From contig JAPDKB010000002.1 of the NCBI GenBank assembly GCA_029258795.1, forward strand, positions 1-50,821: a DNA stretch of 50,821 bases, in the 5' to 3' direction. The notes under the pieces are model-generated. The model did no database searches and had not been told where the DNA came from. It saw only the letters and a list, made by a program, of their open reading frames with translations. A program made the position numbers and the translations under genes. Positions 1 to 50,821 of this stretch are shown here, piece after piece (the stretch's first letter is position 1; the number at the start of each line of letters is the position of its first letter). Source of the stretch: an archaeon. GTDB lineage: Archaea > EX4484-52 > WAPT01.

Positions 1-3000
1 AGGAGGGATTCTGTATATGTTGCCAGTAGAGGGACGAACTCCACAACCTTCACCTTAAACACCAGCACAGCTGAAAGAGGCAAGTACAATGCTTCCTTCC
101 AAATCGAGTATGTTGATTCCTGCACGGGAAGAAAAATCGTTAAGGTTGTGAATCAGACAATTGGAGTGGGGCTTGCGGATGTGAGTGCAACCTTTATAAT
201 CTCAAAACCTCTGGCTCAGGATCAATACCAACCCGTTTATGTTGTGGTCAACAACACGGGAGGATTCAATCTCCAGAACATTAATGTCACGCTCTACTTC
301 GCGAATTCAACAGGAGAGCTCTATCTGTTCGATCCACCAATCTTTAGCGTGTCATCTCTGCCTATTGGAAGCGCTCATATTGAACGTGTGGGACTCTATA
401 TACCATCGAACGTAACTCCAGGCATTTACAACCTAACAGCTTCTCTATCCTTCATTGATCAGGATAACATGCTAGCTGTCAAGAACATAACCCAAGAAAA
501 GAGAATTTACAGGGGGGTGGATGTCAAGGTTTTGCTGGACGGAAATCAAACTCTCCTGGTCTCACCCGGAAAAAAGGTCAATTTGAGTATAGTTGTGGTG
601 GATGAGGAAGAAAATGCTGTGCCTTCCAACATATCCGCGGTTATCAGGGCTTTTAACGGGTCGAAGATTGAGCTGAAGGGTAGCAACACACACATGCTTA
701 GCGTTAACTACTCTCTGCTGGATCAGGAAGGGGGGTATCTTGTTGAGGTGAATGCAACCACTCCCCCCGATTATGAGAACGAGTCCATAAGGCACGTTTT
801 CATAGCGGATACAAACAAAAGCGTGCTGGTGGTTGGTGATGACGACTCCGATCAGGGGAGTTTCACGTCAGCAAAGGACATTATCACGACCCTTTCCGAA
901 CTCAAAAACAGCATAAATTTGAGCATAGATGAATGGTCAACCAAAACTAATGGCGACGCTTACCCTGCGCTACTAAACGATTATGATATGGTGTTCTGGG
1001 ATACTGGAAACTATTACTTTGGTCTCTTCTCAAACTCAAGCGAGGTTGATGCCATAGAATCCTATGTTAATGCAGGAGGCTCAATAGTAGTGAGCGGACA
1101 GTATGTGGCGTTTGATGTTTTTAGTGGTTATGCTGACAAGGACATATTTGATAAGGTGTTACGCGTTGAAATCCCTTCAACTAATCCGCAGATAGTGTCA
1201 ACACTCGATGAGCCAATAAGTTTCAACAATAGGTATGTGACAACTTACCTTCTTCAGGGTTACGGACGTGTAGCACGAAAGAACAAAGTTCTCTACTCCA
1301 AATCAGTTTTCAGGGATAAGGTGCGTGCAAACATTAGCGCCAATGCTTCAACATTTGCAACATGGCAGAATTATGATGGAGATGCAGCAGTGATTTATGA
1401 CGGCAATTACACCTCAATCTATTTCCCATTCAGCATAAACGCGCTTCCCGATTATAAAGCGCTAATCAGCAACATCTTCCTTTTAAAATCCAGAAGTTAT
1501 CTTGCAGTCATACCTAATACAAGCTCGATTACTTTACTTCCGAACGAGTCATCAGCGCTTCAATTTGAAGTTTATGATAGATCGGCAAGCAGGCTGAACC
1601 TGACACCGGGAAAGAGTATAAACGCGACAGTTTTTAATAACGATGTGCCGGCATACACGCTACCTTTATCAAGAATTGGCACCGGTATTTATGGTCTCAG
1701 CTTTTCTTCCCCGTCAGCAGGAAAGTTTGTAATCAACATCACTGTAAAAACACCAAGGTCCTACAGAAGCTATGGGTACACCACCGTATATGTTGGAAAG
1801 CCTGTCAATTTAACCGTGATAAACGAAAGCTTGATGCAGATTCAGAATTCAACAGTGATGGTTTACGAGAACGGCAAACTGCTTAAAGCCTATGAGATTA
1901 ACAATACTGATGTGACTTTTCCTTATTGGTATGAAAATAGATATGATATTATCATCAATTCTCCCATAAAAGGTGGAGTCAGAATAGAGATGCATGGGGT
2001 TAACCTTTCCAGAACAAATCTTATGAAGCTACAGATCGTGGCCAACTATTCCCACGAGTTGCCCTACCTCATTTCGAATACAACACCGATAATCGCGATA
2101 AATGATAGTGCCTTCAATTTCAGCTATGCCACGCTTTACTTCCCAAAGAACGGAATCTATGCAGATTATCTGATGCATTGCGACGATTGGAACTTCACTG
2201 CAGGAAGGTGTGATTCCAACTGGACTCTTCAGCTTCTTTCAAATCTTGAACACGGGGAAAACGAAACGCATGTGTGGGTTAATGTCACGCACTTCACAGC
2301 TTTCGGTGTGGCGCAGGGTAAGCCACTACCAAACGTCACAACCATCAGAATTTACGATGTGACCGATGCAGCAGATTACCGCACCGATACAGGCAGACTT
2401 GTGGGAGAGGGTCTCAACACAACTTTCAACCTGTCGGTCCAGAACTATAGAATCTACCGGGTTGAGTTCGTAGTCAGGAATGACGGAACTAGACAGTGGA
2501 GCCTTGATAGTAGTGATGTGGTTTACCACACTTACCTCAACCCTTCTTGGCGGGTGCTCGACCCCTCCACATATATTTGGTATAATATAAGTGGTACTAT
2601 CTATGCGGGGGGAAGCTATAATAACGGCAATGTCACGTGGGACACATCTCTGGGTGGTAAGATAACCAACGGAGAGAGCATGGTCTTTGCGTATGTCGTC
2701 AACATCTCTGCAAAAAGTGATGAGGTAACAAACCTTTACTTCTATGTTGAGGATGTTAGCGAGGGAACAGGAAGCTATGACTGGCACACATTCAACATAA
2801 CCAAGGTGGGATATCTCCATGTAAATCTTGTGGCTCCCGCTGAAGGGGCAACGAGCTACTTAACGCAGAACAATACATTCCTGTTTAACGCATCCATAAG
2901 GTGTGTGGATGGAGTGTGTGGGGATGTGTTTGCATATCCGCGCTACAACGCAAGCGGAACTTCAGCAAACTCCATCATTCTGGAAGGAAGCGGTACACCA

Positions 3001-3582
3001 TTTTACACGAACACATCCAGCCGGTATTACTGCGGATTTATGGAAAACGGGAGCGTGTGCTATGCAAGCTGGTATGTAAACGGCACAGGAGCTCTCGATA
3101 CGTTATGGGCGCTTGATGTCATGGCGAACTCAACTTACAATTATCTTGCCCTACAGAACGATAGCGCAGACACTTATATCTACATAACTGCAGAGAGAGT
3201 CATAATCACCCTGAAATTCGATACCGTTGATTTTGGAACTCTATATCCTGGAGAGTATGGGGAGGCACTGAACAATTCAGATAATTATTACGTTGTAAGG
3301 GTTGAGGATTTTTCGAGACCTGCGAACATATACATCAAAGGAATAGACCTTACCAGCAACACAACCACATACATAGTTCCGGTAAATAGCACATATTGGA
3401 ATGATGTGTACGATAACTCAACCGCAAAGATGATGAGTAAAACCTACTCACTTATAAAGCAGCATGTTCTTCCAGGTACAGAGTTTCCGCTGTACTTCTG
3501 GATCAGCATTCCTTACGGGATAGAAGCTGGTAAATACACCGGAATAATTTACATTATGGGAAATGAAAGTGTGACGGGGTGA
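1..3582 (+). CDS. Large exported Ig-like/adhesin-type protein, 5' end missing
   Basis: The reading frame is open from base 1, so the gene begins upstream of the window; the GTG at 148 is internal. About 1193 residues are visible and they are rich in N-X-S/T sequons, as expected for an S-layer-type glycoprotein. Beta-sandwich segments fill most of the length. A segment at about residues 274-387 (VLVVGDDDSD, then NAGGSIVVSGQ) resembles the glutamine-amidotransferase-like fold found in other exported archaeal proteins. The last two modules, about 779-939 and 939-1193, match modules near the end of the 4333-residue protein at 8202-21203 (shared wording includes IYDVT, EGLNTTF and SLGG). There is no carboxy-terminal membrane helix, so it is probably held by a partner. 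It ends 55 bp before the start chosen for the next gene. Function inferred only from composition: a cell-surface or extracellular structural protein. Confidence 0.85.
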   Translation, partial: RRDSVYVASRGTNSTTFTLNTSTAERGKYNASFQIEYVDSCTGRKIVKVVNQTIGVGLADVSATFIISKPLAQDQYQPVYVVVNNTGGFNLQNINVTLYFANSTGELYLFDPPIFSVSSLPIGSAHIERVGLYIPSNVTPGIYNLTASLSFIDQDNMLAVKNITQEKRIYRGVDVKVLLDGNQTLLVSPGKKVNLSIVVVDEEENAVPSNISAVIRAFNGSKIELKGSNTHMLSVNYSLLDQEGGYLVEVNATTPPDYENESIRHVFIADTNKSVLVVGDDDSDQGSFTSAKDIITTLSELKNSINLSIDEWSTKTNGDAYPALLNDYDMVFWDTGNYYFGLFSNSSEVDAIESYVNAGGSIVVSGQYVAFDVFSGYADKDIFDKVLRVEIPSTNPQIVSTLDEPISFNNRYVTTYLLQGYGRVARKNKVLYSKSVFRDKVRANISANASTFATWQNYDGDAAVIYDGNYTSIYFPFSINALPDYKALISNIFLLKSRSYLAVIPNTSSITLLPNESSALQFEVYDRSASRLNLTPGKSINATVFNNDVPAYTLPLSRIGTGIYGLSFSSPSAGKFVINITVKTPRSYRSYGYTTVYVGKPVNLTVINESLMQIQNSTVMVYENGKLLKAYEINNTDVTFPYWYENRYDIIINSPIKGGVRIEMHGVNLSRTNLMKLQIVANYSHELPYLISNTTPIIAINDSAFNFSYATLYFPKNGIYADYLMHCDDWNFTAGRCDSNWTLQLLSNLEHGENETHVWVNVTHFTAFGVAQGKPLPNVTTIRIYDVTDAADYRTDTGRLVGEGLNTTFNLSVQNYRIYRVEFVVRNDGTRQWSLDSSDVVYHTYLNPSWRVLDPSTYIWYNISGTIYAGGSYNNGNVTWDTSLGGKITNGESMVFAYVVNISAKSDEVTNLYFYVEDVSEGTGSYDWHTFNITKVGYLHVNLVAPAEGATSYLTQNNTFLFNASIRCVDGVCGDVFAYPRYNASGTSANSIILEGSGTPFYTNTSSRYYCGFMENGSVCYASWYVNGTGALDTLWALDVMANSTYNYLALQNDSADTYIYITAERVIITLKFDTVDFGTLYPGEYGEALNNSDNYYVVRVEDFSRPANIYIKGIDLTSNTTTYIVPVNSTYWNDVYDNSTAKMMSKTYSLIKQHVLPGTEFPLYFWISIPYGIEAGKYTGIIYIMGNESVTG

Positions 3583-3637
3583 TGGTCTTATGGATAGAAG
3601 GGTGGTTGGTTTTTTTAACACGGCTGCAGGAGGAAAA

Positions 3638-6600
3638 ATGAAGGGAAGCAGGAGACCACAGAGGCTGTCTCTCCTCCTGCAGCCATTTTTATTCTTTCTT
3701 CTCTTGCTCTTACTAATGTCGAAAGTTGGCACAGCACAGAGTCAAAGCATTGTCGTTGTCGTTTCGGAAGATGGAAGAACATGTTCTGATGCTCCTGTCC
3801 TTTACGCGAAGCCCACCGACTACCTGTGCATAAAGGTTAACTTCACAGCGCTGAATCTAACCTGCGATCCAAGAGAAAACTCGCTGGATGTTCATCTTAA
3901 AAGCGAGGTGACGGGGGGTGAGAAGAACATCAATGCATCATGTGACGAGACATCAGGTGTTGCTATCACACCCCCTTTCGAGATGAGCTCAAACCTCTCC
4001 GTCAATGAGACGGATGTTGTTAATATCTCTGTGGGCACAGCCCTTGTTTACTCCATAGAAGTTTATGTTGACGGCTCCACGCCATTTATCACCATCTTAA
4101 ATCCTGTTGATGGTGCCTTGTATCACAACTCAACACTGAATTATTCCATGAGTGTTGCGGACAATTATGGAATTAAAAACTGCACACTGATTTTGGATGA
4201 CGGAGAAAGTTATTATATCAGGGTGGAAAATGAATCGATAAATGCGTCTTTTGCCTGGATTAACGGTACAGTAGAAAACCTGCCCGATGGCGAGTTTGGG
4301 TTGAGCATAAGATGTATGGATTATGCGGGAAATGAGGGAGAAGAGGAAATAGAATTTTTTGTGGATGCCAACCCGCCAGAAATATCCTTCAGTCCGTATG
4401 AGAACGGTACAGGTGTTAGAGTGGAGGAGCTTGAAGACGTCATCATCACAGTGTTTGATAAAGCGCTCAACACAGTGGTGGATAACACAACATGCGAATA
4501 TTCCGTCAACGGAAACAAAAATGAAGTGGTAATAGATTCGATGGTGGATGACGAGTACAACATAACGATCCCTGCTGAAGAACTAAACCGCAGCAACAGG
4601 GTAGAAATAGGGGTGTGGTGTACGGACTGGTACTTCAACACTTCTGCCCTTTTCTATATGCTGGTGGATTTCAAACCTCCAGAGATCCTCACAAACCTCA
4701 CCAACAATTCCGTACATTATGAGGAAGAAGGTAATCTATCCTTAACCTTAGGCGGCGCGGATGATGCCTCAGAAAATCTGAATTGCAGTGCTGTTGCGTG
4801 GTTCATGAATCCCGAGGTTGTGGTGCTTGCCAATGAAACATTCATGGTTGAGAACAACACCAGTGTGACTTTTGAGTTAGATATATCTCAAGTATCGGCC
4901 GATACACTTCACATGAACTTGAGTTGTGCTGATTTAGCGGGAAGAACATCAACTGAACATTTTGTAGTCTTTATTGATAGGAACGAGCCGGAAATAACAC
5001 TTTATCCCGATGAAATGATGGACTGGTTTGATTACTTTGTGGTTAGAGGGCAGAAGAATCCGTACCTCCTATTTAATGTTAGCGATGATGCAACATTAAC
5101 CATTACATGCGCTTATCAGTTTGTGAACGAAACTGAAGAGCATGTCATAGAGGTGCAGAATGGTTCAACACTTAACATAAGCTTGGAAATGCTGCAGGAT
5201 GGAAATCATACGCTCGAGTTATGCTGTAACGATTCGGTACATTCTCTCTGTTATGGTGAAGATGAAGGCCGAAATCTGGTTGTGTTGCTCGATACCGTGC
5301 CTCCAGAGCCACCGCAACTTCCGGATGAGATTGTGCTGTTACATGATGAGTATTCTGATGTCTTTTATTATCTGAACGGCACCTCAACAGAAAACATATC
5401 TTGGAGTTATTCGAACATGAGTGATGTTGATCGCTTTATTGTTGAGGTCAGCGCAACGGAGACATTCAATACCACCCACACTTTTGTTGTGGAGGAGTCA
5501 GCTTTGAATTTTGGAGAGAATGCGGTGGGTGAAGAACTGAGCTTCTATGATCTCATCGTGTCTTACCCTTACCTTTATATCAGAGTCAAAGCTGCTGATA
5601 TTGCGAACAACACCTCTCCAGAAGAGGAGACCACACTCAGAGTACTCAGGATTGAGAAGTACCCAAACTCCACGCTGGTGTGCGAGAACGAAAGTGAAAT
5701 GGGTGGTATATGCTGCCTCCATACCACCAGCGGAAATTATTACTCTGGGTTTGATTACAATTTTGTGTGGAGCAAAACATCCGACATAGTTGCCAATGAA
5801 CCAGTAGCGAGATACGCTGTCGTGGAATTCAAGGGATATAGTGATGAAATACAACCATCCTGCTTAAACAATGGGGATGAAGGACTGAGCAGCTTGCTGG
5901 ATGAAGATCAAGAATTTTACCATCTCGTGGACGGAGAAAACATGACGTTAGGATTTGAGAAGATGATTTACAAGCCATATCTTTGTTTAGTTGGCTACAC
6001 AACCAACAATAGTGCGCTATACTTATATGGGAAAGCAGAACAATCCGAGGTAATCCCGCCTAATGGTAGCTACGATCTTTACTGCATCCAGCTTGAAGGA
6101 AATAGCAAAAACGTAACGCTTGAGTGCAGCGGCGGTATTGCGAGCTGTTACATAGATAAAGCTTTTCTTTATGGCAGCACCGCGTTCTACGGCAATGTGA
6201 GCCAGATTATTTTCGAGTGGTTCAACATCACTGCTAATCTCTCAATCAACTTAATCAACTTCAGCATTTATGACTGGATGGAAGGGAATGTAAGTGAGGT
6301 GGTTGTTGAAAATGACAGCTTCAGCACAATCCCATTAGTTACAAGCTTCAATCTTTCAAGCAGGAGGCAGAATCCTGACAGAGTCAGTGAGGTTGATGGA
6401 AAAGCATATTCCATAATTAATTTCACTCTCACAAACCTCTTCAACCAGCGCTTTGATGATGTAGTGGTGCGCTACCAGAACTGCACTCAAGCCTTCGGAG
6501 AAAATGCGGAATGCTCCGATGTTATCATCAGCTCAATTCAGCCGAAAGCTGTGGTGGAAGGAGTTATGGAAGTGACCATGCATGATGTCATAACGGCAGA

Positions 6601-7786
6601 TTATCTCGAGAGCTCAATAACCCCTCTTGATAATGTGATCAGGGTCAACGAACCGTTCGAAGCTGAAATCAGGGTTGCCATAAAGAACAGCGATTCCATA
6701 CCATACGATAATGTTGTGTTTCGCCCCTCCTTTAATGGATGGGAAGGTGAGGAGATAGAGATAAACATGAGCTCTCAAGAAGTTAAGTATCTGAGCGTTC
6801 CTGTATCGAAGATTTTGATAGAGGAAACTTCCATGGAGCTGAGGGATGAAAGGTTAAAAAGAAGGGAGTATCTTCGTAGGATCACAATCAACATTTTCTC
6901 AAAAGAGGACGTTGAACACTATTTACCTGAGAGCGTGATATATGCTGCTGATCTCGCCGCTCTTCCCGGATTCAACATGGAGACGTGCAGAGTGGTGTTA
7001 GATGATCAAACACCTCTTGATTCGGAGGTTAGGGACGATTCTCTCGTAATTTACCTGCCAACAGATCTTGAACATGGCGATCATAAAATTGAGATAGTGT
7101 ATCGCATCAGAAAAGAGGAGCGCGGTGAGATTTCGGGGGGAGGCGGTACCGTAATCTCCCAACCAGATAACCAAACGCAGGAAAATGTGAACGGGACAGA
7201 AAGTGGAGGAGGAAAAGTGGGAGAAGAAAACTCGTCCGGAGAGAATGAAGGAAAAGTCAATGAAACTGCGATGACCACCATACTCAAAGAATACAGAATC
7301 AATTACACCAAAAGAAGGGGGGAGATAACATTCAACCTCGAACTTCCGGTTTTCAACGAAACCCTAGTCAGCGTTAAAATTTATCCATCGAAGGTACCTG
7401 CCGGCTGGAAGGTTACAATAGAGAAAAGTTACATCCCATTCATAAAACCCGGAGAAAAGGTAGCAATCCCAGTAAAAATTGCGATATCGGCAAAGAAAAA
7501 AGCAAAGAAAGGGGTTTACTGGTTCAATGTGGTTGCTGAAGGGCTGGATGAAAAGGGAAAAGAGGTTAGGGTTGTGAACAAGATAATAGTTGATGCTACA
7601 AAGAAAAAGGGAGGATGGATGTCATCCCTCACAGGAAGGCTTGTGGGTGTGGCGGGAAGTTTAAGAACCGTCGTGGTGGCTTTGGCCGTTGTGCTTGCGG
7701 GAGTGCTGATTTTGCGCATGCTTGGTAGAAAAAGGTTAAAGATTAAGCGCATCATTAAACCTGTGAGGTGGAGACGTAAATTATAA
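3638..7786 (+). CDS. Membrane-anchored multi-Ig surface glycoprotein
   Basis: I choose the ATG at 3638: it follows AGGAGG with a 4-base spacer and gives a clean signal peptide (basic KGSRRPQR, then a run of leucines and phenylalanines). An upstream ATG at 3590 with GGGTGAT before it is possible and would add 16 residues. The protein, 1382 residues, has repeated Ig/cadherin-like modules with paired cysteines and many N-glycosylation sequons. A Gly/Glu/Asn-rich linker lies at about 1167-1210, followed by a NEW3/NPCBM-associated-like beta domain at about 1213-1320. One membrane helix at about 1335-1360 is followed by a strongly basic cytoplasmic tail, so this is a type I membrane protein. It could anchor the neighbouring giant proteins that lack membrane helices. 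Role beyond surface structure or adhesion is unknown. Confidence 0.85.
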   Translation: MKGSRRPQRLSLLLQPFLFFLLLLLLMSKVGTAQSQSIVVVVSEDGRTCSDAPVLYAKPTDYLCIKVNFTALNLTCDPRENSLDVHLKSEVTGGEKNINASCDETSGVAITPPFEMSSNLSVNETDVVNISVGTALVYSIEVYVDGSTPFITILNPVDGALYHNSTLNYSMSVADNYGIKNCTLILDDGESYYIRVENESINASFAWINGTVENLPDGEFGLSIRCMDYAGNEGEEEIEFFVDANPPEISFSPYENGTGVRVEELEDVIITVFDKALNTVVDNTTCEYSVNGNKNEVVIDSMVDDEYNITIPAEELNRSNRVEIGVWCTDWYFNTSALFYMLVDFKPPEILTNLTNNSVHYEEEGNLSLTLGGADDASENLNCSAVAWFMNPEVVVLANETFMVENNTSVTFELDISQVSADTLHMNLSCADLAGRTSTEHFVVFIDRNEPEITLYPDEMMDWFDYFVVRGQKNPYLLFNVSDDATLTITCAYQFVNETEEHVIEVQNGSTLNISLEMLQDGNHTLELCCNDSVHSLCYGEDEGRNLVVLLDTVPPEPPQLPDEIVLLHDEYSDVFYYLNGTSTENISWSYSNMSDVDRFIVEVSATETFNTTHTFVVEESALNFGENAVGEELSFYDLIVSYPYLYIRVKAADIANNTSPEEETTLRVLRIEKYPNSTLVCENESEMGGICCLHTTSGNYYSGFDYNFVWSKTSDIVANEPVARYAVVEFKGYSDEIQPSCLNNGDEGLSSLLDEDQEFYHLVDGENMTLGFEKMIYKPYLCLVGYTTNNSALYLYGKAEQSEVIPPNGSYDLYCIQLEGNSKNVTLECSGGIASCYIDKAFLYGSTAFYGNVSQIIFEWFNITANLSINLINFSIYDWMEGNVSEVVVENDSFSTIPLVTSFNLSSRRQNPDRVSEVDGKAYSIINFTLTNLFNQRFDDVVVRYQNCTQAFGENAECSDVIISSIQPKAVVEGVMEVTMHDVITADYLESSITPLDNVIRVNEPFEAEIRVAIKNSDSIPYDNVVFRPSFNGWEGEEIEINMSSQEVKYLSVPVSKILIEETSMELRDERLKRREYLRRITINIFSKEDVEHYLPESVIYAADLAALPGFNMETCRVVLDDQTPLDSEVRDDSLVIYLPTDLEHGDHKIEIVYRIRKEERGEISGGGGTVISQPDNQTQENVNGTESGGGKVGEENSSGENEGKVNETAMTTILKEYRINYTKRRGEITFNLELPVFNETLVSVKIYPSKVPAGWKVTIEKSYIPFIKPGEKVAIPVKIAISAKKKAKKGVYWFNVVAEGLDEKGKEVRVVNKIIVDATKKKGGWMSSLTGRLVGVAGSLRTVVVALAVVLAGVLILRMLGRKRLKIKRIIKPVRWRRKL

Positions 7787-7797
7787 AGAGGGTGTCT

Positions 7798-8202
7798 ATG
7801 AGGGTGCTCGTGCCGAGAGTCGGGAAGAGAGGGAGAAGGAGAAAAACAATTGTTCTTGGAACAGTACTGGTTTTGTTAATCGTAATTATCATGACCTTAA
7901 TCACACGCGCCGGAATATTTACAAAACGCGCTGGTGTGGAGAACTCACGATCAGTTGTGATGGTCGTGGGTGAGGAAACTATCATAAAATCGAATGATCT
8001 CAATTTGGGATCAATAATTAACTGCACATCCAACACACTCAAATCGGTAAAGTGTGATGGAAACGAGATCCACATACTTGCTGCGGCGGTGGGAAAGCAT
8101 ACGATTGTGGTGGAAGGAAAGGCAGGATTGTGGGATAAGAAAGTTAAACTGGATGTGTGCATCGGGAAGAATAGGACAGATGCAATAACTCGGTGTGGCT
8201 GA
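7798..8202 (+). CDS. Small single-pass membrane protein in surface-protein cluster
   Basis: The protein has about 134 residues. A basic amino terminus (GKRGRRRK) is followed by one hydrophobic helix (about 17-37) and an exported domain with four cysteines in the second half, probably a small beta domain. GGGTG lies three bases before the ATG at 7798; a GTG at 7792 is an alternative start. Its stop overlaps the next start in a TGATG arrangement at 8200-8204, so it is translationally coupled to the giant gene and probably acts with it, for example as a membrane tether or export partner. I do not recognise the family. Confidence 0.7.
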   Translation: MRVLVPRVGKRGRRRKTIVLGTVLVLLIVIIMTLITRAGIFTKRAGVENSRSVVMVVGEETIIKSNDLNLGSIINCTSNTLKSVKCDGNEIHILAAAVGKHTIVVEGKAGLWDKKVKLDVCIGKNRTDAITRCG

Positions 8203-11200
8203 TGAATGAAAACAAGTTGAGGTATGGTAGATTTGCAGGTATTATGTTACCAGTTATGATAGCGGTACTGCTGCTTCCTCAGGTTTCATACGCTAAAATC
8301 GTCCTGAGCTTTGAGAAAGTAACGCTAACATCATGTGAGGAGAGCAACACAGCTTTTGCTGTTGTGTTTGATAAGAATGGTGATCTCATACCGAACGCGA
8401 GTGTTCATCTTATCTATGTATGCGAGGGGAGAAGCTCACTTTCAGTTTATGAAATGAAAGAACTTTTCAAGGGAGTTTACACTGCAGAATTTCCAGCAAG
8501 AGCGGGAATTCCGTGTGATTTTGTGGTTGTTGCATCCTATAACGGAACGGCAGAAGTTGAAGAGACAGGTAGTGTGGTATTTCCCAAGAATGGTGTGTTG
8601 GTAAGAAGGAGGTTCAGCAGGGCTATAGACCCGACCACGACCCCTTTTGTAATGGTTATAGAGGTTGATGCAAGTGATGAGAACAATGTCACAATTATCG
8701 AAATAGTGCCCTCTCCGCTTGTTGTGGAAGATGCTCCAGATGCCGAAATCATCAGAACCTCAAATACCACCATTCTCATTTACCGTAATCTTCACGGAAA
8801 GGAAAAACTGGCTTATATTGCAAGATTGCCGGAAGAAAAAGGTGTTGTGTACTCTCTAGGCAGGATGGTGATTGAAGACGGAAAGGGCGATATAGTTGTG
8901 GAAGGATATCCCGCGCAGATCGTTGCAGATCCGGTAAGAAGAAGCGACGCCTTCTTCTTCTATACCGATGGCACAAATTATGTCAGATATTCCATTTACG
9001 ATGGTTCATCCCTAACCTCTCCGTACAGCACTCTAGATGCTCAGGGCACTCCGCTCTGGATCGAGGTTGCCGCTCATCCCTCAAAGCCTGAAATGGTCAT
9101 GGCCAGTGTGGCTGATACGGGCGTTGCTTATGCTCAGGTGTGGAATGGTTCATCATGGGGTAATGGAGTTGTGCTTACCACTGCCGCGGTAACCGCTTAC
9201 AGGAGCATAGATGTTGCGTATGAGCAGAAGAGAGGCAGAGCCATGGTTGTTTATGCTGACGGCTCATCCATACCGAAATACAGGATATGGGATGGAAGCA
9301 GCTGGAGTGATGAAGGCTTTGCTATGGACGTTGGCGCTACCGTAAATATAATCGAGCTGGGGTCAAACCCAACGAGCGACGAGATAATAATGGTTACAGC
9401 AGATTCTGCAAGGGATGAAAACGCTCAGGTATGGGATGGTTCTGCATGGACCAATCTTGTTGAATTAAGGAATGATGCTTACGCTAATAGACAGTCCTTT
9501 GATGTTGCGTGTCAGAGCATAAGCGGCACATGTTTTGTTTTCTATGCCGACAATGATGACAGAAATGCTTACTACGCCGTGTGGAATGGCGTGTCATGGT
9601 CTTATCCGAACACGGCATGTTTCTTTGGTGATTTTGTTAGAACGATGGAGGCGGCTTCAGATCCGAATTCCAACAGAATTGTACTGATGGGGGTTGATAG
9701 AGATAGCGATGTGCACTTTTGTTACTACGATGGCTCAACGTGGTACGACCTCGGAGAGACAGCCACGACATCAGAGCAGGTTTATCACGCCATAGACGTG
9801 GAGTTCGAAGCAAAATCGGGGGATGCTGTGTTCGTATACAATGATAACACTGCCACGCCCAAGTACAGGATTCTTCCCTACGACTCCACATCTTTAACAG
9901 CGCAGCAATCCTTCCCATCGTCTCTTGATGCTGAGCCGTACTGGATAAAGATGGTCTCAAAGAAAGGAAGCGATGAGATAGCTTTGATAACCCTGAGTGC
10001 GGGAAACGATGTCAACGCTTTCGTGTGGGATGGCAGTGCATGGCAGAGCTTGGGCACACTAACAACAGCGTCCAGCGGCTCATACAGAGGTATAGATGTT
10101 GCATACCCACTTGAGTATTTTGCTCCAAGTTACGATGCCTGGGGGATAACTGACGGCACAAGAACTTACGTTAGCGGCGATAAGGTCTACCGCACGCAAG
10201 AGCTTATAGCTTATGCGCACTGGGAAAACGTGAGCTTGGCTTATCTCAATCATAACGGCACGGGGGTATTTACCAACTATACGATCCCCACACCATATAC
10301 GGCAAACTGGACCAACACAACCATAGATTTCAGCAATGGATCGCAGTATCCAGTGACAGGTAAAATAACTTTCTCAATCTACGCTAAGGATGTTGATAAT
10401 GTGTGGAACAAAACCCAACCATCCATAACTCTCGAACTCTGGGGGTTTGCTGAAGTAAGTGACATGTGGCTTAGTGATAGCTCAATAAACAACGGGAGTT
10501 ACGTGGTAGCTTACTGCAAGATAAGAGATAATGAGACGCTGGCAGGCATAGCAGAGTATAACGTTTCCTTTTACCTTAACTCGTCATTTCTTGGATGGAA
10601 TGTGACAAATAGCAATGGTGTAGCTCAGCTGGGCTGGGTAGACAACACATCTAATCCGCAGAACCCGACAGTGTATAATGTATCATGTAACATAACCGAC
10701 ATGCCATCGCTGTACTACAATGCAAGCGATAAAAATCGAGCGTCCACCAAACTTGAAGTTTACAGCTCAGATTATGATGTCACACCACCGACAATAAACT
10801 GGATAGATGTGGCGCCGCAGCCGGCAGGTTTCGGGGTAGAGATCACAATCACCGCAAACATAACCGATGACAAGGCGGTGGATCACGTTATTGCAAAGAT
10901 AACACCTCCAGGAGAAGAAACCGCGAGTTTAAATATGGTTAACATTTCCCAAGATTTGTGGAGCGTTAATTACACTGGCTGGAAGACAGGAGATTATACT
11001 CTCGTCATCTACGCGTATGACTCGAACGGGAATGTCGGTACCGCAACAACAGCATTCTCAGTTAGGGGCAACACGAGCATGACAGTATCCACATCCAAGA
11101 AAAAATATGCCCCATTCGAGGATGTTCATCTCGGGAAGATGACATCATACATAACAAGTGATCTTGAAACCTCAACAAAAGAAGTAACTACCTATTACGG

Positions 11201-14200
11201 CGGGGATGTAATACACATCAAGATAGGAAGCGGGACAGCTCCAGCAACAGGGACAATGGTCAATTTTAATACGCCCTTCTCCACAACAGAATATGCAACG
11301 ATAGTAACAGCAGCGGACGAGGATGATACTCAAATAGCGATGTATGGAGCAAAATCAATGTCCAAATTTAACGTGAAATGTGAAGACGATAGGGGTGGGA
11401 ATGAGGATTGTAACTTCAACTGGATAGCAATACCTTATGGAGAATACAAGAGGGGAGATCTGATAATTAAGGCTGGTAGCGGATACGCTTCTCCAACGGC
11501 AACTATAACGTTTAACTCCCCCATGCCCACAAACAATTATGCAGTGTTACTAACAGCAGAGGATGAAGATGACACACAGATAATGATGTACGGATCCAAG
11601 AGCACAACAGGATTTTCTGTGAAGTGTGAGGATGATGGAGGCAGAAACGAAAACTGCAACTTCAACTGGATAGTCATACCCTACGGCACTTACCAGCTTG
11701 GGGATCTTGTAATCCAGGTAGGAACTAATGTTACTTCGGGAGGGGATGCGACTGTTGCTCTTAACTCCCCCATGCCCACAAACAATTATGCAGTGTTACT
11801 AACAGCAGAGGATGAAGATGACACACAGATAATGATGTACGGATCCACATTTATCTCAAGTTTTAACGTTAGGATGGAAGATGACAGAGGTGGAGGTGAA
11901 ACTGGTAGTTTTGATTGGATGGCTATTACTTATGGAGAATATGACTTTACAGAGTCCAAAATGATAGATACAGAATCGCAACCTTACATCTATAATGATG
12001 TCTTCACCGCTGATCTGGATTCACTCTACAGCATTGAGATTGTGGTGGAAACTTCTTACTACGATCCATCAGCATCCGTGCTTAACAACAACGCCGAACC
12101 GGATCTGGAAGTGCTGGTGTTTAATGGAAGCGGTTTTGAGAGTGCAGGCATCCTTAACCTGCCTTCTTTTTACACATCATCAACTCCGGACAGCAGAATC
12201 CATAACTTCACAATAGTTATTGATGACGCTGACGTACTTTCAGCATGGCTTTCGGATCCCTCCAACAGAGACATAGAAATAAGGGGTGTTTATCTTGACT
12301 CCTACAATGAAACAACCATTGACAAGATAAATTACACCGGAGTGTGGGTCAGATTGGTTGAGAAACCCGGATCCGAGCTGAGAAATGTTGGTGATGTGGA
12401 TGTTGCAGGATATCTTAAACTTTCCGTGGAAAAGAGAACGTCCACAAACACGTGGAATGAGATTGCCGTGGTGATGAACGATCTTGCAAACTCATCAAAA
12501 AGGGCTGTGCCAGCAGGAACATCACTAAACCTCTCCCGGCTTTGGGAGAGTGCGGGGGGCTGGAATCCCAATGGATCGGTTGGCACATACAGGGTAAGAG
12601 TCGAATTCCTTGATGAGGACGGAAATCCGATCGTGGATGAAAGAGGTAATATTCTTCAGGCATTTTGGGAGTTTGAGGTGGCACTGTTTGACAGCATTAA
12701 CGCCACACCAAATGTGATCGGATACGGAGAGCAAACAACCCTCTCTGCTGTTGTCACGGACGAAAGCATAGTATCCAATATGTCCGTGGTAGTTGTTGAT
12801 CCTGAGGGAAACAATTATGAAATGAAAGCAGTGAGGGTTTCCCAGAACACATACGCAGCAAACTTCTCAACCACATGGAAGCTTGGAAGCTACACCTATT
12901 ATTTCATCGCAAACCTAAGGGACGGAAGCTCTGCAACAAGCTCCTCATCAGTTTTCAATGTTAGCGCAAACACGATTCTAAACGTTTACGTTGAGAATGA
13001 CACCTATGGCCCCTATGAGGATGTGAATTTGAATCCACCAAAAACCGACTGGTGGAACAAGGTGTGGCACTATCGAGTTATGGTGAATGTGTCAGTTCAG
13101 AATCAGCACACCAACTTCCCCATAGAGCTGGATGTTAACTTCACCCAGCTTTTCCAGCAAGCTGGATGCAGCTCCTGTACTTTAGATGTGAATTCGATAA
13201 GGGTGGTTGAACACGGAAATGATGGAGATCCGCTTTATGAGGTGCCCTCAAAAACGTACTTCCCTGATGACTTTGATGCTGCCAGAAACGCAATTGCAAC
13301 CGTCATATGGGTGATGAACGGAACGACACCTGGGGGAACGACAAGAATATATTACATTTATTTCGATTCAACCTCCAATGGGCAGAAACCGGAACCATCT
13401 TACAATTTTTCGGTTAGATATTCTCCAACAACTAAAGGAGTTGAAATAGACGGGAAATACGTTGTTGTTTTTGATAGTGCTGGCGAGATAAAGGAGGTGT
13501 ATCTGCTCAACGGTTACACAGACCTAAGCTCCGGAGACTCCGGAGGGGGTAGGGAATACTGGTACTGGAGCTACGAATACTGGACGGGCTCAACATACTA
13601 CACTATGTCACCCAGATGGTGGAATCCTTTGATAACTTACGGACCAGTCGTGTGGATAAACGCCTCAGTTGAGAACGGCCAACGCTACACAGATGCGATA
13701 ATAAAGATTTACAAGCGCACGGATCACAGCTGGGTTTTGTGGCTGCATAACTGGCACAATAGATTTGATGAAGATGGTGGAGATGCGCTGATAGAGCACT
13801 TCGTTAACATTCAGAACAGTCCTGCGGGCAATGTTGATGTGAGAGAGTGCAATATGGCTGGAGGCACGCCTTCATGCAGTTACATAACAGTCTCACAAAA
13901 CGGAGGCGTCAATGTTGAGGGTTACGACTGGGTTGACGCAAGATTTTACAACGATGCAAACGAGCCGGAATTCTACATCACATACATCATGAAGAACGGA
14001 AGCTTTGTGGGATTTGATGATGTTCCGTGGGACTGGACGATAGAGAGAGTGGATCAGGCCCGTAATTTCGATAGAGTTGCCATCTCCGACAACCCCAATC
14101 GGGCAGTCCCAGCCGGGACAGAGTTCACGAGAGATCTTTTCATACTCATAACGGACAGTTCCGGCGGTTTTGCAGAGACAACCGAATTTTACAACGAAAT

Positions 14201-17200
14201 AGCGGACTGGCCTTCAATCAGCCTAAGCGGCGCTGAATTTCTCGATGAGTCTTCCTTCAACAATGTTGGAGAAACCGGCATTTACTTCTATCTTGAGGCA
14301 AGGGTGCAGAGGTGGGATGGTAGCAGCTGGGTGAGCTTCCAGCTTCCAGTTATAGATGATAGGGCAACATCAACATTGAGGTACCTCACTCCGGGAGAAA
14401 TGCTAAATATCTCCACCCTCTGGAACCCGATAGCATGGAACACAAGCGAGTATCAGGCTGGAACTTACAGAGTTTATTTCAGAGCTGTGGACCCATGGGG
14501 CAACACTCTCAAGAACGGTGATGGCACACTAATTGAAGGTTATGACACCTTCGAAATAATTCCGCCAAAACTTGAGCTCACAAGTCTCGAGCATGAAAAC
14601 CGGTATGAGCACAACATAAACGAGTATGAGATCACAGACACAATTTCATGGATAAACGTGACTGTGAACAATTATAATGCCACAGCCATAGATGCTAAGA
14701 TATCTCTCAACATTCTTGATTATGCTAAGAACACAGTTGACTGGGGCCCGAATGAAACTAAGCTCTGTGGAAGCATACCTGCAGGGGGGAGCTGTGAGGT
14801 CAAATATGATAATGGCTCAGCGGGATATCCTATTCCTGTGGATGCAACTCCCGGTACCTACACATTCCACTGGAATGTGACGATTGAGGCAAAGAACTAT
14901 CAGGCAACTACCAATACATCCCAGACTTTCGTGCTCCACCACATACCTTCCGGATTCAGCTCATCGATATATCCTTACAAAGTGCTGAATGGATCGTGGA
15001 CTACCTACAATTTTACGATGTACAACTTCTTCAGCAAGAATTTAACAGATGTAAATGTAACCATAAACTGCCCAGAAGGTGTTGGTATAACCTGCACCTG
15101 TTACGGAACATCTCAGCCTTACTGTTATCTCCCAGCACTTGATGCAAAAACAAATCACACTTTTTCTTTCAACATTTCAACATCTCCCGCAACACCAGTA
15201 GGAGAATATGTTGTTAATGTTACCGTTACTTACACCAACCCCGGGAATGAGGCGCACACTTGGTACGAGGTTGAGAGTCGGAGCTTTTTTGTCAAGCAGC
15301 CTTATCTGGATGTAAGGATAGTAACATACCCTATAAAGGTTACCAGGGGCTCAAGCTTTGTGCCGCTTGAGGGCTTTGTTAACAATACTGATCCGGACGG
15401 TAACAATGCTACGAACCTCTGGCTTAACTGGAGTTTGCCCGCCGGTTGGATAAATGCAACAGGCGAGCTAGGCAAATTCATAGCGGTGCTGCCTCCCGCG
15501 ACTCTCGCATGGAACAACATAACCGTCAATATTTCTCTCTCAGCATCTCTGGGAGAGCAGAAGGTCGTGCTGAAAGGTGAGAATCCTCAATGGTATGATT
15601 TGGATAAAAAGATTGTGGTGGTTTATGCGAACACGACCATACAACCCTACACTAATCAAACGGACCCTGCTCAGGGAGAAACAGTGTTGCTCAGGGCTAC
15701 GCTGCGCTACGATAACTCAACTCCGATCAGCTATGAGAACATAAGTTTTGTGGATGAAACGGCCGGCATTTTCATAGGATGGGATATAACTGATGCCAGT
15801 GGCGTGGCAGAGGTCACATACACTCTGCCATTAACAGCATCTACAGGCAATCACACAATCAATATGAGCTTTGATGGAAATGATGACAAATACATAAACC
15901 CAACACACTCGTTGCTCAACATCACCGTTCATGGCAAGCCCAATATAACGGCGATAGCGGCGTATCCGGACCCCCAGGGTTACGGTAAAAATGTGACCAT
16001 AAAGGCAAACGTGACATCAGTTGAGCCCGTGGATACCGTCATTGTTTACATTACCTACCCGAACGGAAGCACGACATCAATCACCATGCTCGAAACAGCA
16101 CCCGGAAGATACTCGGCAAACTTCTCTGATACATGGCAGCCAGGTAACTATTCGTATTATGTGGGGGTCAACACAACCGCATCAAAAACTGACAGATCTC
16201 AAACCGATTATTTTACCATTGAGGCGAATACCACAGCTTACATCCTCACGGATAAGGATTCCTATGAGCAAAATGAGAATGTAAGTTTTGTGGATCAGCC
16301 AGCAGACTGGTGGAACAGATCATGGCCTTATAGGGTTGAGGTAAATGTAACGGAAAAGGCAGGAGTCGATACCATAGGTTACCCGCTCGAGATTTCCTTC
16401 AATCCAAACGGGCATGTAAAAAGTGATTGCGAAGACATAAGAATTATAGATGCATCTTCTGGTTCGCTTATCAGATACAGGATGCTGAGCTGCACGTCAA
16501 CCAACGTTACTCTCTATCTCGAGCTCAACATCTCGGCAAACCAAAAAAAGACATACCACATCTATTACGGCAACCCGCTCGCAAGCGGAATGAGTGATGA
16601 CACGTTGTCTAAAATTGTGCCCGTTGGGTGGGAGACCCCCCACCCCTATCCAGCCAATATTGATTCGTGGAACTGTGATGGTACAGGGTGTTATGCTGGA
16701 GTGCCTGTTTATTCCGCACCTTTCACGGCAGTAGGCAACACTAAAGGCAGAGTTTACATGAGAGTGGTGGTTGAAGGTGATCTGGATGATCCATTTGAGA
16801 TATGGAATGGGGAGCAAACCACCAGATTTTTCCAGTTCGATCCAGGAGGTTTGGCGAATAACCCCTCATACTGGAATGGTGGAGATTACGGGTGGAGTGA
16901 TTGGTACAACACAGATGATTTCACTTTCCATTTTGCTTCAGACAGAAATTCAAACTACTGGGGTGTCGATGTGGTAAAAGCGGAGTTCGAGCTTGTCACC
17001 TTACCGACAATATCCGTTGGGAGGGAGGAAACAATCCCTAACCAGATTCTCAATACGGGCAACACAAGCTTTGAAGGTTATCTCACAATGAAAGTGCAGC
17101 GCAAACTCACCAATGGCTGGCAGGATGTGGATGTTGTTGTGAACGACCTTCATGTTGAGCTAGAACCACTAGATTATGTCGATCTCGACTCAATTTGGAA

Positions 17201-20200
17201 TGGGGTTAAGTGGAACACAGATAATCTCGCTTCAGGCACATACAGAGTTGTTGCGATGCTTACTGATCCCGCAGGAAACCTTCTTGTGAATGGAGACGGA
17301 ACGTATATGATGTACTATGATGAGTTTGAAATATTACCACCACCGAGTATAATACAGCTTGTAAGAATAAAGGTTTACGATGTAACCAATTCAACCTCAC
17401 CCAGAACGGATACATCCAACCTTGAAAAAGAGGGTTTGAATACAACATTCCTGCTTTTCACAAACAGGACTTACAGGGTGGAGGTGATTATTCTCAACAA
17501 CGAAACGAGCCAGAACGACTGGTGGGTGAACACTTCAAGCGAGATAATGTTTGAAGGAATCAACCCTTCATGGAGTGTGGATGATATTAATGATGTATGG
17601 TATGAGATAGGTGGGATAGAATATGTGGGCGGCACATACGATCTCGGGCAGGTGTGGTGGGATCACTCGCTCGGTGGTGTTCTCCCGGTAGGTAGTACGA
17701 TGAAGCTATCATACATCGTAAACACAACATCAGATAGTTCTGAGATTCTGCCCGTGAGATTCTTCCTGAATGGCACATATTTCGTTCTGGAGGATAACTC
17801 AACATTCAAGGTTGTGAAAAGCGAGAACGAGCCACCAAAGCTTTACAACTCAATCTATGGTTTAACGCCCTCTGATGTTATTAGAGATGTTGATGACTTA
17901 TCTCTTTATGCGAGATGGAACGAGGAGATAAGCCAGGCGAACTTCAGCGTTGAATACGCAAGCGGAAAATGGATCAACTCAACTCAGAACTACGACATCT
18001 ATTACTTACCACCTCCGCCTCCAGAAAACTGGACCAACTACACCACCCAGACTAATCTCTCGTGGAGCTTGGGAGAGCACAGGGCAAAGATAGCGGCAGC
18101 AGATCTGAATGGCAATTGGAACGACACCCTACCTTATTTGACTTTCACCGTGTGGGGCAGAGCTTATCTCAAGAAAATTTATGCAGACCCTGATCCTGTG
18201 GTCTACGGACAGAACACCACCATTTATTGCCGTGTTGTGGCAGACAACGGAAGCGGCATATTCAACTATTCTGTGCAGTTCTATTATTATGACAGCGGCT
18301 GGAGGTTTATAGGAGAGAACAGAACAAACGAAAGCGGTTACGCTTCCATGGTCTATCATCCCGAGTTACTAGGACACATACCAGTAAAATGCATAATAGG
18401 GGATTATGAGGAAAAGTACTGGATTGCTACCGTGCAAGAGATAAACACATCGGTCTGGGTGGTTGAAATACAACCGCCATGGTATGACATCTCATCGGTT
18501 GGATCCAACACGACGGTTGTGCATAAGGGTGACGCTGTGGAGCTTTATACCCTATGGTATGATGATTATCAGCTTGATAGTGCTTGGGTATCCACCAATG
18601 AGAGCGGAAGTTTTGTGAATAATTCACTGGCATCATCTATTAAGCTGAACGGCACAGTGGACTGGAGCAACTTCACAATACAGATTCCAACCACAATGGC
18701 TCCTGGCTACCTTGGATGGAAGATTTATGCTAATGACACCTCAGCAAATGTCAATGGAAGCATGCCAGCAAACGTCATTGAGGTATGGGGCTGGGCCGAG
18801 ATAAGGGACAGCATTAGTGAGGATGAAGCCTATCTCCATCCATCATCCATACTTCCTGGAGGCACAACAACTATGTACTGCAGGGTTAGGGATGTGAATG
18901 GGAGTGGTATAGCTAACTACAACGTTTCCTTCTATGAGAACGATGTTTTCTTGGGGTGGAACTTGACCAACGCTACGGGATGGGCCACATTCACGTTTTC
19001 TGAAAGTAATGAAGGCACTTACACAATCAAGTGTAACATAAGTGATGACCCCGTTCTTATGTACAACGCTACCTCAAACAATTACGGCACAGATATTCTG
19101 GTTGTGGGTTACGACACAACACCCCCTTACTTATTTAACAATGTGTACGGAATCAACACAACAAAAGTTTACAAGGGCCAGAGCCTCCTCATTTATGCAA
19201 GGTGGAATGAAACCGTAGGAGAAGCAAGAGTTATCATGAACACAACAAAACAAGAGCTCTCAAGTTATCCGATAAGCTTACCATCTCCCAACTCTCAAAA
19301 CTGGACAAATTACACCATAACTACCAACTCATCTTGGATTACAGGCACACACCATGCAAAAATAGAGGCAAGTGATCAAGTTGGCAACTGGAACGACACC
19401 CTTCCTTTCCAGACGTTTGAAGTTTGGGGTTATGCCAAAGTTTTCTGGCAGGAACCCATCGGTATAGCGTATAGAAGTGATAGTATACCTCTGAAATGTA
19501 AGGTGGTGGATAAGAGTAACAATAACGGTATAGCAAACTATCCGGTAAAGTTCTATGATACGGACTGGGTCTACATCGGCATGAACTACACGGATGCAAA
19601 TGGTATTGCTACCATGAATTGGAACGCTTTATCCTATCCTCCAGGAGACATGACGCTGCACTGTATTATAGCAACCAATTCCACCCTCTTCTACGAAGTG
19701 AAGTCCGGGGATGATGTGGCGGATGGAGCGATAACCCTCTACGGAAATCTGAGCGTGGTGATAGACAGTCCCACTAACAACGCGAACCTGACGAAAGGAC
19801 AGATGGTGTGGCTGAATTCCACAATTTATGAGGACAATGGTAGCGTAACTTCAGCAACAGTTAACTGGTACCTCAACGGAACGAACATAGCAAGCGGAGA
19901 GGATGTACAGTGGCAGGTTCCTTACGATGCGACTCCGGGCAGATACGTGCTGAAGGCCAACGCAACAAAGCAGCACTACGTGCCCGACGAATCAAGTATC
20001 AACGTCAGCATCTTCGGTTACGCTAAAGTCAGCTTCGTGAGTCCAGCATCAAATTCTTCCTATCCACAGGCATCAACTGTCCAGCTCGTTTGTTCGGTGA
20101 GTGATACGTACACAGGAGAAGGAATAGCAAACTACACCGTTCACTTTTATGTTAAGAATGAAACGGATGTATGGTATCTGGGTAACTCAACAACAAATTC

Positions 20201-21203
20201 AACAGGATTTGCAACTCTTAACTGGTATGTAAACCCAACGACATGGAACAATGGCACCTATAATGTGAGCTGTAACATAACCGACGAGCCAGCGCTTTAT
20301 TATTATGCTTCAAGCCTGAAAGAAGATACAATAATCATTAACATAACAAAAGCGGAAATTACAGCATGGTTGGAAGTCATAATGACCTCTCCTCCAGAGG
20401 GCTCCGCAGTAACAATCGCTCCAAACAGGACGTTTGTGTTGAACGCAACTGTAATCTGTCATCAGGACAACTGCGGAGAGGTCAGCATAAACGCGAGGTA
20501 CAACTCCACAGGCAACACTCCCGATACCACCATAACCAACCAGACCGGGGCTCAACCCTTCTACATTATTGGCAACGCAACGCAAAAATGCACACTTAAC
20601 ATCAATGAGAACTGTACTGTCACGTTTATCGTTAACGTCACGGCTTTGGCTGGAGAAATCTATGCTATAGATGTGAATGCATCATCCATAAACGCGTTCA
20701 TGAATGAGAGTGGCGATGCGACAATAGAGGTGCGTTACTTCCTCTTGCTAAATGTGACTCCCGAGTCCATAGCTCTGTGGTATCCGCCTCCCGCCGATTC
20801 ATCCCAACCCTACACAACCACCATAGCCACAAACGAGCTCGATCCACAAACGCGCGGTGCAAAGGGTAAGGATGTGATAAGCGTGAAGCTGGATGATTAC
20901 AGCGCGGATGCCAATGGAGGGCTGTGGGTGAAGGCAACGAATCTTGTGCCACCTTCCCCAAATAATTATGTGATAGCTGCATCAAACCTCACCCTCTGCC
21001 TCGGCTCTACTTACGACACTCCTATTGATGCGGAAGCATGTTTATCTTCCTCATCCAACCGACTGAACACCGACTATGTGCAGAGATTATCCGAGCTAAG
21101 GGCAGGAGAACTTGTCAACTTTACCCTCTTTATAGACATACCTGCAGTTCAGGCGGACAACTATGTTGGCACTCTAATCTTCCTTGTGAACGCAACATAT
21201 TAA
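8202..21203 (+). CDS. Giant (about 4333 aa) multidomain surface glycoprotein
   Basis: The start is taken at the ATG 8202, overlapping the upstream stop (TGATG), rather than the GTG at 8193; a signal peptide follows (AGIMLPVMIAVLLLPQ). Parts in order: tandem propeller-like repeats with the pattern V-W-D/N-G-S-x-W and xDVAY (about 245-640); an H-type-lectin-like triple repeat of about 83 residues (about 997-1250, marked EDEDDTQI and FNW); a DUF2341-type domain starting WWNKVWHYRV (about 1617) and a second starting WWNRSWPYRV (about 2703); at least five Ig-like modules with a C...C pair and the pattern GIANY-V-F (about 750-860 and 3320-4050); and two terminal modules shared with the truncated gene at base 1. 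There are well over a hundred N-glycosylation sequons. No carboxy-terminal membrane helix is present. Inferred role: a very long adhesin or sheath fibre held by its membrane-anchored neighbours. Confidence 0.88.
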   Translation: MNENKLRYGRFAGIMLPVMIAVLLLPQVSYAKIVLSFEKVTLTSCEESNTAFAVVFDKNGDLIPNASVHLIYVCEGRSSLSVYEMKELFKGVYTAEFPARAGIPCDFVVVASYNGTAEVEETGSVVFPKNGVLVRRRFSRAIDPTTTPFVMVIEVDASDENNVTIIEIVPSPLVVEDAPDAEIIRTSNTTILIYRNLHGKEKLAYIARLPEEKGVVYSLGRMVIEDGKGDIVVEGYPAQIVADPVRRSDAFFFYTDGTNYVRYSIYDGSSLTSPYSTLDAQGTPLWIEVAAHPSKPEMVMASVADTGVAYAQVWNGSSWGNGVVLTTAAVTAYRSIDVAYEQKRGRAMVVYADGSSIPKYRIWDGSSWSDEGFAMDVGATVNIIELGSNPTSDEIIMVTADSARDENAQVWDGSAWTNLVELRNDAYANRQSFDVACQSISGTCFVFYADNDDRNAYYAVWNGVSWSYPNTACFFGDFVRTMEAASDPNSNRIVLMGVDRDSDVHFCYYDGSTWYDLGETATTSEQVYHAIDVEFEAKSGDAVFVYNDNTATPKYRILPYDSTSLTAQQSFPSSLDAEPYWIKMVSKKGSDEIALITLSAGNDVNAFVWDGSAWQSLGTLTTASSGSYRGIDVAYPLEYFAPSYDAWGITDGTRTYVSGDKVYRTQELIAYAHWENVSLAYLNHNGTGVFTNYTIPTPYTANWTNTTIDFSNGSQYPVTGKITFSIYAKDVDNVWNKTQPSITLELWGFAEVSDMWLSDSSINNGSYVVAYCKIRDNETLAGIAEYNVSFYLNSSFLGWNVTNSNGVAQLGWVDNTSNPQNPTVYNVSCNITDMPSLYYNASDKNRASTKLEVYSSDYDVTPPTINWIDVAPQPAGFGVEITITANITDDKAVDHVIAKITPPGEETASLNMVNISQDLWSVNYTGWKTGDYTLVIYAYDSNGNVGTATTAFSVRGNTSMTVSTSKKKYAPFEDVHLGKMTSYITSDLETSTKEVTTYYGGDVIHIKIGSGTAPATGTMVNFNTPFSTTEYATIVTAADEDDTQIAMYGAKSMSKFNVKCEDDRGGNEDCNFNWIAIPYGEYKRGDLIIKAGSGYASPTATITFNSPMPTNNYAVLLTAEDEDDTQIMMYGSKSTTGFSVKCEDDGGRNENCNFNWIVIPYGTYQLGDLVIQVGTNVTSGGDATVALNSPMPTNNYAVLLTAEDEDDTQIMMYGSTFISSFNVRMEDDRGGGETGSFDWMAITYGEYDFTESKMIDTESQPYIYNDVFTADLDSLYSIEIVVETSYYDPSASVLNNNAEPDLEVLVFNGSGFESAGILNLPSFYTSSTPDSRIHNFTIVIDDADVLSAWLSDPSNRDIEIRGVYLDSYNETTIDKINYTGVWVRLVEKPGSELRNVGDVDVAGYLKLSVEKRTSTNTWNEIAVVMNDLANSSKRAVPAGTSLNLSRLWESAGGWNPNGSVGTYRVRVEFLDEDGNPIVDERGNILQAFWEFEVALFDSINATPNVIGYGEQTTLSAVVTDESIVSNMSVVVVDPEGNNYEMKAVRVSQNTYAANFSTTWKLGSYTYYFIANLRDGSSATSSSSVFNVSANTILNVYVENDTYGPYEDVNLNPPKTDWWNKVWHYRVMVNVSVQNQHTNFPIELDVNFTQLFQQAGCSSCTLDVNSIRVVEHGNDGDPLYEVPSKTYFPDDFDAARNAIATVIWVMNGTTPGGTTRIYYIYFDSTSNGQKPEPSYNFSVRYSPTTKGVEIDGKYVVVFDSAGEIKEVYLLNGYTDLSSGDSGGGREYWYWSYEYWTGSTYYTMSPRWWNPLITYGPVVWINASVENGQRYTDAIIKIYKRTDHSWVLWLHNWHNRFDEDGGDALIEHFVNIQNSPAGNVDVRECNMAGGTPSCSYITVSQNGGVNVEGYDWVDARFYNDANEPEFYITYIMKNGSFVGFDDVPWDWTIERVDQARNFDRVAISDNPNRAVPAGTEFTRDLFILITDSSGGFAETTEFYNEIADWPSISLSGAEFLDESSFNNVGETGIYFYLEARVQRWDGSSWVSFQLPVIDDRATSTLRYLTPGEMLNISTLWNPIAWNTSEYQAGTYRVYFRAVDPWGNTLKNGDGTLIEGYDTFEIIPPKLELTSLEHENRYEHNINEYEITDTISWINVTVNNYNATAIDAKISLNILDYAKNTVDWGPNETKLCGSIPAGGSCEVKYDNGSAGYPIPVDATPGTYTFHWNVTIEAKNYQATTNTSQTFVLHHIPSGFSSSIYPYKVLNGSWTTYNFTMYNFFSKNLTDVNVTINCPEGVGITCTCYGTSQPYCYLPALDAKTNHTFSFNISTSPATPVGEYVVNVTVTYTNPGNEAHTWYEVESRSFFVKQPYLDVRIVTYPIKVTRGSSFVPLEGFVNNTDPDGNNATNLWLNWSLPAGWINATGELGKFIAVLPPATLAWNNITVNISLSASLGEQKVVLKGENPQWYDLDKKIVVVYANTTIQPYTNQTDPAQGETVLLRATLRYDNSTPISYENISFVDETAGIFIGWDITDASGVAEVTYTLPLTASTGNHTINMSFDGNDDKYINPTHSLLNITVHGKPNITAIAAYPDPQGYGKNVTIKANVTSVEPVDTVIVYITYPNGSTTSITMLETAPGRYSANFSDTWQPGNYSYYVGVNTTASKTDRSQTDYFTIEANTTAYILTDKDSYEQNENVSFVDQPADWWNRSWPYRVEVNVTEKAGVDTIGYPLEISFNPNGHVKSDCEDIRIIDASSGSLIRYRMLSCTSTNVTLYLELNISANQKKTYHIYYGNPLASGMSDDTLSKIVPVGWETPHPYPANIDSWNCDGTGCYAGVPVYSAPFTAVGNTKGRVYMRVVVEGDLDDPFEIWNGEQTTRFFQFDPGGLANNPSYWNGGDYGWSDWYNTDDFTFHFASDRNSNYWGVDVVKAEFELVTLPTISVGREETIPNQILNTGNTSFEGYLTMKVQRKLTNGWQDVDVVVNDLHVELEPLDYVDLDSIWNGVKWNTDNLASGTYRVVAMLTDPAGNLLVNGDGTYMMYYDEFEILPPPSIIQLVRIKVYDVTNSTSPRTDTSNLEKEGLNTTFLLFTNRTYRVEVIILNNETSQNDWWVNTSSEIMFEGINPSWSVDDINDVWYEIGGIEYVGGTYDLGQVWWDHSLGGVLPVGSTMKLSYIVNTTSDSSEILPVRFFLNGTYFVLEDNSTFKVVKSENEPPKLYNSIYGLTPSDVIRDVDDLSLYARWNEEISQANFSVEYASGKWINSTQNYDIYYLPPPPPENWTNYTTQTNLSWSLGEHRAKIAAADLNGNWNDTLPYLTFTVWGRAYLKKIYADPDPVVYGQNTTIYCRVVADNGSGIFNYSVQFYYYDSGWRFIGENRTNESGYASMVYHPELLGHIPVKCIIGDYEEKYWIATVQEINTSVWVVEIQPPWYDISSVGSNTTVVHKGDAVELYTLWYDDYQLDSAWVSTNESGSFVNNSLASSIKLNGTVDWSNFTIQIPTTMAPGYLGWKIYANDTSANVNGSMPANVIEVWGWAEIRDSISEDEAYLHPSSILPGGTTTMYCRVRDVNGSGIANYNVSFYENDVFLGWNLTNATGWATFTFSESNEGTYTIKCNISDDPVLMYNATSNNYGTDILVVGYDTTPPYLFNNVYGINTTKVYKGQSLLIYARWNETVGEARVIMNTTKQELSSYPISLPSPNSQNWTNYTITTNSSWITGTHHAKIEASDQVGNWNDTLPFQTFEVWGYAKVFWQEPIGIAYRSDSIPLKCKVVDKSNNNGIANYPVKFYDTDWVYIGMNYTDANGIATMNWNALSYPPGDMTLHCIIATNSTLFYEVKSGDDVADGAITLYGNLSVVIDSPTNNANLTKGQMVWLNSTIYEDNGSVTSATVNWYLNGTNIASGEDVQWQVPYDATPGRYVLKANATKQHYVPDESSINVSIFGYAKVSFVSPASNSSYPQASTVQLVCSVSDTYTGEGIANYTVHFYVKNETDVWYLGNSTTNSTGFATLNWYVNPTTWNNGTYNVSCNITDEPALYYYASSLKEDTIIINITKAEITAWLEVIMTSPPEGSAVTIAPNRTFVLNATVICHQDNCGEVSINARYNSTGNTPDTTITNQTGAQPFYIIGNATQKCTLNINENCTVTFIVNVTALAGEIYAIDVNASSINAFMNESGDATIEVRYFLLLNVTPESIALWYPPPADSSQPYTTTIATNELDPQTRGAKGKDVISVKLDDYSADANGGLWVKATNLVPPSPNNYVIAASNLTLCLGSTYDTPIDAEACLSSSSNRLNTDYVQRLSELRAGELVNFTLFIDIPAVQADNYVGTLIFLVNATY
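11512..11847 (+). repeat. Exact 87-bp direct repeat within giant gene
   Basis: Bases 11512-11598 and 11761-11847 are identical over 87 bases. The offset is 249 bases, exactly 83 codons, so both copies are in phase and encode the same 29 residues (NSPMPTNNYAV through MMYGS). The surrounding lectin-like repeats and a third upstream copy (about 11255-11345) have diverged, so the identity points to recent gene conversion or slippage between repeat units. Confidence 0.9.
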
Positions 21204-21228
21204 ACTGTTGGCGTACAGGTGAAGGTTG

Positions 21229-22176
21229 ATGAGATTAAAATTGCGGAGAACTGATAGAAAACGAGTTGTTTTCATAATGATTACTGCGATCATTCTATTG
21301 ATTCTTAACTCTGCAGCATCACATGCCATAAGTTTGGGTGATGTGCCTCCCTCAACTACGCAGATATTTCTCTCCCCCGGAGAAACAGCAAAAATAAAGC
21401 TGGGATTCTTTAACCCGGGAGAGGAAGACATATCAGTGAGTTTGAGCTATGATGGACAGATAGAATCCACAGGCGGCATCCCTGATTTGAGAGTGTATCT
21501 TCAATCTAAAAGCGGGAGTGAGTTGAGCTCTTTCGTGCTTCCCGGAGGTACAGCAACTACCACTCCATCTTCCGGCAAGGACTGGGTTCTCATGCCTGAT
21601 GGCAAAACGTATGTTGAGTTGAAGCCCGTTTACGTTGTTTTTGATGTGCCATCCAAGTCCATATTTGCCAGAAATAGGTATAAGATTGTGGTTTACGCAA
21701 GAGCGATGAGCATGGAGAGCGCTTCAAGCGAGAATGTGGGCACGATCTACCAGAAAATAGGGCAGGAGAGACAATACACCTTTGATGTAGTAATCAGGAC
21801 ATCAGCAATTTCCTCGGTTGGAGAGGAGAGTAATGAAGCTTACACTGCTGGCGATACAGATTTAACCACCACTGACACCTCCCTTCAGCAGAATTATGAA
21901 ACGGGAGGAGAAGAGCTTACAACCACAACTGAAGAGAATGGTGGGGAAGGCGAGTTAACGAGTAAGGGTGGAGGAAATGAGGAGGAAATAAGTGAGGAAG
22001 GGAGTGGGGAAACACAAGAGGTATTTGAAAATCCAACAATAGGGGGTGAGAAAACGGAAAATAGGGAGAGAGGTGTCACAGGTTTGCTTACTGCAAGCAA
22101 ATCCAAAATCAACGCACATACAATAATAATAGTTCTTCTTGGGATAGCAGGAATCGCGTTTGTCTGGAAAAGATGA
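21229..22176 (+). CDS. Exported protein with carboxy-terminal membrane anchor
   Basis: The ATG at 21229 follows GGTGAAGG; a TTG one codon upstream is also in frame. The 315-residue product has a basic start and signal peptide (about 9-30), then a beta-rich domain opening with a hydrophobic/proline stretch (about 35-195) in which a sentence such as FLSPGETAKIKLGFFNPG suggests an Ig-like adhesive or assembly fold. An acidic, Thr/Gly/Glu-rich linker (about 205-285) leads to one membrane helix at about 293-312 ending in VWKR. It lies 25 bases after the giant gene and is the last gene of the run. Its architecture fits a membrane tether for the giant protein, though this is inference from order and topology only. 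Confidence 0.75.
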   Translation: MRLKLRRTDRKRVVFIMITAIILLILNSAASHAISLGDVPPSTTQIFLSPGETAKIKLGFFNPGEEDISVSLSYDGQIESTGGIPDLRVYLQSKSGSELSSFVLPGGTATTTPSSGKDWVLMPDGKTYVELKPVYVVFDVPSKSIFARNRYKIVVYARAMSMESASSENVGTIYQKIGQERQYTFDVVIRTSAISSVGEESNEAYTAGDTDLTTTDTSLQQNYETGGEELTTTTEENGGEGELTSKGGGNEEEISEEGSGETQEVFENPTIGGEKTENRERGVTGLLTASKSKINAHTIIIVLLGIAGIAFVWKR

Positions 22177-22181
22177 AAGAA

Positions 22182-22697
22182 TCAGTCCACATATCTCACA
22201 ACTTCGTCAAGCGGTTTTCTTGTTGAGGTTGGCTTTTCTGCAGGGTAACCAACGGTTATTATGGCTACAGGTCTCTCGATGGGGGGAACCCTGACTATAG
22301 ATGCAACTTCCTCTTCGTTAAAAGCTCCAATCCAGCATGTTCCAAGCCCTAGATCATAAGCTCTGAGAAGCATGTTCTGAATGGCTGCTGCAGTGTCCTG
22401 AATTGCGTAGAGCTCTACACCCCTCCTGCCGTAGAACTTATCTATCTCATCTCTATCGAAGGTCACAACAATGGAGACCGGGGCTTCAATTATCTGCTTC
22501 TGCATGTACGAAGCTTTCATCAGCTTTTCTCTTAAATCCCTGTTTCTTACCACGTAGAAGCGCCATGTCTGTGTGTTGCCTGCAGAAGGAGCCCATATCG
22601 CAGCTTCAAGAATTTCTCGGATTTTTTCATCTTCCACCTCTTTCTGTTCGTACTTCCTTATACTCCTCCTTCCCATTATTGCGTCTTTGACCTCCAT
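22182..22697 (-). CDS. Nitroreductase-family flavoprotein
   Basis: A 171-residue protein of the nitroreductase superfamily, FMN-dependent NAD(P)H oxidoreductases. The amino terminus has the family signature RRSIRKY (about 10-16) for phosphate binding, followed by APSAGNTQTWRF (about 37-48). The second half has DTAAAIQNMLLRAYDLGLGTCWIG, which includes the FMN/dimer-interface segment, and the closing VGYPAEKP motif. The length is typical of the short archaeal members. It converges with the surface-protein operon with only five bases between stops and stands upstream of nothing on its own strand, so it is probably a single-gene unit. The physiological substrate cannot be told from sequence. Confidence 0.9.
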   Translation of the reverse strand: MEVKDAIMGRRSIRKYEQKEVEDEKIREILEAAIWAPSAGNTQTWRFYVVRNRDLREKLMKASYMQKQIIEAPVSIVVTFDRDEIDKFYGRRGVELYAIQDTAAAIQNMLLRAYDLGLGTCWIGAFNEEEVASIVRVPPIERPVAIITVGYPAEKPTSTRKPLDEVVRYVD

Positions 22698-22730
22698 AAA
22701 GTGAGGTTACACATCCAACCTATATATAAT

Positions 22731-23660
22731 TTACTCTTCCTCCGGATACCTATCACACCTCAGCAGCTTTTTCATCGGGAACATCTTGGTGCTTAAATAC
22801 TTGAAGCCCATATCCGGAAATATGACTGCCACTCTTGCATTTTTATTTCTTGCAATTTCCCTTGCAACGTGAAGTGCTGCCCCACTCGACATACCCACCA
22901 GCAAACCGTTTGTTCTTGCAAGCCATCTTGCTGATTCGTAAGCATCCTCTTCATTCACATAAACAACATCGTCAATCACACTTTCGTCCAGAATCCGTGG
23001 CTTGAAACACCTCTTCAGGTTTCTCAAGCCCTGGATGTTACTGTCATCATCCGGCTCGACACCCACCACCTTTATTTCAGGATTCTTTTCCTTCAAAAAT
23101 TTTCCAACGCCCGTTATCGTTCCTCCAGTTCCTACACCAGCCACAAAGTGAGTTATCTTTCCATCCATCTGATGCCAGATTTCTGGAGCGGTGGTTTCAT
23201 AATGGGCCTTAATGTTAGCTTCATTGCTGTACTGGTCCAGCCATACGAACTTCTCCGGCATTTTTTCCACAAGATTTTTTATGTATTCAAACGCTCCGTC
23301 AGTCCCTTTCTCAGCAGGAGTCAACACAACCTCACAGCCAAGTGCCATCAATATTTTTCTCCTCTCCACAGACACGGATTCGGGCATTGCCACCAGAACT
23401 CTGTAGCCCTTAACAGCCGCAACCACCCCAATCCCTATCCCCATGTTTCCGGAAGTTGCCTCCACTATTATTTTATCCTTGGTTAACAACCCTTTTTTCT
23501 CCGCCTCCTCCACCATATAAAGCGCGGCTCTATCCTTAACCGAACCGCCGGGATTCATACCCTCCAGCTTGGCCCAAATTTCACCATAACTTTCATCCAT
23601 CTTTATTTTGACCATCGGCGTCTCTCCTATCAGCTCCAGAGTTGATGCTGCCACTTTCAT
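22731..23660 (-). CDS. cysM: Cysteine synthase (PLP-dependent, CysK/CysM family)
   Basis: A fold-type II PLP enzyme of 309 residues that would make cysteine from O-acetylserine or O-phosphoserine and sulfide. PLP lysine lies in PGGSVKDRA (about residue 41); SGNMGIG is the substrate loop; GTGGTITG is the phosphate-binding loop; GMSSGAA closes the active site. The start is moved from the longer frame (23681) to the ATG at 23660, because the bases just before it form an almost complete Shine-Dalgarno site, GGAGGTGA, that otherwise would be coding. O-acetylserine versus O-phosphoserine use is not decided by what I can see. Cystathionine beta-synthase-type activity is a less likely alternative. 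Confidence 0.9.
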   Translation of the reverse strand: MKVAASTLELIGETPMVKIKMDESYGEIWAKLEGMNPGGSVKDRAALYMVEEAEKKGLLTKDKIIVEATSGNMGIGIGVVAAVKGYRVLVAMPESVSVERRKILMALGCEVVLTPAEKGTDGAFEYIKNLVEKMPEKFVWLDQYSNEANIKAHYETTAPEIWHQMDGKITHFVAGVGTGGTITGVGKFLKEKNPEIKVVGVEPDDDSNIQGLRNLKRCFKPRILDESVIDDVVYVNEEDAYESARWLARTNGLLVGMSSGAALHVAREIARNKNARVAVIFPDMGFKYLSTKMFPMKKLLRCDRYPEEE

Positions 23661-23798
23661 GTTAACATTCACCTCCTCCATCGTTTTGCAGAAAAGAGCG
23701 GAAACTTATAATTACATCTTTAGAAGAATTCAGGACAAACAGCGCCACCCTTCATCATGGCTTTAATAACATCGTTATATCTTTATAAAAGTTTTCAT

Positions 23799-24407
23799 TC
23801 AGCGCTTTTCAGCAATGAGAAGGTAGGACTTTCTGTTGAGGATATCCCGTCTCACTTCCAGAACTTTAACTATTCTGAAATCGCGGAAAAGATCGAGAAG
23901 CTTGTTCTTTGTGAAGCGGTGGAGGTGGAGATGTCTTGAGGAGACCCATTTTTTGGTGGAGAGAAATAGGAGAAGTGAATCAAAGAGGAAGATGGAAGAG
24001 CCCCTGAACAGCTCTTTTGGGACAAGGATGTAAACTCTACCTCCTTTCTTCAAAATTCTTTTCATTTCCACCACGCAGTTTTCCGGTTGAGGTAAGTGTT
24101 CCAGCAGGTGGGAGCACACGACGCAATCAAACGCTTCTGACTTGAATGGTAGCGTTTGCCCATCACCTTTTATAAAAAGAAAATCGTGCCCGTTGTATGT
24201 ATTCCCTATATCTATGCCAACCAGTTCATTTGCTTTGTTTTTTTCCTGAACCAGTTTTATCACTCTACTATTACCACACCCTATGTCGAGAAGTATTTCA
24301 CACCTTTTTATGATTCTTGTCAAGAAATCGATGTCCAGAGCCATCAGCTTTTTATCTCTCAACATGTCTTTTATGCGGAACATTCCGTTTTCGTACGGGA
24401 TTCCCAT
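23799..24407 (-). CDS. Class I SAM-dependent methyltransferase
   Basis: A Rossmann-fold methyltransferase: motif I LLDIGCGNSRVI, an acidic residue after the second strand (GIDIG), then DCVVCSHLLEHLPQP and RILKKGGRVYILVP, typical of Methyltransf_11-type enzymes. The longest frame starts at 24533, but that runs through the tRNA-Trp gene, so the true start lies further in. The first ATG clear of the tRNA is at 24407 (about 202 residues); a TTG at 24452 would keep an extra 15 plausible residues. The substrate is unknown; the carboxy-terminal hydrophobic segment (SIFLFDSLLLFLS) is seen in methyltransferases acting on lipids or surface glycans, but that is a weak hint. Confidence 0.8.
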   Translation of the reverse strand: MGIPYENGMFRIKDMLRDKKLMALDIDFLTRIIKRCEILLDIGCGNSRVIKLVQEKNKANELVGIDIGNTYNGHDFLFIKGDGQTLPFKSEAFDCVVCSHLLEHLPQPENCVVEMKRILKKGGRVYILVPKELFRGSSIFLFDSLLLFLSTKKWVSSRHLHLHRFTKNKLLDLFRDFRIVKVLEVRRDILNRKSYLLIAEKR

Positions 24408-24430
24408 AGTTTTCCAAATGTCCGTTGAAA

Positions 24431-24440
24431 ACTTTAAAAA
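24431..24440 (+). promoter_or_regulatory. TATA box for tRNA-Trp
   Basis: ACTTTAAAAA lies about 38 bases before the mature 5' end of tRNA-Trp, leaving room for a short 5' leader. It falls close to the probable start of the divergent methyltransferase gene. Confidence 0.5.
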
Positions 24441-24509
24441 CCATGACCTCAAATAATTATTGTTCTCTACGGTGGGGGCGTGGTGTAGTGGCATCACGGT
24501 GGGCTCCAG

Positions 24510-24568
24510 ACGCAAGCTGGAGCGCTGACGCAAGGATGATCTGCGGTGGGTGTGTCAAGCTGGGAGAC
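24510..24568 (+). ncRNA. tRNA-Trp anticodon-loop intron with C/D-type guide
   Basis: Within this intron CTGGAGC (24517-24523) is complementary to the exon GCTCCAG around the anticodon, and a CTGA box (24525-24528) follows after one base. The fifth base before CTGA is G24520, which pairs with C34 of the anticodon, as the box C/D N+5 rule requires for 2'-O-methylation. A degenerate C-like box (ATGATCT, from 24536) lies eight bases further on. Pre-tRNA-Trp introns guiding C34 methylation are known in euryarchaea. Here the pairing is directly visible; that it forms an active box C/D particle, possibly after circularisation, is inference. Confidence 0.65.
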
Positions 24569-24589
24569 ACCCACTGACCGGGGTTCGAT

Positions 24590-24630
24590 GGCCGCTTTCA
24601 ACTCGTGCACGCAGATTTTGCGGCCGGAAA
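24590..24630 (+). other. T-loop intron of tRNA-Trp
   Basis: This 41-nt insertion splits the T-loop between positions 59 and 60. The outer helix is the T-stem itself, the central 4-bp helix is TTCG (24584-24587) with CGGA (24625-24628), and two 3-nt bulges (24588-24590 and 24629-24631) lie on opposite strands. Cutting after the second bulge base restores a 7-base T-loop. Confidence 0.8.
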
Positions 24631-24683
24631 TCCCTGCGCCCCCACCACATTTTTATTTTTACAAGCAGAGGGAGGTGCCGAAG

Positions 24684-24836
24684 GTGCTTGATGAGATTCT
24701 TGCAAATCTGGAGAAGAACAGGAGGAATCTAACGATAAAAGAGAAAGCTCTGCTTGACATGCTTGAAAGCGTGAGGCAGAGAGATGAAGAAGCTAAAAAA
24801 GCAGGGAGGGACAGTTTTAAGAGGCCGCTGGAGTGA
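24684..24836 (+). CDS. Small charged helical protein (about 50 aa)
   Basis: A GTG at 24684 follows GGAGGTG (24671-24677) with a 6-base spacer, and the frame then encodes about 50 residues, largely helical and charged (DEILANLEKNRR, ESVRQRDEEAKKAGRD). It starts 36 bases after tRNA-Trp. A longer frame beginning inside the tRNA is not credible. The strong Shine-Dalgarno site is the main support; I recognise no family. Confidence 0.45.
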   Translation: MLDEILANLEKNRRNLTIKEKALLDMLESVRQRDEEAKKAGRDSFKRPLE

Positions 24837-24909
24837 GGGGTTTGGGTGTGAATAAAACAACAGAGTTTCTTCGAAAATTTTAAATATTATTATCATAAAA
24901 ATTATTATC

Positions 24910-26319
24910 ATGATAATAAAATTCTACAACAGGAAAAAAGAGCTCGAACTCCTGAAAAAAGTGAGGAGACCTTTTTTAGCGGTAATCTACGGAAGGAGAA
25001 GAATTGGCAAAACAAGACTCGTCCTTGAATTTGTGAAAGACGATAATTATGTGTATTTCTTTGTCAATCCCAGAAAATCCGAAGTCATGCTTATTGAAGA
25101 ATTTTCAAATCTTTTGAAAGAGAAGATGAACATACCCGATTATGTTTCTCCAACTTTCTGGGAAGAGTTCTTTGATCTGCTGTTTGAGTATGATGGCGTC
25201 GTGATTTTTGATGAATTTCAGTGGTTTCTGGAAGTCGGACGGGAAGTGCCGTACATTTTACAGAAGTTCTGGGATGTGAGAGACAAAAAGCCCACGATCA
25301 TAATTACGGGCTCAATCGTTGGCATGCTGAAAAAGCTCTTCGTGGAGGAGGGAGCACCACTTTTCAAAAGAGCAGAAGTGATTATGAACTTGAAACCTCT
25401 GGATATCGGAACGATTTTCACGATGCTTGGGGATATGGGAATCAGAGATATCGAGGAAAAGTTCAAGATTTACATGATCTTCGGCGGTGTACCTTATTAT
25501 TATGCTCTAATCAATAAATATGGTGCGAGGGATGTTGAGAACATAATAAAGGAACTGATAGTTGAAGAGAACGCACCGCTGAGAAGAGAGGTTGAGGATG
25601 TAATTGTGGAATCCTTCAAGAGGGAATACAAAACCTATCTTGCCATCCTTTATGCGATAGCTGAAGGAAAGACGAAGTTCGAGGAGATAGCATCCGTTGC
25701 GGGCGTAAAGGTCACGTCTCTCCCTGCATACCTCAATGACCTCATGAATATGCTCGATCTCATAGAAAGACAACCAGTCGGATTCAAAAAAAGACATATT
25801 TATCTGATTAAGGACAGGTTCCACAATTTCTGGCTGAGATACATCTACAAGTACTCGAGTATTTCGAGCAGCGAGCGGCTTTTTGAGTTGATAATGGAGA
25901 CGATAAACTACTTTTACGGGTGGAGTTTTGAGGTGACCTGCAGGGAGATCACACCTCTGCTGTTTCCACAGATGGAAAATATAATGCGATATCACGGCTA
26001 CCTCAGAAGGAAAGGTAAGCGTGAGGTGTTCGAGATAGACATCGTTGCCCTCAACGAACAAACTAAAGAAATCCTCTTCGCAGAATGCAAATGGCAGGAT
26101 GGTGTTGACGCGGGCAAAGTTGTTGAGGAGCTTGCTGAGAAAGCAAGGCATGTTGAATGGCACAACGATGAGAGAAAGGAAAGCTTTGCTGTGTTTGCGA
26201 AGAGCTTCAGCAAGAGAATTGATGAGTTTGAGGAGAAGAAAGTTTATTGTTTTGACCTGGAGGATATGGAGAGGGTGATCAAAGCGAATTCTGCTCGATA
26301 CGGGCTTCAAAAGGTGTGA
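24910..26319 (+). CDS. Archaeal ATPase with DUF234-type nuclease-like domain
   Basis: A 469-residue protein of the archaeal ATPase family (PF01637-like, MNS clade of STAND NTPases). P-loop GRRRIGKT is at about 28-35 and Walker B VVIFDEFQW at about 96-104. A winged-helix-like middle region (KTKFEEIASVAGVKVTSLPAYLNDL) and a carboxy-terminal DUF234-type domain follow, the latter with EIDIVAL then FAECKW at about 376-396, the D...E-x-K arrangement of the restriction-endonuclease fold. A TATA box (ATTTTAAATATT, near 24877) lies about 25 bases before the ATG, so the mRNA is probably leaderless. It is a tandem paralogue of the next gene, with a nearly identical carboxy-terminal 90 residues. Such ATPases are common in archaeal accessory regions; a role in defence or mobile-element control is inference. 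Confidence 0.88.
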   Translation: MIIKFYNRKKELELLKKVRRPFLAVIYGRRRIGKTRLVLEFVKDDNYVYFFVNPRKSEVMLIEEFSNLLKEKMNIPDYVSPTFWEEFFDLLFEYDGVVIFDEFQWFLEVGREVPYILQKFWDVRDKKPTIIITGSIVGMLKKLFVEEGAPLFKRAEVIMNLKPLDIGTIFTMLGDMGIRDIEEKFKIYMIFGGVPYYYALINKYGARDVENIIKELIVEENAPLRREVEDVIVESFKREYKTYLAILYAIAEGKTKFEEIASVAGVKVTSLPAYLNDLMNMLDLIERQPVGFKKRHIYLIKDRFHNFWLRYIYKYSSISSSERLFELIMETINYFYGWSFEVTCREITPLLFPQMENIMRYHGYLRRKGKREVFEIDIVALNEQTKEILFAECKWQDGVDAGKVVEELAEKARHVEWHNDERKESFAVFAKSFSKRIDEFEEKKVYCFDLEDMERVIKANSARYGLQKV

Positions 26320-26357
26320 TGCAATGATTTTTAAATTTTCGGATTTACATGATAATC

Positions 26358-27788
26358 ATGCAAAAGATAAAGTTTGTGGACAGGGAGCAGGAGCTTGAGT
26401 GGCTTGAGAACATCTATCGAAGGAAGGGCTTCAAACTTGTCGTTATCTTCGGGAGGAGAAGGGTCGGTAAGACTGAGCTCTTGAAGGAATTCCAGAAAGA
26501 CAAGAAACACATCTATTACCTATGCGATAAAGGAGGAACCGTAAAAAACGCGAGAGAATTCGCCAGAATAGCAAGCGTATTTTTTAACGATGTCCCACCA
26601 TCGGTTGAGAGGGGATTCGAGGATGTGTTCGAATACATAAAACGCCGAATCCAACCGGATGAGAAGATTGTAATCACAATTGACGAGTTTCCGTATCTGG
26701 TCGAGAAAGACCCCGCCATTCCCTCGATTTTTCAAAAAGTGGTGGACGAGATACTTAATGACACAGAGGTTATGCTCATCCTGTGCGGATCTTCGATGGG
26801 TATGATGTACGAGCACACTATAAGCTCCAAGTCTCCGCTGTACGGAAGAAAGAGCGGAATGTGGGAGGTGAGGCCGTTCTCATTTTTAGACGTCTGCAAA
26901 TTTTTCGAGAGACTCCCTTTTCATAAAGTTGTCGAGATATATTCGGTTTTCGGCAACATACCTGCATATCTCAAGGAGGTTGACTCCTCACTGACCTTGG
27001 AGGATAACATAAAACAAAAGATAATGCAAAAAGGCTCCCCGCTCTACAGAGAGCCCGAAATTCTGCTTCTGGAGGAGTTCAGAGACCCATCGCCATACCA
27101 GAACATACTTGAAGCCATGACCCGTGAGGCATCACTGAGCAAGATCGCATCGAGGGCTGGAATAGAGGCCAAGGACATGCCCAAGTATCTCAGCAAGCTG
27201 ATGCAGCTCTCGCTGATAAGAAAAGAGCTGCCGGTCACCCAAAGAAAGGGCAAGAAAACCCTGTATTTCGTAGAGGACAATCTATTTTACTTCTGGTTCA
27301 GGTTCTGCAGCAGGAATCTCTCATACCTTGAGGAGGGGAAGGAGGAGTTCGTATTCAAGGAATATGTGAGCGGGGAACTGCACAGGGTCGTAGGCATGGT
27401 GTTTGAGAGAGTCTGCAGGGAACTTATCCCTGTAGTATTTCCCAAGGCATGGGACAGGATTGGAAGATGGTGGGGATTCAGGAGAAACGAAAGTGGAGGA
27501 AGAGTGATCGAAGAGATCGACGTCGTAGCATTAAACGATCAAACTAAAGAAATCCTCTTCGCAGAATGCAAATGGCAGGATAATGTTGATGCGAGGAAGG
27601 TTGTTGAGGAGCTTGCTGAGAAAGCTCAGCATGTTGAATGGAACAACAATGAAAGAAAGGAGAGCTTTGCTGTATTTGCGAAGAGCTTCAGCAAAAGGAT
27701 TGATGAGTTTGAGGGGAAGGAAGTTTATTGTTTTGACATGGAGGATATGGAGAGGATTGTGATGGACGCTTCTCATCAGGAGAGCTGA
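26358..27788 (+). CDS. Second archaeal ATPase with DUF234-type domain
   Basis: This 476-residue paralogue of the preceding gene has P-loop GRRRVGKTE at about 32, Walker B IVITIDEFPYL at about 104, a winged-helix segment (SLSKIASRAGIEAKDMPKYLSKL) and a DUF234-type end with EIDVVAL then FAECKWQD. I take the ATG at 26358 because a TATA-like TTTTTAAATTTTC sits about 25 bases upstream, which suggests a leaderless message; an ATG at 26349 is three codons earlier. The DNA at 27541-27581 matches 26061-26101 almost exactly, whereas the amino-terminal halves are quite different. It converges with the next gene and the two overlap by 13 bases. Function unknown beyond NTP hydrolysis and a probable nucleic-acid-binding or nuclease domain. 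Confidence 0.88.
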   Translation: MQKIKFVDREQELEWLENIYRRKGFKLVVIFGRRRVGKTELLKEFQKDKKHIYYLCDKGGTVKNAREFARIASVFFNDVPPSVERGFEDVFEYIKRRIQPDEKIVITIDEFPYLVEKDPAIPSIFQKVVDEILNDTEVMLILCGSSMGMMYEHTISSKSPLYGRKSGMWEVRPFSFLDVCKFFERLPFHKVVEIYSVFGNIPAYLKEVDSSLTLEDNIKQKIMQKGSPLYREPEILLLEEFRDPSPYQNILEAMTREASLSKIASRAGIEAKDMPKYLSKLMQLSLIRKELPVTQRKGKKTLYFVEDNLFYFWFRFCSRNLSYLEEGKEEFVFKEYVSGELHRVVGMVFERVCRELIPVVFPKAWDRIGRWWGFRRNESGGRVIEEIDVVALNDQTKEILFAECKWQDNVDARKVVEELAEKAQHVEWNNNERKESFAVFAKSFSKRIDEFEGKEVYCFDMEDMERIVMDASHQES

Positions 27789-29047
27789 TTGGCGAACAAC
27801 ACTTTCATTATCGGCACAAGTTTTATCATGCGGTCATCGAATTTCATCTCCTTTTCTGGTCCGCTGTAAATCACGTATCCGAGCTTGGTGGAGAACTTTC
27901 TCATGAAATAGAGAAGGGGTTTCAAATCCCCTTTCTTGAGTGTATCCTTTGCTTTCACCTCAATTGGGATGATATCGTCACCATCCACCTTGAGAAAATC
28001 CACCTCCTTGGAGCCATGCCTCCAGTACTTATCGAGAGCAAGAGATGCCATTACGAGGTTTTCAAAGATGCTACCTGCTTTTATAGAGGGATTGTATGGA
28101 TACGCGAGAGAGGGGTGGTAAGGATAGATTTTTCTCATCTTTCTTGATTCCGCACGAACTGACGGTCTGAAGTTTGTTACCGATTTCACTACCTTTCCGA
28201 ACTCCAAGTAGGAGATGTGTCTGCTGAGGGTCTGCTTGTGCACCCCCAAATCCTTTGCCAGTTCCGTCAAGTTCAGGATCGTCCCAACATCCCGCATGAA
28301 TATGTTCAGGAGTGTCATCAAAAGTTTGAGGTTGATCCCTTCAAAACTCTGAGGGATGTCGGACTTCACGATTTTCTCCACCACCAGTTCCCTTATGTAC
28401 TCGTTTATCCTCCTTTTGTCGCTCCATTTCACTATCTCCGGAAACGGTCGCCTCACGTAATCATCAAATATGGCTTTCAGTCTGGAGTGATAAAGCTCGT
28501 AGCTCTCCACGGGTCTGTTGTAGTAAAGCTCCGCAAATTCCTGAAGCGTGAGCGGCTTCACCTCAACGGAGAAGAATCGGCCTGCGAGATCTTTGAGTGC
28601 ATCCCTCCACAGCCCGATGTTGGCTGAGCCGGAGACGCATAGCTTGACGTTCGGCAGAGAGTCGTAGAGAAGCTTTATTTTTGAACTCCACCCCTCAAGT
28701 TTGTGTATTTCATCCAGAAAGATGTAAACTCTCTCGCGTTTCCAGTTAACTTTGGTCATGACCTCATATTCTTCCAGAATTCTGAGGGGATCCTCAATTC
28801 TTTCATCAAAGGAAAAGTAGAGTATGTTTTTATGGTTCACATCCCTTTTCAGAAGCTCTTCTATAAGCTGGTACATCAGTGTGGTTTTGCCCACCCTCCT
28901 CAAACCTGAGATGAGAATTATCTGGCGGTAATTGAAAAACAGATTCTCAAGTTCGTGAAACACCTTTCTTCTGTATGGCTTGGCCTTCTCGTTTGATATT
29001 GACCCATCCACCCACCACTCATTCAGCATCTCCAAAATCTCTCGCAT
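27776..29047 (-). CDS. AAA_14 ATPase with DUF4143-type domain
   Basis: A 423-residue protein with P-loop GLRRVGKTT (about 48-56), Walker B VYIFLDEIHKL (about 108-118), sensor-like CVSGSAN, and a winged-helix segment (LTELAKDLGVHKQTLSRHISYL, given here in part; about 262-283). It ends in a DUF4143-type region (about 325-410) with EVDF then IPIEVKA, the D...E-x-K signature of the endonuclease-like fold. Two copies of an inverted repeat surround its TATA box, so it is probably under tight, perhaps self-regulated, control. The ATG lies about 25 bases from the TATA box (leaderless). It differs in family from the two ATPases beside it. Related proteins are often linked to toxin-antitoxin-like or mobile regions; the role here is unknown. 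Confidence 0.88.
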   Translation of the reverse strand: MREILEMLNEWWVDGSISNEKAKPYRRKVFHELENLFFNYRQIILISGLRRVGKTTLMYQLIEELLKRDVNHKNILYFSFDERIEDPLRILEEYEVMTKVNWKRERVYIFLDEIHKLEGWSSKIKLLYDSLPNVKLCVSGSANIGLWRDALKDLAGRFFSVEVKPLTLQEFAELYYNRPVESYELYHSRLKAIFDDYVRRPFPEIVKWSDKRRINEYIRELVVEKIVKSDIPQSFEGINLKLLMTLLNIFMRDVGTILNLTELAKDLGVHKQTLSRHISYLEFGKVVKSVTNFRPSVRAESRKMRKIYPYHPSLAYPYNPSIKAGSIFENLVMASLALDKYWRHGSKEVDFLKVDGDDIIPIEVKAKDTLKKGDLKPLLYFMRKFSTKLGYVIYSGPEKEMKFDDRMIKLVPIMKVLFANQLS

Positions 29048-29048
29048 A

Positions 29049-29101
29049 TTAGTTCTCTATCAGAACTAAAATTTAAATTTTTGGTTCTGAACGGGAACTA
29101 A
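29049..29101. promoter_or_regulatory. Paired operators flanking the ATPase TATA box
   Basis: TTAGTTCT-N5-AGAACTAA at 29049-29069 is a perfect inverted repeat. TTGGTTCT-N5-GGAACTAA at 29081-29101 has the same spacing with one change in each arm. Their centres are 32 bases apart, about three helical turns. Between them lies the AT-rich TATA element (29068-29080, AAATTTAAATTT) of the minus-strand ATPase gene that starts at 29047. A dimeric repressor binding both would block TBP/TFB. Confidence 0.65.
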
Positions 29102-29120
29102 TGTTTTAACTAAAGGGGTT

Positions 29121-29288
29121 ATGAGGATCAGCTTGAAAAGAAAAGCTGAAAGTGTGAGATAGAAGAATGAATATTTTTCCGTTTTTGCAAAAAGTTCCAG
29201 CAAAAGAATTGATGAGTCTGAAAAGATAAGAATTTATTGTTCTAGTCTGAGAGATACGGAGGAAATCTCTTCTGTGACCATATGTTAA
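29121..29288 (+). pseudogene. Decayed remnant of a DUF234 ATPase carboxy terminus
   Basis: Read in frame from 29121, this stretch gives a TAG (29160-29162), then KNEYFSVFAKSSSKRIDE and KIRIYCSSLRDTEEI, ending at TAA 29286-29288. The intact paralogues at 24910 and 26358 have RKESFAVFAKSFSKRIDE and VYCFDxEDMER in the same order. It therefore looks like the last 50-55 codons of a third copy, with a stop, a short deletion before the stop and several substitutions. No ATPase domain remains. The rest of 29102-29393 holds only this remnant and the AT-rich promoter of the next gene. Confidence 0.7.
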
Positions 29289-29359
29289 GAAGTTTTTACA
29301 TTTATAGAACTAAAATTGTTGTTTTTTCTGAAGATTTAGGTTTTTGAATACTGTCAGAA

Positions 29360-29370
29360 AAAATTTATTT
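29360..29370 (+). promoter_or_regulatory. TATA box for leaderless V4R gene
   Basis: AATTTATTTTT lies about 28 bases before the ATG at 29394, and no Shine-Dalgarno site precedes that ATG, so the transcript probably begins at or next to the start codon. Confidence 0.5.
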
Positions 29371-29393
29371 TTGAATTAACATAAAAACAACCA

Positions 29394-30062
29394 ATGGGTG
29401 TAAGTTTCCTAGCAAAATTGATTTTATCAGGTGCTCTTAAATTAGACGAAGGTCGCATAAATCTAAAAAATCAGCTAGATTTCTTACTAACTCCGGCACT
29501 TTTTGCTACTCAGATAACAAAATACTTCATATCTCAAGGAAAAGAAGATATACTATATCTTATATCCTGGATAAACGGGTATATTTCTAATTACAAAATA
29601 AAAATGCTGTTTAATTTGGATACTCCCGAAAAAATGTACCGGATTGGGATGGATTTTGGGGAATCTATGGGGATTGGACTTTATAAGACTCATGACTACC
29701 ATCCAGGTAGGTATACACACTTCGTGATACGAACAAATCCTATAGCAGAATTATATGGAAAGTCAGATCGGCCCATTGATTATATAATAGCTGGCGGAAT
29801 GGCTGGAGGCGGATGCTTAGTACACAATGACATATGTCAGAATGTAGAGATAAGATGTAAATCATGCTCTTCTGATGTATGTGAGTTCTTAACTGGGACT
29901 CCTCGAGAACTTAAATCAAGAAATTTATGGAAAGAAGTCCAGGTGCGATACAATTTAAAAGAAATTCTACCCATCCAAAAATATCTTTATGAAGAATACA
30001 ATCCTCAAGAAGAACAAAGAATACTTCAATATGTTTTTGAAGAACTTTCAAAATTAGAATGA
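29394..30062 (+). CDS. V4R-domain protein (4-vinyl reductase-like)
   Basis: A 222-residue soluble protein whose second half has the V4R layout: a glycine-rich turn (AGGMAGGGC) followed by cysteines in CLVHNDIC, RCKSC and VCEFL, resembling the conserved cysteine block of V4R/XylR-N domains that bind small hydrophobic ligands or metal. The amino-terminal third is helical and unmatched. Base composition is visibly more AT-rich than in the surface and ribosomal genes, as is that of its convergent neighbour (9-base overlap at 30054-30062), so the pair may have been acquired together. Likely a ligand-sensing protein; ligand and partner are unknown. Confidence 0.7.
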   Translation: MGVSFLAKLILSGALKLDEGRINLKNQLDFLLTPALFATQITKYFISQGKEDILYLISWINGYISNYKIKMLFNLDTPEKMYRIGMDFGESMGIGLYKTHDYHPGRYTHFVIRTNPIAELYGKSDRPIDYIIAGGMAGGGCLVHNDICQNVEIRCKSCSSDVCEFLTGTPRELKSRNLWKEVQVRYNLKEILPIQKYLYEEYNPQEEQRILQYVFEELSKLE

Positions 30063-30887
30063 ATCAGCTATTTTATCTTTTTCCTCTTTTAACTTATTGT
30101 AGAGTCTTTGGCGATATGGTTCTTCATCTAGCCGATTTATATCCCTTTTAGCCTCTTTATATACTTCACTAGCGAGTTTGGGGATTAGTTCCGGTTCTCT
30201 TTGCTCTAGTATAATAATAGGAGTATGAGTTTCATGCTGTTTGTCATGAATGACATCATTTATGTCTTTAACAAATAAATTAAATTTTCTGAAGCCTTGA
30301 AAAGCTCTTTTGATTTTATCTTTATCTCTAATATTGGGGTTTTTGATTAACGGTATTTCTACAAAACCTATTATGTCATAACTTCTTGTTCTGTAGTTTT
30401 TCAATCCAATATCTAGCATATTGTCTTTATCTTCCTCTTGAAGTAGTAGTTGAATCGTATATTTCTCTCCACTCTGAACAAGTTGTAACACGGTTATATG
30501 CTCATTAAATATATTCTGGATATTTTCAGGAGCGATACCAAAAGCTCGTACTATTTTACCAAGTTCAAAAATATGCGCTGCACTTTCATACTTATTCATT
30601 TTTTCATCAGTTATTTCATCTCCAATAGCGGTAGCATAATCCAAAGCTATAGAATACGGAAGTAATTCGACCGGATACTTTTCCTTAAACACATCGTATA
30701 CATGTCTAGTTCTCAAGTCTTTTCTTCCTGTCTTGAATTTGTTATGAAGGAGTTGAGAAGACATACAGCTTATACTGTCTATTACCTCCGGGAGCTCAGG
30801 AATTCCAATTATTTTGCTCTCCTCTTTAATGTATTTTTTATCGATATTTACAAACTCCTCATATATATTTTCTATATCCTCTAGCAT
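30054..30887 (-). CDS. Unrecognised AT-rich gene, 277 aa
   Basis: I do not recognise this protein. It is soluble, without signal peptide or membrane helix, mostly helical at the amino terminus (NIYEEFVNIDKKYIKEE), with a central beta-rich part (about 125-190, YTIQLLLQEEDK and YDIIGFVEIPLI) and a charged helical end rich in Lys, Arg and Glu. There is no P-loop, zinc knuckle or catalytic motif that I can name. A TATA-like CTTAAATAATTT lies about 35 bases upstream on the minus strand, and codon use is AT-rich like the V4R gene it converges with (9-base overlap). Its surroundings are NTPase genes of accessory type. Confidence 0.75.
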   Translation of the reverse strand: MLEDIENIYEEFVNIDKKYIKEESKIIGIPELPEVIDSISCMSSQLLHNKFKTGRKDLRTRHVYDVFKEKYPVELLPYSIALDYATAIGDEITDEKMNKYESAAHIFELGKIVRAFGIAPENIQNIFNEHITVLQLVQSGEKYTIQLLLQEEDKDNMLDIGLKNYRTRSYDIIGFVEIPLIKNPNIRDKDKIKRAFQGFRKFNLFVKDINDVIHDKQHETHTPIIILEQREPELIPKLASEVYKEAKRDINRLDEEPYRQRLYNKLKEEKDKIADSF

Positions 30888-30964
30888 TATTAACTACCCA
30901 TAAGTAATAAAACACGAAATTATTTAAGTTTTTCGTTTCTGACCACCTTCCTTACCCAATCCAA

Positions 30965-31729
30965 TTATTTAATTAGCATAGTTGGATCAGTATTGACTTC
31001 TATCTCCTTTGCTTTTATGTCAAACGGAAATAACCCTTTTTCATGATCCGTAAACCTCATTTTTCTTATTTCCAACATTCTATTTTCCTCTGACCCGATG
31101 CTTAGGTAGTGTAACACAATCACTCCATCACACAAAAACTCGCTTATACCATCGCTGCTGAGCTGGTTTGAATCTTCCTGAATCTCGCTGAGGAGGAAAG
31201 CTGTTAGGTTCTTCTCATTTCTCAGCATGTTTATCAAATGGGTTATTATGGCTCTCCTCAACCAGCCCTCATGCCCCATGAACTTTACCTTTTTCTGCGT
31301 TACCCTGACATCAAGTCTTTCAGCTTCAATGAGCAGAGCAGGATGATTTTCAAGAGCTGTCAGAGAGTCGATCACCACCCTATTGTAGTTGCCGCTCTTG
31401 ATCTCCGATATCATCTTGTTGTAGAGCTCATACCCCTCTCTCACAAAATCAAAGCTCAGAATCTTGAGCAGCCCCTTCTTGATGTATCCCTCAACATCCC
31501 ATCCAAACGCCTTGGCTTGCTTAACTATATCCTCATACGGTTGCTCGAAGGAAACGTAAAGCCCCTTCTCCCCCATCTTACAGCCGTTTACCAGAATCTG
31601 CATGGAAAGTATGCTTTTCCCGCTACCAGGAGAACCGCTGATGAGTATTACAGCACCTTTCGGAATTCCTCCGTGCAGGAGTTCATCAAGGCCTTTAATA
31701 CCCGTTTTTGTTCTTTCCATATCCATCAT
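30965..31729 (-). CDS. KaiC/RadA-like RecA-fold ATPase
   Basis: A 254-residue single-domain KaiC-like ATPase. It opens with the family phrase TGIKGLDELLHGGIPKG, then P-loop GSPGSGKS (about 32-39), the SFEQP acidic motif, and Walker B RVVIDSLTAL (about 117-126). Such single-domain archaeal KaiC proteins are linked to signal transduction and often pair with kinases or gas/light sensors. It is read away from tRNA-Gly. The upstream region has a TATA element (CACTTAAATATCC, near 31752-31766) and an ATTGTCGAAAA half-site at 31777-31787 that resembles the hsp20 operator. Function in this organism is not determined by sequence. Confidence 0.85.
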   Translation of the reverse strand: MMDMERTKTGIKGLDELLHGGIPKGAVILISGSPGSGKSILSMQILVNGCKMGEKGLYVSFEQPYEDIVKQAKAFGWDVEGYIKKGLLKILSFDFVREGYELYNKMISEIKSGNYNRVVIDSLTALENHPALLIEAERLDVRVTQKKVKFMGHEGWLRRAIITHLINMLRNEKNLTAFLLSEIQEDSNQLSSDGISEFLCDGVIVLHYLSIGSEENRMLEIRKMRFTDHEKGLFPFDIKAKEIEVNTDPTMLIK

Positions 31730-31947
31730 ATTTTGATTTTATGTTATGCAGGGATATTTAAGTGTTTCGAATTAAATTTTCGACAATTGTTGACTTTTAA
31801 AATAAATGGAAATTATTTTATTCTGCCAAGCTGAGTTTCGAAATAAAGGAGGCGGCAACGGTTCTTTTTACACAATGCGTGAATGTGTGTTGGGAGAAGA
31901 TAAAGAAATGCTGGCTGAACTTTGGCTCAAGCCAAACCCAGAGAATG

Positions 31948-31960
31948 TTTTAAATAATTT
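31948..31960 (+). promoter_or_regulatory. TATA box for tRNA-Gly
   Basis: A TTTTAAATAATT element lies about 45 bases before the mature 5' end of tRNA-Gly, similar in sequence to the elements before tRNA-Trp and tRNA-iMet. Confidence 0.45.
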
Positions 31961-32000
31961 TCCCGCTATCACAAATTAACATCAAAATCTGTGTGTTCCT

Positions 32001-32123
32001 GCGCCGGTGGTCTAGGGGTATGACTGCGGCCTTCCAAGCCGCCAGCCCGGGTTCGAATGCTGCGGAAGCAGAGCTTGAAAGCTTGTGGTTGCTCCGCGGC
32101 TGAAAATCCCGGCCGGCGCACCA
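32001..32123 (+). tRNA. tRNA-Gly(UCC) with T-loop intron
   Basis: Acceptor GCGCCGG (32001-32007) pairs with CCGGCGC (32113-32119), then A and an encoded CCA. D-stem GTC/GAC. Anticodon stem GCGGC (32026-32030) and GCCGC (32038-32042) enclose CTTCCAA, anticodon TCC. T-stem CCGGG (32047-32051) pairs with CCCGG (32108-32112). A 49-nt intron (32058-32106) splits the T-loop at 59/60. After removal the T-loop reads TTCGAAT and the tRNA is 74 nt with CCA. There is no intron in the anticodon loop. Confidence 0.92.
32058..32106 (+). other. T-loop intron of tRNA-Gly
   Basis: Textbook bulge-helix-bulge: outer helix is the T-stem, central 4-bp helix TTCG (32052-32055) with TGAA (32101-32104), 3-nt bulges AAT (32056-32058) and AAT (32105-32107) on opposite strands, and an 8-bp inner helix (32059-32066 with 32093-32100, one G:U). 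Cutting after the second base of each bulge leaves exactly TTCGAAT. Confidence 0.88.
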
Positions 32124-32229
32124 ACCAACCATAAATCCCTGATTCTTTCGGTGTTGAAAGGGAAGATTAATATATATCTTCTTCACAAAAATTTCATCAG
32201 GTGTCTTAAAATATTTAGATATTGGGTTG

Positions 32230-34215
32230 ATGGTCATGAGCTTGAGAGCCGTGCTCAAAAAAATGGGACAGTATCAGGGAAATTTGGGAAGCAAAAGCAT
32301 GGCAAATACATCACAATCTCAGATTAGAACTAACACTGTTTCATCAGGAAAAAACGTTGTTAACGTGCAAAAAATCCCGAAGGTTAATCACCTCATTCTC
32401 AGAATGGCACAGAAGCTGAAGGAATACGAAAAACTCCGGGAGGAAAGGAAGAGGAAGAGTGAGATTCTACCCATCTTTGCCGCTCAGGTGGAAGGTGCTG
32501 GAGGCGCTTCACTTTCAGCAACACCGCCTGCTTCTTATGGCGGTGCTCCTCCCACACGATCTGGAGTGAGTGGGAGTGAAGCTGGAGCCGGCGTTTCAGC
32601 GGGTGTAGAGGTGGAAGGAGCGGGGGGAGAAGTCTCGCTTACTAGTGTGTCGGGAAGTGCTCTGGGTTTAATGAAAGAGATGTTTTTCCTTACCAAAGAA
32701 GTGACTGAGGAATCAAAAAGGGATATAAATATAAAGTATCCACTTGTTCCCCTTCATCCAAAACCAAATGAGCCCGTTTACGCTTGGGCACACATACACT
32801 GGGACCCACGCTATCGCTCTCTCATCTACGAGGTTCATGAACCGGAGATAACTCAAGGAGAAAAAGTCCAGCTGGAAGAAATAAAAAAGATTTTGGAAGA
32901 CAAAATCGATGTTTCTCTTGACCTCATAGGGAAAGGTGCGGCAATAAACTACCTCAAAAGGATGCTGAATAAGATAATAACTGCATACGGTTTCAACCTA
33001 ACGCCAAGGCAGAGGGAGGTTTTTGAATACTACGTTCTCAGGGATTTTATAGGGCTGGGTAAGATTCAACCCCTCCTGAACGACCCGAACATAGAGGACA
33101 TAAGCTGCGATGGAGTTAACATCCCTGTTTATGTGTATCACCGTGATCCAAAAATAGGTTCATTGCGAACCAACGTGATTTTTGAGAGTACAGAAGAGCT
33201 GGATGAGTTCGTGATCAAGCTTGCACAATGGTGCGGGAGAAGCATCTCGGTAGCTGAACCATTACTGGATGGAAGCCTGCCTGATGGTTCTAGAGTTCAG
33301 GCAGTTCTAAGTACTGATATAGCAAGGAGAGGCTCCAACTTCACCATAAGAAAGTTCACCAAAGACCCTCTAACTCCGGTACACCTGCTGGAATATGGAA
33401 CGTTGAATGCAAGAGCCCTCGCTTATTTATGGTATGTGGTTGAGCATAATGGCTCCATTTTGGTGGCAGGACCGACAGCTTCCGGTAAAACCACTTTACT
33501 GAACTCAATCTCCCTCTTTATAAGACCTGAGGCCAAAATAGTCAGCATAGAGGATACGCCGGAGCTTAGATTGCCGCACGAACACTGGATTCCCGAAGTT
33601 GCGAGGTCAGCTGTAAGCGCAGAAACAGGAAAAATAGGAGAGGTTACCATGTTCGATCTCGTGAAGGCATCTTTAAGACAGAGACCCGATTACATAATAG
33701 TGGGTGAAGTGAGAGGTGAAGAAGCATATATCCTATTTCAGGAAATGGCCACTGGTCATGCAGGTTTGGCAACGATTCATGCGGACTCGCTTGAAAAGCT
33801 AATAGATAGGCTTACAACCCCACCAATAAACCTTTCACCCTCTTTACTGGAGATACTCGATCTGATCATCTTTGTCAAGAGGTTGAAATACAAAGGAGAA
33901 TATGTAAGAAAAGTCACAAACATATACGAGGTTAAGGGATACGACACTGTAAAAAAGAAGCTCATATGCAACGAGGTTTTCAAGTGGGATCCCAAAAAAG
34001 ACGAGATAGTGGTCGTAAATAAATCCTATTTACTCGAGAAAATAAAGGAAATGACCGGGATCACTGATGAAGAGCTTGCGGTTGAGCTTGAGAACAGAGA
34101 AAAGTTGCTGTTGTGGGCTAAAGAAAAGGGAATAAAGGATTATAGAGATCTGGGAAAACTTCTTTCACAGTATTACGCGGATTCGGTAAGAGTCATGGAA
34201 AGTATTGAAGAATAA
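32230..34215 (+). CDS. GspE/TadA-type pilus or secretion ATPase
   Basis: A 662-residue protein of the archaeal GspE2/PilT-like family of hexameric ATPases that drive type IV pilus or archaellum-like assembly from the cytoplasm. P-loop GPTASGKTTL is at about 414, an Asp-box VSIEDTPELRLP follows, Walker B lies in IIVGEVRGEEA, and the His box in GHAGLATIHAD. The first 135 residues are unusual: a basic helical start and then a low-complexity linker rich in Gly, Ala, Ser and Pro (about 90-140), which might be a flexible tether to another subunit. ATGs at 32230 and 32236 are both possible starts; a TATA-like TAATATATATCTT lies near 32169. It is first in an operon with two GspF-like membrane proteins and three pilin-like proteins. 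Confidence 0.9.
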   Translation: MVMSLRAVLKKMGQYQGNLGSKSMANTSQSQIRTNTVSSGKNVVNVQKIPKVNHLILRMAQKLKEYEKLREERKRKSEILPIFAAQVEGAGGASLSATPPASYGGAPPTRSGVSGSEAGAGVSAGVEVEGAGGEVSLTSVSGSALGLMKEMFFLTKEVTEESKRDINIKYPLVPLHPKPNEPVYAWAHIHWDPRYRSLIYEVHEPEITQGEKVQLEEIKKILEDKIDVSLDLIGKGAAINYLKRMLNKIITAYGFNLTPRQREVFEYYVLRDFIGLGKIQPLLNDPNIEDISCDGVNIPVYVYHRDPKIGSLRTNVIFESTEELDEFVIKLAQWCGRSISVAEPLLDGSLPDGSRVQAVLSTDIARRGSNFTIRKFTKDPLTPVHLLEYGTLNARALAYLWYVVEHNGSILVAGPTASGKTTLLNSISLFIRPEAKIVSIEDTPELRLPHEHWIPEVARSAVSAETGKIGEVTMFDLVKASLRQRPDYIIVGEVRGEEAYILFQEMATGHAGLATIHADSLEKLIDRLTTPPINLSPSLLEILDLIIFVKRLKYKGEYVRKVTNIYEVKGYDTVKKKLICNEVFKWDPKKDEIVVVNKSYLLEKIKEMTGITDEELAVELENREKLLLWAKEKGIKDYRDLGKLLSQYYADSVRVMESIEE

Positions 34216-34246
34216 AACTAACAACTTTCCTCACGGTGATAATTAA

Positions 34247-35152
34247 ATGGAAATGGATGATAGGAAAAAGGGTTCGTTTCTAACTTTATGGACAGGAATG
34301 TGCTACCAATGGTTTGGCTCTTTTGTAAATCAGTATTTGGTAGAAACTTTCAGAGACATGCACGTTGATCTTAGAAGGGCCATGATTCCGTTAACTTTGG
34401 TGGAGTATCTGTCTTTGGCGTTGGGCACATCAGGAGTTGTGTTCTTTTTCATGTCTATCTTCCTTACCATGTTATTCACCCTGCTTTTCAGAAGCGTGCT
34501 ATTTGGCGTATTTGCAGGAGTGCTTGGAGGTTTCGTTTTTGCTATCGGAACATTCATTCTGTTTTACCTTTACCCATCTGTTGTGGTGGGAGAAAGAAAG
34601 AAAAAGATAGATGATACCCTTCCATTTGCCACCCTTTACATGGCAACTATGGCTGGGACAGGGGCTCCAATAGTTAGCATTTTCAGAATGTTATCTAAAT
34701 TTAAGGAATATGGAGAGGTGGCAAAGGAAGCCAAAAGGGTTGTGGAAACTGTGGAAATAACAGGAGCTCCAATAACCCGTGTGCTGGAGGATGTGGCTGA
34801 AAGAACACCGTCTGAAGCTTTTAGAGAATTACTGTGGGGGATAAGAAGCACCATAACTGTAGGAGGTGATTTAAGAACCTATCTTTACGAGAAGGCAAGA
34901 GGTTTTATACAGGAATATCGAAGAAGGTTAGCTGCCTATACAAACCAACTAGTAACCTTCCTCGAAATTTACATCAATGCTGTGATAATAGGCGTGGTGT
35001 TCTTTGTTGTACTTACGAGCATAATAGGAATTTTCGGAATTGACGCGAAAACAATATTGTTTATTCATTACGCACTGATATTCGTAGCGTTACCTTTAGC
35101 ATCTGTTGGGTTCATTGTGCTAATAAGAGGTATACAACCACACTCTGAATAA
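34247..35152 (+). CDS. GspF/TadC-like pilus assembly membrane protein 1
   Basis: A 301-residue integral membrane protein with helices near 60-85 and 85-108, a cytoplasmic T2SSF-type domain in the middle (DDTLPFATLYMATMAGTGAP, then GGDLRTYLYEKARGF) and a final pair of helices at about 235-290. It would form the inner-membrane platform on which the ATPase acts. GGTGAT six bases before the ATG fixes the start. It lies 31 bases after the ATPase gene and 19 before the start chosen for the second platform gene. The related protein downstream suggests the platform is a heterodimer. Confidence 0.85.
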   Translation: MEMDDRKKGSFLTLWTGMCYQWFGSFVNQYLVETFRDMHVDLRRAMIPLTLVEYLSLALGTSGVVFFFMSIFLTMLFTLLFRSVLFGVFAGVLGGFVFAIGTFILFYLYPSVVVGERKKKIDDTLPFATLYMATMAGTGAPIVSIFRMLSKFKEYGEVAKEAKRVVETVEITGAPITRVLEDVAERTPSEAFRELLWGIRSTITVGGDLRTYLYEKARGFIQEYRRRLAAYTNQLVTFLEIYINAVIIGVVFFVVLTSIIGIFGIDAKTILFIHYALIFVALPLASVGFIVLIRGIQPHSE

Positions 35153-35171
35153 AAAATTGGCGGTGCGTGTC

Positions 35172-36155
35172 ATGTTCGAGAGTTTGCTTGGGGGAGGAAG
35201 CAAACAGAAAAAAAGGAAAACACTTGATGAAAAGAAAACGTTCTATGATTACCGTTATTTACTCATAATCATGTTCTTCATTCTTCTCTTCATAGGTATG
35301 TTGGCGAGCAGTATCAATCCAAAACTAATGTCGATGTTTGTTCTGCTTGGCATGTTTACATGCATCCTACCCTATTTTGCCCTAGAGTATTTTGAATTTG
35401 CCAAATACAAAAAAATGGAGGAATATTTTCCATTTTTTCTGAGGGACTTTGCTGAAGCCATAAGAAGCGGGATGACCTTTCCCAGTGCTTTAAGAATGAC
35501 AGCAAAGATAGATTATGGCGCTCTTTCAGTCGAGATAAGGAGGGCTGCAGCCCAGCTTTCTTGGGGCATACCTTTTGTTAAAGTGCTCCGAAGGTTTGGA
35601 GAAAGGCTCAAAGGAAGCAAGGTATTAAAACAGAGCATAGCAATTATAATAGAAACGTTCAATTCCGGAGGAGATGTTGCCACAACGATGGACTCATTGG
35701 CTGACAGCATGAGTACTATTCGTGAAATGGAACTGGAAAGGAAAGCAGCACTCCAGCAGCAGGTGATGATTATATATATTGTTTTTATCATCTTTCTGGG
35801 TTTACTTGTGGGTATAGACAAATTCCTGATAACCAGATTCATGAGCACCTTCCAGACCATAGAACAGGCATCTGAAGCTACGCAATCGATGGGTTTCGGA
35901 GGATTTCAGTTTAGAGCTGAGGATTACTGCGACTACGCCATTGCTTCTCCAGTATGCGGCTTTGGCAGGATGTTCGGGTTTTCAGGAGATGACCTATATT
36001 ACAAATCCATCTTTTTATTGATGGCGCTGATTCAAAGTGTGTGCCAGGGTATATTGATCGGAGTTATGCTTGAGAATAGCGCTAAAGCAGGATTTAAGCA
36101 CGTGGCTATAATGATGGCCCTGTCACTTGTGGCGCTTCCTATTTTCCTAGGGTGA
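35172..36155 (+). CDS. GspF/TadC-like pilus assembly membrane protein 2
   Basis: A 327-residue membrane protein with a hydrophobic pair near 20-70, a cytoplasmic T2SSF-type helical domain (FFLRDFAEAIRSGMTFPSAL, then IIETFNSGGDVATTMDSLAD), and helices at about 200-225, 275-300 and 310-325. Start is taken at the ATG 35172 because GGCGGTG lies just before it; a TTG at 35157 would add five residues. Archaeal systems often have two TadC-like platform proteins, matching this pair. It precedes the pilin-like genes by six bases, so the cluster is one transcript. Confidence 0.83.
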   Translation: MFESLLGGGSKQKKRKTLDEKKTFYDYRYLLIIMFFILLFIGMLASSINPKLMSMFVLLGMFTCILPYFALEYFEFAKYKKMEEYFPFFLRDFAEAIRSGMTFPSALRMTAKIDYGALSVEIRRAAAQLSWGIPFVKVLRRFGERLKGSKVLKQSIAIIIETFNSGGDVATTMDSLADSMSTIREMELERKAALQQQVMIIYIVFIIFLGLLVGIDKFLITRFMSTFQTIEQASEATQSMGFGGFQFRAEDYCDYAIASPVCGFGRMFGFSGDDLYYKSIFLLMALIQSVCQGILIGVMLENSAKAGFKHVAIMMALSLVALPIFLG

Positions 36156-36161
36156 TGAAAG

Positions 36162-36866
36162 TTGAAAATGAAAAAAGCTCAGACGAATCTTGATTTTGCA
36201 ACCAGTATAAGTGTCTTTATAGTAGTGCTGGGTTTCTATTTTTATTATGTTTCAGGTCAGATAGCGGCAAGCACTGTGAAGCTAGATGAATTGAAGGGCG
36301 AATCAGAATGCGCACTAGCAGCAACGGCTTTGATGAACAAGTTGGTGCTGAACAATATGAGTTTGAATGAAAATTATTTCAATTCTGCTATTAAGGGGTG
36401 TATCGTATCCCCTCCACCTAATTCTCCAGACTGGGACGCTTACCAAGCCTTTCTTCAAAGCATAAATCTCACGAAAAGAAGCGCGTACTTAAGGATGGAT
36501 TTACTCCTCACAACTTCATACCTCATGAAAGTAACGGAAGAGTACACAGAAGGCACTCTCTATTTTAATCACAAAACCTATCCTGTGGTGTGTAATGTAA
36601 CTGCAAATTCAATTATGATAAATAATACGGGGCCGTATAAGGTTGGGGCGAATGTAACACTTGACAGTGTGAAGTTTACTGTTCATTGGATTGATCCCTC
36701 TTGCCAATACGCTGTGCTGAAGAATGTGAGGCCCTTCCACCAGTGTGGTGCTCTTCCTTCAATAGCATTAAGTGGTAGAGGTATTGGGGGAGGAAGGCAA
36801 GTGAAATATGTGTTCTTTGCTGTTAAGGATGGACAGCTTCTCAGGGTGACGTTTTTATGCATGTAA
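36162..36866 (+). CDS. Pilin-like protein (class III signal-like amino terminus)
   Basis: A 234-residue protein starting KKAQTNLDFATSISVFIVVLGFYF: a short basic leader, Gln-Thr, then a hydrophobic helix, like prepilin-type proteins processed by archaeal PilD/EppA peptidases. The rest is a beta-rich exported domain with four N-X-S/T sequons and several cysteines. A TTG at 36162 with GGTGAT five bases ahead is the best start; the ATG at 36168 is an alternative. Its end overlaps the next start by ten bases. Probably a minor pilin or pseudopilin of this system. Confidence 0.75.
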   Translation: MKMKKAQTNLDFATSISVFIVVLGFYFYYVSGQIAASTVKLDELKGESECALAATALMNKLVLNNMSLNENYFNSAIKGCIVSPPPNSPDWDAYQAFLQSINLTKRSAYLRMDLLLTTSYLMKVTEEYTEGTLYFNHKTYPVVCNVTANSIMINNTGPYKVGANVTLDSVKFTVHWIDPSCQYAVLKNVRPFHQCGALPSIALSGRGIGGGRQVKYVFFAVKDGQLLRVTFLCM

Positions 36867-38545
36867 AAAAGAAAGGATTCCTAAAAACTCTTGAGGCAGT
36901 TATAGCAGGATTACTTCTCCTTTCCTACATGGTGTGGTTCTCCGCAAAGCCAGTGGAGGTGAGAGGGCTGGAAGCGAAGAACTACAAGCTTTATGCAACC
37001 CTTCTCATGGCTTCATTGAATTCAAACGTCTCGGATGTGCTTTTGAAAGCAGATGAAGATAGCGCATCAGAACTTTTAAGGGAGCTCAGTGGAACGGAGG
37101 CGAGGATGAGGTTTCACCTCAAAGAAATTCCTAGGAAGGAGATATGGGTAGGATATCTTCTTGAACCAAAAAACAAGCACAATGTGACTTTAGATCTATC
37201 CGTCGATGAAACAAATTGTAGTAGCACCTCCAAATGCACCGTTTTTGGAGCGAAAAGCACCTGTGCAGAATTTAGGTTGGGCTCTCACACGTTGTATTTC
37301 GTTAACAGAACTTATGTGGCTCCATTAAATTCTAGCGACCAGTGTGATCCCAACTTGCTTATACCCGTACAAGGGTACTTTGATTACAACGGAAAAGAAT
37401 ATTACGTCTTTGCTCGGGTTATCCAGAATTCACAATCTAACTATACATTGGTTTTTCTTAATCACACAACTTATCAAATAAACTTCTACAATCCACATCC
37501 TTCATTGTTCCACAGATTTTATTTGAATGGAAAGGAAATTTACCTTTATTTCACCCCCGTGACTTACGACATGCTAACTCTAGATTTAGATGCGATCATT
37601 ATTGTCAATAGAACACTAGCTCAGATAAGCGATGATGAACTGGAAGCAATTTCAAGATTTGCGGAAAGTGGTGGTGGAATCCTGTTGGTCAATGATGTGG
37701 ATAAACAGTATGACATTCTAAATCTCATTGGACTAAAATGGAACGGTTCAGCATCCGGACCAGATGGAAGTGATAGTGTGTTTTTAGATATTCTCAAAAA
37801 AAACTATGTTAAAGGTTACGAATTCGTTGAGTTTTTCGAACACGCTTATTATCCTGTAACAATGGACTATTTGAATCTTTCACGACCTGGTGTGAATGTA
37901 AGTTGTATTTCTTATTCTGGAATTGTTTTTGAGGGAAATCTCACTGTGAGGGATAAGGTATATCCGTTTATCGTGGTGAACGATACAACATCTCCGTTTT
38001 ACGATACTGTTTATGTTAGTAAGGACGGTGACTGGGATTTCTGTGATGGTGACAACAGCACTCCCATAAAAGAAAAAGATGTGTTTGAGCTGGAGGATAG
38101 CAGCAGTGGTGTGGTAAACAACATCACACTGGAAAAAATACCGGGGACTCTACATACTGGGGCAGTGTACTTTACATTTAACAGGAATCACAGATTTAGA
38201 GATATGTCTCTGGCTGTTGGCACAAATAAGAACATGCTCATCCCCGTCAAAAACGACACAACCAGAATAATCATTCATTCAGAAATGGAACGGGTTGGGG
38301 GTACATTTCCAGCTCCTGTACTCATATTACAGGAGATAAATAATACCTACCGAGCTGGATGGATGACCTCGAGCTTAAAAGGAGATGATGAATGGAAGAT
38401 ACTAAGAGATGCGGTGCTCTGGGTTGCAAGAAAGGTATCCTATGCAGCGTTACGCGAGCAAGGTTACACATATTCAGTATCCTTCCCCATTGCATGGGTC
38501 AACGAAACAAAACTGATGGGTATAGCCGAGTTGAGAATATGGTGA
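36857..38545 (+). CDS. Large pilin-like exported protein
   Basis: A 562-residue protein whose start, KKKGFLKTLEAVIAGLLLLS, resembles a prepilin leader and hydrophobic helix. The exported part carries about eighteen sequons and cysteine pairs. At about 245-290 it has DAIIIVNRTLAQISDDELEA then ESGGGILLVND, the same amidotransferase-like fold suggested in the truncated surface protein at base 1, probably a catalytically dead interaction domain. It is large for a pilin, so it may be a tip adhesin assembled by the GspE/GspF machine. It overlaps its upstream gene and is followed at once by a third pilin-like gene. Confidence 0.78.
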   Translation: MHVKKKGFLKTLEAVIAGLLLLSYMVWFSAKPVEVRGLEAKNYKLYATLLMASLNSNVSDVLLKADEDSASELLRELSGTEARMRFHLKEIPRKEIWVGYLLEPKNKHNVTLDLSVDETNCSSTSKCTVFGAKSTCAEFRLGSHTLYFVNRTYVAPLNSSDQCDPNLLIPVQGYFDYNGKEYYVFARVIQNSQSNYTLVFLNHTTYQINFYNPHPSLFHRFYLNGKEIYLYFTPVTYDMLTLDLDAIIIVNRTLAQISDDELEAISRFAESGGGILLVNDVDKQYDILNLIGLKWNGSASGPDGSDSVFLDILKKNYVKGYEFVEFFEHAYYPVTMDYLNLSRPGVNVSCISYSGIVFEGNLTVRDKVYPFIVVNDTTSPFYDTVYVSKDGDWDFCDGDNSTPIKEKDVFELEDSSSGVVNNITLEKIPGTLHTGAVYFTFNRNHRFRDMSLAVGTNKNMLIPVKNDTTRIIIHSEMERVGGTFPAPVLILQEINNTYRAGWMTSSLKGDDEWKILRDAVLWVARKVSYAALREQGYTYSVSFPIAWVNETKLMGIAELRIW

Positions 38546-38550
38546 TTGTT

Positions 38551-38925
38551 GTGAAGAGAAAAATTAGCTTCCTTTCAAGAAGAAAAGGGCAGTTTTATAT
38601 ACTGGGGGTTGTAGTACTTCTAATCTCTTTCGGACATTTGCTTGCATCTCTTGGAGGAAATGTCATTTTTGATTTCAGTACTGTGCTTGGCGCTACCCAT
38701 TACATGTTAAACTTCAAGATAACCAAAGATATAGAATTGCTTAACCAGACGTGTGGTCAAGATGAGCTTGACATCTATGTGCCATGGTACATGACGCTGG
38801 TTGAGAGGGAATACGGAAAGCGAGGTGTAATAATAAGGTGGTACTACGATCCAAATAATCGCCTGTTAAAATACAAAATCTATGCTGAAAATTATTACCT
38901 TGAAAAAGAGCTAGTACTCAAATAG
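38551..38925 (+). CDS. Small pilin-like protein
   Basis: About 124 residues. After a basic leader (KRKISFLSRRKGQ) comes a hydrophobic helix (FYILGVVVLLISFGHLLASLGG), the pattern of archaeal minor pilins. A GTG at 38551 with GGTGAT four bases ahead is the best start; an ATG at 38539 is possible. A longer frame starting at 38392 lies inside the previous gene and is not used. It closes the pilus operon and converges with rfcL with an 8-base overlap of the coding ends. Confidence 0.65.
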   Translation: MKRKISFLSRRKGQFYILGVVVLLISFGHLLASLGGNVIFDFSTVLGATHYMLNFKITKDIELLNQTCGQDELDIYVPWYMTLVEREYGKRGVIIRWYYDPNNRLLKYKIYAENYYLEKELVLK

Positions 38926-40093
38926 CAGCTTCCTCCCCAAAAGCTTTTCTGAACGCGTCACTATCTTTCTCTTTCATCAACCTGAGAAGGGGCAAATACG
39001 AGCGTGCAACCTTCTTTGAACAGTGGAGCTGCTTGCTGAGTTTTTCAAGTAAGGCAGACATCCTTTCCCTTTCTTCTTTCGTCTGGGTCCATTTTTTCAG
39101 TTTTGAGGGATACCTGTACTTCACGAACTTCCTGTACTTTTCATCCTTTGCTGTTGCAACTCCGATGGAAAGGAGCTGCAGCACGTAAATTATGAAGCGC
39201 CAGTATTGCTGTCTTCTTATCCTCCCCCTGAACACGTCAGCTCTCGAGATGAAGTAGTAAGCTCTTTTTAGGTCGGGAGATTTCTCATACTCCAAAGGCA
39301 CATTTTCTCTTATCCACAGCATGAACTCATCTGGATCTTTATCCAGATTTGACACCGCCCAGTTTGCAACTTCAGCACGTTCCGTCTTGAATATTATTCG
39401 GAGCGCTTCGAAAATGTTCCTTTCGGTGTCTCTGTAGCCGGCTATTTTGACATCCTCAGCAGTTATCCTCTTCTTTCCCTGAGCTATTATTTGCAAATCG
39501 TTTATTGCCGCTTTCAAATCGCCGTTAGCATTGTTGGCTATCGTGTTTATCGCTTCTTCCTCGAAAGTTATGCCCTCCTTTATGAGGATTTCTTTCAGCC
39601 TTCTCGCTATGCTTCTCGTGTCTATCTTCTTGAATTCTATCATTTCACAGTAATCGCGTAACGGTCTTAAGGCGGGGACATAAGCGTCGTTGGCAATGAG
39701 GATTACTGGAAACTTGCTCTTCTTTATGATGTTGATTATCTCAGCCACAGCTCCTTTATCCTCGCTTCCAGCTATGCCATCTACCTCATCAAACACCATT
39801 AACTTCCCCCTGTGGAACAGTGATGCCTGCTGAAGCGCATCTTCGAACTTGTCCCTCAGAACATCTGCTGACCTCACATCAGAGGCGTTGGTTTCTATGA
39901 GAAGGTAGTTGAACTTTTTTGCGAGCAGACCCATGAGCGTGGTTTTTCCCACCCCCGGCGGGCCATAAATGAGAAGGGCTTTCTTTTTCTCATTCTTCCA
40001 GTTCTCAATCCACCTGACTATTCTGGCTACAGCTTCTCTATTTCCTATGAACTCTTCAAGAGTTTTGGGAGCATGTTTATGGATCCACAGCAT
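38918..40093 (-). CDS. rfcL: Replication factor C large subunit (clamp loader)
   Basis: RfcL forms the archaeal clamp loader with RfcS and loads PCNA at primer ends. P-loop GPPGVGKTT is at about 45-53, Walker B KLMVFDEVDG at about 98-107, then the RFC box stretch. The protein has 391 residues, shorter than the roughly 480 usual in euryarchaea: it ends in FRKAFGEEAAI, with no terminal PCNA-interacting (PIP) motif visible. Reading past its TGA gives no PIP-like sequence either. It follows cdc48 by 80 bases on the same strand, so co-transcription is likely. Confidence 0.92.
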   Translation of the reverse strand: MLWIHKHAPKTLEEFIGNREAVARIVRWIENWKNEKKKALLIYGPPGVGKTTLMGLLAKKFNYLLIETNASDVRSADVLRDKFEDALQQASLFHRGKLMVFDEVDGIAGSEDKGAVAEIINIIKKSKFPVILIANDAYVPALRPLRDYCEMIEFKKIDTRSIARRLKEILIKEGITFEEEAINTIANNANGDLKAAINDLQIIAQGKKRITAEDVKIAGYRDTERNIFEALRIIFKTERAEVANWAVSNLDKDPDEFMLWIRENVPLEYEKSPDLKRAYYFISRADVFRGRIRRQQYWRFIIYVLQLLSIGVATAKDEKYRKFVKYRYPSKLKKWTQTKEERERMSALLEKLSKQLHCSKKVARSYLPLLRLMKEKDSDAFRKAFGEEAAI

Positions 40094-40173
40094 AAAAATA
40101 AAATGTGGAAAGAAAAAGATTTAAAGGGAAGATGAGCAGCGCTGCTCTGCCCACCCTATCTTACATACTCACT

Positions 40174-42357
<2,184 letters not shown>

Positions 42358-42430
42358 TCACCTCCAGTGAATTCTGTGATGAACTTGTGAGCATGAAACG
42401 AAGTGGGAAAAATGAAAGGAGCTTGTGACA

Positions 42431-42904
42431 TCACTCAACTTTAACCTTCTTCGCCTTGCCGCTCTCCTTGACCTTGGGTATTCTGATTTCAAGCACACCG
42501 TTCTTGTAGGTCGCTTTGGCTTCCTCTGGCTTCACTTCGGTTGGAAGCGGTATCATCCTGTAGAATCCTTTGTAACTTCTCTCAACCCTGTACACACCTT
42601 CCTTCTCCTCCTTTGCCTCGATCTTCACCTCAGCTTTCACTTCCACGCTGTTCTCTGTAACGTTGACTTCAATGTCTTCCTTCCTCACACCCGGAAGCTC
42701 TACCGTCACCACAACTTCTTTGTCAGTCTCAAACACATCAGCTAGTGGCTCCCTGAAGCCACGCAGCTCTTCCATCGCTGGACCTTCCCATCTGAACCTG
42801 AAGCGCGCCGGTCCAACTCCAAAATCCCACTCCTCTTCAAAAAGCCTTTCCATCCTGTCTATCATCCTGCGCATCTCCTCAAAAGGATCGCGCCTCCACA
42901 CCAT
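42431..42904 (-). CDS. hsp20: Small heat-shock protein (Hsp20/alpha-crystallin)
   Basis: About 157 residues: an amino-terminal region with a tryptophan-rich start (MVWRRDPFEEMRR), the alpha-crystallin domain (about 45-135, VVVTVELPGVRKEDIEV, then YKNGVLEIRIPK) and the terminal I-x-I-type IRIP motif followed by a basic tail. It keeps unfolded proteins soluble. The ATG at 42904 is preferred because GGTGAT lies four bases before it, and it is the usual start of this family; an ATG at 42910 is nearby. Divergent from the winged-helix regulator, with a palindromic operator between. Confidence 0.93.
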   Translation of the reverse strand: MVWRRDPFEEMRRMIDRMERLFEEEWDFGVGPARFRFRWEGPAMEELRGFREPLADVFETDKEVVVTVELPGVRKEDIEVNVTENSVEVKAEVKIEAKEEKEGVYRVERSYKGFYRMIPLPTEVKPEEAKATYKNGVLEIRIPKVKESGKAKKVKVE

Positions 42905-42947
42905 CGGCATCACCCCCCACTTTTTATTTTTCGATAAGTTGTATGTT

Positions 42948-42968
42948 TTGTCGAAATGATTTCGACAA
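42948..42968. promoter_or_regulatory. Palindromic operator between hsp20 and its regulator
   Basis: TTGTCGAAAT (42948-42957), a single G, then ATTTCGACAA (42959-42968) is a perfect 10-base inverted repeat. It lies between the divergent starts at 42904 and 43023, about 20 bases upstream of the regulator's TATA element. Binding by the winged-helix protein would link hsp20-cdc48 expression to its own level. In Archaeoglobus the heat-shock regulator locus also has a palindromic site, of different sequence. Confidence 0.65.
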
Positions 42969-42987
42969 TATTAATATTTTATCAAAA

Positions 42988-43000
42988 AATATATAAACTT
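42988..43000 (+). promoter_or_regulatory. TATA box of the heat-shock regulator gene
   Basis: AAATATATAAAC stands about 25-35 bases before the ATG at 43023, giving a short or absent leader. Confidence 0.5.
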
Positions 43001-43022
43001 TTCGAATACAGTAATTTTAATT

Positions 43023-43427
43023 ATGGTGCGCAGGGAGATCATCATAAAAGAAAGGCGCATGCCGGAAAGGGAGGAAGTGGAGGATTTGATGGAATGGGTG
43101 TGTGAGTGTCTGGGTCTGGTTAAGGGTAGAGATACCGATAAAACCTCTGCCAAACTCCTCATGTGCTTTTTGCGTCACAGCATGAAAAACGAATCAGCCA
43201 CACCCGAAATTATGGCTTCTGAGCTCAACCTTTCCAGAAGCACAGTTATCCACCACCTCCAAAAGTATGTGAAGTCGGGGCTTATCATTCGAACTTCCAA
43301 GGGTTATGAGCTTAGAGAGAGAACGCTGGAAGAGACCTTAGCGGAAATAGAGAAAGATGTGGAAAGAGAGTTCGAAAGAATAAGAAAAATAGCAAGAAAA
43401 ATAGACGAAGCTCTGAAAGGATTATGA
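43023..43427 (+). CDS. Winged-helix regulator, probable heat-shock repressor
   Basis: A 134-residue DNA-binding protein of the ArsR-like winged-helix kind. The HTH is about residues 55-90 (TPEIMASELNLSRSTVIHHL is the key part), and a charged coiled-coil-like helix at 95-134 probably mediates dimerisation. It is divergent from hsp20, with a shared palindrome between, the layout of the HSR1-type heat-shock regulators next to hsp20 and cdc48 in Archaeoglobus. Repressor activity on hsp20 and itself is inference from this arrangement. The gene ends eight bases from the convergent V4R gene. Confidence 0.8.
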   Translation: MVRREIIIKERRMPEREEVEDLMEWVCECLGLVKGRDTDKTSAKLLMCFLRHSMKNESATPEIMASELNLSRSTVIHHLQKYVKSGLIIRTSKGYELRERTLEETLAEIEKDVEREFERIRKIARKIDEALKGL

Positions 43428-43435
43428 CGATGCAT

Positions 43436-44110
43436 TTACTCCTCTTCTGCTTTCTTTCCCACGAAGAGGCAACAGTCATCACCCATTGCTTCGCACTTCA
43501 CCTCATGCACCTCGATTTTCTTTCCTGTTAATGCCGTGAAAACTCCCGCTATAACACCGCAAAGGAAGTGGCAGTAGGGTTCTGTGGTTTTCTTTCCGCT
43601 TTGTTTGATGATGGCGCTCTCAAAACAGTTTCTCATCTCCACAACAACCTCTCCAGTGCTGGCATCCGAATACAGAATTCGTGATTCTCCGAACCATCCG
43701 GCATGCATACCATAACCAAGCACTTTGGAACACTGCTCCTCCACGCTGGTTCCTTTTACCTTACTAAGTTTTGAGACATCAAAACCAGATTTCATCATAA
43801 CTCCAAGCTTTGATCCTATCCCTGCCTTTGCCATCCTGTTGAACATGTTTCCAATGTCCTCCCCAGCCCTAAACCCAAAGTCGTGCAGAACTCTCTTCTG
43901 CATCGCTGGACCGAGGGTCTTTCCCAGTGCTTCCTTAACATCGTTGAAAACCACATAGTTTATGAGAAGCACCCTCCTTCCGTGAAAAGCCATAACTCCA
44001 TCATCACTCGGCATGATCGGTGTGAGCTTGGGCGTCAACCCATAAAATGCATCCCTAACTTCTTCCAGATACTTTATCTTTTCCTCGTTGAACTGTTTAA
44101 TTTCCTCCAT
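43436..44110 (-). CDS. V4R-domain sensor-like protein
   Basis: About 224 residues; start set at the ATG 44110 because GAGGTGA lies five bases ahead, whereas the longer frame from 44224 would put the TATA box inside the gene. The carboxy-terminal half is a clear V4R domain: CHFLCGVIAGVFTALTGKK, then EVKCEAMGDDCCLF with the usual cysteine group. The middle (ALGPAMQ to FRAGED) is the helical lead-in typical of archaeal V4R proteins, which bind small hydrophobic or tetrapyrrole-like ligands. It is a single gene between the heat-shock and ribosomal blocks; an ATTGTCGAA half-site (44213-44221) lies just upstream of the TATA element on its strand. Confidence 0.85.
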   Translation of the reverse strand: MEEIKQFNEEKIKYLEEVRDAFYGLTPKLTPIMPSDDGVMAFHGRRVLLINYVVFNDVKEALGKTLGPAMQKRVLHDFGFRAGEDIGNMFNRMAKAGIGSKLGVMMKSGFDVSKLSKVKGTSVEEQCSKVLGYGMHAGWFGESRILYSDASTGEVVVEMRNCFESAIIKQSGKKTTEPYCHFLCGVIAGVFTALTGKKIEVHEVKCEAMGDDCCLFVGKKAEEE

Positions 44111-44303
44111 ACTTTTCACCTCTAACATTTCGATTGGATTGGAGCGAGTCGATATTTTCCAAATTCTAGATAGTTCACTGTTTGAATTCCGTATATATAG
44201 ATATCCTAACAAATTGTCGAACATTTAGTCAATTAACGTAGTGTTAAATCAAAAAATTGGAGGTTGTGCTCCCTTCCTTTGAGGTGGCAGAACTCCAGTA
44301 AAA

Positions 44304-44317
44304 CATTTAAAAATATT
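44304..44317 (+). promoter_or_regulatory. TATA box for the ribosomal/eIF6 block
   Basis: CATTTAAAAATATT lies about 75 bases before the S19e start, implying a leader of about 45 bases. An inverted repeat AATTTTTG-GT-CAAAAATT (44355-44372) sits in that leader 17 bases before the ATG. Confidence 0.5.
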
Positions 44318-44388
44318 ACCCAACACAAACAATACATCTTATCCTGATGCGATTAATTTTTGGTCAAAAATTTTACGGGTGTGTTTGA

Positions 44389-44823
44389 ATGGCTACCGTG
44401 TATGATGTGGACCCCAACATGCTGATTGAGAGAGCGGCACAGAAGTTAAAAGAAGTCAAAGAGATAAAGCCGCCGGTCTGGGCAGCTTACGTTAAGACAG
44501 GCATGCATAAGGAAAGGATTCCTGACCAGCCGGACTGGTGGTATTATAGAGCTGCAGCCGTTTTACGCCAGATATACTTGAGGCCGCGCGGCGTTTCCAG
44601 GTTGAGGAGGAAATATGGTGGAAAAAAGAACAGAGGTCATGCTCCAGAGAAGTTTTATCCCGGGAGCGGTAGCATAATCAGGAAATGCTTGCAGCAGCTG
44701 GAAGCGGCTGGCTTCGTTAAGAAAGGTCCCAAAGGAAGGGAGATAACCCCCACAGGCAGAAGCTTTTTGGATAAGATTGCAACGGAAATAGCAAAGGAAA
44801 TGGAAAAGGTAGTGAAAGCGTGA
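44389..44823 (+). CDS. rps19e: Ribosomal protein S19e
   Basis: A 144-residue small-subunit protein found in archaea and eukaryotes only. It begins [21 protein letters not shown] and has the family core [20 protein letters not shown], then [18 protein letters not shown] and a winged-helix end ([19 protein letters not shown]). Length is typical. It starts the standard euryarchaeal order S19e - PDCD5-like - L39e - L31e - eIF6, and the next gene start follows after 63 bases. Confidence 0.97.
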
Positions 44824-44886
44824 TGGGACAGCTCCACACTCTCAATGGCGACCCTTGATTTATTATTGCGCCCGGGTGCATGCTCG

Positions 44887-45222
44887 ATGGATGATTTGGA
44901 GATGCTGAAAAGAAAAAAGCTCGAAGCTTACATGCAAGCCATGCAATCCAGCCAGCAGCAGGAGATTGAGGCGGCGCAACAGCAGGCCGCCCTCGAGATG
45001 CAGATAAAGGCTCTCATGCAAAAGTTGCTTGAACCCAATGCAAGAGAAAGGTTGTCAAACGTTAAGGTTGCGAAACCCGATCTTGCAAGACAGGTTGAGC
45101 TGCTTATACTTCAACTTTATCAGGCCGGAAGGATTCAAAAACCCCTTACCGAGCAACAGCTCGTGAATTTGTTGAAAGCACTATCCTCAGGCAAGAGAGA
45201 ATGGAAGATAAAGCGCGTGTAA
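44887..45222 (+). CDS. PDCD5-like DNA-binding protein (TFAR19 family)
   Basis: About 111 residues. The frame is open from 44845, but archaeal PDCD5 proteins begin with MDDLE-type residues, so the ATG at 44887 is used; the preceding 14 codons are unlike the family. The Gln-rich helix (SSQQQEIEAAQQQAALEMQI) and the triple-helix core with ALMQKLLEPNARERLSNVKVAKP and VELLILQLYQAGRI are typical. The protein binds DNA in vitro in archaea; its cell role is unsettled. It lies in the ribosomal block. Confidence 0.92.
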   Translation: MDDLEMLKRKKLEAYMQAMQSSQQQEIEAAQQQAALEMQIKALMQKLLEPNARERLSNVKVAKPDLARQVELLILQLYQAGRIQKPLTEQQLVNLLKALSSGKREWKIKRV

Positions 45223-45244
45223 ATAATGATTTAGGGTGCGGATG

Positions 45245-45424
45245 ATGGGCAGGTACAAAACCTCATGGGAGAAAACAAAGGTAATTAAGGAAAAGAGGAG
45301 CGCTAAAGCTGCACCTCGTTGGGTGGATCTGCGTGTCTTTGGTTTAGGAAGAGCAAGATTCAGGGCAGTTAAACGTTTCAGATCAAGACACTGGAGGAGA
45401 GGTGGGAGCAAGTTGAAGCTGTGA
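45245..45424 (+). CDS. rpl39e: Ribosomal protein L39e
   Basis: About 59 basic residues, a little longer than the usual 51. The family-typical end is RSRHWRRGGSKLKL; the centre PRWVDLRVFG is the W-V/M-L-R core. ATGs at 45242 and 45245 are adjacent; GGTG lies just upstream. It lines the exit tunnel of the large subunit. Placement between PDCD5-like and L31e is as in other euryarchaea. Confidence 0.92.
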   Translation: MGRYKTSWEKTKVIKEKRSAKAAPRWVDLRVFGLGRARFRAVKRFRSRHWRRGGSKLKL

Positions 45425-45435
45425 TGGTGGTGTGA

Positions 45436-45987
45436 ATGGCCGAAGCAAAGGTTGAGATTCAGAAGGAGATGGTTTATACTGTTCCTCTCAAGTATGCATG
45501 GCTTGGCCCTCACAACGACAGGACAAGGAAGGCTGTAGATGTTCTCAAAAGGTTTGTAATGAGGCATATGAAAGTTAAGGAGGTTAAGATAGCTGCCGAG
45601 TTAAACGAGAAGATATGGGAGAGGGGGATAAAGAACCCTCCCAGAAGGATAAAGGTCAGGGTAGCAAAAGTGAGTGATGAGGTTGCATGGGTTACGCTGC
45701 CCGAGCACAAGTTTCCGTTTGAATTGGAAGCGATGAAAAAGAAAGAGGAGGAAGTGGTGGAAAAGAAGGAGAGTGAAGAAAAGGGAAAAGCTGGGAAGGT
45801 GGAGGAAGAGAAGGTGAAGAAGGAGGAAAAGGATACCACATCATCCAAAGCTGAAAAAACCGAGGAGAAAGCCAAGAAAACAAAAAAGGAGGAACCAGAA
45901 TCCAAACAGGAATCCAAAAAGGAAGAGAAGAGCACAAAATCATCCAAAAAGGGCGGGAAAGCAACTTCTCCCAAAAAAGAAAAATAA
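45436..45987 (+). CDS. rpl31e: Ribosomal protein L31e with long charged tail
   Basis: Residues 1-95 are a normal L31e (YTVPLKYAWLGPHNDRTRKAV, then MKVKEVKIAAELNEKIWERG and the PPRRIKVRVAKV strand). The remaining 88 residues are almost only Lys, Glu, Ser and Ala, in blocks such as KKEEEVVEKKESEE and ESKQESKKEEKSTKSSKK. Typical archaeal L31e ends near residue 90. The tail is in frame and ends at a normal stop 30 bases before eIF6. It may be disordered at the ribosome surface; a frameshift is unlikely because the downstream genes are intact. Confidence 0.95.
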   Translation: MAEAKVEIQKEMVYTVPLKYAWLGPHNDRTRKAVDVLKRFVMRHMKVKEVKIAAELNEKIWERGIKNPPRRIKVRVAKVSDEVAWVTLPEHKFPFELEAMKKKEEEVVEKKESEEKGKAGKVEEEKVKKEEKDTTSSKAEKTEEKAKKTKKEEPESKQESKKEEKSTKSSKKGGKATSPKKEK

Positions 45988-46017
45988 AGAGACCGATTGA
46001 GCCGGTGATGCTTTTAG

Positions 46018-46686
46018 ATGGCGCACGTGATGAAAACCACATACAATGGTGATGTCAACATAGGATTGTTTGCTCTTGCCACCGACGAATTCTGGATGGC
46101 TCCCGCTGACTTTCCCGAGCTTGAAGTTCTGAAAGTTCCACGTATTTCCTGTACAGCTTCCGACACACCGCTGATCGGGCTTTTTGTTGTGGCGAACTCG
46201 AATGGAATAGTTCTGCCAAAAATAACGGAGAAGAGAGAAGTTGATGCGCTCAAAAAGAGGATTAAAGAAGTGGGAAAAGATATCAACATTTCCGTTCTCC
46301 GCACTAAATATACTGTGCTGGGCAACCTCATAGTGTGCAACGATAAGGGTGCTTTAATCTCAGAAAATCTCAGAGCTTCAGCCAAAAAGATTGAAGACAC
46401 TTTAGGGGTTGAGGTTGTTACAGGCAGCATTGCTGGAAGCAAACTCCCTGGAAGTTATGCTGTTGCCACGAATAAAGGGTTTTTGCTTTCCAATCTGGGG
46501 AGTGAGGATGATTACGCACTTTTAGAAAGCGTGCTGAAGGTCGAGGGTGATCTCGGAAGCGTCAATTTTGGCAGCAATTTTGTGAGGAGCGGACTCATTG
46601 CTAACTCCAATGGCTATGTGGTGGGAGAACCAACAACTGGTGTGGAACTCACAAGAATAGATGAAGCGCTGGGTTTTTTGGAATAA
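46018..46686 (+). CDS. eif6: Translation initiation factor 6
   Basis: A 222-residue eIF6 with the five-fold repeated alpha/beta pentein structure; it binds the large subunit and prevents premature joining. Family phrases are NIGLFALATDEF, SDTPLIGLFVVANSNGI, NLIVCNDKGALIS and GSIAGSKLPGSYAVATNKG; the last repeat ends LIANSNGYVVG. GGTGAT precedes the ATG at 46018. It is the last gene of the block; the usual next gene L18a/LX is not here, and tRNA-iMet follows. Confidence 0.97.
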   Translation: MAHVMKTTYNGDVNIGLFALATDEFWMAPADFPELEVLKVPRISCTASDTPLIGLFVVANSNGIVLPKITEKREVDALKKRIKEVGKDINISVLRTKYTVLGNLIVCNDKGALISENLRASAKKIEDTLGVEVVTGSIAGSKLPGSYAVATNKGFLLSNLGSEDDYALLESVLKVEGDLGSVNFGSNFVRSGLIANSNGYVVGEPTTGVELTRIDEALGFLE

Positions 46687-46755
46687 TCTTGACCATCAGC
46701 AAAGCAAAATCTTTTTAAGAGCTACGCACAATTAGATTATTACTCCCTTCTGTGC

Positions 46756-46833
46756 AGCGGGGTAGAGCAGCCTGGAGTGCTCGCCGGGCTCATAACCCGG
46801 AGGTCGCAGGTTCAAATCCTGCCCCCGCTACCA
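46756..46833 (+). tRNA. Initiator tRNA-Met(CAU)
   Basis: Acceptor AGCGGGG (46756-46762) pairs with CCCCGCT (46823-46829); A and encoded CCA follow. D-stem GAGC/GCTC, anticodon stem CCGGG/CCCGG with loop CTCATAA, T-stem GCAGG/CCTGC with loop TTCAAAT. The first pair A1:U72 and three G:C pairs below the anticodon loop mark it as initiator. It has no intron, unlike the two other tRNAs in the window. A TTTTTAAGA element about 38 bases upstream is the probable TATA box. Confidence 0.95.
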
Positions 46834-46870
46834 GTTCTTAAATTTTTCTATATCACAAAATCGAAAAGCT

Positions 46871-46878
46871 TATATATA
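46871..46878 (+). promoter_or_regulatory. TATA box of the 7TM/V4R gene pair
   Basis: TATATATA stands 23 bases before the ATG at 46901 and no Shine-Dalgarno site is visible, so the first gene is probably leaderless. Confidence 0.6.
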
Positions 46879-46900
46879 CCTTTATACCACAATCGCCGAT

Positions 46901-47563
46901 ATGCTTAAGGATGTGATAATGCTCGGTTCTGTAGCTTTGCTCCTCTACATGGGGTGGCAGGTTGAAAAGAGAAAGCGGGCAACACACAAATCCATACTCA
47001 CGAAGCTATCCATGTTCTACTTTGCTCTGGGCATTTCTATTCTAATGTATTACATCAGGGATTTTTATGTTGCCAACGAAGCACTAGATCTCTTATTTTA
47101 CCGCATAGGGGCTATGTTTCAAGGATTGTCTTTTCTGCTTATTTTTCTGTTCTCGATCGACATATTTTATTCTGAAAGCAGGTTTAAAATGCCAGCATAC
47201 ATTCTCGCATTTCTAATCTTTGTTATGTTCTCTATTGGTATGTGGACTTTTCATCTGGAGCGTGAGATGCAAGTGTTTTATCTGGATAAAAAGTACGAAG
47301 TCACAAGAGTGTTCTTCCCCATTGAAATCGAAAAAATCATCATAACCTTGATAGGTATTTTTGCATCCACACTCCCGACACTGTCATTCGTTATTTATGG
47401 ATTGCGCGACAAAAATTCGAGGAAGAAAGCATTTCTCTATGCTACAGGTATGGTAGTCATGTTTGCAGGATCGATGCTATGCTATCTTATATCTCCGTTA
47501 CTAGCCAGATCCTTGTATCTGGTTGGCGCGATAATCTGTTATTATGCTTTCAAGATGAGGTGA
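46901..47563 (+). CDS. Seven-helix membrane protein, probable sensor
   Basis: A 220-residue protein with seven predicted helices at about 5-22, 32-52, 64-90, 97-117, 141-168, 178-198 and 202-219. Positive charges (KRKR after helix 1, RDKNSRKK after helix 5) suit an extracellular amino terminus and cytoplasmic carboxy terminus. A short extracellular loop with mixed charge (about 120-138) lies between helices 4 and 5. It resembles the amino-terminal sensor half of archaeal 7TM histidine kinases, but no kinase domain follows; instead a V4R protein starts seven bases later. Together they could be a two-piece sensor. No more specific family is recognised. Confidence 0.78.
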   Translation: MLKDVIMLGSVALLLYMGWQVEKRKRATHKSILTKLSMFYFALGISILMYYIRDFYVANEALDLLFYRIGAMFQGLSFLLIFLFSIDIFYSESRFKMPAYILAFLIFVMFSIGMWTFHLEREMQVFYLDKKYEVTRVFFPIEIEKIIITLIGIFASTLPTLSFVIYGLRDKNSRKKAFLYATGMVVMFAGSMLCYLISPLLARSLYLVGAIICYYAFKMR

Positions 47564-47570
47564 GTGGAGG

Positions 47571-48029
47571 ATGCGATTGAAGAAAAATGAAAAATATGTG
47601 GTGTTCGGAGCAGAAGAATGGAGGGTTACTGTGGGTAAGCTTTATGAGGTCGCGGGAAAGGTGTGCGGTAGGGCTCTTTATGATGGAGGGTTGGTTAAAG
47701 GGAGGAAACTCGCGAAAGCCAGTAAGTTGAAGTCGATGGCGGAGATTGAGAGCGTTCTCAAGAATGAGAATCTTGCAGAGCAGGTACAAGTTGAGAGAGA
47801 TATAATTCTTGTTAAGGGCTCTTTCGAAGGAGAAGCCCTAAAACCATCCCTGAAGCCGAGATGCTTCTATCTGGCTGGAGTGCTTGCCGCGCTTTATTCT
47901 GCCTGCAGCGGTAAGGATGTTAAGGTGGAGGAGACGGACTGCATAGCGATGGGTAAAAAGGAGTGCAGGTTTGTGGTGAGGGAGTTGAAATGGTATGAGA
48001 AAATGAAGGAAGTGATGGAAGTGATTTGA
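47571..48029 (+). CDS. Minimal V4R-domain protein
   Basis: A 152-residue protein that is nearly all V4R domain: LKPRCFYLAGVLAALYSACSGKD, followed by EETDCIAMGKKECRFVV with the conserved cysteine block, and little else. A GAGG Shine-Dalgarno site lies close to the ATG, overlapping the upstream gene's end, so it is translated together with the seven-helix protein. It is shorter than the V4R protein at 43436-44110 by its amino-terminal 70 residues. Probable role: ligand-binding output or input module of the pair. Confidence 0.83.
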   Translation: MRLKKNEKYVVFGAEEWRVTVGKLYEVAGKVCGRALYDGGLVKGRKLAKASKLKSMAEIESVLKNENLAEQVQVERDIILVKGSFEGEALKPSLKPRCFYLAGVLAALYSACSGKDVKVEETDCIAMGKKECRFVVRELKWYEKMKEVMEVI

Positions 48030-48061
48030 GGTGGAAAAGGGTTGAAGAATGTGACGGAAAC

Positions 48062-48070
48062 CTATAAAAA
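48062..48070 (+). promoter_or_regulatory. TATA box of gyrB
   Basis: CTATAAAAA stands about 65 bases before the gyrB ATG (48134), which has its own GGAGGAG Shine-Dalgarno site, giving a leader of about 40 bases. Confidence 0.55.
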
Positions 48071-48133
48071 GCTTCTTTTCCAACCAATCATATCTTCATC
48101 TTTTGACCTTCCTTTCTGAGTGGAGGAGATAAC

Positions 48134-50029
48134 ATGACTAAAGATTACGATGCCTCAGCCATCAAGGTTCTGGAGGGGCTTGAGGCGGTGAGAAGAAGGC
48201 CCGCAATGTATATAGGTAGTGTGGGGAAGCGCGGTCTCCACCATCTTGTTAATGAAGTTGTTGACAACAGTGTGGATGAAGCCCTAGCCGGCTACTGTAC
48301 GAGAATAGTGGTAACGCTTCACAAGGATGGATCGGTTAGCGTTGAGGATAATGGACGGGGCATTCCGGTTGACAAGCATCCAAAGTATGGAATTTCTGCG
48401 CTTGAGGTTGTCATGACGAAATTGCACGCAGGAGGTAAGTTCGACAAGAAGGTTTACAAGGTTTCTGGAGGGTTGCACGGAGTTGGAGTTAGTGTGGTGA
48501 ACGCTCTTTCTGAATGGATGGAGGTTCGTGTTAAAAGAGACGGGAAAATCTGGATGCAGAAATACGAGAGAGGTAAGCCAGTAACACAGCTCGAAGTTGC
48601 GGGGGAAACCGATGAAACCGGAACTTATGTCAGGTTTAAGCCCGACCCTGAGATATTCGAGGATACGAGATTTGACCCGTCCATAATAGAGGCGCGCCTC
48701 AAGGAGCTCGCTTATCTCAATCCCGGACTTGAAATAATTTTCAGGGATGAGATTAACGGTAAGGAGAAGCGCTTCTGCTTTGAGAACGGAATAGTTGACC
48801 TTGTGAAAGAGCTTACAAAGGGCAAAAACGCTTTGCACGATGATGTCATCTATCTAAAAGGGGAGGATAATGATGTGATAGTGGAGATTGCGCTGCAATA
48901 TACACAAATGGAAGGTTCAAGCGAGTTCTCGTTTGTCAACAACATCAACACGATTGAAGGCGGCACTCATGTCACAGGATTCAGAATGGCTCTCACAAAA
49001 GCTATTAAGGAAGCTATGGAAAAGCAGGGGCTTTTGAAGGAGAAGGGCGTAAACATCGAGAGTGAGGATATAAGGGATGGGTTAACAGCGGTTATTTCCG
49101 TTAAGGTGCCAAACCCGCAGTTCGAAGGTCAGACGAAAACCAAGCTGGGTAATAGCGAGGTAAGAAACGTAGTTTACAGCATAGTTTACTCCGGGCTCAA
49201 GGATTACTTTGAGAAGCACCCCGAGTTGATAAAGAACATAGGAAACAGGATTATACTTGCTGCAAAAGCCAGAATAGCGGCGAAGAAAGCAAAGGAGCTC
49301 GTGAAAAGAAAGAGCGCGCTTGAAACCACCACGCTTCCAGGCAAGCTTGCTGATTGCATAGAGAGAGATCCTGAAAAATGCGAGCTGTTCATAGTGGAGG
49401 GTGAAAGTGCAGGAGGTAGCGCAAAGCTCGCAAGGACAAGACAGACACAAGCCGTACTTCCGCTGAGGGGTAAGATAATAAATGTGGAAAAAGCTGGACT
49501 GGTCAAGGTGCTGAGAAATGAGGAAATAAAGGCATTGATTTCGGCCATAGGCACTGGCATAGGGGAGGAATTCGACATCAAAAAGCTGAGATACGGAAAG
49601 ATAATAATCATGACGGATGCTGATGTTGATGGAGCTCACATAAGAACACTGCTCCTAACCTTCTTCTACCGCTACATGCCCAAGCTTATAGAGGAGGAGA
49701 AGATATGCATAGCGATGCCACCTCTCTACCGAATCAAGGCGGGGAAGGATATTTATTATGTTTACAGCGAGGAGGAGAAGGAAGAGCTTCTCAAAAAGCT
49801 TGAAGGGAAGAAAGTTGAGGTGCAGCGTTACAAAGGTCTGGGTGAGATGAATCCGGAGCAGCTCTGGGAAACAACCATGAATCCCGAAACTCGAGTCATA
49901 AAAAAAGTGTTCATGGAGGATGCGATAGAGGCCGATAGAATATTCTCGATACTCATGGGTCCCGATACTGAACCCCGAAAGGAGTTCATAATGACTCATG
50001 CAAAGGAAGCTGTGAACATAGATGTTTAA
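48134..50029 (+). CDS. gyrB: DNA gyrase subunit B
   Basis: A 631-residue ATPase subunit of the type IIA topoisomerase that introduces negative supercoils. GHKL ATPase motifs: EVVDNSVDEA, DNGRGIPVD and GGLHGVGVSVVNAL. TOPRIM motifs: EGESAGGSAK at about 422 and the DADVDGAH metal site at about 495. The end lacks the 170-residue insert of enterobacterial GyrB, as in most archaeal and many bacterial copies. Archaeal gyrase is thought to have come from bacteria. gyrA begins 21 bases later, so the two are one operon. Confidence 0.97.
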   Translation: MTKDYDASAIKVLEGLEAVRRRPAMYIGSVGKRGLHHLVNEVVDNSVDEALAGYCTRIVVTLHKDGSVSVEDNGRGIPVDKHPKYGISALEVVMTKLHAGGKFDKKVYKVSGGLHGVGVSVVNALSEWMEVRVKRDGKIWMQKYERGKPVTQLEVAGETDETGTYVRFKPDPEIFEDTRFDPSIIEARLKELAYLNPGLEIIFRDEINGKEKRFCFENGIVDLVKELTKGKNALHDDVIYLKGEDNDVIVEIALQYTQMEGSSEFSFVNNINTIEGGTHVTGFRMALTKAIKEAMEKQGLLKEKGVNIESEDIRDGLTAVISVKVPNPQFEGQTKTKLGNSEVRNVVYSIVYSGLKDYFEKHPELIKNIGNRIILAAKARIAAKKAKELVKRKSALETTTLPGKLADCIERDPEKCELFIVEGESAGGSAKLARTRQTQAVLPLRGKIINVEKAGLVKVLRNEEIKALISAIGTGIGEEFDIKKLRYGKIIIMTDADVDGAHIRTLLLTFFYRYMPKLIEEEKICIAMPPLYRIKAGKDIYYVYSEEEKEELLKKLEGKKVEVQRYKGLGEMNPEQLWETTMNPETRVIKKVFMEDAIEADRIFSILMGPDTEPRKEFIMTHAKEAVNIDV

Positions 50030-50050
50030 AGCCAGGAAAGGTGATGATAT

Positions 50051-50821
50051 TTGACACCGCAGAAAGCAAAGCTCATTGAAGCCCCTCTCGAGCAGGAGAT
50101 GAAGCAGGCATATCTGGATTACGCGATGAGCGTTATAGTGGGAAGAGCACTTCCTGATGTGAGGGATGGTTTGAAGCCAGTTCACAGGAGAATACTCTAT
50201 GCCATGTACGAAATGGGGCTTTTCCACAACAAGCCCTACAAGAAGTCAGCCAGAGTGGTTGGAGAAGTGCTCGGTAAGTACCATCCGCATGGTGACGCTT
50301 CCGTTTATGATGCACTCGTCAGAATGGCGCAGGATTTTGTTATGAATTATGTTCTCGTGGATGGCCACGGTAATTTTGGCAGTGTGGATGGCGATCCACC
50401 AGCTGCCATGCGTTACACCGAAGTGAGGCTTTCGAAGATAGCTGAGGAGATGTTGAAGGACATAGACAAGGACACTGTGGATTTCGTGCCCAACTTCGAT
50501 GGCACGCTGAAAGAGCCAGTAGTTTTACCTGCTGCATTTCCCAATCTCCTTGTGAATGGCTCTTCTGGTATAGCTGTAGGAATGGCAACCAACATACTAC
50601 CTCACAATTTGAACGAGGTGGTGGATGCGCTCATCTTCCTTATAGATAACAGGAAACGAGAGGTGAAGGATGAGGAGCTGCTTTCTATAGTTCAGGGACC
50701 TGACTTTCCGACAGGAGGTATAATTCTGGGTAGAGAGGGTATAAGGAGGGGTTATCTTACAGGTAGAGGAAGGGTGATTGTTAGAGGGAAAGCGGAGATT
50801 GAAGAGGGCAAGGGGAAAAGC
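50051..50821 (+). CDS. gyrA: DNA gyrase subunit A, 3' end missing
   Basis: The gene starts with TTG at 50051, with GGTGAT five bases ahead, and runs off the window after 257 residues. The visible part is the winged-helix breakage-reunion start: [30 protein letters not shown], and [12 protein letters not shown], in which the catalytic tyrosine is residue 122, and [11 protein letters not shown]. The TTG start is unusual but it gives the expected family amino terminus and no ATG or GTG lies closer. Confidence 0.95.

Follow-up and report, generated by a model that had tools for sequence, protein, structure and literature searches.

T-loop introns at position 59/60 in most of the tRNA genes found in a DPANN archaeon, and their apparent transfer between isoacceptors

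The closest described counterparts of the introns reported here are those of Thermoproteales, a crenarchaeal order in which BHB introns likewise occur at non-canonical positions and in which similar introns in different isoacceptors have been read as the outcome of transposition (Sugahara 2008 and Fujishima 2010, summarized in PMC4090602 and PMC4033280). Position 59/60 is on the published list of non-canonical sites, and the transposition of introns in Thermoproteales is known to be large-scale (PMC4090602, PMC4033280); its mechanism was called still unknown in a review (PMC4090602). According to tRNAscan-SE 2.0, the intron models of which were trained on Crenarchaeota, Euryarchaeota and Thaumarchaeota, Thermoproteales carry 0.84 introns per tRNA gene versus 0.21 overall (PMC8450103). 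The order belongs to a group with (αβ)2 endonucleases, and its introns occupy varied positions. As in Thermoproteales, closely similar introns reside in different isoacceptors of the genome studied here (G000); in contrast to Thermoproteales, the host is a DPANN archaeon by our placement, position 59/60 dominates and one α-type endonuclease subunit was found. A search of the open-access literature, with most subscription journals outside its scope, yielded no report of non-canonical introns in DPANN tRNA genes. Thus position 59/60 and mass intron transposition are already known, both from Thermoproteales, while the scale, the lineage, the α-only enzyme and the natural empty sites are without a counterpart in the literature searched.

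Two interrupted tRNA genes and their BHB motifs

The window, i.e. the whole stretch of 50,821 nucleotides analysed (contig C2 of G000, a draft genome of 1.17 Mb and 96% completeness), contains a tRNA-Trp(CCA) and a tRNA-Gly(UCC) gene, each interrupted in the T-loop (Table 1). Very likely, both inserts are BHB introns of the archaeal type, the tRNA genes that they interrupt are functional, and the introns are part of a mobile set which has moved precisely between T-loops of unrelated tRNA genes in this genus.

Table 1. Positions of the interrupted tRNA genes, their introns and the central helices of the T-loop BHB motifs in the window
Feature	Coordinates	Strand	Remarks
tRNA-Trp(CCA) gene, two introns	24474..24644	+	Discriminator A at 24644, then encoded CCA; syntenic with the Trp genes of G001 and G002
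Canonical 37/38 intron of tRNA-Trp	24510..24568	+	CTCC pairs with GGAG at 24563-24566; intron also in the sisters
59/60 T-loop BHB intron of tRNA-Trp, 41 nt	24590..24630	+	Site empty in G001 and G002
Trp central BHB helix, 5' strand (TTCG)	24584..24587	+	Partner 24625-24628
Trp central BHB helix, 3' strand (CGGA)	24625..24628	+	
tRNA-Gly(UCC) gene, interrupted at 59/60	32001..32120	+	Encoded CCA follows
59/60 T-loop BHB intron of tRNA-Gly, 49 nt	32058..32106	+	Member of the 13-intron family
Gly central BHB helix, 5' strand (TTCG)	32052..32055	+	Partner 32101-32104
Gly central BHB helix, 3' strand (TGAA)	32101..32104	+	

A preliminary description had reported, for both genes, the intron spans, the T-stem as outer helix, a 4-bp central helix formed by TTCG and a 3-nt bulge on each strand. 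The spans proved exact to the base by sequence reading and by the sister empty sites, and the helices and bulges match base by base. In tRNA-Trp, the outer helix is 24579-24583/24632-24636, the bulges lie at 24588-24590 and 24629-24631, and GCCGC (24591-24595) pairs with GCGGC (24620-24624) in the inner helix; in tRNA-Gly, the bulges lie at 32056-32058 and 32105-32107, and the inner helix joins 32059-32065 with 32094-32100. As had also been described, removal of the intron leaves a 7-base T-loop, and the two introns are dissimilar in sequence; they fell into separate groups when introns were compared. Removal restores a proper tRNA, joined at the very point where the uninterrupted sister genes run through. 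The motif is identical to that of canonical 37/38 archaeal tRNA introns, with which the endonuclease and the ligase are presumably shared; the position differs, and the Trp gene of the window holds both types.

Exon pairing alone (7 acceptor and 5 T-stem pairs, no BHB criterion) gave one solution for each window gene. Both genes were missed by ARAGORN and by Rfam at the gathering threshold, and in a genome-wide run of RF00005 the Gly gene appeared only below the cut-off, with 27.6 bits. Since standard finders can miss such genes, genomes that carry them look poorer in tRNAs and less complete than they are.

In the three genomes of the genus, a full 4-bp central helix with at least 3 contiguous inner pairs was found in 30 of 44 introns compared to 0.1% of shuffled introns; the boundary caller behind this count credited the central helix, and the G000 set gives the same boundaries without that credit. 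In a MAFFT alignment of 13 interrupted tRNAs (Cys was left out after misplacement), the acceptor, D, anticodon and T stems were 100% paired after intron removal and the central helix was 98% paired, while 18 of 31 pairs had changed on both sides, which none of 500 shuffles reached. Energy folding is weaker evidence: the minimum-energy structure shows the T-stem and the inner helix, not the 4-bp central helix, and the T-arm fold has a z of -3.9 relative to shuffles in tRNA-Gly and is no stabler than shuffles in tRNA-Trp (z -1.2). GGTTCRA alone was uninformative as a search pattern, its reversed control being commoner.

Archaeal integrases often use tRNA genes, and an integrase route has been proposed for a Caldiarchaeum intron (PMC3293823), hence the inserts could be regarded as scars of integrases that target T-loops. 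The inserts of G000 are, however, too short for genes (24-52 nt), and the full BHB motif is present in the introns of the genus far above the level of shuffled introns; we rejected this explanation as very improbable.

Even less probable is that the interrupted genes are pseudogenes, translation being served by intact copies elsewhere. Contig C11 does carry an ordinary tRNA-Gly(UCC), and contig C3 an odd Gly-UCC-like gene; however, C11 is most likely a bacterial contaminant, and the C3 gene has no U33. The tRNA searches of G000 found no second Trp gene. Moreover, 27 of 43 tRNA genes, many of them the sole copy found for their anticodon, are interrupted at 59/60 and retain intact exon pairings, and they cannot all be dead. 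On these grounds the pseudogene explanation was rejected, and the concern about intact copies raised in the preliminary description is mostly answered.

On C11 (G000:C11:1-3000), Thr-Tyr-Gly-Thr tRNAs lie beside the start of a bacterial-type EF-Tu gene and a Na/phosphate transporter-like gene. This is the usual bacterial layout. The MAG thus seems to hold a bacterial contaminant contig despite its stated contamination of 0. The C3 gene (G000:C3:58040-58110) has TCC at the anticodon position, A for U at 33 and a Trp-like D-arm; no CCA is encoded, and it is not among the tRNAs found in the sister species.

Genome-wide scale and empty sites in sister species

The preliminary description had proposed a scan of all tRNA genes of the genome. 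Searches based on the Rfam tRNA model, on a T-loop pattern and on a covariance model made from 13 interrupted tRNAs of G000 itself recovered 43 tRNA genes (excluding four on the bacterial-looking C11), at least 27 of which carry a 59/60 intron of 24-52 nt. The two T-loop introns described earlier are both real; their number was an incomplete count of a feature that is genome-wide and also order-wide. The carriers are Trp, Gly-UCC, Gly-CCC, Cys, Glu-UUC, Glu-CUC, Gln-UUG, Asp, His, Ile-UAU, Thr-GGU, Val-GAC, Ala-CGC, Ala-GGC, Arg-GCG, Pro-GGG, Pro-CGG, two Pro-UGG, four Ser and four Leu genes. Other tRNA genes are split in the D-arm or carry canonical introns in the anticodon loop. The tRNA searches of this 96% complete genome recovered no gene for a few of the anticodons to be expected; these genes may be more heavily split or may lie in the missing part.

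Two species of the same genus, G001 and G002 (all genomes compared are draft MAGs), have 59/60 introns in 8 of 30 and 9 of 32 tRNA genes, respectively, as found with one model, the search of G000 having been somewhat more thorough. In both, the Trp junction reads GGTTCGAT followed directly by TCCCTG and the Gly-UCC junction reads GGTTCRAW followed directly by TCCCGG, with no insert. The sister Trp genes keep the 37/38 intron and lack the T-loop intron at the exact predicted junction. They share their neighbourhood with G000, namely nitroreductase-like and cysteine-synthase-like genes (window 22179-23795 aligned), and the Gly-UCC to Trp distance is about 6.5 kb in G001 and 7.5 kb in the window. 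Judged from sequence, we consider these empty sites the strongest proof of the window introns.

At ten of the 27 sites, neither sister has the intron (Trp, Gly-UCC, Gln-UUG, Gly-CCC, Cys, Thr-GGU, Ser-UGA, Ala-CGC, Val-GAC and Pro-GGG). The mature exons of Gln-UUG (compared to both sisters) and of Thr-GGU and Val-GAC (compared to G002) are identical with and without the intron. Since the sisters are without many of the introns of G000, introns are still gained and lost in this lineage. Some sites (Ser-CGA, Ser-GGA, Arg-GCG, Pro-UGG, Ile-UAU and Ser-GCU) are filled in all three species. These shared sites, together with the occurrence of 59/60 introns across the order and in other small-genome archaea, would suit introns that are ancestral and were lost in the sisters, with no recent spread. 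We regard this as unlikely: within G000, the identity between introns of unrelated isoacceptors reaches 96%, and one family of introns occupies different genes in G000, G001 and G002. Any single site may reflect either gain in G000 or loss in the sisters, above all that of Gly, since several families of the order carry unlike 59/60 introns in their Gly genes.

D-arm introns are present in Val-CAC and Arg-UCU of G000, while Val-CAC is uninterrupted in both sisters and Arg-UCU in G002, which implies that movement is not confined to the T-loop. The tRNA-Ile(UAU) of all three species has an anticodon-loop insert in addition to its 59/60 intron; in Nanoarchaeum and Korarchaeum, a UAU tRNA takes the place of the usual Ile2(CAU) (PMC8450103).

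An intron family in unrelated isoacceptors

Sequence comparison against shuffled controls united 13 introns from the three species in one family that extends across unrelated isoacceptors: Leu-CAG and Ala-GGC in G001, Leu-CAG and Glu-CUC in G002, and nine other genes in G000. The Gly intron of the window is a member, 84% identical to the Glu-UUC intron, while the Trp intron groups with the Leu-UAG intron alone, and weakly. The introns of Ala-CGC and Val-GAC are 96% identical, the exons differing at bases 51, 57, 59 and 63. Two Pro-UGG genes 5.8 kb apart are nearly identical in their exons and immediate downstream sequence, and their introns are different. The occupation of different isoacceptors in each species by the 13-member family implies that the introns move between tRNA genes. 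We read this as repeated, precise transfer that left the exons unaltered.

Ordinary gene conversion between tRNA genes could account for the spread without any mobility particular to the introns. The T-arms of different tRNAs are near-identical around the site, so that short homologies are available; on the other hand, the differences between Ala-CGC and Val-GAC leave few shared bases flanking the junction for a conversion tract. We consider conversion alone a possible but doubtful account, and retain intron transfer as the preferred one, whichever route it takes.

In the precursor RNA, the T-stem would form the outer helix, T54-T55-C56-R57 would pair with the final helix-forming bases of the intron, leaving a 3-nt bulge on either side. 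The splicing endonuclease is predicted to cut on the 3' side of base 59 and on the 5' side of base 60; RtcB would ligate the exons into a normal 7-base T-loop. The conserved T-loop supplies half of each new splice site. Transfer may proceed by reverse splicing at the RNA level followed by recombination, or by short-tract gene conversion. Because presence/absence pairs with identical exons, a large moving intron family and a simple enzyme are all available in this genus, gain, direction and mechanism are directly testable.

Splicing machinery, host and spread beyond the genus

The preliminary description had also proposed that the splicing-endonuclease subunits be identified, and had suggested that the T-loop introns might mark an enzyme of broad specificity. 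G000 has a single endonuclease gene, which encodes a 197-aa protein of α architecture, and one gene was found for the RtcB ligase. No β or second subunit was found in G000 with Pfam PF01974 and PF02778 and NCBIfam NF007086, a missed gene being possible in a 96% complete genome; a further NF007086 match in a 42-aa frame was dismissed (E 0.06). As the other subunits were not found, we infer a homotetramer.

The G000 protein aligns over almost its whole length with the α4 enzyme of M. jannaschii (PDB code: 1a79), which also has one short α subunit. Relative to the latter, it has approximately 4 additional residues (around EEEKVK) where crenarchaeal enzymes have their loop and approximately 7 more between the catalytic Tyr and His (in NPYKKGEKSPRE); the latter stretch is shared with Nanohaloarchaea and, in length, with the α subunit of N. 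equitans. A lysine-bearing loop at the first position, as in endonucleases with a Crenarchaea-specific loop (CSL) or an ARMAN-specific loop (ASL), is reported to confer broad specificity, and loop-bearing species to have more varied introns (PMC12397907, PMC6379350). The Lys-Val-Lys of G000 (EKVK) aligns with K44-P45-R46 of A. pernix and fits the CSL pattern Lys-[Pro/Val]-[Lys/Arg]. However, the CSL comprises 15-18 residues and the G000 stretch is far shorter, and, in contrast to CSL/ASL and to (αβ)2 endonucleases, no separate β subunit gene was found in G000. The Lys-x-basic pattern is missing from most of the order's other members. These features bear on the rule that non-canonical introns accompany (αβ)2 or ε2 endonucleases.

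The BHB motifs of the window are canonical and do not by themselves call for a broad-specificity enzyme. Of the 27 introns of G000, at least five others (Asp, Ser-CGA, Ser-UGA, Ser-GGA and His) have fewer than 3 contiguous inner pairs. Such relaxed introns and the extra loop residues are suggestive, not proof, of broad specificity. Tentatively, a homotetrameric α-only endonuclease with independently gained broad-specificity loops may have let the introns spread as RNA-level mobile elements: excised introns would enter the conserved T-loop of further tRNAs by reverse splicing and pass back into DNA, most tRNAs would then have become dependent on T-loop splicing, and parallel outbreaks would have occurred in several DPANN lineages.

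The closest named relatives of the endonuclease are those of the two sister MAGs, followed by MAGs labelled Nanohaloarchaea, Nanohalarchaeota and Aenigmatarchaeota. From these relatives we place the host as a DPANN archaeon near Nanohaloarchaeota/Aenigmatarchaeota, the phylum not being fixed because the labels conflict; hydrothermal Nanohaloarchaeota (Nanohydrothermales) have been described (PMC9563170). The earlier view that T-loop introns are notable outside Thermoproteales holds, but the euryarchaeal frame in which it was put does not suit a host that is not a mainstream euryarchaeon.

Several dozen more 59/60 introns were found in other families of the order and in other archaea, counting solely places parsed as full tRNA genes, since the broad pattern survey also matches non-tRNAs; the 4-bp central helix is present in nearly all. 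In another genus of the order (g3), one intron type (TTTCAAAAATCTGGAGATTTT...) occurs in Arg, Gln and Glu tRNAs. A distant archaeal genome of 0.6 Mb (G103) has eight very similar T-loop intron candidates, two of which were parsed (L300, on G103:C36, is among the places). The introns of g3 and G103 are apparently separate outbreaks.

Apart from the two interrupted genes, the window contains an uninterrupted tRNA-Met (46756-46833), the sole window tRNA found by ARAGORN, which is probably the initiator, judging from its AGCGGGG start. A single open frame of 4336 aa (8193-21203) apparently encodes a giant surface protein and adjoins two more large secreted-looking proteins (148-3582 and 3590-7786).
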